Assembly: GCF_004123905.1 (NCBI RefSeq)
Contig: NZ_MZXW01000011.1
Coordinates: 1-64,000, forward strand
DNA: 64,000 bases
Origin: Bradyrhizobium betae
GTDB lineage: Bacteria > Pseudomonadota > Alphaproteobacteria > Rhizobiales > Xanthobacteraceae
Reading direction: 5' to 3'
Below the pieces are notes generated by a model. That model did no database searches. It was not told where the DNA came from and saw nothing but the letters and a program-made list of their open reading frames with translations. The position numbers and the translations under genes were made by a program. Positions 1 to 64,000 of the stretch are shown piece by piece; positions within the stretch are counted from its first letter, which is position 1; every line of letters starts with the position of its first letter.

Positions 1-110
1 GGCTGGGGGGTGTGGGTGGGTTGGGGCAGTGTGGGCGCCCGGGCGCACTCCGCGACGGTGCTGCCGGCTGTGGGGGGGCCGATGTGAAGGGGTGGGGCAG
101 CTGCCACGCT
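1..110. other. left edge, no gene seen
   Basis: This G-rich stretch before the first repeat carries no reading frame with protein-like composition that I can support. It could be the non-coding tail of a gene outside the window. I see no terminator or promoter here. Confidence 0.4.
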
Positions 111-192
111 CCGTCATTGCGAGCGCAGCGAAGCAATCCAGAATCCCTCCGCGGAGACAGTCTGGATTGCTTCGCTGCGCTCGCAATGACGG
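111..192. repeat. perfect palindromic intergenic repeat, 32-bp arms
   Basis: Bases 111-142 are the exact reverse complement of 161-192, with an 18-base loop. The arms begin CCGTCATTGCGAGCGCAGCG, a motif I remember as common between genes in Bradyrhizobium and Rhodopseudomonas genomes. It lies just beyond the end of the GNAT gene, so the transcript would form a very strong hairpin there. It may also act as a terminator, but it lacks a T-run. Confidence 0.85.
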
Positions 193-210
193 TGGGGAGG
201 CGGCTGCGCG

Positions 211-804
211 CTATTCGATGATCGGCACATGCCGTGCCGCATCGCGCGGCGCCGTGCCGTCGAGGCGCGGATCGTCGGCGATCTCGATCTGGCGTCGGAA
301 CGGGCGGAAGCCGGAGCGCTGATAGAACGCGACGGCTGACGGATGATCGAAGGTGCAGGTGTGCACCCAGACGCGACGCACATCGCCAGACCACGCGCGC
401 TCCAGGGCGCGGTTCATCAGGAAACGCGCGGCGCCCGTGCCGATCAAGCCTGCGGTGACACCGAAATAGACCAGCTCGCATTGGCTAGCCTCGCGAAAAT
501 CCAGCTCCAGCAGGCCTTCATCGCGGCCGTCGACGGCCAGGGCGTAGACCTCGATACCAGGCGCGTGAATGACCGCGGCGAGCGGCGCGTCGTCCATACG
601 CGGCCGCGAGAACCACAGCCACTCCTCGCCGACGCGGCGATAGAGGTCGCGGTACCAGGGGAGCGCAGGCATATCGACCTTTCGGAGGGTCCAACTGCCG
701 GGCGGATCGTCGCGGCGCGCGGGAGGCGCAGTCATCTCGAGATGGGTGACGACCGCAGCGATCTTGCCGGCGGGCACATCGGAATAGCCGTCGGGAAGGA
801 TCAC
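211..804 (-). CDS. GNAT family N-acetyltransferase
   Basis: Predicted 197-residue acetyltransferase of the GNAT fold. The central part (about residues 85-165) has the family pattern: a strand reading LLELDFREASQCELVYFGV, an acetyl-CoA-binding loop at GLIGTGAARFLMNRAL, then DHPSAVAFYQRSGFRPF, the usual C-terminal 'N-x-x-A-x-x-x-Y-x-x-x-G-F' segment. The substrate is unknown. The start is GTG at 804, directly after the TGA of glpK, so translation is probably coupled to glpK; an internal Met at residue 24 is an alternative. It appears to be the last gene of the minus-strand run and ends near a strong palindrome. Confidence 0.85.
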   Translation of the reverse strand: MILPDGYSDVPAGKIAAVVTHLEMTAPPARRDDPPGSWTLRKVDMPALPWYRDLYRRVGEEWLWFSRPRMDDAPLAAVIHAPGIEVYALAVDGRDEGLLELDFREASQCELVYFGVTAGLIGTGAARFLMNRALERAWSGDVRRVWVHTCTFDHPSAVAFYQRSGFRPFRRQIEIADDPRLDGTAPRDAARHVPIIE

Positions 805-2307
805 TCACTCCCCCTCGTCGCTCGCCAGCACGCCCTTCACCGCCCTTGCCCAGCCCGCGAGCTTCCGCTCTCGCGTCGCCTGGCTCATGTTCGGCTTGAA
901 GCGGTGCTCGAGGCGCCAATTGTCGGCAAATTTTGTCGGCTCGGGATACACGCCGGCCTGGAGGCCGGCGAGGTAGGCGGCGCCGAGTGCCGTGGTCTCC
1001 TGGATCACGGGGCGGTCGACCGGCGCGTCGAGCAAATCGGCGAGGCGTTGCATGGTCCAGTCCGACGCGGTCATGCCGCCGTCGACGCGGAGCACGACGC
1101 TGGCCGTTTCCGAGCTCGGCCAGTCCGCGCGCATCGCGGCCCAGAGGTCGAACGTCTGGTAGCAGACGCTCTCCAGCGCGGCGTGGGCCAGCTCGGCGGG
1201 GCCGGTGTTGCGGGTGAGGCCGAACAGCGCGCCACGAACGCGTGGATTCCAGTAGGGCGCGCCCATGCCGACGAAGGCGGGGACGAGATAGACGCTCTGC
1301 ATGGAGTCGGATTGATCGGCAAGAGGTCCGGTCTCGGCGGCGTGCTTGATGATGCCGAGGCCGTCGCGCAGCCACTGCACGGCCGAGCCTGCGACGAAGA
1401 TCGAGCCTTCGAACGCGTAGGTGCGTTTGCCGTCGAGCTGATAGGCGACGGTGGTAAGCAGCTTGTTCTTCGACACGACGGGCGTGGTGCCGGTGTTGAG
1501 CAGGGCAAAACAGCCGGTGCCATAAGTGGATTTCATCATGCCCGGGCGGAAGCAGGCTTGCCCAATGGTCGCGGCCTGCTGGTCGCCGGCGATGCCTGAG
1601 ATCGCAATGGCGCCACCGAACAGGTCCGGCGTGCTCTCGCCGAAGCGGGCGGAAGAATCCTTCACCTCGGGCAGCATCGAGCGCGGCACGCCGATGATCT
1701 CCAGCAACTCGTCGTCCCACTGCCCGGTGTGGATGTTGAACAGCAGCGTGCGCGAAGCGTTGGTGGCGTCGGTGGCGTGCACCTTGCCTCCGGTGAGGCG
1801 CCAGAGCAGATAGCAATCGATGGTGCCGAACATCAGTTCGCCACGCGCGGCGCGGCCGCGCGCGCCGGGGACGTGGTCGAGGATCCAGGCGACTTTGGTT
1901 CCCGAGAAATAGGGATCGATGATCAGGCCGGTCTTCTGCGAGATCACCGGCTCGCGGCCGTCGGCTTTCAGTTTTGCGCAGATGTCGGCGGTGCGGCGAT
2001 CCTGCCAGACGATGGCGCGGTGCACGGCCTGCCCCGTGGCGCGGTCCCATACCACGGTGGTCTCGCGCTGGTTGGTGATGCCGATCGCCGCGATGTCCTT
2101 CGCGGAGATGCCGGCCTGCTCGATCGCGTCGCGGCACACCATCACGGTGGAGGTCCAGATGTCCTCCGGCTCGTGCTCGACCCAGCCCGAGGCCGGGAAA
2201 TGCTGCGGAAACTCCTGCTGCGCGCGGGCCGCAATCGAGATGTCGCTACGGAAGACGATCGCGCGCGAAGAGGTGGTGCCCTGGTCGATGGCGAGGACGA
2301 AAGACAT
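805..2307 (-). CDS. glpK: glycerol kinase
   Basis: A 500-residue FGGY-family kinase, the normal length for GlpK, that phosphorylates glycerol to sn-glycerol 3-phosphate in the cytoplasm. The N-terminus reads [16 protein letters not shown], the diagnostic phosphate-1 loop. WVEHEP, the substrate-site GTKVAWIL and the C-terminal [21 protein letters not shown] segment also fit GlpK. The ATG at 2307 has only a weak Shine-Dalgarno (AGGG). No glycerol transporter, GlpR or GlpD lies nearby; it follows a short-chain dehydrogenase gene across a palindromic repeat and is followed without a gap by the GNAT gene. Confidence 0.96.
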
Positions 2308-2398
2308 GGAAGCTTACCCTGGCGTTATCCCTGATGGGATCATTGTGTCGCGCCAAAGGGAGCGGATTGGAGGCCGAAGGTCAAGGTTGGTCTCGGTC

Positions 2399-2509
2399 TC
2401 GTGCCCCGGACGCAGCGCAGCACCTTGGCGGTGCGCTGCTGAGCCGGGGCCATACTGGGTCCCGGCTCAGCATCGCAGCGCTCCGCGCTGCAATGCGTCC
2501 GGGACACGA
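2399..2509. repeat. palindromic intergenic repeat (GTCCGGGACACGA family)
   Basis: Terminal arms 2399-2414 and 2494-2509 are 16 bases long and pair with one mismatch. Inside them a second arm pair (CTGAGCCGGG / CCCGGCTCAG) pairs as well. It fills the gap between the SDR gene and glpK. A second copy of the family lies at 26095-26227. Confidence 0.8.
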
Positions 2510-2514
2510 TCCGC

Positions 2515-3288
2515 TTACGTCGCCGCCGTGGTCACGCCGCCGTCGATGACGATGGTCTGGCCGGTCATGAAGCTCGATGCATCGGACGCAAGGTACGCCA
2601 CCGCGCCGGCGATCTCATCCGGTTCGCCGATGCGGCGGAGCGGCGTGGTGGCGGTGCGGCGCTTCAGCATGGCTTCGTCCTCCCACAGCGCGCGGGCGAA
2701 ATCGGTTTTGACCAGGCCGGGCGCGATGCAGTTGACGCGGACGCCTTTCGGGCCCCATTCGCCGGCGAGAGAACGACACAGCGCGAAGTCGGCGGCCTTC
2801 GAGATGCCGTAGGCGCCGATCACGGTGGAGCCGCGCAAGCCCCCGATCGAGGAGATGATGACGACGGAGCCATTGCCTCGCTCCGCCATCTGCGGGATCG
2901 CGAGCGCGGAGAGCCAGATGTTGCTCTTGACGTTGCTTCCCATGATCTTGTCGAAGGCCTCGTCGGTGATGTCGAGCAGCGGGCCGTAATAAGGGTTCAC
3001 CGCGGCGTTGCAGACGAGGATGTCGATCTTGCCGTAATGCTTGATCGTGCCCGAGATCAGCGCCTCGACCTCGGCCTTGCGGGCGATGTTGCAGGGGATG
3101 ACGGTGGCATCGCCACCGGCCGCAACGATGCCGTCGGCGACCTCCTTGCAGGCTTCCGCTTTCCGCGAGGAGACCACGACTTTTGCGCCGAGCTTGGCCA
3201 GCAGCTCGGCCGAGGAGCGGCCGATGCCGCGGCTGGAGCCGGTGACGATGGCGACCTTGCCGGTGAGATCGAACGGGGTGTTTTTCAT
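2515..3288 (-). CDS. SDR family NAD(P)-dependent oxidoreductase
   Basis: A classical short-chain dehydrogenase of 257 residues. The cofactor motif TGSSRGIG is at residues 16-23, NAAVNP follows the fourth strand, the catalytic Ser lies in VVIISSIGG, and YGISK carries the catalytic Tyr and Lys near residue 158. The C-terminus FMTGQTIVIDGG is typical. The chosen ATG at 3288 has AGGAG nine bases upstream; the in-frame extension to 3420 lies inside an intergenic repeat and is not credible. It follows pimC and pimD, so a 3-hydroxyacyl-CoA or related alcohol substrate is plausible but inferred. The substrate is not shown by the sequence. Confidence 0.9.
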   Translation of the reverse strand: MKNTPFDLTGKVAIVTGSSRGIGRSSAELLAKLGAKVVVSSRKAEACKEVADGIVAAGGDATVIPCNIARKAEVEALISGTIKHYGKIDILVCNAAVNPYYGPLLDITDEAFDKIMGSNVKSNIWLSALAIPQMAERGNGSVVIISSIGGLRGSTVIGAYGISKAADFALCRSLAGEWGPKGVRVNCIAPGLVKTDFARALWEDEAMLKRRTATTPLRRIGEPDEIAGAVAYLASDASSFMTGQTIVIDGGVTTAAT

Positions 3289-3318
3289 TGTTGTTTGCTC
3301 CTGCGTCCGCAAATTCGA

Positions 3319-3424
3319 TGTCATCGCCCGACTTGATCGGGCGATCCAGTACCCGCGGCTAGAGTTGTGTGAACAAACTACTGCCGCGGCGTACTGGATG
3401 CCCCGGTCAAGCCGGGGCATGACA
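3319..3424. repeat. palindromic intergenic repeat (ATCCAGTAC family), copy 1
   Basis: Left arm 3319-3352 and right arm 3391-3424 form an imperfect long inverted repeat; each arm also contains its own small hairpin (CGCCCGACTTGATCGGGCG and CCCCGGTCAAGCCGGGG). The junction motif is ATCCAGTAC/GTACTGGAT. Related copies are at 19945-20046, 24325-24426 and, as a half, 26818-26850. Confidence 0.8.
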
Positions 3425-3446
3425 GTCTTCGTGGGGTCTAGTTCGA

Positions 3447-4589
3447 CTAGATCAACCCGCCACCATCCGCGACGCGGCGCTGGTGATAGTCGGTGTCGCC
3501 GAACGAGTTCTCGATCATGGTGAGGCGCTTGAAGTAATGGCCGATCTTCGCCTCCATGGTCATGCCGATGCCGCCGTGGAGCTGGATCGCCTGCTGTCCC
3601 ACGAATTTCAGCGATTTGCCGATCTGCGCCTTGGCCGCGGCGATCGCGTTGGAGCGCTCCCTGGCGTCCTCGAAATCACCCGCCATGGTCGCGAACATCG
3701 ACATCGAGCGGGCCTGCTCGGCGGCGACGAACATGTCGGAGGCGCGATGTTGCAGCGACTGGAACGAGCCGATCGCAACGCCAAATTGCTTGCGCGTCTT
3801 GATGTACTCGACGGTGGTCTTGAGCGACTCGTCCATCAGCCCGACCGCCTCGGCGCAGAGCGCGACGCGGGCTTCGTCCACCACGCGCTCGATCAGAGCG
3901 AGGGAGTCGTCGGGATTGCCGATCGCCGCATCGCTACCGACTTCGACACCGGTAAAAGTGATGTCGGCGGCGTGCAGGCCGTCCTGGGTCGGGTAGGACT
4001 TCTTGGTCACGCCCTTGGCGCTCGCGGGCACCAGGAACACGCCGATGCCGGTCTTGTCGCGGCGATCACCCTTGGTGCGCGCGGTGACGACAAGCGTGTC
4101 GGCATTCTCGCCGTTGAGCACGACGAATTTTTCGCCGTCGATGATCCAGCCGTCGCCCTTCTTCTTCGCGGTTGTCGCGACGTCGAAGAGATCGTAACGC
4201 GAGTTCTTTTCGAGCTGAGCAAACGCCAGCGTCTTGCTGCCGTCGATGATCCCGGGCACGTGCGCGGCCTTCTGCGCATCGGAGCCGGCGTGGCGCAGGA
4301 AACCGCCGCCGATCACGACCGTCGCGAGATAAGGCTCGAGCACCAGCGCCTTGCCAAGCGCTTCCATCACGATCATGGTCTCGACACCGCCACCGCCGAA
4401 GCCGCCATCGGCTTCCGCGAAGGGCAGGCCAAGCAGGCCCTGCTCGGCGAGCTTGCCCCAGACGGCTTTGCTCCAGCCGCCCTTCTCCTTCATGTACTTC
4501 TTGCGGCTCTCGAAATCGTAGGAATCGGTCAGCAGGCCGTCGATGCTGTCCTTGAGAAGCCGCTGCTCCTCGTTCAGATCAAAATCCAT
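3447..4589 (-). CDS. pimD: acyl-CoA dehydrogenase, pimeloyl-CoA dehydrogenase small-subunit type
   Basis: A 380-residue acyl-CoA dehydrogenase matching the PimD type in length and style: MDFDLNEEQRLLKDSI at the N-terminus, FVVLNGENADTLVV and RKQFGVAIGSFQSLQHR in the flavin region. With PimC it should form a two-subunit FAD enzyme that introduces the 2,3 double bond into medium-chain or dicarboxylyl-CoA. Near the C-terminus, where MCAD has YEGTSQIQR, this protein has FGDTDYHQRR, so the usual catalytic Glu is not at that place. A good Shine-Dalgarno (GAGGAA) precedes the ATG at 4589. The gene follows pimC after a repeat-filled gap. The pim name rests on remembered synteny with R. palustris. Confidence 0.87.
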   Translation of the reverse strand: MDFDLNEEQRLLKDSIDGLLTDSYDFESRKKYMKEKGGWSKAVWGKLAEQGLLGLPFAEADGGFGGGGVETMIVMEALGKALVLEPYLATVVIGGGFLRHAGSDAQKAAHVPGIIDGSKTLAFAQLEKNSRYDLFDVATTAKKKGDGWIIDGEKFVVLNGENADTLVVTARTKGDRRDKTGIGVFLVPASAKGVTKKSYPTQDGLHAADITFTGVEVGSDAAIGNPDDSLALIERVVDEARVALCAEAVGLMDESLKTTVEYIKTRKQFGVAIGSFQSLQHRASDMFVAAEQARSMSMFATMAGDFEDARERSNAIAAAKAQIGKSLKFVGQQAIQLHGGIGMTMEAKIGHYFKRLTMIENSFGDTDYHQRRVADGGGLI

Positions 4590-4628
4590 TTCTGTTTCCT
4601 CAAGTCGTCAGTGTGTGCGTTGCGCGGG

Positions 4629-4775
4629 GTCCCTCTTCACCTCGCCCCGCTTGCGGGGAGAGGTCGACGCGTGAAACGCGTCGGGTGAGGGGGTACCGCT
4701 CTCGCGACAGTCATTGCGCGGAGAGAGGCCCCTCACCCCAACCCTCTCCCCGCGAAGAGCGGGGAGAGGGAGAGG
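4629..4775. repeat. palindromic intergenic repeat (CCTCACCC/GGGGAGAGG family), copy 1
   Basis: It contains inverted blocks CTCGCCCCGC...GCGGGGAGAGG, GGGTGAGGGGG...CCCCTCACCCC and CTCTCCCCGC...GCGGGGAGAG. It lies between pimC and pimD. A second copy is at 29513-29652. Confidence 0.75.
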
Positions 4776-4784
4776 AGAGAGCAT

Positions 4785-5975
4785 TCACAGCCCCAGCACC
4801 GCCTTGGCGATGATGTTGCGCTGGATCTCGTTGGAGCCGCCGTAGATCGAGACCTTGCGGTTGTTGAAATAGCTCGGCGCGATCTGGGCGGTCCAGTCCA
4901 TGGCTTCGTTGGAGCCGTCGTCGCCGTGCACATCATAAGGCGCGGCGAACGGGCCGATCACTTCCATGAGCAGCTCGGTGGTGGTCTGCTGGATCTCGGA
5001 GCCCTTGATCTTCAGCACCGAGGACGCCGGATTGGGCTTGCCCTTGCCGTGCTTGCCTTCATCGGCGACGACGCGCAGCTGCGTCAGCTCGAGCGCCTTC
5101 AGCTCGATCTCGCAGGCCGCAAGCTTCTCGCGGAAGGCGGCGTCCTGGATGATCGGCTTGCCGCCGGATTCGACCTTGCCAGCGAGATCGCGGATGCGGC
5201 GCAGCCGCTCCTTGGAGACGCCGACCCGCGCAATGCCGGTGCGCTCGTTGCCGAGCAGGAATTTGGCGTAATCCCAGCCCTTGTTCTCCTCGCCAATCAG
5301 GTTCTCGTAGGGCACCTCGACGTCGTCGAAGAAGACTTCATTGACCTCGACGCCGCCGTCGATGGTCTGGATCGGGCGCACGGTGACGCCCTTCGACTTC
5401 ATCGAGAACACGATGAAGGAGATACCCATCTGCTTCTTGGCGCTGGCGTCGGTGCGGCAGAGGCAGAAGATCATGTCGGCGTGCTGGGCCAGCGTGGTCC
5501 AGGTCTTCTGGCCGTTGATGATCCACTTGTCGCCCTTGCGCTCGGCTTTTGTTTTCAGCGAGGCGAGGTCGGAGCCGGAGCCGGGCTCCGAAAAACCCTG
5601 GCACCACCAGTCGTCAACGTTGGCAATGCGCGGCAGGTACTTCTTCTTCTGCTCCTCGTTGCCGAAGGTGTAGATGACGGGGCCGACCATGCTGACGCCG
5701 AAGGCGAGCGGCTGCGGCGCCGGATAGGACTGGAGCTCTTCGTTGAAGATGTAGTGCTGCACGCTGGTCCAGCCGGTGCCGCCATATTGCGTCGGCCAGT
5801 GGCTGACGCCCCAGCCCTTCTTGTTGAGGATGCGCCACCACGTCACCATCTCGTCCTTCGAGAGGTGACGGCCCTCGACCAGCTTGCGCCGCGTATCCGG
5901 CGGTACGTTGTCGCGGAAGAATGACCGCACTTCCTCGCGAAACGCCTGCTCTTCTTTCGTGAATGCGAGATCCAT
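4785..5975 (-). CDS. pimC: acyl-CoA dehydrogenase, pimeloyl-CoA dehydrogenase large-subunit type
   Basis: A 396-residue acyl-CoA dehydrogenase. Family landmarks are WPTQYGGTGW near residue 70, the FAD-binding GFSEPGSGSDLASLKTKA near 133-150, the second signature WIINGQKTWTT and the C-terminal IYGGSNEIQRNIIAKAVLG. The last motif has Gly where MCAD carries its catalytic Glu, as in large subunits of hetero-oligomeric enzymes. It should act with the adjacent PimD-like protein in dicarboxylyl- or acyl-CoA oxidation. The ATG at 5975 has a strong AAGGAGG, and pimA ends 24 bases upstream, so co-transcription is likely. The pim name is by remembered similarity and order. Confidence 0.88.
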   Translation of the reverse strand: MDLAFTKEEQAFREEVRSFFRDNVPPDTRRKLVEGRHLSKDEMVTWWRILNKKGWGVSHWPTQYGGTGWTSVQHYIFNEELQSYPAPQPLAFGVSMVGPVIYTFGNEEQKKKYLPRIANVDDWWCQGFSEPGSGSDLASLKTKAERKGDKWIINGQKTWTTLAQHADMIFCLCRTDASAKKQMGISFIVFSMKSKGVTVRPIQTIDGGVEVNEVFFDDVEVPYENLIGEENKGWDYAKFLLGNERTGIARVGVSKERLRRIRDLAGKVESGGKPIIQDAAFREKLAACEIELKALELTQLRVVADEGKHGKGKPNPASSVLKIKGSEIQQTTTELLMEVIGPFAAPYDVHGDDGSNEAMDWTAQIAPSYFNNRKVSIYGGSNEIQRNIIAKAVLGL

Positions 5976-5999
5976 CGGATCCTCCTTGTGAGCCTATTC

Positions 6000-7679
6000 T
6001 TATCTTATCGTCGATACGAGTTTCGTCGATTGTGACGGTTTTTGCTGCTGGCGCAATTCGTGGCGGGACAGCTTTCCGACCGGCGTGCGCGGCAGATCGT
6101 CGACGAACGCGACCTCTGCAGGCAATTCGTGCTTGCCGAGCTTGCCGGCGAGCTGCGCGCGCAGCTCGTCGAGCGAGAACGGCTTTGCGTCGGGCCTCAG
6201 CTTGATGAAGGCTTTTGCGGCCTCGCCGCGATACTGGTCGGGAATGCCGAGCACGATCACCTCGTGCACGCCAGGAACGGTGTAGATCGCCTGCTCGATC
6301 ATCTGCGGATAGACGTTGAAGCCGCCGGAGATGATCATGTCCTTCTTGCGGTCGACCAGGAAGAAATAGCCGTCAGTGTCGACATAGCCGATGTCGCCGG
6401 TGAGGAAGCGGCCGTCGACGAAGGCCTCCGCGGATCCCTCCGGCTTGTTCCAGTATCCTTTGGTGACGTTCGGGCCCTTGATGCGGATCTCGCCGACTTC
6501 GTTCGGCAGCAGCACTTTTGTCGGGTTTTCCAAAGAGACCACGTCGAGCTCGATGCCTGGAAGCATCAAGCCGATCGAGCCCGGCTTGTCCGGTCCTGTC
6601 GGCGGATGGCCGGTGCCGGGCGAGCAGGTCTCGGTCATGCCCCATCCGCTCTTCAGCTTCTTGCCGATCTTGCGCTCGAAGAAATTTGCGATCTCCACCG
6701 GCAGCGGCGCACCGCCGGAGCCGATGACGTTGAGCGAGGAGAAGTCGCGCTTGTCGAGATCGGGGAGTGCGGCGATCGCGATCCACATCGTCGGCACGCC
6801 CGGGAAATAAGTGGCGCGCTTGACTTCAATGTCGCGCATCACGGCTTCGACGTCGAAACGCTGATGCAGCGAGATCAGATGGCCGCGGCTGAGCGTGGAC
6901 AAGAGCACCACGGTGAGCGCGTAGATGTGGAACAGCGGGAGCACGCAGATGACGCGCTCGATGACATCGCCGCGCGTGGCGCGCGCCGGCTTGCCCCAGA
7001 TGTCGTAGATCGACACTGCAGAGGTGAGATTACCGTGCGTGAGCATCGCGCCCTTGGGCAGCCCCGTAGTGCCGCCGGTGTATTGCAGAAGCGCGACGTC
7101 GTCGGCTGTCACCGACGGCCATTCTGTCGGCGCGGACGCGCCTTCGACGAAGTCCTTGAACGTGACGATGCGGGGATCATTCGGGATCGCGGCCTGCGGC
7201 GTGCCGACCTTGCCCCAATTATCGTCCTCGCAGACGATGAGGCGGTCGATCAGGCCTTTCTCCAAAAACTTCAGCGCGGTCGGCAGCAGTGCTGCGAGGT
7301 TGGAGGTGACGAGCAGGCGCGAGCCTGAATCGGAGACCTTGTGGGTCAGCGCGATCTCGCCGTCGAGCGGCGAGAGATGCGCCACGCGGGCGCCGGCCTT
7401 CAGCGCGCCGAAGAAATTGACGGGATGATCGGGCGTGTTGCCGAGGAACAGCGCGACGGAGCTGTTCTTGCCGCAGCCGGCGCGGAGGAATGCCGCGGCG
7501 GCGCGCTCGGTCATCGCGGCGAGCTCGGTGTAGGTGATCGGACGTTCCCGGAATTCCAGCGCGGTGCGCGGGCCGTAATCGGCCGCGGCTTTCGACAAGA
7601 GGTCAGGCAGCGAGCCCTGGGCGATGGTGTCGTCCCAGCGCACTCCTTCGGGATAAAACTGTTCGCCGGGATGGGTCAT
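6000..7679 (-). CDS. pimA: acyl-CoA ligase, pimeloyl/dicarboxylate-CoA ligase type
   Basis: A 559-residue AMP-forming acyl-CoA synthetase that would activate mono- or dicarboxylic acids with ATP and CoA. The phosphate-binding loop YTGGTTGLPKGAMLTH lies near residue 210, followed by GWGMTETCSPGTGHP, the hinge segment TGDIGYVDTDGYFFLVDRKKDMII and the C-terminal PRTPVGKLSRHELR with the catalytic Lys. I chose ATG 7679; an in-frame TTG at 7703 would add eight residues, and neither has a clear ribosome site. It sits between pimF and pimC. In the R. palustris operon, as I recall it, a thiolase gene (pimB) follows here; it is missing. Confidence 0.86.
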   Translation of the reverse strand: MTHPGEQFYPEGVRWDDTIAQGSLPDLLSKAAADYGPRTALEFRERPITYTELAAMTERAAAAFLRAGCGKNSSVALFLGNTPDHPVNFFGALKAGARVAHLSPLDGEIALTHKVSDSGSRLLVTSNLAALLPTALKFLEKGLIDRLIVCEDDNWGKVGTPQAAIPNDPRIVTFKDFVEGASAPTEWPSVTADDVALLQYTGGTTGLPKGAMLTHGNLTSAVSIYDIWGKPARATRGDVIERVICVLPLFHIYALTVVLLSTLSRGHLISLHQRFDVEAVMRDIEVKRATYFPGVPTMWIAIAALPDLDKRDFSSLNVIGSGGAPLPVEIANFFERKIGKKLKSGWGMTETCSPGTGHPPTGPDKPGSIGLMLPGIELDVVSLENPTKVLLPNEVGEIRIKGPNVTKGYWNKPEGSAEAFVDGRFLTGDIGYVDTDGYFFLVDRKKDMIISGGFNVYPQMIEQAIYTVPGVHEVIVLGIPDQYRGEAAKAFIKLRPDAKPFSLDELRAQLAGKLGKHELPAEVAFVDDLPRTPVGKLSRHELRQQQKPSQSTKLVSTIR

Positions 7680-7717
7680 TTTCTGAATTGATTGAGCCCG
7701 CAACTAACAGAGGCCGG

Positions 7718-7753
7718 CATTCCGGGGCGCGACGAAGTCGCGAGCCCGGAATG
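7718..7753. repeat. short palindrome (CATTCCGGG family)
   Basis: CATTCCGGGGCGCGAC (7718-7733) pairs with GTCGCGAGCCCGGAATG (7737-7753) around a three-base loop, with one bulged base. It lies between pimF and pimA and could stall or partly terminate transcription. Confidence 0.65.
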
Positions 7754-7777
7754 ACGAGGGTCGAGATGAGGCGGCCA

Positions 7778-9874
<2,097 letters not shown>

Positions 9875-9918
9875 GGTGTCCCTCCTTGGTGGGGATTTAC
9901 TTTTGTTCGATTTCGCGG

Positions 9919-9937
9919 TGCGGAATTTAATTCCGCA
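9919..9937. promoter_or_regulatory. predicted IclR-type operator
   Basis: TGCGGAATTTAATTCCGCA is a perfect palindrome of nine-base arms around one base, in the promoter region shared by the IclR gene and pimF. Its core resembles the IclR-family consensus TGGAAATNATTTCCA. On the minus strand a TTGACA (-35) lies at 9972-9977 with a weak -10 around 9949-9955, which would place the palindrome just past the pimF transcription start, a repressor-like position. Confidence 0.72.
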
Positions 9938-10004
9938 TCTTGACGGCAGGGTTATTTTGAAGCACGGACATTGTCAACGACTCCGCGCAAGAAGCAGATC
10001 AGGG

Positions 10005-10871
10005 ATGAAGCGTACAGGAAAGAAGACTGCGACCGATCGGAATTTCGTCGTCGCGCTTTCCCGCGGACTTGATGTATTGCGCGCATTCCAGCCCAGTGAC
10101 GGTCTTCTCGGCAACCAGGAAATCGCAGCCAGGACCAACCTGCCCAAGCCCACCGTGTCCCGGCTGACTTACACGTTGACCAAGCTCGGCTATCTGACGC
10201 CGGTTCCCCGCTTTGAAAAGTACCAACTGGCGCCGGCCGCAATGGCGCTCGGTTACGCGGCGCTGTCCAATCTCGGCGTTCGGCATTTGTCCGAACCGTT
10301 TCGCGAGGAAATGATGCGCGCGACCGGCGGCGCCGTCGCGATCGGCGGCCGCGACCGTCACAGCATGATCTATTTCGGGCAAAGCCGCGGCAGCGAGACG
10401 GTCGGCGTTCAACTGGACGTCGGCTCCCGCGTGCCGATTGCAACCAGCGCGATGGGCCGTGCCTATTTCTGGGCGCTCGGCGACGAGGATCGCGCTGAGC
10501 TGTCGCGTCTCTTGCGCGAACATTACGGCAGCCGCTGGCCCAAGATGCGCGATGGCCTCGAGCGTTCCGGCGAGACCGTCGCAAAACACGGTTTCGCGAT
10601 CTCCGTCGGTGACTGGCACGACGACATCGGCGCCGCCGGCGTCGCACTCAAGCTCAACGACGGAACCGGGCCTTACGCATTCAATTGCGGCGCGCCGGCA
10701 TTCCGCTTCACGGAAGAGCGATTGATCAACGACATTGGACCGCGTCTGCTTGCGATGGTAAGGAACATCGAAGCGGCACTTGGTGGTCTGATGCCGCATT
10801 CCAAAAAAGACGTCAGCAAAAAGCTGAAATCAGGAGGAAAAGTTGCGCGTGTGGCCGAGGGGATCAGATAG
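10005..10871 (+). CDS. IclR family transcriptional regulator
   Basis: A 288-residue IclR-type regulator. Residues 15-75 form the winged helix-turn-helix (FVVALSRGLDVLRAF, NQEIAARTNLPKPTVSRLTYTL, LGYL). The remainder is the effector-binding domain, with GRDRHSMIYFGQSRGSE, VPIATSAMGRAYFWAL and a C-terminal GPRLLAMVRNIEA. The ligand is unknown. The ATG at 10005 follows AGGG; upstream in-frame codons run through the promoter and are rejected. It sits between the divergent pim genes and the liv transporter on its own strand, so it most likely controls one or both. Confidence 0.92.
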   Translation: MKRTGKKTATDRNFVVALSRGLDVLRAFQPSDGLLGNQEIAARTNLPKPTVSRLTYTLTKLGYLTPVPRFEKYQLAPAAMALGYAALSNLGVRHLSEPFREEMMRATGGAVAIGGRDRHSMIYFGQSRGSETVGVQLDVGSRVPIATSAMGRAYFWALGDEDRAELSRLLREHYGSRWPKMRDGLERSGETVAKHGFAISVGDWHDDIGAAGVALKLNDGTGPYAFNCGAPAFRFTEERLINDIGPRLLAMVRNIEAALGGLMPHSKKDVSKKLKSGGKVARVAEGIR

Positions 10872-10937
10872 CCTATGTGATCATCAGGAGCGGTTCGTAT
10901 CGCCCCTTCGTCCACTCAACAGCGTGGGCGAGACGAG

Positions 10938-11731
<794 letters not shown>

Positions 11732-11735
<4 letters not shown>

Positions 11736-12445
11736 CGACGCTGCTCAACGTCAAGGACCTGCGCGCCTATTACGGCCAGGTCCAGGCGCTCCATGGCCTG
11801 TCATTCTCGCTCAACGAGGGATCGCTGACGACGCTGCTCGGCGCCAACGGCGCCGGCAAGACCACCACCTTGCGCGCGATCTGCAACATGGTGCGCTCCA
11901 CTGGCGGGATCGAGTTCGACGGCAAGCCGCTGAACAACCGCTCCACCGAAAACATCGTGCGGTTCGGCATCGCCCATGTGCCGCAGGGCCGCGGCACCTT
12001 CACCACCATGACGGTGGAAGAGAACCTCCAGCTCGGCGCCATCACCCGCAAGGACAGCGCCGGCATCGTCTCCGACATCGAGCGCATGTATGCACACTTC
12101 CCGGTGCTGAAGCAGCGCCACACCCAGCAGGCCGGCACGCTCTCCGGCGGCGAGCAGCAGATGCTCGCGGTCGCGCGCGCGCTGATGCTGCGGCCGCGGC
12201 TGATGCTGCTCGACGAGCCCTCCTTCGGCCTTGCGCCGCTGGTGGTCCGCGACCTGTTCGGCATCCTCGGCAAGATCAACCGCGAGGACAAGGTGTCGAT
12301 CCTGGTGGTCGAGCAGAACGCCCAGCTCGCGCTCGAGCTCGCCGACCAGGCCTATGTGATCGAGACCGGCCGCATCGTGATGTCAGGCAATGCCAAGGAC
12401 ATCGCGAACAACGAAGAAATCCGCAAATCCTATCTGGGTTACTGA
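11732..12445 (+). CDS. livF: HAAT-family ABC transporter ATP-binding protein
   Basis: A 237-residue LivF-type ATPase. Walker A GANGAGKTT lies at residues 37-45, the signature LSGGEQQ at 137-143, Walker B LMLLDEPSFGLAP from 158, and the LivF-typical VVEQNAQLALELADQAYVIETG near the end. It forms the second nucleotide-binding subunit with LivG. It overlaps livG by four bases and is followed 12 bases later by livH. Confidence 0.94.
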
Positions 12446-12457
12446 GGAGCCGGCACG

Positions 12458-13336
12458 ATGGAGCTTTTCACCAACCAAGTGCTGGCCGGCATCGCCACGG
12501 GCGCGATCTACGCCTGCATGGCGCTCGCCGTGGTCATGATCTACCAGGCGATCGACCATCTCAACTTCGCGCAAGGCGAGATGGCGATGTTCTCGACCTT
12601 CATCTCCTGGCAGTTGATGCAGTGGGGCATCCCCTATTGGGCCGCCTTCATCCTCACGCTGGCGCTGTCCTTCATCGCAGGCATCGCGATCGAGCGGATC
12701 CTGTTCAAGCCGCTGGCGAAGGCGCCGGTGCTGACCAACGTCGCCGGCTTCATCGCGCTGTTCGCCATCATCAACTCCTCGGCCGGCCTGATCTGGGACT
12801 TCACCATCAAGCAATACCCGACCCCGTTCGGCTCCGCGCCGTTCCTGGGCAGCCAGCTGATCTCGACCCACCAGGCCGGCATGATCGGCGTCACCGTGCT
12901 GCTGCTGCTCGGTCTCTACTTCTTCTTCCAGTACACCCGCATCGGCCTTGCGATGCGCGCGGCCGCCTCGGTGCCTGAATCGGCCCGCCTCGTCGGCATC
13001 AACACCTCCTGGATGATCGCACTCGGCTGGGGCATGGCGACCGCGATCGGCTCGATCGCGGGCATGCTGATCGCTCCCGTCGTATTCCTCGAGCCCAACA
13101 TGATGGGCGGCGTGCTGATCTACGGCTTTGCCGCGGCGGTTCTCGGTGGTCTCACCAGCCCGTTCGGCGCGGTGGTCGGCGGCTTCCTGGTCGGCATCTT
13201 CGAGAACCTCGCCGGCACCTACATCCCCGGCGTCGGCAACGAGTTGAAGCTTCCGATCGCGCTCGCGCTGATCATCTCCGTCCTGGTCGTCAAACCCGCT
13301 GGCCTGTTCGGCCGGCACATCGTCAAGCGAGTTTGA
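12458..13336 (+). CDS. livH: HAAT-family ABC transporter permease
   Basis: A 292-residue membrane protein of the LivH family with about eight hydrophobic segments. GAIYACMALAVVMIYQ at the N-terminus and the EAA-like loop GINTSWMIALGWGMATAIGSIAG, preceded by RIGLAMRA, are characteristic. It forms half of the inner-membrane channel with LivM. TGAGGAG precedes the ATG. Its TGA stop ends three bases before the livM ATG. Confidence 0.93.
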   Translation: MELFTNQVLAGIATGAIYACMALAVVMIYQAIDHLNFAQGEMAMFSTFISWQLMQWGIPYWAAFILTLALSFIAGIAIERILFKPLAKAPVLTNVAGFIALFAIINSSAGLIWDFTIKQYPTPFGSAPFLGSQLISTHQAGMIGVTVLLLLGLYFFFQYTRIGLAMRAAASVPESARLVGINTSWMIALGWGMATAIGSIAGMLIAPVVFLEPNMMGGVLIYGFAAAVLGGLTSPFGAVVGGFLVGIFENLAGTYIPGVGNELKLPIALALIISVLVVKPAGLFGRHIVKRV

Positions 13337-13338
13337 TC

Positions 13339-14358
13339 ATGAGCGCTGCAGAAGAAGTCGTTGCAGAGGGCCACCAGGCGGTCGAGGCCGTTCCGAAGCG
13401 GGCGATGACGCTGGGCACCGGCACGTCGCTAGTGGTGCTCGCGGCACTGATCATCATGCCAATCTTCGTCAAGAACTTCATCATCTTCCAGATGACGATG
13501 CTCCTGATCTACGGACTCGCGGTGCTGGCCCTGAACATCCTGACCGGCGGCTCAGGCCAGTTCTCGCTCGGCCAGAGCGCGTTCTACGCGGTCGGCGCCT
13601 ATACGACCGCAGTGCTGATGGAGCACTTCGACGTCAATTACGCGCTGACCTTGCCGATCGCAGGCATCGTCTGCTTCGGCTTCGGGTTCCTGTTCGGGCA
13701 GCCGGCGCTGCGGCTCTCCGGCGTTTACCTCGCTTTGGCGACCTTCGCGCTCGCCACCGCGATGCCGCAGCTTCTGAAGCTGAACTTCCTCGAGCACTGG
13801 ACCGGCGGCGTGCAGGGCCTCGTCGTCACCAAGCCGGATGCGCCGTTCGGCCTGAAGATGTCGCAGGACATGTGGCTCTACTATTTCTCGCTCGTGGTCG
13901 TGATCGGGATCTACATCCTGGCCGTGAACCTGCTGCGGTCCCGTTCGGGCCGCGCCTTCATGGCGATCCGCGACAACGAGATCGCGGCCTCAGCGATGGG
14001 TGTCGACGTCGCGCTGTACAAGACGCTGGCCTTCGGCGTCTCCGCCGCCATCACCGGCATCGCCGGCTCGCTCGGCGCCATCGCGGTGCAGTTCGTCGCG
14101 CCCGACAGCTACACCATCACGCTCGCGATCTCGCTGTTCCTCGGCATGGTCGTCGGCGGCGTGGGCTGGCTGCCCGGCTCGATCGTCGGCGCCGCCTTCA
14201 TCATCTTCGTGCCGAACATCGCGGAGGGCATCTCCAAGGGCCTCTCCGGCGCGGTGTTCGGCGTGCTCCTGTTCGCCGTCATCTACCTCGTGCCGCACGG
14301 CGCAAGGCAAGTCGCAATCCTGGGCCAGCAACTCGCCGGTAAGCTCAGGAAGAACTGA
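13339..14358 (+). CDS. livM: HAAT-family ABC transporter permease
   Basis: A LivM-type permease of 339 residues. A hydrophilic N-terminal stretch of about 25 residues precedes the first membrane segment. The hallmark GGSGQFSLGQSAFYAVGAY lies near residue 70 and the ATPase-coupling loop SGRAFMAIRDNEIAASAMGV near 200. About nine membrane segments are visible. I chose ATG 13339; an in-frame TTG lies at 13333. It is the last transport-core gene before three tandem substrate-binding protein genes. Confidence 0.92.
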   Translation: MSAAEEVVAEGHQAVEAVPKRAMTLGTGTSLVVLAALIIMPIFVKNFIIFQMTMLLIYGLAVLALNILTGGSGQFSLGQSAFYAVGAYTTAVLMEHFDVNYALTLPIAGIVCFGFGFLFGQPALRLSGVYLALATFALATAMPQLLKLNFLEHWTGGVQGLVVTKPDAPFGLKMSQDMWLYYFSLVVVIGIYILAVNLLRSRSGRAFMAIRDNEIAASAMGVDVALYKTLAFGVSAAITGIAGSLGAIAVQFVAPDSYTITLAISLFLGMVVGGVGWLPGSIVGAAFIIFVPNIAEGISKGLSGAVFGVLLFAVIYLVPHGARQVAILGQQLAGKLRKN

Positions 14359-14373
14359 AAACCTTCGTAAAAG

Positions 14374-15615
14374 ATGGAGACCAAATTGTTTCTCGCAAGA
14401 ATACTGCGAACCACCGCGCTGGTAACGGCGGTCGCGACCCTCACCTCCGGCGCAGCACTCGCCCAGAAGAAATACGACACCGGCGCGACCGATACCGAGA
14501 TCAAGATCGGCAACATCATGCCGTACAGCGGTCCGGCGTCGGCCTATGGCATCATCGGCAAGACCGAAGAAGCCTATTTCAAGATGATCAACGACAAGGG
14601 CGGCATCAACGGCCGCAAGATCAATTTTGTCACCTATGACGACGGCTATTCGCCGCCGAAAGCCGTCGAGCAGGTCCGCAAGCTGGTCGAGAGCGACGAG
14701 GTGCTCGCGGTCTTCAACCCGCTGGGCACGCCCTCCAACAGCGCGATCCAGAAGTACCTCAACGCCAAGAAGATCCCGCAGCTGTTCGTCGCCACCGGCG
14801 CCACCAAGTGGAACGACCCGAAGAACTTCCCCTGGACCATCGGCTGGCAGCCCTCCTACCAGAGCGAAGCGCAGATTTATGCAAAATGGCTGATGAAGGA
14901 AAAGCCGAACGCCAAGGTCGCGATCCTCTATCAGAACGACGATTTCGGCAAAGACTACCTCAAGGGCACCAAGGACGGTCTCGGCGCCAAGGGCGCGTCC
15001 ATGATCATCATGGAAGAGAGCTATGAGGTCTCCGAGCCGTCGATCGACGGCCACATCGTCAAGATCAAGGCCGCCAATCCCGACGTGCTCTTGATCTACG
15101 CGACGCCGAAATTCGCGGCCCAGACCATCAAGAAGACCGCCGAGCTGAGCTGGAAGCCGCTCCAGATCCTCACCAACGTCTCGATCTCGGTCGGCAGCGT
15201 GATGAAGCCGGCTGGTTTCGACGCCGCGCAGGACGTGCTGTCGGCGGCCTATGCCAAGGACTCCACCGATCCGCAGTGGAACAACGACCCCGGTATGAAG
15301 AAGTGGAACGAGTTCGTCGACAAGTACATGCCCGGTGCCGACAAGTCCGACACCAGCATGGTCTACGGCTACGGTGCGGCGTCGACCCTGGTCAAAACTC
15401 TGGAAATGTGTGGTGACGACCTCACCCGCGCCAACCTGATGAAGCAGGCCGCTTCCTTGAAGGATTTTGCACCGGATACCCTGTTGCCCGGCGTCAAGAT
15501 CAACACCAGCGCCACCGACTTTGCTCCGATCTCGCAGCTCCAGATGCAGCGTTTCAAGGGCGAGAGGTGGGAACTGTTCGGCGAGATCATCAGCGGCGAC
15601 GTCGCCTCCGAGTGA
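14374..15615 (+). CDS. HAAT-family ABC transporter substrate-binding protein, tandem paralogue 1
   Basis: A 413-residue periplasmic binding protein (type I fold, Peripla_BP_6). An export signal of about 30 residues ends near SGAALAQKK; the mature protein begins with KYDTGATDTEIKIGNIMPYS. Conserved binding-protein segments include YDDGYSPPKAVEQVRKLVE, FVATGATKWNDPKNFPWT and VAILYQNDDFGKDYLKG. It starts 15 bases after livM, so it is probably read with the transporter. It is closely related to the next two genes. A terminator hairpin follows at 15665. Confidence 0.93.
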   Translation: METKLFLARILRTTALVTAVATLTSGAALAQKKYDTGATDTEIKIGNIMPYSGPASAYGIIGKTEEAYFKMINDKGGINGRKINFVTYDDGYSPPKAVEQVRKLVESDEVLAVFNPLGTPSNSAIQKYLNAKKIPQLFVATGATKWNDPKNFPWTIGWQPSYQSEAQIYAKWLMKEKPNAKVAILYQNDDFGKDYLKGTKDGLGAKGASMIIMEESYEVSEPSIDGHIVKIKAANPDVLLIYATPKFAAQTIKKTAELSWKPLQILTNVSISVGSVMKPAGFDAAQDVLSAAYAKDSTDPQWNNDPGMKKWNEFVDKYMPGADKSDTSMVYGYGAASTLVKTLEMCGDDLTRANLMKQAASLKDFAPDTLLPGVKINTSATDFAPISQLQMQRFKGERWELFGEIISGDVASE

Positions 15616-15664
15616 CACGCTGACGCAATAGTCCAGGCCCGGTTCAAGCTCGGACCAAATCGAC

Positions 15665-15697
15665 AAAGCCCCCGTGGTCGCCCGCGGGGGCTTTCTG
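15665..15697 (+). terminator. rho-independent-type terminator after binding-protein gene 1
   Basis: AAAGCCCCCG (15665-15674) pairs perfectly with CGGGGGCTTT (15685-15694) around a ten-base loop, followed by a weak T tract (CTGTTG). It lies 50 bases after the first binding-protein gene and would limit read-through into the second. Confidence 0.75.
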
Positions 15698-15754
15698 TTG
15701 ACGTTCGGTGTCAATCTTGTTCAATGCGCTCGATCCAGCCGGGGTAGGAGAACA

Positions 15755-16981
15755 ATGATCGCTGTTCGTTTTCAGGCTGTGGCTTTCTCGGCCGCATTCG
15801 CGTTGTGCACTGCGGTGGTTGGCCCGGCGCTGGCGCAGAAGAAATACGACAGCGGCGCGTCCGATACCGAGATCAGAATCGGCAACATCATGCCCTATAG
15901 CGGGCCGGCCTCCGCCTATGCCGTGATCGGCAAGACCGAGGAAGCCTATTTCAACAAGGTCAATGCCGAGGGCGGCGTCAACGGCCGCAAGATCAAGTTC
16001 ATCTCCTATGACGACGGCTATTCGCCGCCGAAGACGGTGGAGCAGGCGCGCAAGCTGGTCGAGAGCGACAATGTGCTGCTGATCTTCGGCTCGCTCGGCA
16101 CCTCCACCAACGGCGCCATCCGCAAATACATGAATGAGAAGAAGGTGCCGCAATTGTTCGTGGCGAGCGGCGCCTCGAAATGGAACGACCCGAAGCAATA
16201 TCCGTGGACCATGGGCTGGCAGCCGAGCTACGCCAGCGAGGCGCGCATCTACGCCAAATACCTCATGAAGGAGAAGCCGGACGGCAAGATCGGCGTGCTC
16301 TACCAGAACGACGATTTCGGCAAGGACTATCTGAAGGGGCTGAAGGACGGCCTGGGGGCCAAGGCCTCGATGATCGCCATGGAAGACGGCTACGACACCT
16401 CCGAGCCTGCGATCGACGAGCATGTCGTGAAATTGAAAGCATCGGGCGCCGACATCTTCATCAGCATCACCACGCCGAAATTCGCGGCACAAGCGATCAA
16501 GAAGGCGGCCGAGATCAACTGGCATCCGGTGCACATCATCTCCAACGTCTCGGCCTCAGTCGGCGGCGTGCTGGAGCCCGCGGGCCTCGAGATCTCGCAA
16601 GGCATTTTGTCGGCGAGCTACACCAAGGACGGCTCCGACCCGCAATGGAATGCCGATGACGGCATGAAGAAATTCTATAACTTCCTCGCGCAATACGCCC
16701 CCAAGGCCAACAAGCTCGATGCCGGCGTGGTGTTCGGCTATGCCGCAGCCCAGACCATGGTGAAGGTGCTGCAAATGTGCGGCGACGACCTCACCCGCGA
16801 CAACGTCATGAAGCAGGCCGCAAGCCTGAAAGATTTCGAACCGGACACGCTGCTGCCCGGCATCAAGATCAACACCGCAGCGGACAATTTCGCCCCGATC
16901 GAGCAGCTCCAGATGATGCGCTTCAAGGGCAAGAAATGGGAGCTGTTCGGCGATATCATCTCGAGCGACCTCGGGCATTGA
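15755..16981 (+). CDS. HAAT-family ABC transporter substrate-binding protein, tandem paralogue 2
   Basis: A 408-residue periplasmic binding protein, paralogous to its neighbours over its whole length: a signal peptide ending near GPALAQKK, then KYDSGASDTEIRIGNIMPYS, YDDGYSPPKTVEQARKLVES and GVLYQNDDFGKDYLKGLKD. I chose ATG 15755, preceded by GTAGGAG; an in-frame extension to 15674 would overlap the terminator. It has its own terminator, so it may be expressed separately. It differs from paralogues 1 and 3 in the ligand-facing region (for example VASGASKW instead of VATGATKW), consistent with a shifted ligand range. That reading is inference. Confidence 0.92.
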   Translation: MIAVRFQAVAFSAAFALCTAVVGPALAQKKYDSGASDTEIRIGNIMPYSGPASAYAVIGKTEEAYFNKVNAEGGVNGRKIKFISYDDGYSPPKTVEQARKLVESDNVLLIFGSLGTSTNGAIRKYMNEKKVPQLFVASGASKWNDPKQYPWTMGWQPSYASEARIYAKYLMKEKPDGKIGVLYQNDDFGKDYLKGLKDGLGAKASMIAMEDGYDTSEPAIDEHVVKLKASGADIFISITTPKFAAQAIKKAAEINWHPVHIISNVSASVGGVLEPAGLEISQGILSASYTKDGSDPQWNADDGMKKFYNFLAQYAPKANKLDAGVVFGYAAAQTMVKVLQMCGDDLTRDNVMKQAASLKDFEPDTLLPGIKINTAADNFAPIEQLQMMRFKGKKWELFGDIISSDLGH

Positions 16982-17087
16982 CGTCGATCAACTCAAGATC
17001 GCTTACATAATAATTAGCAACCCAAGACAGCTGCGCCTTCTCGCACTCGCACACGAAATCGCGCCCGCCTCTGACTACTAAAGAAGC

Positions 17088-17117
17088 AGCCCCTGCGGCG
17101 TCGTCGCAGGGGCTTTC
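17088..17117 (+). terminator. terminator after binding-protein gene 2
   Basis: AGCCCCTGCG (17088-17097) pairs with CGCAGGGGCT (17105-17114) around a seven-base loop, then TTCTGTTGA. The 3' side and tail (GGGGCTTTCTGTTGA) match the terminator at 15665, suggesting that the duplicated unit included the terminator. Confidence 0.75.
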
Positions 17118-17221
17118 TGTTGAAGGCACAGGGTAAATCGTATTGAATTGCGGCTGCGTCGCCAAAAACAAGCAACACAAGAAAAGGGACGCACACACAC
17201 CAAGAAAATAGGGAGATAGGA

Positions 17222-18451
17222 ATGCCCGCTGTCACCGGCAAGCTTGCGGCCGCGTCACTCGCGCTCGCGCTCATTGCGGCCTCGACCTCCATCGCATCGG
17301 CCCAGAAGAAGTACGATACCGGCGCGACCGACACCGAGATCAAGATCGGCAACATCATGCCCTACAGCGGACCGGCCTCCGCCTACGGCATCATCGGGCG
17401 GACCGAAGCCGCCTATTTCAAGAAGATCAACGATGAGGGCGGCATCAACGGCCGCAAGATCAACTTCATCAGCTATGACGACGCCTATTCGCCGCCGAAG
17501 ACGGTGGAGCAGGCGCGCAAGCTGGTCGAGAGCGACGAGGTGCTGTTCATCTTCAATTCGCTCGGCACGCCGCCGAACTCGGCAATCCACAAATACATGA
17601 ACTCGAAGAAGGTGCCGCAGCTGTTCGTCGCGACCGGCGCCACCAAGTGGAACGATCCGCAGAACTTCCCCTGGACCATGGGCTGGCAGCCCAACTACCA
17701 GAGTGAGACGCAGATCTATGCGAAGTGGTTGTTGAAGAACAAGCCTGACGCGAAGATCGCCGTGCTCTACCAGAACGACGATTACGGCAAGGATTATCTG
17801 AAGGGCCTCAAGGACGGCCTCGGCGCCAAGGCCGCTTCGATGATCGTCATGGAGGAGAGCTACGAGACCTCCGAGCCGACCATCGACAATCACATCGTCA
17901 AGCTGAAATCCACCGGCGCCGACGTGTTCATGAACATCACGACGCCGAAATTCGCGGCGCAGGCGATCAAGAAGAATGCAGAGATCGGCTGGAAGCCGCT
18001 GCATTTCCTCAACAACGTCTCGGCCTCGGTCGGCAGCGTGATGAAGCCCGCCGGCTTCGAGAACGGCCAGGACATCATCTCGGCCGACTATCTCAAGGAC
18101 GTGTCGGATCCCGCGTGGACCAACGATCCCGGCATGAAGGAGTTTTTGGCGTTCATGACCAAATACTTCCCCGAGGGCGACAAGCTCGATAAGGGCACCA
18201 TCGTCGGCTATGCCGTGGCCCAGACGCTCGTTCAGGTCCTGAAGCAGTGCGGCGACGATCTCACGCGCGAGAACGTCATGAAGCAGGCGGCGAACCTGAA
18301 GGACTTCCGCACCGAGGCGCTGCTGCCGGGCGTGAAGATCAACACCTCGGCGGCCGATTTCGCGCCGATCAGCCAGCTTCAACTGGAGAAGTTCAAGGGT
18401 GAGAAGTTCGAGCTGTTCGGAGAGGTGATCAGCGCCGACGTGGGCGGCTAG
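17222..18451 (+). CDS. HAAT-family ABC transporter substrate-binding protein, tandem paralogue 3
   Basis: A 409-residue periplasmic binding protein. A signal peptide of about 27 residues ends at IASAQKK, and the mature start KYDTGATDTEIKIGNIMPYS is identical to that of paralogue 1. Conserved internal segments are YDDAYSPPKTVEQARKLVE, FVATGATKWNDPQNFPWT and AVLYQNDDYGKDYLKGLK. It is preceded by a 240-base gap with a terminator and an A-rich leader, with GGGAGATAGGA just before the ATG, so it probably has its own promoter. Confidence 0.93.
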   Translation: MPAVTGKLAAASLALALIAASTSIASAQKKYDTGATDTEIKIGNIMPYSGPASAYGIIGRTEAAYFKKINDEGGINGRKINFISYDDAYSPPKTVEQARKLVESDEVLFIFNSLGTPPNSAIHKYMNSKKVPQLFVATGATKWNDPQNFPWTMGWQPNYQSETQIYAKWLLKNKPDAKIAVLYQNDDYGKDYLKGLKDGLGAKAASMIVMEESYETSEPTIDNHIVKLKSTGADVFMNITTPKFAAQAIKKNAEIGWKPLHFLNNVSASVGSVMKPAGFENGQDIISADYLKDVSDPAWTNDPGMKEFLAFMTKYFPEGDKLDKGTIVGYAVAQTLVQVLKQCGDDLTRENVMKQAANLKDFRTEALLPGVKINTSAADFAPISQLQLEKFKGEKFELFGEVISADVGG

Positions 18452-18474
18452 TCACGCCAACATGCAATAACGGC

Positions 18475-18506
18475 AACCTCCTGCGAGATGATCGCAGGAG
18501 GTTTTT
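18475..18506 (+). terminator. terminator after binding-protein gene 3
   Basis: AACCTCCTGCGA (18475-18486) pairs perfectly with TCGCAGGAGGTT (18492-18503) around five bases and runs into a T tract. It is the strongest of the three terminators and closes the liv/binding-protein region. Confidence 0.85.
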
Positions 18507-18640
18507 GCTGCGCCGATTATGATCACGCGATTGCACAATCGAATGATGGTAAAGCCTGCTTACGCTTTCGCGCCCGATGCGGTAGGCATGGGACAAGCGC
18601 TTCCAGCGCCAGTCTCTTCCGTCTGCCGAAAGCCATCGTG

Positions 18641-19924
18641 ATGACCGACCGCCGTCCCCTGCTCCGCGCGCTCTACGACGCCGCCGTTGCCGCCGCCCAT
18701 CCGAGCACGATCCTGGCGCCGCATTTGCGGCCTGCGCCGAAGGGACGCGTGATCTGCCTCGCCGCCGGCAAGGGCGCGGGCGCAATGGCCGCGGCCGCGG
18801 AGCGGCATTATCTCGACACGCTGAAACTCGCGCCGGAGCGCCTCGTCGGCATCGCCACCACCCGCCACGGCTATGGCGTGCCGACGCGCCGCATAAGGGT
18901 CGTCGAGGCTGGTCACCCCGTGCCGGATGAGGCTGGCTTGAAGGGCGCAGCCGACACGCTCGCGCTCGCGGGCGAGGCCGGCCCTGACGACCTGCTTCTG
19001 GTGCTGCTCACCGGCGGCGGCTCGGCGAACTGGATCGCGCCGGTCGACGGCATCAGCTTTGCGCAGAAACAGGCGGTCAACAAGGCGCTCTTACGCTCGG
19101 GCGCGCCGATCGGCGAGATGAACATCCTGCGCAAGCATCTCTCGCGTATCAAGGGCGGCCGTCTGGCAAGCGCCGGCAGGAACGCCGCCGAGATCGTGAC
19201 GCTCGCGATCTCCGACGTGCCGCATGATGATCCCTCCGCGATCGCCTCCGGCCCCACGGTGCCGGACCCGACCACGCTCGCCGATGCGCGCGCGATCGTG
19301 GCAAAATACAAGCTCGCCATCGATGACGCCGTCCGCCGCGCGCTCGACGATCCCGCCAACGAAAGCTGCAAGCCCGGCGATCCCGCCTTCGCGCGCGCCT
19401 CGTTCCAACTGATCGCGCGGCCCAAGCAATCGCTCGACGCCGCGGTGAAGCTCGCTCACGATGCCGGCTACGAGACCATCGATCTCGGCGCCGATCTCGA
19501 AGGCGAAGCCCGCGAGGTCGCGGCCGCGCACGCGAAGCTGGCGCTGGATGCGCGCGCGCAGGGCAAGCGCATCGCGATCCTCTCCGGCGGCGAGCTCACG
19601 GTGACCGTGCGCGGCAATGGCCGCGGCGGCCCCAACCAGGAATACGCGCTGGCGCTGGCGAGCCTGTTGAAAGACACGCCAAACATCTCGGCGCTCGCCG
19701 GCGACACCGACGGCGCCGACGGCGGTGCCGGCCACCCCACCGACCCCGCCGGCGCCCTGATCGATGCGGCCACCTTCGCGAAGATGAAGGCGCAGGGGCT
19801 TCAGCCGCAGGCCTATCTGGACAACAACGATGCGACGACGTTCTTCGAGGCGATGGGGGATCTGTTGCAGCCGGGACCGACGCTGACGAACGTGAACGAT
19901 ATTCGCGTGATTTTGGTGGATTGA
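18641..19924 (+). CDS. glycerate 2-kinase / MOFRL family protein
   Basis: A 427-residue protein of the MOFRL (type II glycerate kinase, TtuD/GckA) family, which phosphorylates D-glycerate; older annotations call it hydroxypyruvate reductase. The N-terminal DUF4147 part shows AAGKGAGAMAAAAE, LLTGGGSANW and AISDVPHDDPSAIASGPT. The C-terminal MOFRL domain has LSGGELTVTVRGNGRGGPNQEYALA and SALAGDTDGADG. The ATG at 18641 was chosen because upstream in-frame sequence overlaps the terminator region. It stands alone between a terminator and a convergent MarR gene, so its link to the transporter is unclear. Confidence 0.9.
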   Translation: MTDRRPLLRALYDAAVAAAHPSTILAPHLRPAPKGRVICLAAGKGAGAMAAAAERHYLDTLKLAPERLVGIATTRHGYGVPTRRIRVVEAGHPVPDEAGLKGAADTLALAGEAGPDDLLLVLLTGGGSANWIAPVDGISFAQKQAVNKALLRSGAPIGEMNILRKHLSRIKGGRLASAGRNAAEIVTLAISDVPHDDPSAIASGPTVPDPTTLADARAIVAKYKLAIDDAVRRALDDPANESCKPGDPAFARASFQLIARPKQSLDAAVKLAHDAGYETIDLGADLEGEAREVAAAHAKLALDARAQGKRIAILSGGELTVTVRGNGRGGPNQEYALALASLLKDTPNISALAGDTDGADGGAGHPTDPAGALIDAATFAKMKAQGLQPQAYLDNNDATTFFEAMGDLLQPGPTLTNVNDIRVILVD

Positions 19925-19944
19925 GGCGGCTGCCCCAATGACGG

Positions 19945-20046
19945 TGTCGTTCCCCGCGAAAGCGGGGAATCCAGTACGCCGCGACCTATCGATGAATCAC
20001 AGCGGTCTCGGAGTACTGGATCGTCCGGTCAAGCCGGACGATGACA
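19945..20046. repeat. palindromic intergenic repeat (ATCCAGTAC family), copy 2
   Basis: Left half TGTCGTTCCCCGCGAAAGCG to AATCCAGTAC and right half from GTACTGGATCGTCCGGTCAA to GATGACA form an inverted repeat with internal hairpins. It lies between the ends of two convergent genes. Confidence 0.78.
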
Positions 20047-20054
20047 GCCGCCCC

Positions 20055-20576
20055 TCAAAACTCGTTCGCGATCTTCGAGAGCATCCCGAGCAAGGCTTCC
20101 CGGTTGGCTTGCCCCAAAAGCTCGTTCAGCCGCGCCTCGTGCTTGGTGGCGACGAGCTTTTTCGCCCGCGCCAGCACGGCCTTGCCCTTGTCGGTCAAGA
20201 CCAGGATGTGCGAGCGGCGGTCGTTGGTGGAGCGGATCCGGGCGCAGAGATCGCGGCTCTCGAGATTATCGAGCAGGGCCACGAAATTCGGCCGCAGGAT
20301 GCCGAGGGTGGAGGCGACCTCGGTCTGGTTACGGCCCGGATTCTTCTCGACCAGCAACAGCACGGAGAACTGCGCCGGCGTGAGCTGGAGCGAGGCCATG
20401 CAGCGCAGAAAGTTCTCGAACACTTTGAGCTGCGCCCGCTTCAGCACATAGCCGAGCTGTTCGGACAATTCGCCGAGCTGGAGGGCCTCCGGCTGCGCCT
20501 CGGTCGCGTCCTTGCGGCCCTTGGCCGCGTCGCCGGGCTTTTCAGAAGACTTTTCAGCGGTTTTGGAAACGGTCAT
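20055..20576 (-). CDS. MarR family regulator, CouR-like
   Basis: A 173-residue MarR-type repressor. A 30-residue Lys/Ala-rich N-terminal tail precedes the fold; the winged helix region reads LQLTPAQFSVLLLVEKNPGRNQTEVASTLGILRPNFVALLDNLESRDL, and the wing is IRSTNDRRSHILVLTDKGKAVL. It is divergent from a HAAT-type ABC transporter operon. In R. palustris a MarR protein, CouR, that senses p-coumaroyl-CoA is, as I recall, encoded beside the couSTU transporter genes; the layout here matches. A palindromic operator lies in the shared promoter, implying autoregulation. Identity with CouR is inferred from context, not shown. Confidence 0.85.
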   Translation of the reverse strand: MTVSKTAEKSSEKPGDAAKGRKDATEAQPEALQLGELSEQLGYVLKRAQLKVFENFLRCMASLQLTPAQFSVLLLVEKNPGRNQTEVASTLGILRPNFVALLDNLESRDLCARIRSTNDRRSHILVLTDKGKAVLARAKKLVATKHEARLNELLGQANREALLGMLSKIANEF

Positions 20577-20635
20577 CGCCTCGTGCTCGTGATCCCGCTA
20601 AATTCGGGACGGGTCGTCCGCCCACCCTTGAAGTT

Positions 20636-20669
20636 ATATTTGATAATTGTTATGGACCATATCAAATAT
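20636..20669. promoter_or_regulatory. predicted MarR (CouR-like) operator
   Basis: Two nested inverted repeats lie between the MarR gene and the divergent permease gene. ATATTTGATA (20636-20645) pairs perfectly with TATCAAATAT (20660-20669). The inner site TTGTTATGGACCATATCAA (20647-20665) is a 9+1+9 palindrome with one mismatch. The half-site pattern GTTAT-N5-ATA recurs upstream of the hydratase gene (32242-32256), and a closely related TTAT-N5-ATAAC occurs upstream of pobA (28215-28229). Confidence 0.72.
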
Positions 20670-20752
20670 CGTCAGCGTTTCAATGGCTGTGAGCGGACCG
20701 TCCACCGCAATTGCGGAGGCCGGTCCCGATCTTTGAGGGGGAGCGTCCGGTC

Positions 20753-21793
20753 TTGAATACCACCATCATGCTGTTCCTGGTGCAGGACGGCATCACCAAT
20801 GGCGCGATCTATGCGCTGCTCGGCCTGGCGCTGGTGCTGGTGTTCGCCGTCACCCGCGTCATCCTGATCCCCCAGGGCGAATTCGTCACCTACGGCGCGC
20901 TGACCTATGCCTCGCTGGCCGCGGGCCAGATGCCGGGCACGGCCAAGCTCGCGCTGGCGCTCGGCATCGGCGCCTTCGCCTTCGACCTGTTCGTCGCCCG
21001 CAAGGCGCTGCATGGCCGGCTGATCCTGCGCAGCTTCCTCACCAATGTCGTGCTGCCGGCCATCGTGCTGGCGCTGACCATATACTTCGCCGCCCAGAAG
21101 CCGCCAGTCGCAATCTGCATCGCGCTGTCGCTGGTGATCGTGGCGATGATCGGCCTGTATCTCTACCGCGTTGCGTTCCAGCCGCTGGCGCACACCTCGG
21201 TGCTGGTGCTGCTGATCGCATCGGTCGGCGTCCACCTCGCGCTGCAGGGGCTGGGCCTGCTGTTCTTCGGCGCCGAAGGCCAGCGCGGACCTGCCGTGCT
21301 GTCAGGCTCCTTCACCGCCGGCGCGCTGCGCTTCACCGGCCAAAGCCTCACGGTCTACGGCATCACCATCGCCTTCATCGTCGGGCTCTGGCTGTTCTTC
21401 GGCCTGACACTCTACGGCAAGGCGCTGCGCGCGACCGCGGTGAACCGGCTCGGCGCGCGGCTGGCCGGCATCCGCACCACCCTATCGGGGCAGATCGCCT
21501 TCCTGCTGGCCTCCGTGATCGGCGCGCTGTCCGGCATCATGATCGTGCCGATCACGACGCTCTACTATGACAGTGGCTTCCTGATCGGCCTGAAGGGCTT
21601 TGTCGCCGCGATCATCGGCGGCCTCGTCAGCTACCCCCTCACGGCGATCGCGGCGCTGTTCGTCGGCATCGTCGAGGCGTTCTCGTCCTTCTACGCCTCC
21701 AACTACAAGGAGGTGATCGTCTTCATGCTGCTGATCCCCGTGCTGCTGCTGCGCTCGCTCGCCGCGCCCGCGGTCGAAGAAGAGAAGGACTGA
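20753..21793 (+). CDS. HAAT-family ABC transporter permease (CouSTU-type system)
   Basis: A LivH-type permease of 346 residues with the signature GITNGAIYALLGLALVLVF near the N-terminus and the coupling loop ALRATAVNRLGARLAGIRT near residue 230. I chose TTG 20753 because GAGGGGGAG lies ten bases upstream; ATG 20768 is the alternative. It is followed within eight bases by a permease-ATPase fusion gene and then an ATPase gene. By comparison with R. palustris CouPSTU (from memory), the likely cargo is hydroxycinnamates, with the binding protein encoded 12 kb away at 36276. Confidence 0.88.
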   Translation: MNTTIMLFLVQDGITNGAIYALLGLALVLVFAVTRVILIPQGEFVTYGALTYASLAAGQMPGTAKLALALGIGAFAFDLFVARKALHGRLILRSFLTNVVLPAIVLALTIYFAAQKPPVAICIALSLVIVAMIGLYLYRVAFQPLAHTSVLVLLIASVGVHLALQGLGLLFFGAEGQRGPAVLSGSFTAGALRFTGQSLTVYGITIAFIVGLWLFFGLTLYGKALRATAVNRLGARLAGIRTTLSGQIAFLLASVIGALSGIMIVPITTLYYDSGFLIGLKGFVAAIIGGLVSYPLTAIAALFVGIVEAFSSFYASNYKEVIVFMLLIPVLLLRSLAAPAVEEEKD

Positions 21794-21800
21794 GGCCAAG

Positions 21801-23570
21801 ATGCAGAGCCGGCTTCCCATCCTCGTCTTCGCAGCTCTGATGGCGGCGATCCCGTTTGTTCCGGGCATGCCGCCGTTCTGGATCGTGCTGCTCGACAATA
21901 TCGGCCTGACCGCGCTGGTCGCGATGGGCCTCGTGCTGCTCACCGGCGTCGGCGGCCTGACCTCGTTCGGTCAGGCAGCTTTCGTCGGCTTCGGCGCCTA
22001 CACCACCGCTGTGCTGTCGACAGCCTATGGCCTGTCGCCCTGGCTGACCTTGCCGCTGTCGCTCCTGGTCAGCGGATTGCTGGCCGTGCTGCTCGGCCTC
22101 GTCACCGTCCGCCTCTCCGGCCATTATCTGCCGCTCGGCACGCTCGCCTGGGGGCTCGGGCTGTTTTATCTCTTCAGCAAGCTGGAATTCCTGGGACGCA
22201 ACGACGGCATCTCGGCGATCCCGCCGCTGTCGATCGGTTCGTTCAAGATGCTCTCGCCCGGCTCGATCTATTACGCGATCTGGGTCGCCGTGATCGTCTC
22301 GGCGCTGCTGACGGTGAACCTTTTGGACTCCCGCACCGGCCGCGCCATTCGCGCGCTGCGCCGCGGCCATGTCGCGGCCGAAGCGTTCGGCGTGCATACG
22401 CCGCGCGCGAAAATGCTGGTGTTCATTCATGCCGCGGTGCTCGCCGGCCTCTCCGGATGGCTCTACGCCCACCTTCAGCGCGCCGTGAATCCGACGCCGT
22501 TCGGCGCGCAGGCCGGCATCGAATATCTCTTCATCGCGGTGGTCGGCGGCGCCGGCTATGTCTGGGGCGGTGTGCTGGGGGCGGCGATCGTCGTGGTCCT
22601 GAAAGAGGTGCTGCAAAGCTATCTGCCGCTGATCCTGCCCGGCTCCGGCCAGGTCGAGACCATCGTGTTCGGCATCATGCTGGTGGCGCTGCTTCAGCTC
22701 GCGCCCGGCGGCGTCTGGCCGTGGCTGATGTCGTTCCTGCCCGAGCGCACCGATGGCAAAAAGCCGGACACCTCGCTGAAGCTGGAGCAGCGCACCCGCG
22801 CGCCCAGCCAGGACAGCGTGCTGCTTCATGTCGAGAAGGCGCGAAAACAGTTCGGCGGCGTGATCGCGGTCAACAACGTCTCCTTCGACGTCCAGGCCCG
22901 CGAGATCGTCGCATTGATCGGTCCGAACGGCGCCGGCAAGAGCACGACGTTCAACCTGATCACCGGCGTGCTGTCGGCGACGTCAGGCTCGATCTCGGTG
23001 CTCGGCAAGAAGGTCGACAACGCGCCGCCGCAGGAGATCGTCAAGCTCGGCATCAGCAGGACCTTCCAGCATGTGAAGCTGGTGCCCGACATGACCGTGC
23101 TGGAGAATGTCGCGATCGGCGCGCATCTGCGCGGCCATTCCGGGCCGATCGCCTCGATGCTGCGGCTCGACCGCGCCGACGAAGCCAAGCTGCTCGCCGA
23201 GGCCGCACGCCAGATCGAGCGCGTTGGCCTTGCCGAGCAGATGCACCAGCTCGCAGGCTCGCTCTCGCTAGGACAGCAGCGCATCGTCGAGATCGCGCGT
23301 GCACTGTGCGTCGATCCGATGCTGCTGCTGCTCGACGAACCGGCCGCGGGCCTGCGCCACATGGAGAAGCAGCGGCTCGCCGCGCTCTTGCGTGAACTGC
23401 GCGACGGCGGCATGAGCGTGCTGCTGGTCGAGCACGACATGGGTTTTGTGATGAACCTCGCCGACCGCATCGTGGTGCTCGATTTCGGCACCAAGATCGC
23501 GGAAGGCACGCCCGCCACGATCAAGACCAACCCCGAAGTGATCAAGGCCTATCTCGGAGTGGCGGCATGA
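21801..23570 (+). CDS. fused HAAT permease (LivM) and ATP-binding protein (LivG)
   Basis: A 589-residue fusion. Residues 1-315 are a LivM-type permease with [21 protein letters not shown] and the coupling loop [21 protein letters not shown]. After a linker of about 25 hydrophilic residues, a LivG-type ATPase starts near 340: Walker [13 protein letters not shown], signature [16 protein letters not shown], Walker [12 protein letters not shown] and [18 protein letters not shown]. Both halves look complete, so it should supply one channel half and one nucleotide-binding domain. It overlaps the next gene by four bases. Confidence 0.92.
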
Positions 23571-24298
23571 GCGCGCTGTTGTCCGTCACCGACGCGCATG
23601 TCGCCTATGGCAAGGTCGAGGCGGTGCGCTCGGTCTCGCTCGAGGTCGGCCAAAACCAGATCGTCACCATCGTCGGCGCCAACGGCGCCGGCAAGACCAC
23701 GCTGCTGTCCGCCATCATGGGCATTTTGCCGCTGAAGGGCCGCGTCGCCTTTGCCGGCCATGACCTCGCCCGGCTCGATATCGAGGACCGCGTCGCGATG
23801 GGCCTCGGCCTCGTGCCGGAGCATCGCGAGCTGTTCGTGACCATGAATGTCGAGGACAATCTGGAGCTCGGCGCCTTCCGCATCGAGCGAAGCAAGGCCA
23901 AGGCCTCGATGGAGCGCGTCTACACGCTGTTCCCGCGGCTGAAGGAGCGCCGCAAGCAGCTCGCCGGCACGCTCTCCGGCGGTGAGCAGCAGATGCTGGC
24001 CATGGGCCGCGCGCTGATGGGCGAGCCGAAGCTGCTGATGCTGGACGAGCCGAGCCTCGGTCTCGCTCCCATCATCGTCGCCGACATCTTTCGGATCGTC
24101 ACCGAGCTCCGCGCCAGCGGCGTCTCGGTGCTGCTGGTCGAGCAGAATGCGCAGGCCGCGCTGAAGATCGCCGACCAGGCCTATGTGATGGAGCTCGGCG
24201 AGTTCGTGCTGAGCGGGAAGGCGAGTGACATCGCGGCGAATGAACGCGTTGCGGCAAGTTATCTCGGCTTCCAGCACGAAGGTGCGAGTGTGTTGTAG
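23567..24298 (+). CDS. HAAT-family ABC transporter ATP-binding protein (LivF type)
   Basis: A 243-residue LivF-type ATPase with Walker A GANGAGKTT near residue 43, LSGGEQQMLAMGRAL, Walker B LLMLDEPSLGLAP and VEQNAQAALKIADQAYVMELG. It overlaps the fusion gene (ATGA) and completes the transporter: one permease, one fusion, one ATPase. No binding-protein gene is attached to this operon. Confidence 0.93.
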   Translation: MSALLSVTDAHVAYGKVEAVRSVSLEVGQNQIVTIVGANGAGKTTLLSAIMGILPLKGRVAFAGHDLARLDIEDRVAMGLGLVPEHRELFVTMNVEDNLELGAFRIERSKAKASMERVYTLFPRLKERRKQLAGTLSGGEQQMLAMGRALMGEPKLLMLDEPSLGLAPIIVADIFRIVTELRASGVSVLLVEQNAQAALKIADQAYVMELGEFVLSGKASDIAANERVAASYLGFQHEGASVL

Positions 24299-24324
24299 TT
24301 CCGGGACGCTTCCTCGAACTCAGC

Positions 24325-24426
24325 TGTCATCGCCCGGCCTTGACCGGGCGATCCAGTACTCCGAGGCAGTCGTGATTGACCGATGGGCCGCGGCGTACTG
24401 GATGCCCCGCCTGCGCGGGCATGACA
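24325..24426. repeat. palindromic intergenic repeat (ATCCAGTAC family), copy 3
   Basis: The left half starts TGTCATCGCCCGGCC and ends GATCCAGTAC; the right half starts GTACTGGATGCCCCGCC and ends ATGACA. It has the same architecture as the copies at 3319 and 19945. It separates the ATPase gene from the convergent flavin-oxidase gene. Confidence 0.78.
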
Positions 24427-24463
24427 CCGAGAATGCGGCGATACCATTCCTACGGCCTCATCA

Positions 24464-25084
24464 TTACGCCGTCTTCTCGCCCTTCAACGCCGCAACTTCC
24501 GCCTCCAGCTCCGCGATCCGCGCATCCCTCGCCGCCAGCGCCGCTGCGACATCGGTCGCATCAAATTTCTGCGGGATATGCTGCGGGCAGTTGGTATCCC
24601 ACGCTGTGATCTTGAACAGGATCACCTGCTCCGGCCGGGCGCGGTAGCCTTTCGGCATCAGCGAGTTTGTCAGCGCCTCATCGTCCTCGACCACGCGCGC
24701 CTCACCCCAGAGCTTCACCCGGCGGCGATGGGCGTAGTCCATTACGAAGATGTAGGCCTTGGGATTTTCGGACAGGTTTCCCTGCGTGATGTATTGCCGG
24801 TTGCCGGCATAGTCCGTGAATGCCAGCGTCTGCTTGTCCAGCACCTTCAAAAAGCCCTTCGGGCCGCCGCGGTGCTGGATATAGGGCTGGCCATCGGCCG
24901 AGGCCGTCGCGAAATAGAAGCTGTTGGCGTCAGCCAGGAACGCCGCCAGGTTCTCGTCGACCTCGGTGCGCCAGCCGCGCTGCTCGGCATGAGCATAGCC
25001 TTCGCGGGACCCCTTTCGGGTCTGGATCGATTTCACCGCCGGCGAAAAGGCCACGTCGCTGGCGTAGGTGTGAGTTTCCGTCAT
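24464..25084 (-). CDS. pyridoxamine 5'-phosphate oxidase-family flavoprotein
   Basis: A 206-residue protein of the PNPOx-like split-barrel family. Conserved stretches are FYFATASADGQPYIQHRGG (FMN-binding strand), FTDYAGNRQYITQGNLSENPKAYIFVMDY and RVKLWGEARVV. Such proteins bind FMN and often reduce small electrophiles or haem-like substrates; the substrate here is unknown. The last 25 residues (ARIAELEAEVAALKG) look like a short coiled coil. ATG 25084 has GGAG eight bases upstream. It is divergent from a LysR gene that probably regulates it. Confidence 0.88.
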   Translation of the reverse strand: MTETHTYASDVAFSPAVKSIQTRKGSREGYAHAEQRGWRTEVDENLAAFLADANSFYFATASADGQPYIQHRGGPKGFLKVLDKQTLAFTDYAGNRQYITQGNLSENPKAYIFVMDYAHRRRVKLWGEARVVEDDEALTNSLMPKGYRARPEQVILFKITAWDTNCPQHIPQKFDATDVAAALAARDARIAELEAEVAALKGEKTA

Positions 25085-25168
25085 CGGGACATCTCCTGGA
25101 ATTCCGGCGCATGTCTGCATCTTTCATCCAAAATATGGACCTTTCGTCGTCTAAAACAATCGAGCTTC

Positions 25169-25197
25169 TTGACACTTCATCGTTGCAATATATGCAA
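25169..25197 (+). promoter_or_regulatory. LysR gene promoter with overlapping LysR-type box
   Basis: A consensus -35 TTGACA lies at 25169-25174. TTGCAATATATGCAA (25183-25197) is an inverted repeat containing the LysR-type T-N11-A pattern and overlaps the expected -10 (TATGCA near 25191). The LysR start codon is only about ten bases beyond, with no Shine-Dalgarno, so the message may be nearly leaderless and autoregulated. Confidence 0.6.
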
Positions 25198-25204
25198 TAA
25201 TGCC

Positions 25205-26089
25205 ATGGACCGCTTTGAAGCCATGCACGTCTTCGTCACCGTCGCCGATCTGCGCGGCTTTGCGCCGGCGGCACGAAAACTACGGCTGTCGCCTTCGGCG
25301 GTGACGCGGCTGATCGCGGCGCTGGAGGAGCATCTCGGCGCACGGCTGCTGCAGCGGACCACAAGGCAGGTGAGGCTGACGGATGTCGGCACACGCTATC
25401 TGGAGCGGGCGCGGCGCATCCTCGCCGATGTCGAGGAGGCCGACGGTTTTGCGCGGGAGGAACGCAACCGGCCGAGCGGACGTCTGGTGGTGTCGGCACC
25501 GGTCGGTTTTGGACGGCTGCATGTCGGACCGGTCATGACCGAGTATCTCAAGCGCTACTCCGAGGTCTCCGGCGAGCTCAGGCTCTCGGATAACCTCGTT
25601 AACCTGGTCGAGGACGCCATCGACGCCGCCGTCCGCATTGGACATCTCGCCGACTCCTCACTCGTCGCGCGCCAGGTCGGTGAAATGCGGCGGATCACGG
25701 TGGCGACGCCAGGCTATTTGAAGCGTCACGGCGAGCCGAAGACGCCGGAGGAATTGCTCGCGCACGAGACCATCGCGTTCGGCCCATCCGCGAGCTGGCA
25801 CTTCGTGCAGGACGGCCGCGACATCGAGGGGACGCCGACGCCACGCTTCACCAGCAACAGCGCCGACGCCGCCCTGCAATATGCCGAAGCCGGCGGCGGC
25901 GTGACGCGCGTGCTGGCCTATCAGGCCGCCGAGGGCTTGAGGCGCGGGCGGCTGAAAATCGTGCTGGCGAAGTACGAGCATCCGACGCTGCCGATCCACA
26001 TCGTCTACCCGACCTCGCGCCTGCTCTCGGCCAAGGTGCGCACGTTCATCGATCTCGTGGTGGAGACGGCGGAGTGGAAGTTTGGGTGA
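25205..26089 (+). CDS. LysR family transcriptional regulator
   Basis: A 294-residue LysR-type regulator. The N-terminal helix-turn-helix reads FVTVADLRGFAPAARKLRLSPSAVTRLIAALEEHLGARLLQRTTR, followed by the linker helix and a periplasmic-binding-like effector domain (GRLVVSAPVGFGRLHVGPVM, IDAAVRIGHLADSSLVARQVGE). It belongs to the common single-domain group that controls a divergent oxidoreductase gene. ATG 25205 is the only start that keeps the canonical N-terminus MDRFEAMHVFV; it has no ribosome site. Confidence 0.93.
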   Translation: MDRFEAMHVFVTVADLRGFAPAARKLRLSPSAVTRLIAALEEHLGARLLQRTTRQVRLTDVGTRYLERARRILADVEEADGFAREERNRPSGRLVVSAPVGFGRLHVGPVMTEYLKRYSEVSGELRLSDNLVNLVEDAIDAAVRIGHLADSSLVARQVGEMRRITVATPGYLKRHGEPKTPEELLAHETIAFGPSASWHFVQDGRDIEGTPTPRFTSNSADAALQYAEAGGGVTRVLAYQAAEGLRRGRLKIVLAKYEHPTLPIHIVYPTSRLLSAKVRTFIDLVVETAEWKFG

Positions 26090-26094
26090 GTTCT

Positions 26095-26227
26095 CGTGTC
26101 CCGGACGCGCTGCGGCGTGAAACGCTGCTGCGCAGAGCCGGGACCCAGAAGGCCTTAGGGTGATTGCTGATGGATGGGCCCCGGCTCTGCGGAGCGGCAC
26201 TTCGCGCCGCACCGCGTCCGGGGCACG
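26095..26227. repeat. palindromic intergenic repeat (GTCCGGGACACG family), copy 2
   Basis: Terminal arms 26095-26109 and 26213-26227 (15 bases) pair with one mismatch. The inner arms CAGAGCCGGG and CCCCGGCTCTG also pair. It matches the element at 2399-2509 and lies between convergent genes. Confidence 0.78.
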
Positions 26228-26240
26228 GAGAGAGTGGGGC

Positions 26241-26660
26241 TCACCCCTTCTTCGGCACCACGCGGAACGTCCCGCTTGCCCGCGCGATCACGACATCATC
26301 GGCCTTTGCGAGGCTCTGCGCGAAGCAGATCGTCTTGCCGGTCTTGATCACGTCGCTCTCGATCGCCAACCACTGGCCGATTTCGGCGGAGCCGACGAAA
26401 TCGATCGTGAGCGACACCGTCACGAAGGACGTTTTCCAGTCCGTCATCAGGGCGCAGCTATAGCCCATGGCGTTGTCGGCGAGTGCGGTGATGAGGCCGC
26501 CATGGATCAGGCCGCGGCCGTTGGTGTGCGGCCTTGCCAGCCGCAGGCCGATGATGACGGCCTTGTCGGTGTTCCTGGAGTAGAGCGGCTCCCAGGGCTC
26601 GGTGAGAGGACTCTTGCGGAAGAGCGGCTCGAAGCCGGCGGGGATGTCCGTGGAGATCAT
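26241..26660 (-). CDS. PaaI-type hotdog thioesterase
   Basis: A single-domain hotdog protein of 139 residues. NGRGLIHGGLITALADNAMGYS carries the HGG motif and the catalytic acidic helix typical of PaaI-type acyl-CoA thioesterases, and SFVTVSLTIDFVGSA is the following strand. It would hydrolyse a small acyl- or aryl-CoA; the substrate is unknown. The start could be ATG 26660 (chosen, closest to the usual N-terminus) or ATG 26690 or 26717. Its position between aromatic genes fits a housekeeping role in CoA release, but no operon partner is adjacent. Confidence 0.85.
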   Translation of the reverse strand: MISTDIPAGFEPLFRKSPLTEPWEPLYSRNTDKAVIIGLRLARPHTNGRGLIHGGLITALADNAMGYSCALMTDWKTSFVTVSLTIDFVGSAEIGQWLAIESDVIKTGKTICFAQSLAKADDVVIARASGTFRVVPKKG

Positions 26661-26817
26661 GGGTATCTCGCGTTGCTGCGTTGCCGGCATTGAACGCCAC
26701 GTCGATGACGGTTTCACCGCCTACAAAGTTTTAAACGAGATTTGCGGGGGTGTTTGAAACGGGCGGCGCCGTCGCCACGCCACCAGAGGCCGGAGTGTTG
26801 AATCGAGAGGCCGCGGC

Positions 26818-26850
26818 GTACTGGATGCCCCGCCTTCGCGGGGCATGACA
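26818..26850. repeat. half copy of the ATCCAGTAC-family repeat
   Basis: Only the right half (GTACTGGATGCCCCGCC to GGGGCATGACA) is present. It is followed directly by another repeat at 26871. It shows that the family's half-elements can occur alone. Confidence 0.65.
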
Positions 26851-26870
26851 GTCTTTGTTGAAACGCAGTT

Positions 26871-26961
26871 CCGTAGGGTGGGCAAAGCGAAGCGTGCCCA
26901 CGAGCTTCGCAATTGTCGGAAGACGTGGGCATGGCGCTTCGCGCCTTTTCCCACCCTACGG
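26871..26961. repeat. palindromic repeat (CCGTAGGGTGGG family)
   Basis: Terminal arms CCGTAGGGTGGG (26871-26882) and CCCACCCTACGG (26950-26961) are perfect reverse complements; internal blocks (GCGAAGCG / CGCTTCGC, GTGCCCACG / CGTGGGCAT) pair as well. It lies beyond the 3' end of pobA. Confidence 0.78.
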
Positions 26962-26977
26962 CACCGTCTTCGCCGCC

Positions 26978-28351
<1,374 letters not shown>

Positions 28352-28399
28352 GAGACCGGGCCATCGAAGCCCGCAGTCACAAAGAGGGAGAGACGCGTG

Positions 28400-29416
28400 A
28401 TGAGAAAAGCCTGTCTGGCTTTGCTGCTGGCAGCAAGCGTGACGCCTGCATTTGCGCAGGACAAGCCCGTCGACCTGAAGGTCTCGCACTGGGTGCCGGC
28501 GTCGCACCCGCTGCAGAAATCCCTGGAAGACTGGGTGGCCGCGGTGAACAAGGATTCCGGCGGCACCATCACTGGCAAGGTGTTTCCGGCCCAGCAGCTC
28601 GGCAAGGCTTTCGACCATTACGATATGGCGCGCGACGGCATCGCCGACGTCACCTATGTCAATCCCGGCTACCAGCCCGGCCGCTTCCCGATCATCGGCG
28701 CCGGCGAACTGCCGTTCCTGATCTCGGATGCCAAGGGCGGATCGATGGGCCTGGACGCCTGGTATCGCAAATATGCCGAGAAGGAGATGAAGGACGTCAA
28801 ATACTGCCTCGCCTTCGTCCACTCGCCCTCCTCGTTCCATTCCAAGACCAAGAAGATCGTGATGCCGGAGGACGTGAAGGGCCTGAAGATCCGCCCCGCC
28901 CACGCGACCATGGCGAATTTCGTCACCTCTCTCGGCGGCACCAATGTGCAGTCCTCGGCGCCGGAAGTGCGCGACATCATCGAGCGCGGCGTTGCCGACG
29001 GCGTCACCTTCCCCTGGGGCTCCCTGGTGCTGTTCGGCATCGACAAGGTGACCAAGTACGACATGGAGGCGCCGCTCTACACCACGACCTTCGTGTTCGT
29101 AATGAACAAGGACAAGTACAACGCGATGTCCGACAAGCAGAAGGCCGCGATCGACAAGAACTGCTCGATCGAGATGGCGGGCGTGGTCGGCGAACACTGG
29201 GGCAAGTTCGAGGACGCCGGCGTCGACAAGGTGAAGGCGGAGTCGGACCACGAGGTGTACAAGCTGACGCCCGAGCAAACCGCCGCCTGGAAGAAAGCCG
29301 CCGAACCGCTGGTCAAGACCTGGGGCGACGGCGCCAAGAAGGCGGGCGCTGATCCGGATGCGGCGCTGGCGGACCTGAAGGCGTCGCTGAAGAAGTACAA
29401 CGCGCTGGCGGAGTAG
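28400..29416 (+). CDS. TRAP transporter solute receptor (DctP family, TarP-like)
   Basis: A 338-residue periplasmic receptor. The signal peptide MRKACLALLLAASVTPAFA is cleaved before QDK. DctP-type landmarks are LKVSHWVPASHPLQ, YDMARDGIADVTYVNPGYQPGRFP and the ligand-clamping region MPEDVKGLKIRPAHATMANF with the conserved Arg. It delivers ligand to the membrane pair encoded downstream. The neighbours (pobA, feruloyl-CoA synthetase) suggest aromatic acids; R. palustris TarPQM, as I recall, imports hydroxycinnamates. ATG 28400 has GAGGGAG nine bases upstream, and GTG 28397 is possible. Confidence 0.92.
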   Translation: MRKACLALLLAASVTPAFAQDKPVDLKVSHWVPASHPLQKSLEDWVAAVNKDSGGTITGKVFPAQQLGKAFDHYDMARDGIADVTYVNPGYQPGRFPIIGAGELPFLISDAKGGSMGLDAWYRKYAEKEMKDVKYCLAFVHSPSSFHSKTKKIVMPEDVKGLKIRPAHATMANFVTSLGGTNVQSSAPEVRDIIERGVADGVTFPWGSLVLFGIDKVTKYDMEAPLYTTTFVFVMNKDKYNAMSDKQKAAIDKNCSIEMAGVVGEHWGKFEDAGVDKVKAESDHEVYKLTPEQTAAWKKAAEPLVKTWGDGAKKAGADPDAALADLKASLKKYNALAE

Positions 29417-29512
29417 CCTTGCGTCGAAAGGAGCGCGGCGGCGAGGGGCATCTCGCCGCCGTGCTCCTGCGAGCGGGTTGAACGGTGAGGGGCGCATGGC
29501 GCGTCCTCTCCG

Positions 29513-29652
29513 TCTCCCCGCCTGCGGGGAGAGGGTTGGGGTGAGGGGGAATCTCCGCGGGGCGGTGGCAGTTGGACTCGCGGAGAGTCCCCCTCACCCG
29601 GAATCCGCGCTACGCGCAAATTCCGGCCTCTCCCCGCACGCGGGGAGAGGCG
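29513..29652. repeat. palindromic intergenic repeat (CCTCACCC/GGGGAGAGG family), copy 2
   Basis: Inverted blocks CTCCCCGCCTGCGGGGAGAG...CTCTCCCCGCACGCGGGGAG flank TTGGGGTGAGGGGGA...TCCCCCTCACCC. It sits inside the TRAP operon, between the receptor and small-permease genes, and may lower read-through so that receptor exceeds permease. Confidence 0.75.
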
Positions 29653-29703
29653 AAGGGCCGCCGCCGGGTCGAGAGCGAGAATGACATCACACAGGAAACT
29701 CCC

Positions 29704-30213
29704 ATGAAGCGCTCCTGGATGGACCGCATCATCGATACGATCGAATGGATCGCGGCCGGCTTTGTCGGCATCGTCGCGCTCGACATCTTCCTGTCGGTGC
29801 TGCTGCGCAACACGCTGAACTACGCGATCCCCGACTCGTTCGATATCGGCCGCATGCTGCTCGGCATCCTCATCTTCTGGGGCATTGCGGCGACCTCCTA
29901 TCGCGGCACCCACATCACGGTCGACCTGGTCTGGGGCAATGTCGGGCCGCGCTACCAGCGCTGGATCGACGTGTTCGCAACGCTGGTGCTGCTGTTCGTC
30001 GTGACCGTGCAGACCTGGACGCTGTTCGACAAGGTGCGCGGCACCTACAACGACAACGTCCACACCTTCGACATGCACATGCCGACCTGGCCGTTCTTCG
30101 CGGTCGCCTGGGTCGGTGACGCCTCGGCCGTGCTGCTGATCGCGATCCGCACCTACCGCCTGATCTTCCATCCCGAAGACATGCACGATCCCAAATTGAA
30201 GGCGACGGAGTAA
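29704..30213 (+). CDS. TRAP transporter small permease (DctQ family, TarQ-like)
   Basis: A 169-residue inner-membrane protein with four hydrophobic segments. IAAGFVGIVALDIFLSVLLRN in the first helix and RGTHITVDLVW after the second are DctQ hallmarks. It pairs with the large DctM permease, whose ATG lies two bases after this stop. The ATG at 29704 follows a weak AGGAAA; 287 bases of repeat-bearing sequence separate it from the receptor gene. Confidence 0.92.
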   Translation: MKRSWMDRIIDTIEWIAAGFVGIVALDIFLSVLLRNTLNYAIPDSFDIGRMLLGILIFWGIAATSYRGTHITVDLVWGNVGPRYQRWIDVFATLVLLFVVTVQTWTLFDKVRGTYNDNVHTFDMHMPTWPFFAVAWVGDASAVLLIAIRTYRLIFHPEDMHDPKLKATE

Positions 30214-30215
30214 TC

Positions 30216-31535
30216 ATGAGCACCGATGCCGTCGCCTTAATCGGCTTCGTTTCCCTGTTTGCGTTGATGCTGCTGCGCGTGCCCGTCGGCATGGCGATGG
30301 GCCTCGTCGGCGTGTCCGGCTTCGCCTATCTCGTCAACGGGACGGCAGCGCTGAAGCTGGTCGGCCAGACCTCGATGCGCACGGTCACCGACTACACCTT
30401 CGGCGTCATCCCGATGTTTTTGCTGATGGGCTCCTTCGTCAGCAATTCCGGCATGAGCCGCGAGCTGTTCCGCGCCGCCAACGGTTTCGTCGGGCATCTG
30501 CGCGGCGGGCTCGGCATCGCCACCGTCGGCGCCTGCGGCGGCTTTGCCGCGATTTGCGGCTCGTCGGTTGCGACCGCCGCGACCTTCTCCGCCGTCGCTT
30601 ATCCCGAGATGCGCCGCTTCGGCTATCCGCAATCGTTTGCCACGGGCGTGATCGCGGCAGGCGGAACGCTGGGCGCCATGCTGCCGCCCTCCACCGTGCT
30701 CGCGGTCTACGGCATCATCACCGAGCAGGACATCGGAAAACTCTTCATCGCCGGCATCATTCCGGGCCTGCTGGCGATGACCATGTACATGATCACGATC
30801 TTCCTGATCGGCTATTTCCGCCCCGACTTCCTGCCCAAGGGCAAAGTGCTGCCGTGGCGCGAGCGCTTCGCCGGGCTGAAGGAGATCTGGGCGCCGGTGC
30901 TGCTGTTCGTCTTCGTGATCGGCGGCCTCTACGGCCTGCCCTTCCTGCCGCGTTTCACACCGACCGAAGCCGGCGGCGTCGGCGCGGCCGGCGCCTTCAT
31001 CATCGGCGTGGTCACGGGCCGCCTCGACCGCGAGAAGATTCTGGCCTCGCTGCTCCAGGCGACGCGCACCGCGGCAGCCGTGTTCACTGTGCTGATCGGC
31101 GCTTTGATTTTCGGCTACTTCCTCACGGTGACGCAGACGCCGCAAAAGGTGACGGAATTTTTGACCGGCCTCGGCCTCGGCCCCTACGGCGTTCTGGCGC
31201 TGATCATGGTGATGTATCTCGTGCTCGGCTGCCTGATGGACGCCATGGCGATGATCATCCTGACCGTGCCGATCATCTTCCCCGTCATCACCCATCTTGG
31301 TTTTGACCCGATCTGGTTCGGCGTCATCATCGTGATGACCGTCGAGCTCGGCCTGATTCATCCACCGGTGGGGATGAACGTCTTTGTCATCAAAAGCGTG
31401 GTGAAGGATGTGTCCTTCTCCACGATTTTCAAGGGCGTGATCCCGTTCGTGGCGACCGATCTCGTGCGCCTGGTGATCCTGATCGCCTTCCCGCTGCTGG
31501 CGACCTGGCTGCCGACGCGGATGATGGCGCATTAG
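30216..31535 (+). CDS. TRAP transporter large permease (DctM family, TarM-like)
   Basis: A 439-residue membrane protein with 11-12 hydrophobic segments. FGVIPMFLLMGSFVSNSGMSRELF, GGFAAICGSSVATAATF and AGGTLGAMLPPSTVLAVYG are the conserved DctM regions, and LIHPPVGMNVFVIKSV lies near the C-terminus. It carries out the sodium-driven transport step. It is translated close behind the small permease and followed 12 bases later by a DUF3237 gene. Confidence 0.95.
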   Translation: MSTDAVALIGFVSLFALMLLRVPVGMAMGLVGVSGFAYLVNGTAALKLVGQTSMRTVTDYTFGVIPMFLLMGSFVSNSGMSRELFRAANGFVGHLRGGLGIATVGACGGFAAICGSSVATAATFSAVAYPEMRRFGYPQSFATGVIAAGGTLGAMLPPSTVLAVYGIITEQDIGKLFIAGIIPGLLAMTMYMITIFLIGYFRPDFLPKGKVLPWRERFAGLKEIWAPVLLFVFVIGGLYGLPFLPRFTPTEAGGVGAAGAFIIGVVTGRLDREKILASLLQATRTAAAVFTVLIGALIFGYFLTVTQTPQKVTEFLTGLGLGPYGVLALIMVMYLVLGCLMDAMAMIILTVPIIFPVITHLGFDPIWFGVIIVMTVELGLIHPPVGMNVFVIKSVVKDVSFSTIFKGVIPFVATDLVRLVILIAFPLLATWLPTRMMAH

Positions 31536-31547
31536 AGAGGGAAAGCG

Positions 31548-32009
31548 ATGACCGCACCGATGCTCGGGACGAAATACGTCTTCACCATCACTGCGAAAAT
31601 CGGCGACGTCGTCACCGCCGGCGAAACCGGCATCGGCGTCCGCCGCATCATTCCGATCATCGGCGGCGAAGTGACAGGCGCGATCACCGGCCGTGTGCTG
31701 CCGTTCGGCGCCGACTTCCAGACTATCCGGCCCAACGAGCTGATCGATCTCGAAGCCAAATACGCCTTCGAGACCGACGACGGCGCGATCATCTATGTCG
31801 AGAACAAGGGCATGCGCTTCGGCCCGGTCGAGCTGCTGCAAAAGCTCAAGCGCGGCGAGCCGGTCGATCCCAAGCTGATCTATTTCCGTACCGTGCCGAA
31901 ATTCGAGACGGGGCATGAGAAGTACCGCTGGCTGATGGAGCACATTTTTGTCGGCTCCGCCGCACGGCATGCGGATCGCGTGGTGATCGACGTGCATCAG
32001 GTGGTGTGA
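31548..32009 (+). CDS. DUF3237 domain-containing protein
   Basis: A 153-residue protein that I recognise as DUF3237: an all-beta small domain with YVFTITAKIGDVV at the N-terminus, IIPIIGGEVTGAITGRVLPFGADFQ in the centre, and FRTVPKFETGHEKYRWLMEHIFVGSA near the end. No catalytic function is established for the family as far as I know. It has a good ribosome site (GAGAGGG) and follows the TRAP permease by 12 bases, ahead of the hydroxycinnamate genes, so a role in aromatic uptake or metabolism is plausible. Confidence 0.85.
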   Translation: MTAPMLGTKYVFTITAKIGDVVTAGETGIGVRRIIPIIGGEVTGAITGRVLPFGADFQTIRPNELIDLEAKYAFETDDGAIIYVENKGMRFGPVELLQKLKRGEPVDPKLIYFRTVPKFETGHEKYRWLMEHIFVGSAARHADRVVIDVHQVV

Positions 32010-32053
32010 GGGCTTGAGCGGTCCGCGTTCTAGCCGTGCCTCAATCTCCGCTC

Positions 32054-32180
32054 GTCGTCCCGGCGGAGGCCGGGACCCATAACCACAGGGAGTGGTTTGG
32101 CGAAAACGCGTCGTTCGGTACTCAGACCGCCCACAATTGATGGATTCCGCGGTATGGGTCCCGGCCTCCGCCGGGACGAC
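32054..32180. repeat. perfect palindromic repeat, 28-bp arms
   Basis: Bases 32054-32081 are the exact reverse complement of 32153-32180 (arm core CCCGGCGGAGGCCGGGACCC), with a 71-base loop. It lies between the DUF3237 gene and the hydratase promoter and may insulate the two transcripts. Confidence 0.82.
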
Positions 32181-32223
32181 ATCGAATATGGAGCGCCACA
32201 TGCAGTCCCAAGCCGCCCCCTCC

Positions 32224-32256
32224 TTGACTCCCGCAGAATTCGTTATACAACATAAC
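32224..32256 (+). promoter_or_regulatory. hydroxycinnamate operon promoter and CouR-like operator
   Basis: TTGACT (32224-32229) is a good -35. GTTATACAACATAAC (32242-32256) is an inverted repeat with five-base arms and a five-base centre that covers the -10 region. The start codon of the hydratase gene follows at 32276. The arms match the GTTAT half-site of the MarR intergenic palindrome at 20647. Confidence 0.65.
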
Positions 32257-32275
32257 TATTCTGATAAGGACGCAA

Positions 32276-33085
32276 ATGACACAGGGAAACGCCGAGACCG
32301 CTGACGCGGGCGCCTCCGGGCTGTTGAGGATCGAGCGAGCGGACCGGGTTCTGACCGTAGGCCTGAACCGGCCGGCCAAGCGCAATGCGCTCAATGACGG
32401 CATCATCCTCGAAATCGGGGAGTGCTTTACGTCCCTGCCGGAGGATATCGGCGCGGTGGTCATCCACGGTATCGGCGATCATTTCTCCAGCGGCCTCGAC
32501 CTCTCCGAGCTGCAGGACCACGACGCCACCGGCGGTCTGCTCCATTCCCAGATGTGGCACCGGGTGTTCGACCGCATCCAGTACAGCCGCGTGCCTGTGA
32601 TCGCGGCACTGAAGGGTGCCGTGATCGGCGGCGGACTCGAGCTAGCCTGCGCCGCCCACATTCGCGTCGCCGAGCCCTCGACCTATTTTGCGCTGCCGGA
32701 GGGGCAGCGCGGTATCTTCGTCGGCGGCGGCGGCTCGGTGCGGCTGCCGCGGCTGATCGGCGTTGCCAGGATGATGGACATGATGCTGACGGGGCGCGTC
32801 TATACCGCGACCGAAGGCGCCTCCTACGGCTTTGCGCAATACGTGACTGAGACCGGCAACGGGCTCGGCAAGGCGCTGGAGCTTGCCACCAAGGTCGCCT
32901 CCAACGCGCCGCTGACGAATTTCGCCGTGATTCAGGCGCTGCCGATGATCGCGGAGGCCAATCCGCAAACCGGCCTGCTGATGGAATCGCTGATGGCCAC
33001 CGTCGCCCAGAGCGACAAGGAGGCAAAACGCCGGATCCGCGAATTCCTCGAGCACAAGACCGCCAAGGTGAAGCCGAAATCATGA
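32276..33085 (+). CDS. crotonase-family hydratase/lyase (CouA/feruloyl-CoA hydratase-lyase-like)
   Basis: A 269-residue crotonase-fold enzyme. The first oxyanion loop is HFSSGLDLSEL near residue 70, the second GAVIGGGLELACA near 115, and the acidic active-site region ALPEGQRGIFVGGGGSVRLPR follows. With the adjacent feruloyl-CoA synthetase it most likely hydrates hydroxycinnamoyl-CoA, with or without retro-aldol cleavage to a benzaldehyde; the sequence alone does not settle which. The stop overlaps the synthetase start (ATGA), showing tight coupling. A palindromic operator lies just upstream. Confidence 0.87.
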   Translation: MTQGNAETADAGASGLLRIERADRVLTVGLNRPAKRNALNDGIILEIGECFTSLPEDIGAVVIHGIGDHFSSGLDLSELQDHDATGGLLHSQMWHRVFDRIQYSRVPVIAALKGAVIGGGLELACAAHIRVAEPSTYFALPEGQRGIFVGGGGSVRLPRLIGVARMMDMMLTGRVYTATEGASYGFAQYVTETGNGLGKALELATKVASNAPLTNFAVIQALPMIAEANPQTGLLMESLMATVAQSDKEAKRRIREFLEHKTAKVKPKS

Positions 33086-34965
33086 GCGCGCAGCCGTCCT
33101 CTTCCAGCATGGAGCGCGGCGCGAGCACTTCCCCGCTGCGGCCCATTTCGTTCGGCGATCCCGTCGTCGACATCGATCGTCGCGACGACGGCACGATCTA
33201 CCTGCGGCCAAAGCAGTCGCTCGGCGATTATCCCGTCCGCATCACCGACCGTTTGCATCATTGGGCGACGACGACGCCTGATCGCGTCTTCATGGCGCAG
33301 CGCGAAGGCGGCCGCGGCTGGCGCAAGATTACCTATGCCGAGTTGCTCACCGCGAGCCGGCATATTGCCTCAAGCCTGATCCAGCGCGGGCTCTCCGCCG
33401 AACGGCCCGTCGTCATCCTCTCCGGCAATTCGATCGACCATGCGCTGCTGGCCTTCGGCGCATTCTATGCCGGCGTTCCGTTCTGCCCGGTGTCGCCGGC
33501 CTATTCGCTGGTGTCGAAGGATTACGGCAAGCTGTCCTACCTGATGAAGCTGCTGACGCCGGGCCTCGTCTTCGCTGAGGATGCCGACAAGTTTGCGGAT
33601 GCGCTCGCCACAAACGTCTCGCTCGGCACCGAGATCGCTGCGTCCTATGGCCATGTGCCGGGCCGCGACGTCACCTTGCTCGCCGACCTCATGGCGACGC
33701 CGATCCACAGCGATCTCGACGCGATGCACGGCAAGATCGGCCCGGATACGATCGCAAAATTCCTGCTGACATCAGGCTCGACCGGCAATCCCAAGGCCGT
33801 CATCAACACCCAGCGCATGATCTGCGCCAACCAGGTCATGCTGCGCGAAACGCTCGCCTTCCTCAAGGACGAGCCGCCCGTCATCATCGACTGGCTGCCG
33901 TGGAACCACACTTTTGGCGGCAACCACAATATCGGGCTGACGCTCTACAATGGCGGCTCGATGTATCTGGACGCCGGCAAGCCGATGCCCGGCGGCATCG
34001 AGGAGACCGTGCGCAATCTCCAGGAGATTTCGCCGACGGTCTATTTCAACGTCCCCAAGGGCTACGAGTCGCTGCTGCCCTATCTGCGCGACGACCAGGG
34101 CCTGCGCGCAAAATTCTTCGACCGGCTGCATGCGATGTTCTTCTCGGGCGCGGCGCTCTCGCCCTTCGTCTGGGACAGCCTCGACGAGCTCGCGGTGAAG
34201 GAGAAGGGTTATCGCGTGCCGATGCTGACCGGCCTTGGCGCGACCGAGACCGCGCCGTTCTTCATGTCGGTCAATCCGCGCACCAGCCGCTCCGGCCATG
34301 TCGGATTGCCGGTGTCCGGCAACGTCGCCAAGCTCGTGCCGAACAACGGCAAGATGGAAGTGCGCGCCAAGGGCCCGAACGTGATGCCCGGCTACTGGCG
34401 TCAGCCCGAGATCACCGCAAAATCCTTCGACGAGGAAGGATTTTACATGATGGGCGATGCGCTCAAGCCCGCCGATCCCGACGATCTCAACGCCGGTTTC
34501 GATTTCGACGGCCGCGTCAGCGAGGACTTCAAGCTCGGCAGCGGCACCTGGGTCAGCGTTGGTCCCTTGCGCGCGCGCTTCGTTGCGGCCTGCGCGCCGC
34601 TGGTGCGCGACGTCGTCATCGCCGGCATCAACCGCGACGAGGTCTCCGCGCTGGTGCTGCTCGATCTCGACGGCTGCCGGCTGATCAACCCGACGCTGCC
34701 GGCCGACAACCTCACCGTCACCGCCCGCGACCGGCTGGTCCGCGAAGCTTTTCGCGAGCGCCTGACGCAGTTTCTTGCTTCGGCCACGGGATCCTCGACG
34801 CGGATCACCCGCGCGATCCTGCTGGATACGCCGCTGTCGATCGACAAGGGTGAGGTCACCGACAAGGGCTCGATCAACCAGCGTGCGGTGCTGGAGCATC
34901 GCGGTGAGCTGATCGAGGAGCTCTACGCTGCCAATCCGTCGGACCGTGTGATATCGGTCGCTTAA
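33082..34965 (+). CDS. feruloyl-/p-coumaroyl-CoA synthetase
   Basis: A 627-residue AMP-forming ligase of the feruloyl-CoA synthetase type, which activates hydroxycinnamates with ATP and Co[24 protein letters not shown] (phosphate loop near residues 228-240), [31 protein letters not shown] and [18 protein letters not shown] are typical of the family, as is the C-terminal [22 protein letters not shown] with the adenylation Lys. It is coupled to the hydratase gene by a four-base overlap. R. palustris calls the equivalent CouB, by my recollection. Confidence 0.9.
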
Positions 34966-34990
34966 GAAATCATCGTACCAGGAGAACGCC

Positions 34991-35752
34991 ATGTTGTTGA
35001 AGGATCAGGCAGCCATCGTCACCGGCGGCGCATCGGGACTGGGCGCTGCGACCGCGCGAAAACTGGCGGCGCAGGGCGCCAGGGTCGCGGTGTGCGATCT
35101 CAATGCCAAGCTCGCCGAAACCGTCGCCGCCGAGATCAAGGGCGTCGCAATCACCTGCGACGTGTCAGATGCGGCCTCCGCCGAAGCTGCGATCGCACAG
35201 GCAACCAAGGCCCATGGCGCGCCGCGCGTGCTGGTCAACTGCGCCGGCATTGGCGTTGCCAAGCGCGTGGTCGGCCGCGACGGCCCGATGGCGCTCGCCG
35301 ATTTCGACAAGGTGATCAAGGTCAACCTCATCGGCACCTTCAACATGCTGCGCCTCGCCGCAACCGAGATGTCCAAGCTGGAGCCGCAGGCGACCGGCGA
35401 GCGCGGCGTCATCATCAACACGGCGTCCGTTGCCGCCTATGACGGCCAGATCGGCCAGTCGGCCTATTCGGCCTCGAAGGGCGGCATCGTCGGCATGACC
35501 TTGCCGATCGCGCGCGAGCTCGCGCAGTTCGGCGTCCGCGTGCTGACGATTGCGCCCGGCCTGTTCCTCACGCCGCTGCTCGCGAACCTGCCGCAGGAGG
35601 CCCAGGACTCGCTCGCCGCCGCGATCCCGTTCCCGCGCCGGCTCGGCCACGCGGATGAATTCGCCGCACTCGCGCTGCACATGGTCGAGAATTCCTACCT
35701 GAACGGCGAAGTGGTCCGCCTTGACGGCTCGCTGCGCATGGCGCCGAAATAG
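34991..35752 (+). CDS. SDR oxidoreductase, 3-hydroxyacyl-CoA dehydrogenase type 2 (HSD10)-like
   Basis: A 253-residue short-chain dehydrogenase. TGGASGLG at residues 11-18 binds NAD, and a CDV segment follows the third strand with Asp, favouring NAD over [32 protein letters not shown] and YSASKGG (catalytic Tyr and Lys near 158-162) complete the site. The pattern, including [12 protein letters not shown] and [13 protein letters not shown], is that of HSD10-like 3-hydroxyacyl-CoA dehydrogenases. It may oxidise the 3-hydroxy-phenylpropionyl-CoA formed by the hydratase. AGGAG precedes the ATG; the gene is in line with the synthetase. Confidence 0.88.
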
Positions 35753-35762
35753 GGCACGACAC

Positions 35763-36182
35763 ATGTTCGTGAACCGGCGCGACGTCCAGATCCAGTGGGG
35801 CGATTGCGACCCCGCCAACATCGTCTACTACCCGCGTTATTTCGCGATGTTCGACGATTCGACGTCGACCCTGTTCGAGGTCGCCGGGTTCTCGAAGCAG
35901 GATCTGGTCAAAAAATACGGCCTGGTGGGCATCCCCATGGTCGACACCCGGTCAAAATTCTACATCCCCTCGACCTATGGCGACTGGATCACCATCGAGA
36001 CCAAGATCGAGAGCATCAAGCGCTCGAGTTTTGAGGTGAAGCACAACGTCTACAAGGGCGAGGATCTCGCCATCGAAGGTTTCGAGACCCGCGTCCTGGT
36101 CGGCCGCGACCCTGTTAACCCCGACAAACTGAAATCGGCACCGTTTCCTGCGGAAATGGTAGCCAAATTCACGGGGAGTTAA
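35763..36182 (+). CDS. 4-hydroxybenzoyl-CoA thioesterase-like hotdog protein
   Basis: A 139-residue hotdog thioesterase. VQIQWGDCDPANIVYYPRYFAMFDD carries the Asp of the 4-hydroxybenzoyl-CoA thioesterase (4HBT) motif and its following Tyr-Pro. It would release a free acid such as 4-hydroxybenzoate from CoA. This fits the pathway: hydroxycinnamoyl-CoA to 4-hydroxybenzoyl-CoA, then free 4-hydroxybenzoate for PobA encoded nearby. The start ATG 35763 lies ten bases after the SDR stop. Confidence 0.88.
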   Translation: MFVNRRDVQIQWGDCDPANIVYYPRYFAMFDDSTSTLFEVAGFSKQDLVKKYGLVGIPMVDTRSKFYIPSTYGDWITIETKIESIKRSSFEVKHNVYKGEDLAIEGFETRVLVGRDPVNPDKLKSAPFPAEMVAKFTGS

Positions 36183-36275
36183 GTCCGGAGCTAAATCGCC
36201 GCATCGCCAAAAGAGGGGGCTGAATTACCCCCCGATTTCTGCTTTCAAAGAAACACGTCAAGGGAGGAATAATAG

Positions 36276-37427
36276 ATGAAAAGCTTTTACCTGACCGCCG
36301 CCATCACTGCGGCGACGCTTGCCCTGCCGGCGCTGCCTGCGCTGGCCCAGACCGCCGAGATCACCATCGGCATCACCACCACCACGACCGGTCCGGGCGC
36401 AGCCCTCGGCATTCCCGAGCGCAACGCGCTGGAGTTCGTGCCGAAGGAAATCGGCGGCGTGCCGCTGAAGGTGATCGTGCTCGACGACGGCGGCGATCCT
36501 ACCACGGCAACCACCAACGCCCGCCGCTTCGTGACCGAATCCAAGGCCGACATCATCATGGGCTCGGCGCTGACGCCGCCGACGATCGCGGTCTCCAACG
36601 TCGCCAACGAAGCCGGCATTCCGCATTTCGGCCTGGCGCCGTTCCCGATCACCCCGGAACGCATGAAGTGGTCGGTGGCGATGCCGCAGCCGATTCCGAT
36701 CATGGGCAAGGTGCTCTACGAGCACATGAAGTCGAAGGGCGTGAAGACGGTCGGCTATATCGGCTATTCCGACTCGTACGGCGACCTCTGGTTCAACGAC
36801 TTCAAGGCCCAGGGCGTACCGATGGGCATGACCCTTGCGGACGAAGAACGGTTCGCGCGGCCCGACACGTCGGTCACCGGACAGGTCCTGAAGCTCGTCG
36901 CCGCCAATCCCGACGCAATCCTGGTCGGCGCCTCCGGCACCGCGGCCGCGCTGCCACAGACCGAGCTGCGCGAGCGCGGCTACCAGGGCCTGATCTACCA
37001 GACCCACGGTGCTGCCAGCATGGACTTCATCCGCATCGCCGGTAAGGCCGCGGAAGGCGTCCTGATGGCCTCGGGCCCGGTGATGGACCCGGAGGATCAG
37101 CCGGACGAAGCCGCCACCAAGAAACCCGGCCTCGCGCTCAACACCGCCTATGAGGGCAAGTACGGTCCGAACAGCCGCAGCCAGTTCGCCGGCCATTCCT
37201 ACGACGCGTTCGAGATCCTGAAGCGCGTCATCCCGACGGCGCTGAAAACCGCAAAACCCGGCACGCCGGAATTCCGCGAAGCGATCCGCCAGGCGCTGCT
37301 GTCGGAGCGGGAAATCGCCGCAAGCCAGGGTGTCTACAATTTCACCGAAAAGGACCGCTACGGCCTGGACGACCGCTCGCGCATCCTGCTCACGGTGAAG
37401 AACGGCAAGTACACGCTGGTGAAGTAG
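36276..37427 (+). CDS. HAAT-family ABC substrate-binding protein (CouP-like)
   Basis: A 383-residue periplasmic binding protein. The signal peptide (about 24 residues) ends at LPALAQ; the mature part has ITIGITTTTTGPGAALGIPE, VLDDGGDPTTATTNARRFV, GSALTPPTIAVSNVANEAG and TVGYIGYSDSYGDLWF. It is the last gene of the hydroxycinnamate run and has no transport genes beside it, whereas the ABC operon at 20753-24298 lacks a binding protein. Together they probably form one CouPSTU-type importer. AAGGGAGGAATAATAG precedes the ATG; a clear terminator follows. Confidence 0.9.
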   Translation: MKSFYLTAAITAATLALPALPALAQTAEITIGITTTTTGPGAALGIPERNALEFVPKEIGGVPLKVIVLDDGGDPTTATTNARRFVTESKADIIMGSALTPPTIAVSNVANEAGIPHFGLAPFPITPERMKWSVAMPQPIPIMGKVLYEHMKSKGVKTVGYIGYSDSYGDLWFNDFKAQGVPMGMTLADEERFARPDTSVTGQVLKLVAANPDAILVGASGTAAALPQTELRERGYQGLIYQTHGAASMDFIRIAGKAAEGVLMASGPVMDPEDQPDEAATKKPGLALNTAYEGKYGPNSRSQFAGHSYDAFEILKRVIPTALKTAKPGTPEFREAIRQALLSEREIAASQGVYNFTEKDRYGLDDRSRILLTVKNGKYTLVK

Positions 37428-37452
37428 GCGCGGCGAAAGTTTCGAGACGACG

Positions 37453-37481
37453 AGAGCCGGCCTGATGGGCCGGCTCTTTTT
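37453..37481 (+). terminator. rho-independent terminator after the CouP-like gene
   Basis: AGAGCCGGCC (37453-37462) pairs perfectly with GGCCGGCTCT (37468-37477) around five bases, followed by a T-rich tail. It closes the hydroxycinnamate operon and faces a convergent gene. Confidence 0.88.
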
Positions 37482-37503
37482 CTTATGCGATCCGTGTGAA
37501 GCC

Positions 37504-38232
37504 TCAGGCCGCCTGCCGCAGCGGGGTCCAGGAAAACTCCGGATAATAATTGTCCATCATGCGGTCGACATAAGAGGTGAGATTCGCAAATCCCTCGGCC
37601 CGCTGGCGTAAGGCCGATTCGAAGAACGGCGTCAGGATTCCCGCGAGCGCGCCGAAGGCGGTGGCATCGACGCCGCAGGGCTTGTTGCCCATCAGATATG
37701 CCTTGTCGCCGAGCTGCACCGACAGCGCGAACAGCGAGCGCACCGCGAGATCGACGTCGTCATCGGGCGCGTGGCGGCCGAGGCCGGACAGCAGATAGTT
37801 CTCGGCGACGCGGAATTGCGCGTCCTCGCGCAGTTTTTCGCGGGTGTGCTCCGGCGCGCCGTCGAAGAAATGCGCAGGCCCCTTGGCGAAATTGACCGGA
37901 TCGACCCAGCGTGCCCCGACCAGCGCAAAATAAACGTGATGCTCGATCATGCGCTCGAACGCCCAGGCCTGCGCGCGTTCTTGTAAAGACAGGCCGGCGT
38001 CAAAATCGAAGCCATAGCGGCGCTCGATATGTGCGCGGATGAAGGTGGAATCGGCCACCGCCTCGCCGCCATCGTCGATGAACGGCAATTGTCCCTTGGG
38101 CGAAGCGGGCGGCATCGCACGCTCTTTCCGGTAGGGCAGTCCTGCCATCTTGAGCTGCACCTCCGTCTTGGTGACGAAGGGGCTGATTTCCGGCAGGCCG
38201 AAGCCGGTGCCAAAGCCGTAAAGCGTGATCAT
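37504..38232 (-). CDS. glutathione S-transferase family protein
   Basis: A 242-residue GST-like protein. The N-terminal thioredoxin domain reads MITLYGFGTGFGLPEISPFV, then PYRKERAMPPASPKGQLPFIDDGG with the cis-Pro and ADSTFIRAHIE for the glutathione-contact region. The all-helical C-terminal half follows. It resembles the Tom37/metaxin-like bacterial branch rather than classical detoxifying GSTs; the substrate is unknown. The ATG at 38232 has a GGAGAG ribosome site. It follows a small protein gene on the same strand and a divergent WYL regulator. Confidence 0.87.
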   Translation of the reverse strand: MITLYGFGTGFGLPEISPFVTKTEVQLKMAGLPYRKERAMPPASPKGQLPFIDDGGEAVADSTFIRAHIERRYGFDFDAGLSLQERAQAWAFERMIEHHVYFALVGARWVDPVNFAKGPAHFFDGAPEHTREKLREDAQFRVAENYLLSGLGRHAPDDDVDLAVRSLFALSVQLGDKAYLMGNKPCGVDATAFGALAGILTPFFESALRQRAEGFANLTSYVDRMMDNYYPEFSWTPLRQAA

Positions 38233-38267
38233 GCGAGCTCTCCTGAACCTGCGAAAGTTGACGGAAC

Positions 38268-38528
38268 CTATCTGCCGGCTGCTGCCACCATGGTGGCAGC
38301 AGCCGTGATATCTTCTGCGAAACGCGCCCCCCGCCAGGCGCGGCCCATCACATGGCGGACCAGCGCGTCCGCGGCCTGGGTCAACGAGCGCGCCACCACG
38401 CTTGCGAGCGCAAACCGGAGGTCGACGGCCATGAGATCGAGCGAAACGAGGCGGCCGAACGCCCAGGTGGACCACAGCTGTGTCCGCCACAGCGGAGCGG
38501 CCGGGCCGAAATGGGTTGGAATGATCAT
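38268..38528 (-). CDS. small conserved-looking hypothetical protein
   Basis: An 86-residue protein starting MIIPTHFGPAAPLW, with an amphipathic middle (LMAVDLRFALASVVARSLTQ) and a basic HVMGRAWRGARF stretch. I do not recognise a family. Support for it being real: a good Shine-Dalgarno (GAAGGGGA) seven bases before ATG 38528, balanced composition, and placement 35 bases ahead of the GST gene on the same strand, facing a divergent regulator. It could be a small partner of the GST-like protein. Confidence 0.55.
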   Translation of the reverse strand: MIIPTHFGPAAPLWRTQLWSTWAFGRLVSLDLMAVDLRFALASVVARSLTQAADALVRHVMGRAWRGARFAEDITAAATMVAAAGR

Positions 38529-38575
38529 GGACAAATCCCCTTCAGTCGATGTGTTGTCCCGGTATAGAACTCCCC

Positions 38576-38597
38576 TGCTGCCAACATCCTGTCAGCA
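38576..38597. promoter_or_regulatory. predicted WYL/YafY operator
   Basis: TGCTG (38576-38580) and CAGCA (38593-38597) flank CCAACATCCTGT in the gap between the small-protein gene and the divergent WYL regulator. The core ACATCCTGTCAG is shared with the stronger palindrome at 46031-46059 upstream of the second WYL gene. Confidence 0.5.
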
Positions 38598-38640
38598 TCA
38601 ACACGCTGTTTCCTGACCCGCCCCCGAGAAGAGAATTGTC

Positions 38641-39339
38641 ATGAGACGCGCCGACCGGCTGTTTCAGATCATCCAGGTGCTGAGGCGCACGCGAAAACCG
38701 CTGACGGCGGACGCGATCGCGGCCGAGCTCGAGACATCGAAGCGCACCATCTATCGCGACATCGCAACGCTGATGGGTCAGCGCGTGCCGATCCGCGGCG
38801 AAGCCGGCATGGGCTACATCCTGGAAAAGGGTTTTGACCTGCCGCCCCTGATGCTGACACCCGACGAGATCGAGGCGGCGGTGCTGGGCGCGCAATGGGT
38901 CGCGGGCCATGCCGATTCCGCGCTGGCGCGCGCGGCCGAAGACCTGATGGCCAAGATCGCCGACACCGTGCCTGAGCGCTTGCGTCCCTTCGTGCTGGAG
39001 CCCGCAAGCCGCGCGCGACCAAGCTGGAACAGGGAGCCTGACCGACTCGACATGGCGCGTACGCGCACCCATATCCACGAAGGCAAGAAGATCATGCTGC
39101 GCTATCGTGACGAGCAGGGCCGCCCCAGCGAGCGCATGATCTGGCCGATCTCGGTCGGCTATCTTGAAGCGGTGCGCCTGCTCGCAGCCTGGTGCGAGCT
39201 GCGCGGCGACTTCCGCAGCTTCCGCACCGACCGCGTGGTGGAAGCGACCTATCTCGACGAGAGATATCCTGAAAGGCGCGACGTGCTGCGCGCGAGATGG
39301 CGGCAGAGCTTGGTCTGGGGCCCGCCAAAGGACACATGA
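38641..39339 (+). CDS. YafY/WYL-domain transcriptional regulator
   Basis: A 232-residue regulator. Residues 1-60 are a DeoR-like helix-turn-helix (MRRADRLFQIIQVLRR, LTADAIAAELETSKRTIYRDIATLM). Residues 130-215 are a WYL domain (KKIMLRYRDEQGRPSERMIWPISVGYLEAVRLLAAWCELRGDFRSFRTDRV); the WYL triplet itself is replaced by a GYL-type variant. WYL domains bind small ligands or nucleic acid. It is divergent from the small protein and GST genes, and overlaps the YkgJ-like gene downstream (ATGA). Confidence 0.92.
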   Translation: MRRADRLFQIIQVLRRTRKPLTADAIAAELETSKRTIYRDIATLMGQRVPIRGEAGMGYILEKGFDLPPLMLTPDEIEAAVLGAQWVAGHADSALARAAEDLMAKIADTVPERLRPFVLEPASRARPSWNREPDRLDMARTRTHIHEGKKIMLRYRDEQGRPSERMIWPISVGYLEAVRLLAAWCELRGDFRSFRTDRVVEATYLDERYPERRDVLRARWRQSLVWGPPKDT

Positions 39340-39665
39340 CGATGGATGAGACATCCACCATCGATCTCTCGACTTGCTGCCAGAGCTGCGGCGCCTGCTG
39401 CGGCTATTCGGAGAACTGGCCGCGCTTCTCGATCGAGAGCGACGAGGAGCTTGCTGCGATCCCGGAGGATCTCGTCAATGCGCGCCAATCCGGCATGCGC
39501 TGCGAAGGCGATCGCTGTTCGGCGTTGCAGGGAGAGATCGGCAAGCAGACCGCCTGCGGTATCTATGAAGTGCGGCCGGAAGTTTGCCGCACCTGCATGC
39601 CGGGCGACGCCGAATGCGCGATGGCGCGGCGAAAATTTGGACTGCCGGTTCTTGCGAGCGCTTAG
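39336..39665 (+). CDS. YkgJ family cysteine-cluster (zinc/iron-chelating) protein
   Basis: A 109-residue protein with the YkgJ pattern: CCQSCGACCGYSENWPRFSI near the N-terminus, a spaced MRCEGDRCSAL and the C-terminal CGIYEVRPEVCRTCMPGD. The eight or so Cys are expected to bind iron or zinc; no reaction is known. It overlaps the WYL regulator gene by four bases and its stop overlaps that of a convergent gene, so both flanks are very tight. ATG 39342 is an alternative start. Confidence 0.87.
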   Translation: MTMDETSTIDLSTCCQSCGACCGYSENWPRFSIESDEELAAIPEDLVNARQSGMRCEGDRCSALQGEIGKQTACGIYEVRPEVCRTCMPGDAECAMARRKFGLPVLASA

Positions 39666-40060
39666 GCTGGAACGGCTTCGCTGATCTCGTCGTCGATCTC
39701 GTCGTCCAGCGGTGCGAGCACCGAGAGCGGCTTGGTCGACAGCGTGATCGGCTTGCGGCTCCCCGACAGCGACGGCGACGATTTGGCCGAGCCCTCGCGC
39801 GACAGCGCGTAGAGCGTCGAGCCGACACGGCCACCATTCTCGATCAGGTCGCGCTCGTTACAGCTGCCTGCGATCGCAACCGCCAGCGAATGCAGATGAC
39901 TGCGGCGATAGCAAAACAGCGCCAACCTGGCGCGCGCGTCAGGGGAAACACTCTCAACCAACCTCGGCAGGCCGCTCTCGCTGGCGCGATACATCTCGCC
40001 AAGGAGTTCGTCCTGGACCGGGCAGAAATCGCTTTCAAAGGCGTCACGGCTTGAAAACAT
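39662..40060 (-). CDS. hypothetical protein
   Basis: A 132-residue protein of unknown function starting MFSSRDAFESDFCPVQDELLG. It has a helical core (PDARARLALFCYRRSHLHSLAVAIAGSCNERDLIENGG) and an acidic C-terminal tail (PLDDEIDDEISEA). GGGAGAAC precedes ATG 40060. The style suggests a conserved Bradyrhizobium protein, but I cannot name a family. Its TAA overlaps the TAG of the YkgJ-like gene on the other strand. Confidence 0.72.
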   Translation of the reverse strand: MFSSRDAFESDFCPVQDELLGEMYRASESGLPRLVESVSPDARARLALFCYRRSHLHSLAVAIAGSCNERDLIENGGRVGSTLYALSREGSAKSSPSLSGSRKPITLSTKPLSVLAPLDDEIDDEISEAVPA

Positions 40061-40198
40061 TGCAGTTCTCCCTCGTGTAGGGAAGATGCAGCGCAATTCT
40101 CTAATGAAAGGTTAACCACCCGGGGCGGTAGTCACCCGGAGTCCTTGCGCGTGAGTCGCGAATCGGAGCGCGGGGGGAACGCGCAAAAGCCTCCGCGG

Positions 40199-40284
40199 CG
40201 TCATGCCCGGGCTTGTCCCGGCCATCCACGTCTGGCCATGAGGCACGAAGAACGTGGATGCCCGGGACAAGCCCGGGCATGACG
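40199..40284. repeat. palindromic intergenic repeat (GCCCGGGACAAGCCCGGGC family)
   Basis: Arms of about 33 bases, 40199-40231 and 40252-40284, pair with one mismatch. Each arm contains the self-pairing core CCCGGGCTTGTCCCGG or its complement. It lies between two same-strand genes. Confidence 0.8.
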
Positions 40285-40329
40285 ACCTTTTGTGCGGTTG
40301 AAGGATTGCCTGGCGCCGAGGCTGGCGCC

Positions 40330-40716
40330 TCAGTTGGCCGCCATGAAGATCGACAGGCCGAAGCCGGTGAGATGGTGCAGCGCCTGGTCGACACCGATCA
40401 GGGTCCAGAACCAGGGATGGGCGAGGTCGACACCGAAATTGGCCGAGACCAGTCCCTTGGCGCGATCGATAGTGATGTGAATCACGAAATCGATGAACGC
40501 CACGAACCAGAATTTCGGCGCGACGATCAGGATCAGCGGCAGCGCAACCGCAAGGTGAATCAGGCAGTGCACCAGAAGCGGCAGGGCCCAGCCGTGCTTC
40601 TGATCCTTACCCTGCGCCATCCAGGCGGTCTGAAGAACGAAATCGGCGATGATGTGCTTGAAGGTGAGCAGCAACATCCAGCCAATGAGCGCTTCGACCG
40701 GAATCGCCGATGACAT
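40330..40716 (-). CDS. DUF3307 domain-containing membrane protein
   Basis: A 128-residue protein with four hydrophobic segments. LTFKHIIADFVLQTAWMAQGKD near the N-terminus and HCLIHLAVALPLIL are the DUF3307 hallmarks (conserved His and Asp at the ends of helices), followed by IDFVIHITIDRAKG. The function is unknown; it probably lies in the inner membrane. ATG 40716 was chosen; an in-frame upstream extension to 40746 is possible. Confidence 0.85.
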   Translation of the reverse strand: MSSAIPVEALIGWMLLLTFKHIIADFVLQTAWMAQGKDQKHGWALPLLVHCLIHLAVALPLILIVAPKFWFVAFIDFVIHITIDRAKGLVSANFGVDLAHPWFWTLIGVDQALHHLTGFGLSIFMAAN

Positions 40717-41081
40717 GGGTGGAAACGACAAAACTGACGCCCTCATTGACGTGACAAGAAAAATTGGAGCGTTCAGCGCAACTTCTTCTTGGACCGGTCA
40801 AATCGCCGGGCCTCCGATTTATGACATCTCCCGCGACGGAATGCAGCCGGGGGGAACCGGAAAATCGCCAACTGTGGCTAACTGGTGATAGGATGGCCAA
40901 ACGACGCGGTCGAGTTGAGTAAGGTTATTTTCGGCTCGAAATTTGCTTTCCATGACCGTCGCGGTATCCTTGACGGCAGAGAATATCGTTCTTTTTTCAG
41001 GCGTTTACGAATTACAGGGCGCGCACAGCGATCACATTCGCGAGCCGTCCGCCACCCCCGGCATAAGGCCAGAGTGCTGCC
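40717..41081. other. 365-base gap without a supported gene
   Basis: The region is less GC-rich than its flanks around 40920-41000. I find no convincing frame, terminator or palindrome. It must contain promoters for the divergent DUF3307 and TAXI genes, but no strong -35/-10 pair stands out. Confidence 0.4.
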
Positions 41082-42530
41082 ATGAGTACTGAAGGCCCCA
41101 ATTCATCGCCGATCGAGCCGCCATCCCGGCGCCCCAAGGTGATCAAGACCAATCAGCAGCAGGTCTTTCTGTACGTCGTGCTGACCCTTCTGTTGTCGCT
41201 TGCCACCGTCTGGGGCGGCCGCACCTGGCTGCACAATTCGGAGACGCTGACCTTTGCCGTCGGCACGCCCAACAGCGACGAGGCGCTGTTCGCCGCCAAG
41301 CTCGCCGCGCTGCTCAAGAACAATGCCTCGCGCTTCCGGATCAAGATCGTCAACAACGGAGACAACGCCAAGGCGCTCGCGCAGTTCGACCGCAAGCAGG
41401 CCGACCTCACCGTGCTGCGCACCGACGCCAAGGTGCCGCTGCGGGCGCGCACGCTCGCGATCCTCGAGCACGATCTCGTGCTCCTGCTCGGTCCCGGCAA
41501 CAAGAAGATCAAGTCACTCGCCGAGCTCAAGAAGAAGAAGGTCGCCGTCCTCGCCGAGAGCGAATCCTCGCTCGCCTTCGTGCGCAGCATCCTCGACGTT
41601 CCCGACGGGCCTGATGCCGCGAAGATGGTCCAGATGGCGCCGCAGGGCGCAACGCTCGACAAGCTGTTTGCGCCGGCCAGCGGCTTTGGCGCGGTGATCG
41701 CTGTCGTTCACGCCTCGAAGGCAGTGCGGGACAAAGGCTATGAGCAGGTCGCCAAACGTGGCGGCTTCACGCTGAATGCGATTGACGAGGCGAAGGCGCT
41801 GGCGCGCAAGATCCCCGGCATTTCCAGCGAGACGCTGACGGCGGGCACGCTGTCCGCATCGCCGGAAATTCCCGACGACGATCTCGACACGATCGGGCTC
41901 GAATGGTTGCTGGTGACGCAATCGAAGATGTCGGCGGCGACCGCGGGCGAGCTGGCGCGCACCGTCTACGAGAACAAATCCGCGCTCGGTCTCGACAGCG
42001 GCTTTGCCAGCAGGATCGAGCCGGCCTCCGTCGAGAAGGACGCCTACGTGATGGCGCATCAGGGCGCCGCCGACTACATCAACGACGACACCAAGTCGTT
42101 CATGGATAAGTACAGCGACCTGATGTATCTGGGCGCCGCCGCGCTCAGCGTCATCGGCTCGATCTTCGCGGCGATCTACGCCAAGATCACAAGGATCGCG
42201 CCGGAGAAAGCTGGCGAGCTTTCTACCGCCGTCCTCGACGTCGGCGAACGCATCGAGCACGCCCATTCGCTGGACCAGCTCGAATGTCTCCAGGACGAGC
42301 TGGAGGGCATTTTGCGCGGCGCCGTCATCGGCTTGCGGGACGGTACGATCAGTACCGACGGGCTCGACACTTTCAAGCTCGGCTACGAGTTCGTGCGCGA
42401 CGAGATCGGCATGCGCCGTGACTATCTCAAACGCCATTGCGCCGATGCCGACAAGGTCGCCCAGGATACGGCCCCGCCCCAGCATGACGAGAGCAATGTC
42501 GTGGTGGTGAAGACAGCTCAGAGTGCCTGA
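41082..42530 (+). CDS. TAXI family TRAP-type solute-binding protein, membrane-anchored
   Basis: A 482-residue protein. A Pro-rich N-terminus is followed by one membrane helix (VFLYVVLTLLLSLATVWGG, residues 28-46), then a TAXI-type binding fold (LTFAVGTPNSDEALFAAKLAALL, ADLTVLRTDA, VAVLAESESSLAFVR). Near residue 350 there is a second helix (LMYLGAAALSVIGSIFAAIYA) and a 110-residue cytoplasmic tail with helical content. Ordinary TAXI proteins are about 320 residues with a cleaved signal peptide and adjacent permease genes. This one has two anchors and no permease, so a sensor role is as likely as transport. Confidence 0.85.
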   Translation: MSTEGPNSSPIEPPSRRPKVIKTNQQQVFLYVVLTLLLSLATVWGGRTWLHNSETLTFAVGTPNSDEALFAAKLAALLKNNASRFRIKIVNNGDNAKALAQFDRKQADLTVLRTDAKVPLRARTLAILEHDLVLLLGPGNKKIKSLAELKKKKVAVLAESESSLAFVRSILDVPDGPDAAKMVQMAPQGATLDKLFAPASGFGAVIAVVHASKAVRDKGYEQVAKRGGFTLNAIDEAKALARKIPGISSETLTAGTLSASPEIPDDDLDTIGLEWLLVTQSKMSAATAGELARTVYENKSALGLDSGFASRIEPASVEKDAYVMAHQGAADYINDDTKSFMDKYSDLMYLGAAALSVIGSIFAAIYAKITRIAPEKAGELSTAVLDVGERIEHAHSLDQLECLQDELEGILRGAVIGLRDGTISTDGLDTFKLGYEFVRDEIGMRRDYLKRHCADADKVAQDTAPPQHDESNVVVVKTAQSA

Positions 42531-42650
42531 CCTATCGATTTGAGGTCTTGCGGCGGCGCTTGCCGGTATTTCCGCAAGCGACCAGGCCGAATTCGGGAAC
42601 CGTCCCTCATCTGCAACCGTTGCCTCCCGAATACAACCGGAGACCGCGCC

Positions 42651-42869
42651 ATGCGTGCACTCCTCATCATCTTCCTGCTGGGAATGCTGGCGGCGGTTGG
42701 CTATTTCGCTTATTCCGCGATGGCGGTCGAAGGCGAGCCGATCCCGACGGAGGGCTATGTGGCGCTGGCGCTGGGGGCCGGATTGTCCGTTCTTGTCGGC
42801 GTCGGCTTGATGATGCTGCTATTCTTCAGCAGCCGTCGCGGCTACGACGAGCCGCCGCATTTCAGGTAA
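42651..42869 (+). CDS. small membrane protein, hypothetical
   Basis: A 72-residue protein with two hydrophobic segments (LLIIFLLGMLAAVGYFAYSAMA and YVALALGAGLSVLVGVGLMMLLFF) joined by a short acidic loop and ending in a charged tail (SSRRGYDEPPHFR). No family is recognised. ATG 42651 follows CCGGAGACC. It sits between the TAXI and channel genes on the same strand and may be co-transcribed with either. Confidence 0.75.
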   Translation: MRALLIIFLLGMLAAVGYFAYSAMAVEGEPIPTEGYVALALGAGLSVLVGVGLMMLLFFSSRRGYDEPPHFR

Positions 42870-42981
42870 CGGCTCGCGGGCGGGCTACGCCCATCGTTGA
42901 CGGCCTCGGCCCGGGCAGGCATTTTGGCGCCGAGGTTCCAGTCGGGACCGCAAAAGACAAAAACCGAGCCGCCTTTCCCCC

Positions 42982-44091
42982 ATGTCCATGCCGCTGATCT
43001 CCGCTCTGGCCCAGTTCGCGGCCGCCACGGCCGGCCGCAACATGACCAAGGCGGCCTATATGGCAGTCAGCGTCGGCGTGCTCAGCATGGTGCTGCTGAC
43101 GATTGGCCCGGCCTATGAAACGGCGCACCACTGGGTCGATGCCCTGCTCTGGGCCTGCCTCGTCTATTTCGTGTTCGAATGGGTCGTCCGGCTGCGCCAC
43201 ATGGCGCGGACGGGACGCCTTTCGCTCTACATGTCCTCCGCCGCCGGCATCGTCGACGCGATCGGAGCGCTGGCCGTGCCGGCCGCGCTTCTTCTCGGCG
43301 CCGAGCCCCGGACGGCCTGGTTGCTCAGCGTGCTCTGGGTCCTGAAGGTGGTGCCGGGCATTCCGGGCCTGCGCCAGCTCCGCCGCGTGCTGGTGCTGGA
43401 ATCGGGGCCGCTGCTCAGCGTGCTCGTGATCTTCCTGATGGTGGTCTTCCTCGCCTCCGTCGCCGAATATTTCCTGGAGCGGGACGTGCAGCCGCAGACC
43501 TTTGGCAGCGTCCCCGCCGCGCTGTGGTGGGCGGTGGTGACCATGACAACGACGGGATATGGTGACGTCGTGCCGGTGACGCCGCTCGGACGCATGGTGG
43601 CGGCGCTGGTGATGATCTCCGGCCTCGGCGTGTTCGGTCCCTGGACCGGTATTTTGGCCACCGGCTTTGCCGCCGAGACAAGGCGCGACAATTTCCTCAA
43701 GACCTGGGAATCCGTCAGCAAGGTGCCGTTCTTCGCGGCGCTGGGGCCTGCGGCCATCGCCGACGTCACCCACATGCTGCGCACCATGGAGCTGCCGGCG
43801 CGTACCATGATCATCCGCAAGGGCACGCAGGGTGATTGCATGTATTTCATCGCCGCCGGCGCGGTCGAGGTCGATTTGCCCGGCAAGAAGGTGCAGCTTG
43901 GCGAAGGCGCCTTCTTCGGCGAGATGGCGCTGCTCGGCAACAACATGCGCGGGGCCAATGTCTCGACCACGAAGGTGTCGCGGCTGCTGGTGCTCGATCT
44001 CGTCGATTTCCGCGTGCTGATGGCACGGCATCCGGATCTCGCCGAGACCATCGACACCGAGGCGAAGCGGCGCACGCTCGAAAACAAATAA
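42982..44091 (+). CDS. cyclic-nucleotide-gated potassium channel, MloK1-like
   Basis: A 369-residue ion channel. Six membrane segments occupy residues 20-220, with the pore helix and selectivity filter VVTMTTTGYGDVVPVTPLGR near 183-202. After a linker, a cyclic-nucleotide-binding domain spans 255-350; its phosphate-binding cassette is LGEGAFFGEMALLGNNMRGANVS, with the conserved Gly-Glu and Arg. Length and layout match MloK1 of Mesorhizobium (355 residues), a K+ channel opened by cAMP. The S4-like segment (LRQLRRVLVLE) has few positive charges, so weak voltage dependence is expected. The gene is followed 12 bases later by a crotonase gene. Confidence 0.93.
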   Translation: MSMPLISALAQFAAATAGRNMTKAAYMAVSVGVLSMVLLTIGPAYETAHHWVDALLWACLVYFVFEWVVRLRHMARTGRLSLYMSSAAGIVDAIGALAVPAALLLGAEPRTAWLLSVLWVLKVVPGIPGLRQLRRVLVLESGPLLSVLVIFLMVVFLASVAEYFLERDVQPQTFGSVPAALWWAVVTMTTTGYGDVVPVTPLGRMVAALVMISGLGVFGPWTGILATGFAAETRRDNFLKTWESVSKVPFFAALGPAAIADVTHMLRTMELPARTMIIRKGTQGDCMYFIAAGAVEVDLPGKKVQLGEGAFFGEMALLGNNMRGANVSTTKVSRLLVLDLVDFRVLMARHPDLAETIDTEAKRRTLENK

Positions 44092-44103
44092 AAGGAGACA
44101 AGA

Positions 44104-44889
44104 ATGTCGGACATCACCGACGCGGCATCCAGCCCCGTGCTCGAAATCAACGGCGCACGCGCCATCATCCGTTTGAACCGGCCGAAGCATCTGAACAGGC
44201 TTCAGGCTGAAGACCTCGGCGAGCTGGTCAAATTGTTCGACCGGATCGAATCTGATCCCGCCATCCGCGTGCTGGTGCTGACCGGCACCGGGCGCGCCTT
44301 CTCGGCTGGCTACGATCTCAACTCGGTGGCTGAGCGCGCAGTGAGTGCGAACGAGCAGCAGAGCGCGGGCTCCGCGTTCGAGGTGGTCGTCAACCGGCTG
44401 GAGGATCTGGGCGTGCCGACGATCTGCCGTCTCAACGGCGGCGTCTATGGCGGGTCGACCGACCTCGCGCTCGCCTGCGATTTCCGCATCGGCGTCGACA
44501 CCGCCGAGATGTTCATGCCGGCGGCGCGGCTCGGGCTGCATTATTATCGGAGCGGCATCAAACGCTACGTGACGCGGCTCGGCCTCGACAATGCGAAGAA
44601 GCTGTTTTTGACGGCACAGAAGATCAGTGCGCCGGAGATGCTGCGGATCGGCTATCTCACCGCCATGGTGCCGGTGGAGTTTTTGGATGAAGAGGTCGAC
44701 AAGCTCGCCGGCGTCCTCGCCGGCAACGCGCCGCAGGCGATGGCCGGCATGAAGCGCGCGATCAACGAATTCGCCCGCGGCGAGCTCGACGAGCAAGCCG
44801 CCGACCAGCGCCACCGCGACAGCATGCGCGGCGACGAGATCAAGGAAGGCATCAAGGCGTTTGCGGAGAAGCGAGCGCCAAAATTCTGA
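44104..44889 (+). CDS. enoyl-CoA hydratase/isomerase family protein
   Basis: A 261-residue crotonase-fold protein. The first oxyanion loop is GRAFSAGYDLNSVAE near residue 65 and the second NGGVYGGSTDLALACDFRIG near 112-131. The usual Glu positions of hydratases are not obvious (FMPAARLGLHYYRSGIKRYV), so an isomerase or other crotonase activity is possible. AAAGGAG precedes the ATG, 12 bases after the channel gene. Its TGA meets that of the convergent DUF6157 gene in a shared TGATCA. Confidence 0.86.
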   Translation: MSDITDAASSPVLEINGARAIIRLNRPKHLNRLQAEDLGELVKLFDRIESDPAIRVLVLTGTGRAFSAGYDLNSVAERAVSANEQQSAGSAFEVVVNRLEDLGVPTICRLNGGVYGGSTDLALACDFRIGVDTAEMFMPAARLGLHYYRSGIKRYVTRLGLDNAKKLFLTAQKISAPEMLRIGYLTAMVPVEFLDEEVDKLAGVLAGNAPQAMAGMKRAINEFARGELDEQAADQRHRDSMRGDEIKEGIKAFAEKRAPKF

Positions 44890-45324
44890 TCACGCCCGCT
44901 TCGACCGCATCGCGCGCACCTGCGTGAGCCTGGAATCGCGGACGAGCGCCTGGTAGCGTTTGCTGTCGACGGCGTAGATCGCGATCCGGCCCTCAGGGTC
45001 GGCATGAACGCCCCAGCCGAAGCGCTTGCCCAGGCTCGACGCCCTCATGCACGCCTGCCCCCGGGAGAAGAACGCTTCACGGGCCGCATGCTTCTGCGTT
45101 TTCGTCGCCTTCACATCGAGCTCGCGTCCCGGCGCAGACGTCGCGAAGATCACGTCGTCGGACGTGTATTTGTAGGGCGCCTTGGCGATCATCCCGTATT
45201 GCAGGCACGCCACCGTCGGTTTTCCCCCGCGGAGCGGCGGCTCTTCGCCAGTACGCGCGGGACAGTCTTCAGCAACCCGGATGAAAGTGTTGAAGCAGTT
45301 GGTCGTGTGCATCGGCATCGTCAT
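44890..45324 (-). CDS. DUF6157 family protein
   Basis: A 144-residue protein with the DUF6157 pattern: MHTTNCFNTFIRVAEDCPA near the N-terminus, then YKYTSDDVIFAT, and the C-terminal FGWGVHADPEGRIAIYAVDS. The function is unknown. Starts at TTG 45330, ATG 45324 (chosen) or the internal ATG of MHTTN are all possible. It is downstream of a GST gene on the same strand (12-18 base gap) and may share its WYL-controlled promoter. Confidence 0.8.
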   Translation of the reverse strand: MTMPMHTTNCFNTFIRVAEDCPARTGEEPPLRGGKPTVACLQYGMIAKAPYKYTSDDVIFATSAPGRELDVKATKTQKHAAREAFFSRGQACMRASSLGKRFGWGVHADPEGRIAIYAVDSKRYQALVRDSRLTQVRAMRSKRA

Positions 45325-45342
45325 CTGCAACCCCGGATTCGT

Positions 45343-45987
45343 TCACCCCCCAACAGCCTTAGCATGCTCCGCGGCCATCTCGGCATCCGCCGCCGTGATC
45401 CGCTGGAACGCCGGCCGCGCGGTCATGCGCTCGGCGTAGCGGACGAAGACGTCCTTCTTCGGCACGATGCCGAACATCATGGTCCAGCTGAACGCGACGC
45501 CCCATAAAACATCGGCGGCTGTCATGCGCTCGCCGAGCAGATACGGGCCCTTTGACAATTGCGCCTCGAGCGCGCCGAGCATGGTGTCGTAATCGGCATA
45601 GGGCGACTGCGTGATCGGCGCCGGCTCGCGCTGCATGAACTTGTCGATCAGGGCCGGCTCGAACGATGAGCCGTAATAGGCGATCCAGCGCAGGTAAGGA
45701 CCGCGCAGCGGATCGTTCAGCGCGGGTGTCAGCCCCGCTTGCGGAAACAAGTCGGCGAGATAGATGGTGATGGCGACCTGCTCGGTCACGAGCGCCTCGC
45801 CATGCCGGATCGCCGGCACCTTGCCGAGCGGATTGATGGCGAGATAAGCGGGCTGGCGCTGCTCGCCGGCCTTCATGTTGAGGACATGGAGATCGTAGGG
45901 AGCGCCAAGCTCCTCCAACAGCACCCGCGTGCCGGTGGCACGGCTCTGCGGCGAATAATACAGAATGATGCGGTTTTGATCGGTCAT
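45343..45987 (-). CDS. glutathione S-transferase
   Basis: A 214-residue GST. The thioredoxin half begins with the N-terminal IILYYSPQSRATGTRVLLEELG and includes INPLGKVPAIRHGEALVTEQVAITIYLAD (cis-Pro and the Glu-Gln/Ser glutathione contacts). The helical half contains the capping motif GERMTAADVLWG. It is divergent from a WYL regulator with a perfect 12-bp-arm palindrome between them, which probably represses it. A DUF6157 gene follows. Confidence 0.93.
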   Translation of the reverse strand: MTDQNRIILYYSPQSRATGTRVLLEELGAPYDLHVLNMKAGEQRQPAYLAINPLGKVPAIRHGEALVTEQVAITIYLADLFPQAGLTPALNDPLRGPYLRWIAYYGSSFEPALIDKFMQREPAPITQSPYADYDTMLGALEAQLSKGPYLLGERMTAADVLWGVAFSWTMMFGIVPKKDVFVRYAERMTARPAFQRITAADAEMAAEHAKAVGG

Positions 45988-46030
45988 GGCAGGTCTCCAT
46001 CTGGCCGGCTGGCGATGGCGTTGTAGCGGA

Positions 46031-46059
46031 TCATACCTGACATCCTGTGTCAGGTATGA
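46031..46059. promoter_or_regulatory. predicted operator of the WYL regulator
   Basis: TCATACCTGACA (46031-46042) is a perfect reverse complement of TGTCAGGTATGA (46048-46059) around TCCTG. It lies between the GST gene and the divergent WYL gene, only 11 bases before the latter's start codon. It contains ACATCCTGT, also present at 38584. Confidence 0.75.
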
Positions 46060-46070
46060 TTTAAAAGATC

Positions 46071-47075
46071 ATGCGCGCGAGCCGAATGATGTCGATCCTC
46101 ACCACCCTCCAGGCCAGGGGGCAGGTCACCGCGCCCGAGCTTGCGGAGGCCTGCGAGGTCTCGGTGCGCACGATCTATCGTGACATCGACGCGCTCGCGG
46201 CATCCGGGGTTCCTGTCTATGCCGACCGCGGCGCGGAGGGCGGCTACCGCCTGCTCGACGGCTATCGCGTCCGGCTGAACGGCCTGTCGCAGAACGAGGC
46301 GGAAGCGCTATTCCTCGCCGGGCTCCCCGGCCCGGCCGCGGCGCTAGGGCTGGATGCGGCGATGATCGCCGCGCAGAACAAGCTGATGGCGGCGCTGCCG
46401 GCAAACTTGCGCGAAGACGCCGGACGGATGCAGGAGCGTTTTTACCTCGACGCGCCCGGCTGGTTCGGCGAGACGGAAGAGCCAATACATCTGCGCGCCA
46501 TTGCCGGCGCGGCCCTGCGCGGGACGCTGATCAAAATCCGCTACCAGAGCTGGCGCGCCGAGAAGCAGCGCCGCGTTGCGCCACTCGGTCTCGTGCTGAA
46601 GGGCGGCAGCTGGTATCTCGCCGGGCAAGTCGATGGCAGCGTGCGCACCTATCGTATCGCGCGCGTGCTCGACTGTACCGCACTCGACGACCACTTCGAC
46701 CGTCCTGCCGATTTCGATCTCGCCGCCTATTGGCGGGACGCAACGCTGCGCCTCGAAGCGGAGATGCATCCCAATGTCGCGATTGTCCGGCTGTCGGCGC
46801 TCGGCGTGAAGCTGCTCGACGCGCTGAGCCAGCCTTACGTCAGGGCGCGCACGCAGATCGAAGACGTGGCCGACGCAGACGGCTGGCGCATCGCGAGAGT
46901 GCCGACCGGCAAGACCTCATGGCACGCCGCGTCCGAATTGCTGCGGCTCGGCTCCGAGGTTGAGGTGCTGGAGCCCGCCGATCTCCGCGAGAAGATGGCG
47001 GAGATGACGCAGGCGATGGCGGCGCGTTATCGCACGCCGTCCCATGCCGCGAAGCGGCTGGCGCGGAAAGCCTGA
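46071..47075 (+). CDS. YafY/WYL-domain transcriptional regulator
   Basis: A 334-residue regulator of the YafY type. The helix-turn-helix is MRASRMMSILTTLQARG with VTAPELAEACEVSVRTIYRDIDALAASGVPVYADRGAEGG. The WYL domain (about 145-225) contains IKIRYQSWRAEKQRRVAPLGLVLKGGSWYLAGQVDGSVRTYRIARV, including the intact WYL triplet. A C-terminal WCX-type extension follows. It is divergent from the GST gene; the operator abuts its start, so autorepression is likely. No Shine-Dalgarno is evident. Confidence 0.93.
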   Translation: MRASRMMSILTTLQARGQVTAPELAEACEVSVRTIYRDIDALAASGVPVYADRGAEGGYRLLDGYRVRLNGLSQNEAEALFLAGLPGPAAALGLDAAMIAAQNKLMAALPANLREDAGRMQERFYLDAPGWFGETEEPIHLRAIAGAALRGTLIKIRYQSWRAEKQRRVAPLGLVLKGGSWYLAGQVDGSVRTYRIARVLDCTALDDHFDRPADFDLAAYWRDATLRLEAEMHPNVAIVRLSALGVKLLDALSQPYVRARTQIEDVADADGWRIARVPTGKTSWHAASELLRLGSEVEVLEPADLREKMAEMTQAMAARYRTPSHAAKRLARKA

Positions 47076-47213
47076 TCTCGGCGCACCTTGCCGCAGCCGA
47101 CGAAACAATCCTGAAACACGATTCCTCTCCCGCCGTGTGAACGCATTCGCATTTCGGCCCGACCGAGAAGCAGGGACACAACAACGGCCGTTGCGCCACA
47201 CTGGAGAATGAAG

Positions 47214-47447
47214 ATGTTTCGTAAGCTTGCCCTTGGTCTGATCGCCGCCACCTCGCTCGGCGTTGCCGCTCTCGCGCCCACCGCCGCTTCGGCTCACGGC
47301 TTCCATCATCACTGGGGTCCCGGCTGGGGCTTTGGCGGCATCTACGTCAACACCGACGTCAACAATTGCTATCAGGAGCGCGTCGTCCAGACCCGCCACG
47401 GCCTGCGCGTTCGCGTCGTGAACGTCTGCGCCTACGGGATCTACTGA
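47214..47447 (+). CDS. small secreted His/Gly-rich protein
   Basis: A 77-residue protein. A signal peptide (MFRKLALGLIAATSLGVAAL...) ends near ASAHG. The mature part starts with a His/Gly/Trp-rich stretch (HGFHHHWGPGWGFGG) that could bind metal, then NTDVNNCYQERVVQTRHGLRVRVVNVCAYG with two Cys that probably form a disulfide. Many similar small proteins occur in Bradyrhizobium. ATG 47214 is preferred over 47208 because GGAG is seven bases upstream. A terminator follows. Confidence 0.82.
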   Translation: MFRKLALGLIAATSLGVAALAPTAASAHGFHHHWGPGWGFGGIYVNTDVNNCYQERVVQTRHGLRVRVVNVCAYGIY

Positions 47448-47464
47448 TATCCCGTCTTCACGAC

Positions 47465-47495
47465 AAAGCTCCGGTCGCGCTGCGGCCGGAGCTTT
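47465..47495 (+). terminator. terminator after the small secreted protein
   Basis: AAAGCTCCGG (47465-47474) pairs with CCGGAGCTTT (47486-47495) around an 11-base loop. Its AAAG...CTTT ends allow it to work for either strand, including the convergent desaturase gene. Confidence 0.75.
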
Positions 47496-47503
47496 GCGTT
47501 GGC

Positions 47504-48451
47504 TTAACCAATCGGCCGATGCCGGCGAAACCAGGCCCAGGTCTCGCGCGTCGTTCGGATGTAGCCGCGGCCGCGGTAGACGATCTCGCCGTCGACGATT
47601 TCGTTCAGCTTCGGCAGCGCGTGAAACGGGATCGAAGGATAGGCGTGATGCTCGACATGATAGGGCATGTTCCACGTGAACCATTTGACGACCGCGCCGG
47701 TGTAAGTGGTGCGGGTGTTCTCGAAAGCGCTGCGGGTGCGATCGCAACCGGTATGCTCGGCATAGAGATAGGGCCGCAGAAAGGATTGCCCGATCATCAA
47801 CGGAACGATCCAGCCCCAGAGCAGCAGCGCCGAGGAGAACCACAGCGAGAGCGCGAGCAACAGCGCATAGAGCGCGGCATAGGTGCGTGCTTCCGTGACG
47901 ATGATGCCGCGCTTGTTCTCGGGGATCCAGGGCACGACGACCTTGCCGGTGACGGCATGGCGGAGCATGAACCGAAGGCGGCCCGCGACCTGGAGCAGGC
48001 CGCTATAGGCGAGCGCGAGCTGCGCATCTGATTTGGGCCTCACGCCGACGACCAGCTCCGGATCCTTTTCCGGATCCTGGGTGTAGCGATGATGATCCCA
48101 GTGGAACAGGCAGTAATATTCGTAGGGCGATCCGATGATGAAGCCCGAGAGATAGCCGACCGCGAGGTTGAGGCCGCGGCTCCGGAACGCGGTCTTGTGC
48201 GCCGTCTCGTGCAGCGCCATGAACAGGAAGGCGACGAAATAGCCCTGTACGGCCATCAGTGGCAGAGCCCAGAGGACGCCGTAGGTCGCAGTCACTTTCC
48301 AGATCAGCGCGCCGACCAGCACGACCAGGCCGTAATGGCAGAGGCTGCGCGCGGCGCCCTGGACATTGGAACGGACCGACAGCTCGCGCAGCATGGCCGG
48401 TGTCAGCGGCTTCAGGCGATGACCGGGCTCTGAAACGATTGCGTCAGTCAT
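47504..48451 (-). CDS. fatty acid desaturase family protein
   Basis: A 315-residue membrane di-iron oxygenase. Three His boxes are present: HETAH (residues 81-85), HWDHH (117-121) and HVEHH (265-269), with the expected spacing and four hydrophobic segments. It may desaturate or hydroxylate a lipid or carotenoid-like substrate; the sequence does not say which. It starts 15 bases after the MetX-like hydrolase gene and is probably co-transcribed with it. Confidence 0.9.
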   Translation of the reverse strand: MTDAIVSEPGHRLKPLTPAMLRELSVRSNVQGAARSLCHYGLVVLVGALIWKVTATYGVLWALPLMAVQGYFVAFLFMALHETAHKTAFRSRGLNLAVGYLSGFIIGSPYEYYCLFHWDHHRYTQDPEKDPELVVGVRPKSDAQLALAYSGLLQVAGRLRFMLRHAVTGKVVVPWIPENKRGIIVTEARTYAALYALLLALSLWFSSALLLWGWIVPLMIGQSFLRPYLYAEHTGCDRTRSAFENTRTTYTGAVVKWFTWNMPYHVEHHAYPSIPFHALPKLNEIVDGEIVYRGRGYIRTTRETWAWFRRHRPIG

Positions 48452-48466
48452 GATTGGATGCCTGCC

Positions 48467-49483
48467 TTACCTGTTGAGGAGTTCTGCGATCTCGGCCTTG
48501 AGGAAGGCCTGATCGCGCGGATTGTTGACGGGGTTGCCGGCGCGATGGCCGTGCAGCGACGGGATCGGATGCAGCACAGCGGATTTGGCGTTGACCAGCT
48601 TGCCGAGTTCGTCCTCGTTGTCGCGGACATCGAAATAGCGATCGGTTTCGCCCGGCGTCAGCAGCATGTGCGCTCTGATCGCGGCGAGCGCGCGATCGAG
48701 ATCGCCGCCGAATGTCGCGCAACGGCTGATATCGCCGTTCTGCCAAATACCAACCTGCGCCAGCAGATCGTTGGCATCGCGGCGGGCAAACGCGGCATCC
48801 CAGGCGCGGACGAGATAGTCCTCCAGCGAGGCAAAACCCGCCTCACGCCAGAGCTCGTCGCGATAGAAACCGTGCGACATCGCCCAGCCGGCATAGATGC
48901 GCCCCATCGCGCGATAGCCGGCGACAGGCTTCTCGACGAAGCGGCCGTCGCGGAAGGCGGGGTCACCTGTGAGCGCGGCCTTCACGCTTTCGAGGAAAAC
49001 ATAATTATAAGGCGCGCAGCGCGCACTGCCACAGACCACCGCGGCCCGCTCGACCATATCTGGACGCAGCGCCGCCCAGTGATAGGCCTGCATGCCGCCC
49101 ATCGACCAGCCATAGACCAGCGCGAGTTTTGTGATGCCGAAGCGCTCGGTGAGCAACCGGTGCTGAACGGCAATAGCGTCGTGATAAGTGACCTCTGGGA
49201 ACGGCGCGGCGGTATTCGACGGCGAGGACGACAGGCCGTTGCCGAACAGGTTCGGGATGATGATGAAGTATCGCGTGGGGTCGAGCACGCCCTCGGGCCC
49301 GATCAGCCACTCCGTGTCGAAATGCTGCGCGCTGAACGAGGTCGGGTAGAGGATGACGTTGTCCTTGGCGGGGCTCAACGTGCCATAGGTCTGGTAAGCG
49401 AGCTTCAACGCGGGGAAGAGGGCACCGGATTGAAGCGTGACGTCGCCGGCCTCAAAGATCTCGTAGTCGCGCTGCGCCGTCAT
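48467..49483 (-). CDS. alpha/beta hydrolase, homoserine O-acetyltransferase (MetX)-like
   Basis: A 338-residue alpha/beta hydrolase. The nucleophile elbow GWSMGGMQ puts Ser at residue 127; the Asp (GETDRYF) and His (SLHGHRAG) of the triad lie near the C-terminus. FIIIPNLFGNGLSSSPSN and FPEVTYHDAIAVQHRLL resemble MetX. It lacks the longer lid of true MetX (about 370-380 residues), so another acyl transfer or hydrolysis is likely. It appears to lead the operon with the desaturase. A strong palindrome lies 100 bases upstream. Confidence 0.87.
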   Translation of the reverse strand: MTAQRDYEIFEAGDVTLQSGALFPALKLAYQTYGTLSPAKDNVILYPTSFSAQHFDTEWLIGPEGVLDPTRYFIIIPNLFGNGLSSSPSNTAAPFPEVTYHDAIAVQHRLLTERFGITKLALVYGWSMGGMQAYHWAALRPDMVERAAVVCGSARCAPYNYVFLESVKAALTGDPAFRDGRFVEKPVAGYRAMGRIYAGWAMSHGFYRDELWREAGFASLEDYLVRAWDAAFARRDANDLLAQVGIWQNGDISRCATFGGDLDRALAAIRAHMLLTPGETDRYFDVRDNEDELGKLVNAKSAVLHPIPSLHGHRAGNPVNNPRDQAFLKAEIAELLNR

Positions 49484-49582
49484 GGACCCAGTTCCCGCTC
49501 ACGCGGCCGCAGAGCGCGCCCGCCGAAACGACGATGCATTGATCGTGCCGAACCGGCAAACGCATCGTTGCGTCGCGCTTAA

Positions 49583-49605
49583 TAACTGTACTTATAGTAC
49601 AGTTA
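49583..49605. promoter_or_regulatory. perfect palindromic operator-like site
   Basis: TAACTGTACT (49583-49592) and AGTACAGTTA (49596-49605) are perfect reverse complements around TAT. The site lies between the hydrolase gene and the end of the metallo-hydrolase gene, about 100 bases upstream of the hydrolase start. The size and symmetry suit a TetR- or MarR-type repressor, but no such gene is adjacent. Confidence 0.65.
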
Positions 49606-49640
49606 TATAACCAGGGCAACGGGATTCTGTCCGTGGCCGC

Positions 49641-50444
49641 TCAGGCGATCGCCGCGATGTATCGCGCCACCGACGCCGCGAACGCGGCCTTGGCGCCCGA
49701 GGCGACGTTGCGGCCCCACCAGGCGCCGTAGATGCGATCGAAGGCGAGCGGCTCGACGGCGGCTGCGATCCGCCGCACCGCGGCGGCATTGAGCGGCATG
49801 TAGTTCGGATAGGAGTACATGAAGCTGACGAAGCGGCGATCCATTGTCACCTGCGCGATGTCGCCGGTCAGCAGCGCGCCCTTCCCGTCCGCACCACGCG
49901 CATGATGCAGCATGGTGGCGCCCGCGAAATGACCGCCGGTGCGCAACAACGTGACATCGTCCGAGATGCGGTGGTGATCGCCGGCCCAGTGCACGACCGA
50001 AGAGTGCTGCCGCGTCACCCATTGGCGATCATCTTCATGCAGATAGACCGGCACGCCGCCGAACGCCTCGCTCCAGTCGGCGAGCGCGCCATAGTAATGC
50101 GGATGTGAGATCGCGATCGCCTTCAGCCCGCCGAGCGAGCGCACATGCGCAATCGCCGCCGGCGTCGCCAGCGGCACGCAGTCCCACATCACGCAGCCCT
50201 CCACCAGAGGGACCAGCAGCGCGCGCTGGCCGATGGCAAAGCTCGGCTCGAGCGCGAGACCGGTCAGGCCGAGATCATCACGCAAGACCAGGCGATGACG
50301 TTCCGCCAACGCTTCGCCCGTGAAGAACGCCTGTCCTTTCCAGTTCACATATTGCCGCTCGTCCTCGCAGATCGGGCACGTGGCGGGCGGCCTTTTGCTG
50401 TCCGGAAATTGCGCGCCGCAGGTTTCGCAGGTCCAGAGAGGCAT
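49641..50444 (-). CDS. metallo-beta-lactamase-fold protein with N-terminal zinc ribbon
   Basis: A 267-residue protein. Cys6/Cys9 (CETC) and Cys23/Cys26 (CPIC) form a rubredoxin-like zinc ribbon. The rest is an MBL-like fold: the metal loop reads HPHYYG at 114-119, where typical enzymes have HxHxDH, so two His remain but Asp and the third His do not. GGHFAG (His172) and TGDIA (Asp195) are kept. It may bind one metal or none; the reaction is unknown. ATG 50444 was chosen because upstream in-frame sequence lacks protein character. Confidence 0.85.
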   Translation of the reverse strand: MPLWTCETCGAQFPDSKRPPATCPICEDERQYVNWKGQAFFTGEALAERHRLVLRDDLGLTGLALEPSFAIGQRALLVPLVEGCVMWDCVPLATPAAIAHVRSLGGLKAIAISHPHYYGALADWSEAFGGVPVYLHEDDRQWVTRQHSSVVHWAGDHHRISDDVTLLRTGGHFAGATMLHHARGADGKGALLTGDIAQVTMDRRFVSFMYSYPNYMPLNAAAVRRIAAAVEPLAFDRIYGAWWGRNVASGAKAAFAASVARYIAAIA

Positions 50445-50640
50445 GATCGTGATCCTGAAAGGAGAGCGGGATACCATGGCGTAATTCGGATCCCGCCAAT
50501 CGCAAGGACAGAGGAACCAACGCGATCGGTGCATGTTACTTTCCGGTCCGCCCCGGCGCCAGTTGGCCGGCCATGTCAGCCTGTCTTGTCAGCCCTGCTT
50601 GCACGAGACCACCTTCAGCCGGTAGTCGTTCAGCGTCCCG

Positions 50641-51840
50641 ATGACATCGCGCCCCTCCCCGTCTCGAATCTGGCCGCTGTTTGCACTCAATTTCTTCATG
50701 GCCGACATGCAGTCGGGCATCGGACCGTTCGTCGGCGTGTTCCTCCAGGAACGAGGCTGGGCGAGCGGATTGATCGGCACGGCCATGACGATCGGCAATG
50801 TCGCGGGCATGCTGGTGACGACGCCGATCGGCGGCTTCATCGATTCCAGCCGCAACAAGCGCCTGTGGGTCGTCATCCCCGGCATCTGCGTGGTGCTGGC
50901 CTCTGCGATCATCCTGATCTCGCAGAATTTCTGGGCGGTGACGGCCTCGCAGGTCGCGCAATCGCTGGCGAGCGCTGCGATCGTGCCGGCGGTCACCGGC
51001 ATCACCCTCGGCATCGCCAAGCAGAAAGGGTTCAATGCCCTGAACGGGCGCAACCAGGCCTTCAACCACGCCGGCAACATGGTCGGCGCGGCACTGTCGG
51101 GCTATCTCGGCTACAAATACGGCTATGTCTCGGTGTTCGTGCTGGCGGCCGTGTTCGGTGCCATCGCCATCGCCTGCGTGCTGATGATCCCGGCCAACGC
51201 CATCGACGATCGCCAGGCTCGCGGCAGCAAGGAAGACGAGAGCAAGAACCCGCCGGATGCGATGTCCGTGCTCCTCAAGCACAAGCCGCTCCTGGTCCTG
51301 GCGCTTGCGCTTGCCATCTTCCATCTCGGCAATGCGGCGATCGTCCCGCTCTACAGCCTCGCGGCGGTGGCCGAGGGCCAGGCCAACGGTCCGAGCTTCG
51401 TTGCGACCACCGTCGTTATTGCGCAAGGCGTGATGGTCGTGACGTCCCTGGTCGCCATGCAGGTCGCGGGAAAGCGCAACTACTGGCCGGTGATCCTGGT
51501 GTCCTTCATGTTTCTGCCAATCCGGGGCGTGCTTGCATTCTTCGTAACGGGATGGTGGGGCGTGGTCCCGATGCAGGTGCTCGACGGCATCGGCACCGGA
51601 CTTCAGACCGTCGCCGTGCCCGGCATGGTCGCCCGCTCGCTCGACGGCACCGGCCGCATCAATCTCGGCCAGGGCGCCGTCATCACCGTGCAGGGCGTCG
51701 GCGCAAGCCTCAGCCCCGCGCTCGGCGGCTGGATCGCGCAGTGGATCGGCTACGGCCCCACCTTCCTGCTGCTCGGCGGCTTCGGCCTTGCGTCGATGGC
51801 GCTATGGCTGGCGTTCGGGACGCACGTGAAGAAGTATTGA
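50641..51840 (+). CDS. MFS transporter
   Basis: A 399-residue major facilitator protein with about 12 hydrophobic segments. The loop-2 motif is GGFIDSSRNKRLW near residue 75, and the second half repeats the fold after a hydrophilic loop (DDRQARGSKEDESKNPPDAMS) near 195. The N-terminal helix ALNFFMADMQSGIGPFVGVFLQERGW resembles uncharacterised bacterial MFS permeases; the substrate is unknown. No partner gene is adjacent on its strand; it is convergent with the acyl-CoA synthetase gene. Confidence 0.9.
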   Translation: MTSRPSPSRIWPLFALNFFMADMQSGIGPFVGVFLQERGWASGLIGTAMTIGNVAGMLVTTPIGGFIDSSRNKRLWVVIPGICVVLASAIILISQNFWAVTASQVAQSLASAAIVPAVTGITLGIAKQKGFNALNGRNQAFNHAGNMVGAALSGYLGYKYGYVSVFVLAAVFGAIAIACVLMIPANAIDDRQARGSKEDESKNPPDAMSVLLKHKPLLVLALALAIFHLGNAAIVPLYSLAAVAEGQANGPSFVATTVVIAQGVMVVTSLVAMQVAGKRNYWPVILVSFMFLPIRGVLAFFVTGWWGVVPMQVLDGIGTGLQTVAVPGMVARSLDGTGRINLGQGAVITVQGVGASLSPALGGWIAQWIGYGPTFLLLGGFGLASMALWLAFGTHVKKY

Positions 51841-51875
51841 AGCGCGATCTCCTCCCTGCAAGTGGGGAGAGAGCA

Positions 51876-53489
51876 TCACGTCCCAAAATTCTTCTGAACC
51901 GCCTTGTCGATTGTATCAGCCCCGACGAAGCGCTGGCGCAGCTCGCGCTTGAGCAGTTTTCCGCTTGGGTTCTTCGGCAGGCTGTCGACGAAGATGACGC
52001 GCTTGGGCACCTTGAAATGCGCCATCTGGCCGGCGCAATGTTTCACCACGGCGTCCTCGTCGAGCGTCTCGCCGCTCTTGACCACGACGATCGCGGTCAC
52101 CGCCTCGATCCAGCGTGGATCGGGCAGGCCGACCACGGCGACCTCCGAAACCGCTGGGATGCGGTAGACCATTTCCTCGACCTCACGGCTCGCGACATTC
52201 TCGCCGCCGGTCTTGATCATGTCCTTGACGCGATCGACCACGGTGATGTGGCCCTCGTCATCGACGGTGGCGAGATCGCCGGAGTGAAACCAGCCGCCGG
52301 TGAACGCGGCCGCGGTCTTGACGGGATCGTTGTAATAGCCGGAGAGCAGATGCGGCGAGCGGTGCACGATCTCGCCGACTTCGCCGACTTTCACATCTTC
52401 CATCGCCGTGTTGACCACGCGCGTCTCGACATTGAGCACGGGCTTGCCGGCCGAGCCCGCCTTGCGCAGTTGGTCCGCAGGACCCAGCACGGTCGCGAGC
52501 GGCGCGATCTCGGTCTGGCCGTAGAAATTCCAGAATTTGACATTCGGCAAACGGCGCTGCAGTTCGAGAAGGACCTCCACCGGCATGATCGAGGCGCCGT
52601 AATAGCCCTTCTGCAGGGTAGACAGGTCGGTCTTGTCGAAATTCGGCGAGCGCAGCATCGCGATCCAGATCGTCGGCGGTGCGAAGAACAACGTGATCTT
52701 GTGCGCCTGGATCAGCGCCAGGATGTTGTCGGCGGTCGGCTTGCCCGTGATGATGCCGGAGGCGCCGAGATACACTTGCGGCCCCAGGAAGACGTCGAGC
52801 TGAGCGCAGTGATAGAGCGGCAGCGCGTGCAAAAACTTATCATCCACGCTCATGCCGCCGTCGATGATACAGCTGACATACTGCCACATCACGGCCTCAT
52901 GGGTCAGCATCGCGCCCTTGGGCAGCGATTCCGTGCCGCTGGTATAGACGATCTGCGCGAGGTCGCGGCTGTCGACGAAGGCCTCCAGGTACGAGCCGTC
53001 GGCATCAAGGAGATCGTCGAAGGTGGTGAGGCCCGTGGGCGCCGTGGCGGGATCCTCGCCCGGCAGCCAGATCATCTTTTCGACTGCGCAATCCCTGGCG
53101 CTCGCCGCACGCGCGGGCTCGACGAAATCCGGCCCGGTCGCGAGCAGCTTTGCGCCGGAGCTCTTGAGGATGAAATTGATCTCGTCCGGATTGAGCATGA
53201 AGTTGATCGGCACCAGCACGGCGCCGATCCGCGCCAGTGCGAAACGCAGTGCTGCAAAAGCATGCGAGTTGCGCGAGAGTACCGCAAAGCGGTCGCCCTT
53301 CTTGACGCCGAGACCGAGCAGGCCGCGGCCGAGCCGGTTGCAGATCGCGTCCATCTCGGCGAAGGTCCAGCTCACCCTGCCGCAGCTCACCGCGAGCTTG
53401 TTTGGCTCACGGCCCGCCGAGCGGCGCAGCAGATCGCCGATCGAATGCTCGCGCGCTTTCGCGATGGTTGCCGCGGTGTCGTTCGACAT
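51876..53489 (-). CDS. AMP-dependent acyl-CoA synthetase
   Basis: A 537-residue class I adenylate-forming enzyme. The phosphate loop IVYTSGTESLPKGAMLTH lies near residue 180, YGQTEIAPLATV near 335, the hinge HSGDLATVDDEGHITVVDRVKDMI near 415, and the C-terminal PKNPSGKLLKRELR has the catalytic Lys. The phosphate loop has Glu in TSGTES where most relatives have Thr-Gly or Thr-Thr. The acid substrate is unknown. ATG 53489 has GGGGAGTGGAA upstream. It is divergent from a HAAT binding-protein gene. Confidence 0.92.
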   Translation of the reverse strand: MSNDTAATIAKAREHSIGDLLRRSAGREPNKLAVSCGRVSWTFAEMDAICNRLGRGLLGLGVKKGDRFAVLSRNSHAFAALRFALARIGAVLVPINFMLNPDEINFILKSSGAKLLATGPDFVEPARAASARDCAVEKMIWLPGEDPATAPTGLTTFDDLLDADGSYLEAFVDSRDLAQIVYTSGTESLPKGAMLTHEAVMWQYVSCIIDGGMSVDDKFLHALPLYHCAQLDVFLGPQVYLGASGIITGKPTADNILALIQAHKITLFFAPPTIWIAMLRSPNFDKTDLSTLQKGYYGASIMPVEVLLELQRRLPNVKFWNFYGQTEIAPLATVLGPADQLRKAGSAGKPVLNVETRVVNTAMEDVKVGEVGEIVHRSPHLLSGYYNDPVKTAAAFTGGWFHSGDLATVDDEGHITVVDRVKDMIKTGGENVASREVEEMVYRIPAVSEVAVVGLPDPRWIEAVTAIVVVKSGETLDEDAVVKHCAGQMAHFKVPKRVIFVDSLPKNPSGKLLKRELRQRFVGADTIDKAVQKNFGT

Positions 53490-53642
53490 TTCCACTCCCC
53501 AGACTTTGCGATTTGCGCAAAGGGTAGTCGGCGCTGCCGGCCGCGTCAAATTGCCTGACCGGCGGCGTCATGACGCAAGAATTGCCGCGTCGCCGGAGCA
53601 AGCTTGGGCCTGTGCACCAATTATAATATCGGGGGAAATGTC

Positions 53643-54848
53643 ATGCATCGGATCGCGCGCGCCGCTTTTGCGGCGGGGCTGCTGTCTGCATCTTTCATCG
53701 ATCCATCGTCTGCCCAGCAGACCCCACTCAAGATCGGTGTGCTCTCCGACTTCTCCTCCGTCTATTCCGACATCGGCGGCCAGGGCAATGTCGAAGCCAC
53801 CAAGATGGCGATCGAGGATTTTGGTGGGCAGATGTTCGGCAAGCCGATCGACATGGTCTCGGCCGACGTGCTCAACAAGCCCGACGTCGCCTCCACCATC
53901 GCCCGCAAATGGTGGGAGACCGAAGGCGTCGACATGATCATCGACCTGCCGACCTCGGCCACCGCGCTCGCGGTGATGGAGTTGTCGAAGCAGTACGAGA
54001 AGATCATGATCGTGACGGACGCGGCGAGCTCCGACATCACCGGGAAGTCCTGCTCGCCCTATACCGCGCACTGGACCTACGACACCTATGCCAACGCCCA
54101 CACGGTGGGCAGCGCCATCGTCAAGAACGGCGGCGACAGCTGGTTTTTCCTTACCGCGGATTATGTGTTCGGCCATTCGATCGAGCGCGACACCGGCGAC
54201 GTCGTGAGGGCCGCGGGCGGCAAGGTGCTCGGCAGCGTCAAGCATCCGCTCAATACGGCCGACTTCTCGTCCTTCCTGCTGCAGGCCCAGGCCTCCAAGG
54301 CCAGGATCATCGGGCTTGCCAATGGCGGCGGCGACACCATCAACGCCATCAAGCAGGCCGGCGAATTCGGCATCGTCGCCAGCGGCCAAAATCTCGCGGC
54401 CATTGTGATGTTCATCTCCGACGTGCATAGCCTGGGGCTGAAGCTCGCGCAGGGGCTGATCATCACCGAGGCCTATTACTGGGATCTCAACGACAAGACC
54501 CGCGCCTTCGGCAAGCGTTTTCAGGAGCGCGTCAAGCGGATGCCGACGATGAACCAGGCCGCGACCTACAGCGCGACGTTGCACTACCTCAAGGCCGTGC
54601 AGGCCGCGGCTACCCGGGACACCAAGACGGTGATGGCGAAGATGCGCGAGCTGCCGGTGAAGGATGCCTTCACCGACAGCGGCATCCTGCGCGAGGACGG
54701 CCGCATGGTGCACAGCATGTTCCTGTTCCAGGTGAAGAAGCCCGAGGAGTCGAAGGGCCTGTGGGACTATTACAAGCTGCTGGCCGAGGTCCCCGCCGAC
54801 CAGGCGTTCCGGCCGCTGAAGGACGGTGGCTGCCCGCTGGTGAAGTGA
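53643..54848 (+). CDS. HAAT-family ABC transporter substrate-binding protein
   Basis: A 401-residue periplasmic binding protein. The signal peptide ends near PSSAQ; the mature part starts TPLKIGVLSDFSSVYSDIGG and contains DVASTIARKWWETEGVDMIIDLPTSATALAV and WFFLTADYVFGHSIERD. It belongs to a branch common beside acyl-CoA synthetase genes in Bradyrhizobium. No ABC membrane or ATPase genes are adjacent. GGGGGAA precedes the ATG, and TATAAT lies at 53622-53627. It is divergent from the synthetase, suggesting uptake and activation of the same acid. Confidence 0.9.
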   Translation: MHRIARAAFAAGLLSASFIDPSSAQQTPLKIGVLSDFSSVYSDIGGQGNVEATKMAIEDFGGQMFGKPIDMVSADVLNKPDVASTIARKWWETEGVDMIIDLPTSATALAVMELSKQYEKIMIVTDAASSDITGKSCSPYTAHWTYDTYANAHTVGSAIVKNGGDSWFFLTADYVFGHSIERDTGDVVRAAGGKVLGSVKHPLNTADFSSFLLQAQASKARIIGLANGGGDTINAIKQAGEFGIVASGQNLAAIVMFISDVHSLGLKLAQGLIITEAYYWDLNDKTRAFGKRFQERVKRMPTMNQAATYSATLHYLKAVQAAATRDTKTVMAKMRELPVKDAFTDSGILREDGRMVHSMFLFQVKKPEESKGLWDYYKLLAEVPADQAFRPLKDGGCPLVK

Positions 54849-54866
54849 GGCGTCTTCGCGCCTCTC

Positions 54867-55355
54867 TCAGAGCTTGTGTCCCTTCTGGCGCAGCGCCTCG
54901 GTGAGGCGCTGCTTCAGTTCGTCGGCGGCCTTCTGGCTGACGTCCTGGCTGATCTGCGCAGCTGCCTGCGCCAGCGCATCGGACTTCTGCAGGAATTTCT
55001 GGCCCGCAGGCTGAGAATAGAAAGCCTCGATCTGGCGCAGCTCATCGACGCCAAAGCTTGCGGCGTAGAGGGCTGCGATCTGGTCAGTCATCGAGGCGAG
55101 GTATGGAGTGTAGATATCCGAGCCGGGCGCCGTCAGCGCGTCGTAGTCGCGCTCGATCTCCGGCCTGTCCTGCGCCACCACCGGCCGGAGCTTGAGCAGG
55201 AGCTGCGGCAGCAATGCACGGTACTGATCCGCGATCTTCAGGGTGACCACGAGCTTGCGTGCAGCGGCCATCGCCTCAGGCGATGGCGCCTGCGCGGAGA
55301 CATTACAAACGAGGAGCAGCAGGGCGGCGGCGATCATTAGCAAACGTCTGGACAT
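54867..55355 (-). CDS. DUF2059 domain-containing secreted protein
   Basis: A 162-residue protein. A signal peptide (MSRRLLMIAAALLLLVCNVSA) is followed by a helical DUF2059-type domain, with PYLASMTDQIAALYAASFGVDELRQIEAFYSQPAGQKFLQKS as the recognisable core. It is expected in the periplasm; the function is unknown. It is convergent with the binding-protein gene, 18 bases away, and downstream of the OpgC-like gene on the same strand (45-base gap). Confidence 0.87.
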   Translation of the reverse strand: MSRRLLMIAAALLLLVCNVSAQAPSPEAMAAARKLVVTLKIADQYRALLPQLLLKLRPVVAQDRPEIERDYDALTAPGSDIYTPYLASMTDQIAALYAASFGVDELRQIEAFYSQPAGQKFLQKSDALAQAAAQISQDVSQKAADELKQRLTEALRQKGHKL

Positions 55356-55400
55356 GAACCACTCCGTCGGAAGTCTCCACGAGAATGCTGGCTGGCGCGC

Positions 55401-56606
55401 TCAAGGTCTCGCGGGCGCCTCTGCCGGCGCGCGGTCCAATGCCGTGTCGGCCTCCTCGACCTCCGTCACCTTCACGAACAGGTTCGGCACGCGTTCGGCG
55501 CGGTCGAGCAGCCAGGCAGCGCCGATCATGATGACGATGCCGACGGCGGAGACGGCGAGCTGCTCCCAGACGCCCTTGGTGTACTGGGTCAGGATCCAGT
55601 GCGCCGAGAACGACAGGAACACGCCCAAGCAGAAGATCGGCAGCGAATGCTGGCCACACAGGATTACGGGCCGCAGCCAGGTCACATGCCGCGCCCGCCA
55701 TTTGCGCGAGACGAAATAGGTCACCCAGATCGCCAGCGCCAGGAAGTGCGTGAAGCGCAGCATGTCGAGATCGGTCTTGTCGATCGGATAGATCGCCTTG
55801 ATCATCCATTTCGGAATCAGGGCTTCGAGCGCCGGGAGGTGCCAGGTCATCACGATCAGCAGCGCGAAGACGAGCCATGCGGCCGCGAGCGCCATCGCCG
55901 CTCTCGACCACACCCATGTCGCGACCTTCTCGATCTGGCCGATGCCGCACCAGGCCGCGAACACGAACATCAGCTGCCAGCAGAACGGGTTGAAATACCA
56001 GGTCGTGCCGGGCGGATAGGAGGCGACGTTCCAGTCGAACCAGCGCGACAGCACATAGAGCACCGCGGAGGCCACGAGCGTCAGGTTCGGCCGGCGCACC
56101 AGGCACCACACGATGAAGGGCGAGGCGAACACCAGCGTGATGTAGAGCGGCAGCACGTCGAGATTGACCGGCTTGTATTTCAGCAGGATCGCCTGCCCGA
56201 TCAGCTCGTCCGGATGCGACAGGAAATTGAACACGTTGAACTCGTGCTCGTACATCGGATTGTCGAAGCGGCGCGCGGTGCGGGCGATCTGCGCCGTGAA
56301 CAGCAGGAACAGCATGATGTGGGCGACATACATCTCGAGCGCGCGCCGCCACAGCCGTTTCAGCGCGGCGAGAAACCAGCCGCCGGCGACGATCGGCCCG
56401 TAGATCCAGCCGACCAGATAGCCGGAGATGAAGACGAAGAACTCGGCGGCGTCGCTGAAGCCGTAATTGCGCAAGGTCAGCCACGCCACGACGTCGTGCG
56501 GGATGTGATCGAGGAAGATCATCCACAACCCGATGCCGCGGAAGAGATCGAGCCGCAAATCGCGCTCGACCGGCGCAAGCAGAGCTGACTGGTCCCGTGT
56601 GATCAT
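55401..56606 (-). CDS. opgC: OpgC family membrane acyltransferase
   Basis: A 401-residue inner-membrane protein with about ten hydrophobic segments. RDLRLDLFRGIGLWMIFLDHIPHDVVAWLTLRNYGFSDAAEFFVFISGYLVG at residues 14-66 is the OpgC signature region. OpgC adds succinyl groups to osmoregulated periplasmic glucans, and this family is related to acyltransferase 3 enzymes. ATG 56606 was chosen; the upstream frame lacks coding character. It lacks linked glucan synthesis genes here, so the role is by family. Confidence 0.82.
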   Translation of the reverse strand: MITRDQSALLAPVERDLRLDLFRGIGLWMIFLDHIPHDVVAWLTLRNYGFSDAAEFFVFISGYLVGWIYGPIVAGGWFLAALKRLWRRALEMYVAHIMLFLLFTAQIARTARRFDNPMYEHEFNVFNFLSHPDELIGQAILLKYKPVNLDVLPLYITLVFASPFIVWCLVRRPNLTLVASAVLYVLSRWFDWNVASYPPGTTWYFNPFCWQLMFVFAAWCGIGQIEKVATWVWSRAAMALAAAWLVFALLIVMTWHLPALEALIPKWMIKAIYPIDKTDLDMLRFTHFLALAIWVTYFVSRKWRARHVTWLRPVILCGQHSLPIFCLGVFLSFSAHWILTQYTKGVWEQLAVSAVGIVIMIGAAWLLDRAERVPNLFVKVTEVEEADTALDRAPAEAPARP

Positions 56607-56895
56607 GGCCCCGCCTCTTATCGTGGGCGTCGCGCCATCGCGGCGCCGGCAAAATGGGATGCTAAAAAATGTAAAACAAAAGTCACCTGGCCCTGCGGCT
56701 AGTGGCAACGGTAGCCGACCGCAGCGGCCGTGCAAGGGCTGTTTCTGCGACCGGCACGCGGCAGCGCCCCATCAAAAAAGGTCGAAAACAACCCCATGCA
56801 CAGTAGAGGTGGCCTCGTAAGTCATTGCTTTGCTTAGGAAACCTGGATGACCCGTCGGGCAAAAAATCGGCCTGACGGCACACCATGAAGGACAG

Positions 56896-59800
56896 TCAGG
56901 TCAGCTCGCCGCCCCTCGCGAGCGCCTCGTTCAGCAGCGCCTCGGCCTTGTGCTGGAGCGGCAGCGCACCGCTTTCGGAGGCGATCGCGATGGCCGCCCG
57001 CAGGGCGACGATGATCGCGGCCTTGTTCGCGGCATCCGAGGCTGGCGTCACGATGGCCTCGCCAAGCAGGGCCTCGGCCTCGAGCCCCGAAAACCCCTGC
57101 TGGCGGGCAGTGTTGCGCGCCTCGCGCAGCATATTCTGTGCGGCATTGACGTCGCCGAGACGCCAGGTGGCGAGCGCGAGATAGATCGAGCTGCGCAGCA
57201 CCGCCGAGGTATAGCCGACCGCCTTCGCCTCCTCGCGCGCCTCGGCCAGCATGCCGCGCGCCCGGTCGAACAGCCCCTGCTCCAGATAGGCGATGCCGAG
57301 ATGACAGGCGAGCACCGGCACGAACAGGCGGATGCCGTGCTTCTGCGCCAGCACAAAGCCGTCTTCAAGGATGGCAGCGGCCGCCGCCGGATCGCCGCGG
57401 CCGAGCATCAGCCAGCCGCCGCTATAGGCGGCACCGGCCCGATCATAGGGGCGATCGGTCTCGGCCGCGATCGCGGACGCCTGTTGCTGGAGCTGCGCGG
57501 CGGTATCGAGTTCGCCCATCACGGTGTGGGTAAAACCCTTCATCATGCAGCAGAGCAGCAGCAAATATCTTGGGGTCGTCCCGATCGGAGCACTGGCGTC
57601 CGGGCCCGCCAGCTGGGCATGAGCCAGCGCCAATGTCTGCACAGCTTCGCGGTAGCGGCCGGCGAGGAAATAGGCCTGTCCGAGACCGTATCTTGCAAGA
57701 TTGAGCCAACCCTGATTGCCCCACTCCTCCGCGAGGCGGACCACCTCTTCAGACACCACGACCGCCTCAACCGGTGCTCCATAGAAGTTCTGCGCGCCGG
57801 CTCTGACCGTCATGGCGGCAACCCTGCGCCCGATGTCGTCGATCGCGCCGGCCCTTCGCTCGGCCTCTTTTCCAAGGTCGAGCCACTCGGCCACCTGGCC
57901 GGACGCGATGAAGGCCGCGCGTGCTTCCATCCGCAGGTCGATCGCATCGGTCTCCCGCAAAGGCGTCATCGCGGTCTTGTCGAGCGCGCCCATCGCGATT
58001 TCGAAATAATTCGCCGCGTCGGAAAAGGCCGACCGGCTCAGGCATTTTCGTCCTGCGCTCTTGCCGTGAACGAACGCCTTGTACCAATCCTTGGCCCGCA
58101 CCGCGTGATAGCAGAGCGTATCGGGCTCATCCGTGGACGTTCCGTCGCTCTCGAACGTCGCAAGCACGCGCGCATGAATGTCTTCGCGCACCTTGTCGAC
58201 CATCGAATCGTAGGTCACCTGGCGGACCATCTCGTGCCGAAATTCGAGCGCGTCATCCAGTTCGCTGTCGATTCTCACCAGCAGCTCGGCGCGATCAAGC
58301 GCCGCGAGGCCATCCTGAAGGGCATCCTCGGGCAGCTCGGCGAGCTTACGCAGCATGGCGACGCTCGATCTCGGCCCAAGCGCGGCCGCGATCTGCAACA
58401 CGGAACGTTCCTGACGCGACACCCGATCAAGGCGCGCCGCAATCACGCCCTGGATGCTGGAGGGAATGCCGAGTTCCTCGATCGGGCGCACGAGCGCGAG
58501 ATCGCCCCACTGGCCGCGGAGCGTTCCGCTGTCCCGCAAGCCCCGGCAGACCTCCTCGATGAAGAGAGGGACGTTGGCTGTGTGCGAAATGATCCGGTTC
58601 TTCAGATCGTCGTTCGCCGCGGAAGGACCGAGCATGTCGGCCAGCATGGCCAGCCCGGAATCGTCGTCGAGGGGCCGCATCGCGACGACCTCGGCACGGC
58701 AGCGCGCGATCCAGACCGGCATGCCGTTCGGCCTGGAGGTGAGGAGCACGAGAAGATCGGGCGCCTGCAGCGAAGCAATCGCAGCCATGACCGTATCGCT
58801 GGCCCGGTCGATCCAGTGCAGATCCTCGAGCAGAAGCACCGTCCGTTGACGGCGGGCGATGCCATCGACGATGGCGCAGCTTGCATCGGAGATCGCACGT
58901 CCTCTCGCGTGGGGCTCGAGCTGATTCCATTGCGGATTCGATATCGGCAGATCGAGCACCGCGTCGAGGGCGCAGCGCTGAATCTCCCCGAGGTCCTCCC
59001 TGATATCTCCAGGGCCGTCGGGGTCCCTTGCAGCGGTCTCCAGAACCGAGAGCAAAACCCGCTTGAGCGTGCTGAACGAAGCGCCCTGGAGATTCGGGCT
59101 GCACTCGGCATCGATCATGCGCCAGCCCTGCCCCCTGAGTTCCTGGACGAACTCGTGTGCGAGCCGCGATTTGCCGATGCCGGCGTCGCCGAGCAGCAGG
59201 ACCGTCTGCCGGTTCGATCTGGCGTTCTCGACGGCACGCGCCAGCAGCGCCCGCTCGGTCGTGCGATCGACGAACCGGGAGACGCTGCGCGCCCGTCGCA
59301 CCCGCCAGCTCGACAGGTCACTCGCACCCACGATCCGGTAGACCGGCACAGACTGGTTGAAGCCCCGTAGCAGCTTGCCGCCGAGAAACTCGAAGCGGAC
59401 GTGACCCTCGGCAAGCTCCTGGCAGGCCTGCGACACGTAGATCTGATTCGCCTCGGCCGCCGACTCCAGTCGGGCGGCCAGATGCTGGGCCGCCCCGCCG
59501 ATCTCGTAGACCTTGGAAAACTCGCTGGCGACCATGTAGGCAACGACATGGCCGGAGTGGAGACCGACCCGAACCTGAAGTCCGGGGTCACCCAGGCCAG
59601 CGACGCGCCGGACCAGCTCGATCGCCGCGTGGCACGCCAAGGGCGCGTGATTGTCGTCCGCGATCGGGGCGCCGAACACCGCTGCGAGCCCGTCGCCCAA
59701 TTCCTTGCTGACGATGCCCCCGAATTGACGCACCGCCCCCCTCATCGCGGCCAGGGCCGGCTCCAGCCGCGAGACCGCCTCCTCCGGATCGAGCTCGGCG

Positions 59801-59949
59801 ACCAGCCCGGTTGAATCAATGACGTCGGCGCGGAGGATCGTCACGAACCGGCGTTCGCTGTCCGGCTCGGAACGCCGCACGGCCACCCCGCATTTGGAGC
59901 ACCAGCTATCGCTTGGGTCGATCGTCGACTGGCACGCGACACAATGCAT
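56896..59949 (-). CDS. class III cyclase / AAA ATPase / TPR regulator
   Basis: A 1017-residue multidomain protein. A zinc ribbon (CVAC at 3-6, CSKC at 17-20) leads into a class III nucleotide cyclase domain (residues 33-205): metal Asp42 in RADVIDST and Asp86 in ELGDGLAAVF are kept, but the place of the transition-state Asn is His156 (QHLAAR), with Arg160 kept. An AAA/STAND ATPase follows, with Walker A GDAGIGKS at 254-261 and Walker B VLLLEDLHW near 375. From about 620 onward lie helical repeats of the TPR type. It may be a signal-dependent cyclase or a degenerate sensor. The gene stands alone. Confidence 0.9.
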   Translation of the reverse strand: MHCVACQSTIDPSDSWCSKCGVAVRRSEPDSERRFVTILRADVIDSTGLVAELDPEEAVSRLEPALAAMRGAVRQFGGIVSKELGDGLAAVFGAPIADDNHAPLACHAAIELVRRVAGLGDPGLQVRVGLHSGHVVAYMVASEFSKVYEIGGAAQHLAARLESAAEANQIYVSQACQELAEGHVRFEFLGGKLLRGFNQSVPVYRIVGASDLSSWRVRRARSVSRFVDRTTERALLARAVENARSNRQTVLLLGDAGIGKSRLAHEFVQELRGQGWRMIDAECSPNLQGASFSTLKRVLLSVLETAARDPDGPGDIREDLGEIQRCALDAVLDLPISNPQWNQLEPHARGRAISDASCAIVDGIARRQRTVLLLEDLHWIDRASDTVMAAIASLQAPDLLVLLTSRPNGMPVWIARCRAEVVAMRPLDDDSGLAMLADMLGPSAANDDLKNRIISHTANVPLFIEEVCRGLRDSGTLRGQWGDLALVRPIEELGIPSSIQGVIAARLDRVSRQERSVLQIAAALGPRSSVAMLRKLAELPEDALQDGLAALDRAELLVRIDSELDDALEFRHEMVRQVTYDSMVDKVREDIHARVLATFESDGTSTDEPDTLCYHAVRAKDWYKAFVHGKSAGRKCLSRSAFSDAANYFEIAMGALDKTAMTPLRETDAIDLRMEARAAFIASGQVAEWLDLGKEAERRAGAIDDIGRRVAAMTVRAGAQNFYGAPVEAVVVSEEVVRLAEEWGNQGWLNLARYGLGQAYFLAGRYREAVQTLALAHAQLAGPDASAPIGTTPRYLLLLCCMMKGFTHTVMGELDTAAQLQQQASAIAAETDRPYDRAGAAYSGGWLMLGRGDPAAAAAILEDGFVLAQKHGIRLFVPVLACHLGIAYLEQGLFDRARGMLAEAREEAKAVGYTSAVLRSSIYLALATWRLGDVNAAQNMLREARNTARQQGFSGLEAEALLGEAIVTPASDAANKAAIIVALRAAIAIASESGALPLQHKAEALLNEALARGGELT

Positions 59950-60240
59950 TTCAGTGCCTTACAGAAAGTCACGGCGCCGTCTGTTGCCAACCGGCGCTCA
60001 CGAAGAGCCTGACACAAGATTACCCATCGCAGGATTCGTGGCAATCAAACTTGCAAACCAGTATGGCTGCATCTCCGGCGGGCGGATATCTGGACGAAGC
60101 ACATTTTTGAGTGATACCGTTTTGCGCGCGCGAGAATGGGGCCGCGCGCTCTGGGGGCGCTGAGGCCTTCATTCCGGCCGACGAGCTTTGCCGGGCTGCA
60201 AATGGCCCTGATTGATTAGATCATAGCGAAGGACAAGGCG

Positions 60241-60732
60241 ATGGGCGGAAGGACATACAGCGGCAAGCAGTTCAGAGACCTGATGAACAGCAATTATTAC
60301 CCGCTGGCGAACATGAAGAAGAGCGTGGCCAAGCTCAAGGCATCGGACCAGATCGATCTGCCGACCCTGGAGTACGGCCAGTATCACCTGATCTTGAACC
60401 CGGCATCGAGCTGGCCGCAGGGCAGCGCCAAGTACTGGCACAAGGAGAAGGGCCGGGCCCGCGTCGATCTCAGCACCCAGCCGAACACGGTCGCCCTGTC
60501 CAAGGACGAGCCGGGCGTGATCCCGCTCACGCGATGCGACCTGCTCGATGCCTGCGTGCGGAAGTGCTTCAATTCCGAGCCGCCGATCCCGATGAAGACC
60601 AACATCATCGTCCACGCGCCGAGCGACGCCTATGCCCACCGCCACGAGATCCGGCTGGAGTGGGAGTACAAGAAGGGCTCGGACAAACCGACACTGCTCT
60701 ATCTGACGATGGTCTGTCCGCACCGGGATTGA
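60241..60732 (+). CDS. hypothetical protein upstream of the nuclease-like gene
   Basis: A 163-residue protein, Lys-rich and probably soluble, starting MGGRTYSGKQFRDLMNSNYYP. Features are a YGQYHLILNPASSWPQGSAKYWHKEKG stretch, three Cys (RCDLLDACVRKC) and a C-terminal beta-rich part (RLEWEYKKGSDKPTLLYLTMVCPH). I do not recognise a family. AAGGA lies seven bases before the ATG. It precedes the nuclease-like gene by 232 bases on the same strand and could be its partner or immunity-like protein; that is speculation. Confidence 0.68.
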   Translation: MGGRTYSGKQFRDLMNSNYYPLANMKKSVAKLKASDQIDLPTLEYGQYHLILNPASSWPQGSAKYWHKEKGRARVDLSTQPNTVALSKDEPGVIPLTRCDLLDACVRKCFNSEPPIPMKTNIIVHAPSDAYAHRHEIRLEWEYKKGSDKPTLLYLTMVCPHRD

Positions 60733-60964
60733 TCTTCGGCCGCCTTTGGGTCGGTCCGTAATCATTGTCATCGCCTCTCGCGCGCCCGGCGTGCGGGAGG
60801 CATTTGCTTTCCGGGCCGTCCGAGCTGTCGCCACAGCCGCAACGTGTCGCGCCTGTCCCAGCTGTCGTCATGGGCGTGTCGCACGAAGATGATTCGTTGC
60901 TGTCGATAGCGTGCGCGAGTCACTTCACCGAAGTGACCGTCGCGCGCTTTGACAGGAGCGGCCG

Positions 60965-62002
60965 ATGCCCGTTGGACTGCTGGAGGTCGAAGGCACCATT
61001 GCCGTCAAGCAGTTCTGGCCGGAGGGACGGTCGGACGCCGACACCACCAAGGTCGTGGTGAACATCGCGCCGGATGCGATCCGCTTCCGCAAGAACGATA
61101 CCTCACCGTTCCAGCCGACCCATGTGTTCGAGGGCGCCAAGGTCAAGGGCCGCACCGCGACGGCGCCGATCAAGAACGGCAAGCTCACCATTCGCCTCCA
61201 GGGCATCGACGCGCCCGAGCTGCACTACATGCCCTCGCCGCTCTCGCCCGCCGAGAAGAAGGGGCTGACGGACGCCAAGAAGCAGGCCTATCACGAGGTC
61301 ACCCATTCCTACCGGCAATTCCTCGGCGCGACGTCGAGCAAGGCGCTGCATGATTTCCTCTCTGGCGCGGGCGAAGCCACGCTCGCCTGTCGGGTGTTCA
61401 CCCATGTCGATGCGCCGAACGAGGTGTTCGACACCTATGGGCGGCTGGTCGGCGACATCGAGGTGACGGTCGGCGGCCACACGATCGACGTCAACCACTG
61501 GCTGGTCGAGCAGGGCTTTGCCTATCCGACGTTCTACTCCTCGATGAACGACGACGAGATCAAGGCCTTCCTCGCGCTCGCCAAGACCGCGCGCACCAGG
61601 AAGCTACCGGTCTGGAAGAACCTCGCCAAGACGATTGGTGCCTTCGACTTCGAACTGCGCGAGCCCAAGGCGGGCGAGATTGCCGTGCTCGCGACCGACA
61701 AAGGCGCGATCATCCTGCCAAAGCTCTACCGCCGTTACACAAATTGGTCCGCGCGCAAGAAGGCGAAGATCACGAGCCAGAATTTCCAGAAATTCCTGAG
61801 CGAAGGATCCGGCGGCAAGCCCGACACCTGCTACGAGATCGACGATTTTCTGGCGAACGGCGTGCACTCTGCCACGCCGCGGAATTTTGCGGAGTTCGTC
61901 GAGGCCGGGAAGACGATCAAGTTTCAGCCGGAGGGGCTGGTGTTTGGGGAGGCGCCGTCGAGCCTGGTCGGGGCGGATGGGAAGCCGATCAAGGCGTTTT
62001 GA
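60965..62002 (+). CDS. staphylococcal nuclease-fold (thermonuclease) family protein
   Basis: A 345-residue protein with an SNase-like domain at about residues 60-210. The catalytic set is intact: Arg77, Asp82 and Glu85 in RLQGIDAPE correspond to SNase Arg35, Asp40 and Glu43, and Arg160 in DTYGR corresponds to Arg87; WLVEQGFAYP follows. There is no signal peptide and no clear DGDT calcium loop; instead a 60-residue N-terminal extension (MPVGLLEVEGTIAVKQFWPEG...) and a 135-residue C-terminal region of unknown type are present. AGGAG sits six bases before the ATG. Confidence 0.85.
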   Translation: MPVGLLEVEGTIAVKQFWPEGRSDADTTKVVVNIAPDAIRFRKNDTSPFQPTHVFEGAKVKGRTATAPIKNGKLTIRLQGIDAPELHYMPSPLSPAEKKGLTDAKKQAYHEVTHSYRQFLGATSSKALHDFLSGAGEATLACRVFTHVDAPNEVFDTYGRLVGDIEVTVGGHTIDVNHWLVEQGFAYPTFYSSMNDDEIKAFLALAKTARTRKLPVWKNLAKTIGAFDFELREPKAGEIAVLATDKGAIILPKLYRRYTNWSARKKAKITSQNFQKFLSEGSGGKPDTCYEIDDFLANGVHSATPRNFAEFVEAGKTIKFQPEGLVFGEAPSSLVGADGKPIKAF

Positions 62003-62227
62003 GCGGGCCGCGAACAGAAATGATTCGCGCAAGACTGTCTCTGCGTTGCAAATCACTTACCGCGCGTCGTGTCATCCCCGAAAGAGAACTGCGCGGCTAT
62101 TGCCGCGCGGTGTGAGTTGGTGCGGCAGTCCTGGATTGACGGCCTGGAACATGCCTCGTGGCGAGGGCTGAAAGCCAGATGGCCCCTTGAGCCCATTCAG
62201 AACATAGCTGCACCTGGAGAGAATTTG

Positions 62228-62659
62228 ATGGAAGCCCGCGTAAGGAAGTTTTTCGAGCGATACGAGAGCTTTTTCAATCGGTCCCTTGCCGGCGACATAG
62301 ACATGGATGAGATCGCATCGCTTTATGCCTCCGACTTCATTGCGGCCTCGCCCGCCGGGGTCATCACCGGAAAGAACGACGATCAACTCAAACAAGTCAT
62401 GGCGCAAGGCTATGCACGCTATCGGGCGATAGGAACGAAGGAAATGCGGATACGCAATGTCCGCCTCTCCCCAATAGACGAACATCATTGCGTGGCCCAT
62501 GTTGCGTGGACGGCAACCTATGCCCGGCAGGATCGGGCGGTGGTAGCGATAGATTTTGATGTCCACTACCTGGTCCAGAAGCTGGATGGGGAGCCGAAGG
62601 TTTTCGGCTGGGTGTCAGGCGATGAGCAGGCGCTTTTGAGGAAGCACGGTATCATCTGA
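62228..62659 (+). CDS. NTF2-like (SnoaL/DUF4440-type) protein
   Basis: A 143-residue protein with the NTF2-like pattern: an N-terminal helix pair (VRKFFERYESFFNRS, MDEIASLYASDFIAASPAG), then TGKNDDQLKQVMAQGYARYRAIG and beta strands (MRIRNVRLSPIDEHHCVAHVAWTATYARQDRAVVAIDFDVHYLVQK). Such folds bind small molecules; no function is known. ATG 62228 follows GGAGAG; an upstream frame from 62069 is rejected for lack of protein character. It ends before a repeat-rich gap. Confidence 0.78.
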   Translation: MEARVRKFFERYESFFNRSLAGDIDMDEIASLYASDFIAASPAGVITGKNDDQLKQVMAQGYARYRAIGTKEMRIRNVRLSPIDEHHCVAHVAWTATYARQDRAVVAIDFDVHYLVQKLDGEPKVFGWVSGDEQALLRKHGII

Positions 62660-62851
62660 AGTCCACTTTCCACGCTCTCTTGTCATGGGCGATGGCTCCG
62701 CGAATTTCGGATCGTCCCCCAAAGCGGACCACGCGAGGCCGACTGGCCGAGTTTGGCGCGTTTCGCAGCGAGACGCTTACCCATCTGAGGTGGCCGCACC
62801 GAGCAAGGGGCTCGTCGTGGCTCGAGACGGCCAGCGCGCCATCCCCAAACA

Positions 62852-62880
62852 AAAATGGCCCGCTCGATGCGGGCCATTTT
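62852..62880. terminator. bidirectional terminator hairpin
   Basis: AAAATGGCCCGC (62852-62863) pairs perfectly with GCGGGCCATTTT (62869-62880) around TCGAT. A-run on one side and T-run on the other allow termination in both directions, between the NTF2-like gene and the hydrolase gene. Confidence 0.8.
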
Positions 62881-62912
62881 CGCATCGGATTGCGGCGACA
62901 GTTCACTTAACT

Positions 62913-62965
62913 GGCGGTTTCACAAATGGAGTGCAACACGTTGAACTTCATTTTGTGAAACCGCC
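62913..62965. repeat. long imperfect palindrome
   Basis: GGCGGTTTCACAAA (62913-62926) pairs perfectly with TTTGTGAAACCGCC (62952-62965). Pairing continues inward (TGGAGTGCAAC against GTTGAACTTCA) with one bulge and two mismatches to a two-base centre, giving a stem of about 25 bp. It has no T tract and is unlike the other repeats in the window. Confidence 0.75.
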
Positions 62966-63021
62966 CTCTCCATTAATTGTGGACCGGCCGCATCTGACGG
63001 CGAATCGAAACCGGCGGCCTC

Positions 63022-64000
63022 TCACTTGCAGGGAGCCTGCGCGATCATCCGAGCCTGTTCGAGGAAGTTCTGCACGGGCACGGTGGCCGGGTGGGCCTCG
63101 TCCTCACGTGCATCGGTGTCGTATTTGTGCACCACCACCATGCCGGATTTGGGGATGACCAATATCCATTGGCCGAAATAGCCCCAGGCGAGATAAGAGC
63201 CTGCCAACGGCGAGTCATCCGGCAATTCGGGAATCCACCACAGGAGCCCGTAGGACATGCGGCGGCGAACGGCTGATGGCGGATGCATCTCTGCCGAAGG
63301 CGTGACCGGCCTTGTGATCAATTGCGTCCAGCCGGCCGGCACGATCCGGCGTCCCTGCCATTGGCCTTCCGCCATCATCAGCTCACCAATGCGCGCCATA
63401 TCGCGGGCCGAAAGATAGAAGGGATAAGCGAGGTGGGTTGAACGCGAAAGCCTGCCGGTGCGGCGATGGCGCTCGCGGACGAAATCCTCCAGGCCCAGGG
63501 GAGACGCGATCTCCTGAGCGAAGGCATCGTAGAGATTGCGTTGCGTGCGCTGCTCGTAGATGTCGCCTGCGACGTTGAAATCCCAGTTGTTGTAGAGAAA
63601 ATATTGGCCCGGCGCCTGCGAGCCGCGCGGAGGTGCGCCCGCCGCGTCGTCACCGGGATTGGCGGCCGGATGATAAACCCCCGAGCGCGCCGCGAGCAGA
63701 TCGCGCACCCGCGCCTGTCGCTCGAGCGGCAGCAAGCCGCCGAGATCATCGATACCGAGCTCGGCCAGCGTCGCATCGAGATCGACACGACCGTCCGCCA
63801 CGGGTTGTCCGTAGAGTATCGCAAGCAGGCTTTTTCTCACCGACCGAACGAGAGACGGACGGGCGATGGGCCCCTCGCTAAAGACGATCTGATCGCCGCG
63901 CACCGCCATGAATGTGGTCGTCGCCTGATTGCGCAGCCTTTCGCGGACCTCCGCCAAGACGGCACGGCACTCGGCGCTTTGGGCAGCCTGGCCATCGGTG
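63022..64000 (-). CDS. serine hydrolase, class C beta-lactamase-like (5' end outside window)
   Basis: At least 326 residues of a beta-lactamase/penicillin-binding-protein-like hydrolase; the frame stays open to the window edge, so the N-terminus is missing (the TTG at 63957 is not a credible start). SVRKSLLA carries the SxxK nucleophile and Lys, YNNWDFN supplies the YxN element, and a HPATVPVQNF stretch lies near the C-terminus. PFYLSARDMARIGELMM and SYGLLWWIPE are family-typical. These enzymes are often esterases or peptidases rather than true beta-lactamases. C-terminal residues end in APCK. Confidence 0.88.
   Translation of the reverse strand, partial: TDGQAAQSAECRAVLAEVRERLRNQATTTFMAVRGDQIVFSEGPIARPSLVRSVRKSLLAILYGQPVADGRVDLDATLAELGIDDLGGLLPLERQARVRDLLAARSGVYHPAANPGDDAAGAPPRGSQAPGQYFLYNNWDFNVAGDIYEQRTQRNLYDAFAQEIASPLGLEDFVRERHRRTGRLSRSTHLAYPFYLSARDMARIGELMMAEGQWQGRRIVPAGWTQLITRPVTPSAEMHPPSAVRRRMSYGLLWWIPELPDDSPLAGSYLAWGYFGQWILVIPKSGMVVVHKYDTDAREDEAHPATVPVQNFLEQARMIAQAPCK

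Follow-up and report, generated by a model that had tools for sequence, protein, structure and literature searches.

The locus raises the question of how far a single repressor can reach: could one MarR-family protein, acting through one short inverted repeat, tie the uptake of a hydroxycinnamate, the removal of its side chain and the hydroxylation of its ring together when the genes stand behind promoters that lie apart? A sequence-only reading of the window (the whole 64,000-nucleotide stretch of Bradyrhizobium betae DNA analysed here) had proposed just this. Orthology, synteny, conservation of the sites, their absence where there is no close couR, and genome scans all speak for one CouR-type repressor over dispersed promoters. 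As parts of one regulon, uptake and couAB are strongly supported, and pobA is supported less firmly. Taken together, the sequence comparisons give good support to a predicted CouR regulon that extends from uptake through hydroxylation of the ring to its cleavage.

The couR gene cluster

The gene at 20055..20576 (minus strand) encodes a MarR-family repressor (phmmer, Pfam MarR) orthologous to CouR of Rhodopseudomonas palustris. Its product matches PDB 6c28 (CouR) over residues 1-173 with a phmmer E of 8.4e-68, the next PDB chain reaching 3.9e-10, and in the region of the recognition helix the stretch GILRPNFVA is identical between the two; full-length orthology supports the earlier description of this gene as CouR-type. 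By synteny, couR is linked to couAB and to ABC and TRAP uptake genes, as in R. palustris-type CouR. The plus strand carries branched-chain-type ABC transporter genes (CouSTU-like, 20753..24298; Pfam BPD_transp_2 and ABC_tran, synteny with couR) for a permease, a fused permease-ATPase and an ATPase. A LysR gene lies at 25205-26089. On the minus strand, pobA (4-hydroxybenzoate 3-monooxygenase, 26978..28150; NCBIfam TIGR02360, 706.6 bits against a cut-off of 538.7) appears from the sequence to start at a TTG behind GGAGG near 28150, and behind it stands a 4HBT-type thioesterase gene (26241..26717, Pfam 4HBT), by position the counterpart of RPA1780, a gene listed together with RPA1781 in the available part of one report (PMC3223731). 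Further plus-strand genes encode a tarPQM-like TRAP transporter (28400..31535; binding protein, small and large permease; Pfam DctP, DctQ, DctM), a DUF3237 protein behind tarM that is present in many cluster loci (31548..32009, Pfam PF11578), CouA of the enoyl-CoA hydratase family (32276..33085; Pfam ECH_1, best PDB matches 3hin and 4izb), the acyl-CoA ligase CouB (33082..34965; Pfam AMP-binding, synteny), a short-chain dehydrogenase (34991..35752, Pfam adh_short) and a couP-like ABC binding protein (36276..37427, Pfam Peripla_BP_6).

This gene set matches R. palustris RPA1780-RPA1794: in the excerpts available of two reports, CouR, couAB, couP, the ABC genes and tarPQM have their orthologues there, and a 4-hydroxybenzoate hydroxylase gene is likewise listed with tarPQM (PMC3610893, PMC3223731). 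Compared with most other genera examined, the block from pobA to couP has the opposite orientation with respect to couR-ABC, and the LysR gene lies between the two.

Putative operators in the window

The three 15-mers on which the proposal was built are all present: GTTATGGACCATATC at 20649-20663, ATTATATCATATAAC at 28215-28229 and GTTATACAACATAAC at 32242-32256. Their shared inverted repeat holds up as well, in that TTAT-N5-ATAA behaves as a conserved putative operator across relatives. Beside couR, however, the repeat at 20649-20663 is an imperfect copy, and the exact palindrome (TTATATTTGATAA, 20634..20646) stands next to it, between couR and the ABC genes; the second, weaker copy (TTATGGACCATAT, 20650..20662) follows at 16 bp from the first. 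A third putative operator (TTATATCATATAA, 28216..28228) lies in the divergent pobA/tarP region and a fourth (TTATACAACATAA, 32243..32255) 20 bases upstream of the start codon of couA. Absent from the earlier reading were the stronger couR copy, the fact that the pobA site also faces tarP, and the predicted targets outside the window described below.

It had also placed two of the sites over -10 elements, one of pobA and one of the hydratase operon. The sites do adjoin pobA and lie upstream of couA, but a scan with the sigma-70 consensus found no sigma-70-like promoter at either of them, so that the -10 placement can only be conjectural. For pobA it is also half the picture, because the site stands between pobA and the divergent gene for the TRAP binding protein, which starts at 28400. 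The right half of the site is TATAAT in the direction of pobA and TATAAC in that of tarP.

Within the window the weak form of the motif (TTATNNNNNATA) has 9 matches where 0.37 are expected, and the full palindrome with at most one mismatch (TTATNNNNNATAA) has 6 where 1.63 are expected; none of 100 shuffles reached 9 or 6, respectively. Three of the six palindromes are exact, and all three lie inside the cou cluster. Three exact copies within 12 kb give a Poisson P of about 1.5e-6, for a 12-kb stretch that was picked post hoc. Palindromes with one mismatch lie ahead of the LysR gene (25188-25200) and at 6005-6017 as well.

Conservation was followed in named loci and in a family set of genomes whose CouR is at least 50% identical, and the counts, drawn from related genomes, are not independent of one another. 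Rows L293-L296 stem from genomes that the counts already include and were not added a second time. The perfect couR-side operator is exact in 80 of 80 named loci and in 47 of 48 family-set genomes; the single exception, G114, has two one-mismatch copies and no exact one in its upstream region (L360), and G074, whose CouR at 47% falls outside the 48, nevertheless has an exact site. The tandem pair before couR recurs in all 48 family couR rows and all 80 named loci, a count that leaves out rows L151 (truncated) and L196 (a 32% homologue). Upstream of couA the operator is exact in all 40 family genomes whose upstream DNA spans 120 bases or more; G198, with less, stands outside the 40 and has an exact site in the part present. 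Upstream of tarP it is exact in 51 of the 53 named loci holding tarP and in 32 of 37 family genomes. Exact and conserved inverted repeats are thus predicted to serve as operators at the couAB promoter and at couR's own. The couP gene was considered as a further operator-bearing promoter and rejected: the 250 bases upstream of it hold no site in the window, nor in the loci read apart from three of g25 (L166-L168).

Genome scans and predicted targets outside the window

As a signature of the regulon the weak form TTAT-N5-ATA was discarded, since it matches 79 times genome-wide against 79 for a reversed control pattern. In the genome scan that had been suggested, the weak form is at background, and the exact palindrome falls at cou promoters, before two unlinked genes and at ten further places. 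The 8.62-Mb genome holds 15 exact full palindromes, counted where the pattern matched on both strands; five of these are the three in the cou cluster and one each before an amidohydrolase gene on contig C4 and pcaH on contig C1. Neighbours of the ten other sites are annotated for four (an SGL protein, a Cons_hypoth698 protein, a LysR gene with an MFS transporter, and a phosphomannomutase) and show no pathway link. Six other whole genomes hold 4, 8, 8, 8, 13 and 13 exact sites. In the one with four (G108, a complete, Rhodopseudomonas-like genome of 5.3 Mb), these are couR, couA, tarP/pobA and the amidohydrolase. Pooled over the seven genomes, 30 of 69 exact sites lie at couR, couA, tarP/pobA, amidohydrolase or pcaH promoters, and the remaining 39 include two pairs with long shared flanks, each between near relatives.

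Could such sites be AT-rich -10 elements that look palindromic by chance? The half-sites do resemble -10 boxes, and across the genome the reversed pattern turns up about as often as the motif. The signal, however, is one of location and not of number, as the four out of four exact G108 sites in regulon promoters illustrate. Moreover, among genomes without a close CouR, 20 pobA and 20 tarP upstream regions picked from homologue listings hold no site even when one mismatch is allowed, and we regard chance as an extremely improbable explanation. More distant CouR-like genes do stand beside cluster homologues in some genomes that have no close couR (32% identity in G208, 36% in G071, 42% in G037), and 'without couR' therefore means without a close one. 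In four g25 genomes where no couR was found, pobA has no exact site, and two of them have one with a single mismatch.

A different MarR protein might read some or all of the sites in place of CouR. Three paralogues, 37-40% identical, are encoded elsewhere in the genome; on contig C5 a motif with one mismatch precedes the paralogue's own gene, so cross-talk is possible, and a weaker MarR match on contig C21 adjoins one of the ten exact palindromes outside the regulon. For the remaining two paralogues, the 300 bases that precede the matched stretch contain no such motif, even with one mismatch allowed. The sites are present with couR and absent without a close one, and the couR-side site is the best conserved of all. 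These observations make a paralogue as the reader very unlikely, and point to CouR itself.

The contig C4 gene belongs to the amidohydrolase superfamily (PF04909, E 1.4e-58). At its distance from the cou cluster, and with the operator as the sole tie, it would easily have been overlooked. couR is present in all 68 genomes that hold this amidohydrolase at E<=1e-170, and in 77 of 248 overall. Among 54 of those 68 genomes with a close orthologue, the amidohydrolase operator is exact in 40 and absent in 14, including all nine g26 genomes examined; in several genera it has an outer ATTGA...TCAAT in addition to the core. Five couA loci of other genera were fetched. In two of them a homologue accompanies couA, in G037 as a row of couR-like gene, couA, couB and amidohydrolase and in G117 directly beside couA, and in three the amidohydrolase does not adjoin couA. 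For pcaH, 30 loci were read out of 119 genomes with a match, and the operator is exact in 17, 14 of them among the 15 from the window's genus; the site is missing from 5 of the 8 g40 loci and from each of the 7 belonging to other genera.

Is pobA under CouR control?

Control of pobA by CouR is likely on this comparative evidence, and is weaker than the rest of the regulon because pobA usually shares its site with tarPQM. The site at 28216 might serve tarPQM alone, with pobA a bystander under a regulator of its own, for example the product of the LysR gene at 25205-26089. tarP indeed keeps the site where pobA is missing from the locus (6 of 7 named loci, 4/4 g40 genomes, G212), and in 4/4 g40 genomes a pobA located elsewhere, 65-68% identical, has no site. 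In G141, where tarM is lost, the linked pobA is kept and the site is absent, and in G179 (g25) the site lies at -226 from pobA and at -56 from couP. Against this, every one of the 11 genomes in which pobA has no adjoining tarP retains an exact site (G043, G059, G007 and eight g25 genomes), at -62/-63 from pobA in six g25 genomes and at -81 in a seventh, and G059 and G007 have two separate sites between pobA and couA. Across the named loci, too, the site lies closer to pobA (at -77/-78 in most) than to tarP (at -184 to -199 in most). A site for tarPQM alone seems unlikely on balance, and joint control of pobA and tarPQM by CouR is the reading carried forward.

A model for the regulon

The following model appears highly probable as a whole. 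A CouR dimer would bind TTAT-N5-ATAA repeats over the start regions of dispersed promoters: in the window couR/ABC (two adjacent copies), pobA/tarPQM (one divergent site) and couAB with the genes behind it, and outside it the amidohydrolase gene on contig C4 and pcaH on contig C1. Without substrate all of these would be shut, presumably by promoter blocking. Basal uptake and CouB would then yield p-coumaroyl-CoA (or feruloyl-CoA), the ligand expected from R. palustris CouR, and its release of CouR would switch on uptake, side-chain removal, 4-hydroxybenzoate hydroxylation and protocatechuate cleavage together. Where the operons end, and what the dehydrogenase and the amidohydrolase do, are proposals within this model.

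CouA may be a plain hydratase or a hydroxycinnamoyl-CoA hydratase-lyase. Both acidic positions of hydratases, in GLELA and LPEGQRG, are present in it and would be the catalytic ones. The aldehyde-forming hydratase-lyase HCHL lacks one of the catalytic acidic residues of hydratases. None of the best 60 of 204 PDB matches to CouA is named a lyase, 3hin and 4izb being at the top. The short-chain dehydrogenase, proposed for the hydroxyacyl-CoA dehydrogenase step, adjoins couB in all six loci of the window's genus compared (L118-L123) and was not found in six g28 clusters (L135-L140).

Related systems show which parts of the model are familiar. In R. palustris CGA009, CouR control has already been reported for couAB and for both the ABC and the TRAP transporter, in the available text of one report (PMC3610893). 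CouR of Rhodococcus jostii RHA1, according to an excerpt, is a MarR repressor of hydroxycinnamate genes that is released by p-coumaroyl-CoA, and the last side-chain step there is carried out by the amidohydrolase-superfamily enzyme CouO (PMC4737184). Its identity to R. palustris CouR is given as 36% (PMC9594313) or, in that excerpt, about 25% (PMC4737184). The two operators are alike in being inverted repeats with a 5-bp spacer and differ in sequence, cATTGA-N5-TCAATg in RHA1 against the TTAT-N5-ATAA core in the window; control of ring-cleavage genes, predicted here through pcaH, is not described in the part of the RHA1 report available (PMC4737184). HcaR, FerC and FerR, as described in an excerpt, follow the same logic of a repressor sensing a CoA thioester (PMC10458429). 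CouR control of pobA, the unlinked amidohydrolase and pcaH is unreported in the literature searched, which was available in part and outside which lie the two primary R. palustris CouR papers. The predicted control of these three is what is new here, that of couAB and the ABC and TRAP genes being known from R. palustris.

Implications

On these results, a repressor known for local control would govern a small regulon of dispersed promoters. Its signal is unusually clean in G108, where the four exact sites in 5.3 Mb all fall in one pathway. The unlinked amidohydrolase becomes a candidate enzyme for side-chain removal. There is about an even chance that Bradyrhizobium and related genera rely on one sensor of a CoA thioester to commit the entire route from plant p-coumarate to ring cleavage, with the side chain taken off by hydratase, dehydrogenase and the unlinked CouO-like amidohydrolase to give 4-hydroxybenzoate directly, and not by the R. 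palustris aldehyde route. The choice between an aldehyde route and a hydrolytic, beta-oxidation-like route becomes testable in R. palustris and Bradyrhizobium, both of interest for lignin use and root colonisation. For a soil bacterium, the uptake and breakdown of p-coumarate, a plant phenolic acid, would apparently be under one repressor and one short DNA signal. Should CouR govern pobA and pcaH, the cell would ready itself for ring cleavage at the first intermediate, before 4-hydroxybenzoate or protocatechuate appears.

Locus and known core of the proposed regulon

The window covers the first 64 kb of contig C22 (76.8 kb) in a genome of 8.62 Mb. The product of its MarR gene (couR, 20055-20576) is a full-length match to R. 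palustris CouR (PDB 6c28, E 8.4e-68), the second-best PDB chain reaching only E 3.9e-10, and its closest named matches are from Bradyrhizobium (98% identical). Neighbouring genes include ABC genes, a LysR gene, a thioesterase gene, pobA, a TRAP transporter (tarPQM), DUF3237, couA, couB, a short-chain dehydrogenase and a couP-like binding protein: the gene set of RPA1780-1794 in R. palustris, where, according to PMC3610893, CouR governs couAB and both transporters. The core of the proposed regulon is therefore already known by orthology, in agreement with the sequence-only reading of one CouR-like repressor acting across the cluster.

Several other features of these loci were seen. Beside couR (14374-19924) lie three successive branched-chain-type periplasmic binding-protein genes and then a MOFRL-family gene; the last of these three and the MOFRL gene remain adjacent to couR in many of the 80 named couR loci. 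Orthologues of the LysR gene (25205-26089), which separates the ABC genes from pobA, lie near tarP in genus g40 (loci L155, L157, L159), so its product may act on this locus as a second regulator. One locus (L026, JAUEPE010000004.1) is on a contig titled Frankia sp. RB7, yet its CouR is 96% identical; the record's organism name looks wrong.

Operator sites and their placement

The three 15-mers proposed as shared TTAT-N5-ATA sites are present exactly (20649-20663, 28215-28229 and 32242-32256). At couR, the 20649-20663 element exists but is an additional, one-mismatch copy 16 bp beyond the perfect palindrome, TTATATTTGATAA (20634-20646). This pair is kept in 48/48 family rows and 80/80 named loci, two rows being omitted from the count (L151, cut; L196, a 32% homologue); in the couR region of G114, fetched at greater length, each of the two copies has one mismatch. 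The tandem operator (20634-20670, 16-bp offset) is more conserved than its flanks and also makes a longer inverted repeat, ATATTTGATA-15-TATCAAATAT. Two CouR dimers on this one stretch may give graded autoregulation. By analogy with CouR of R. palustris and RHA1, a dimer would repress at the palindromes and the CoA ester would release it. The sites overlap TATAAT/TATAAC-like halves; a consensus promoter scan at two of them found no promoter, so we infer the exact mode of blocking transcription.

The loose motif TTAT-N5-ATA was rejected as a genome-wide signal, being no commoner in the window's genome than its reversed control (79 matches each). The full palindrome TTAT-N5-ATAA has 15 exact places there (both-strand matches), three of them in the cou cluster; the Poisson chance of three within 12 kb is about 1.5e-6, for a stretch picked after the sites were seen. 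Two more precede genes of the same pathway (C4:191684 and C1:597443). Six other complete genomes were scanned whole for exact sites. G108 (5.33 Mb) has four altogether, at couR, couA, the shared tarP/pobA region and the amidohydrolase discussed below; its CouR matches the R. palustris chain at E 1.1e-82, and its genus, g28, is therefore termed 'Rhodopseudomonas-like'. Regulon promoters account for 5 of 8 sites in G153, 5 of 13 in G122, 4 of 13 in G138, 4 of 8 in G199 and 3 of 8 in G207, and for 30/69 across all seven genomes, the window's included. When the 39 non-regulon sites were intercompared, two pairs had long common flanks of about 89% identity (G199 with G207; the window's genome with G153), and two more had only a short common stretch away from the site. 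The reversed control is about as frequent as the motif in the six genomes; the information therefore lies in where the sites stand rather than in how many there are.

Conservation and controls

CouR, CouA, PobA and TarP were searched for in 248 family genomes, and CouR was found in 77 (E<=1e-40). In a chosen set of 53 genomes including the window's, an exact site lies upstream of couR in 47/48, couA in 40/40, tarP in 32/37 and pobA in 38/50, the last two counts not being independent because both genes mostly share one site. Five genomes are exceptions for tarP: G207, G095 and G114 each have a site with one mismatch, G141 has none, and neither does G043, whose tarP lies elsewhere. Among the 12 for pobA, four are linked (the same one-mismatch trio, and G141 with none), four lie elsewhere in g40, and four belong to g25 genomes that yielded no couR, a one-mismatch site being present in two of the four. 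In the named loci, exact sites precede couR in 80/80, tarP in 51 of 53 (one with one mismatch, one none) and pobA in 46 of 47 (one with one mismatch). Control genomes without a close couR had no site at pobA (0/20, 300 bases upstream) or tarP (0/20), one mismatch allowed; presence of the sites therefore tracks presence of this CouR. Some control-type genomes have a distant CouR-like gene (32% in G208, 36% in G071), which may use another operator.

pobA or tarP as target

Two divergent genes flank the site at 28216-28228, pobA on the minus strand (from about 28150) and the TRAP binding-protein gene on the plus strand (from 28400), and the site might serve tarP only: tarP keeps the site with no pobA in the locus in 6/7 named loci, 4/4 g40 genomes and G212. 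Conversely, pobA keeps an exact site without adjoining tarP in 11/11 genomes: in G043 it faces DUF3237, in G059 and G007 it faces couA, with two sites in each, and in eight g25 genomes it faces couP. In seven of these eight the distance from pobA is -62 to -81; in G179 the site is closer to couP. Against pobA control, pobA located elsewhere in g40 (65-68% identical) lacks a site in 4/4, and G141 retains pobA with no site and tarM gone. From this comparative evidence, CouR control of pobA is quite probable, and the site probably serves both genes.

The G141 locus (L139) has tarP and lacks the pobA/tarP operator; neither tarM nor DUF3237 was found in it. The eight g25 loci (L162-L169) keep couR, ABC genes, couP and pobA, with operators; no couA (E<=1e-85) or tarP (E<=1e-70) was found in these genomes, which at these cut-offs leaves the source of the inducing CoA ester unexplained.

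Elsewhere in the window's genome, L193 (C5:172878-177500) encodes a 37% identical CouR paralogue; the interval separating its gene from a divergent Peripla_BP_6 gene contains TTAT-N5-ATAA with one mismatch. Judging by this motif in the paralogue's promoter region, CouR may cross-talk with it, and the locus is perhaps another aromatic-uptake switch.

Predicted unlinked members and the proposed side-chain route

In the portions of the open literature consulted, a scope outside which the primary R. palustris CouR papers fall, no mention of CouR control of pobA, of the amidohydrolase or of pcaH was seen. The exact site at C4:191684 stands upstream of an Amidohydro_2 gene (C4:190771-191652), at a distance of about 44 bases. 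Such a site precedes the gene in 40/54 genomes read, the exceptions being all nine g26 genomes examined, both of g6, G043, G114 and G179. A lengthened palindrome, ATTGATTAT-N5-ATAATCAAT, occurs in several genera. All 68 genomes with a close orthologue have couR (Fisher 1.5e-51, relatedness ignored). In other genera, a homologue adjoins in 2/5 fetched couA loci: in G037 (56%) it forms a single row together with couR-like, couA and couB genes, and in G117 (65%) it lies immediately before couA; none adjoins in those of G071, G017 and G004. The nearest PDB entries to CouA, among the best 60 of 204 matches, are plain hydratases (3hin, then 4izb), and both hydratase glutamate positions, which we take to be catalytic, are present. 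The C4 amidohydrolase shares its superfamily with CouO, described in PMC4737184 as the last side-chain enzyme of RHA1, yielding an aromatic acid. For R. palustris, PMC12366328 describes an aldehyde route via RPA1786 and the dehydrogenase RPA1206. On the strength of the amidohydrolase association, the superfamily shared with CouO and the hydratase-like CouA, we propose, as a route not proven, that side-chain removal is hydrolytic. No counterpart of the couB-adjacent dehydrogenase was found in six g28 clusters, and the hydrolytic route would therefore need another dehydrogenase there.

The remaining site, C1:597443, is 64 bases before pcaH (protocatechuate 3,4-dioxygenase beta, TIGR02422). It is exact in 17/30 loci (14/15 in the window's genus, 3/8 in g40, 0/7 in others), and pcaH appears to be a newer or less stable addition to the CouR regulon.
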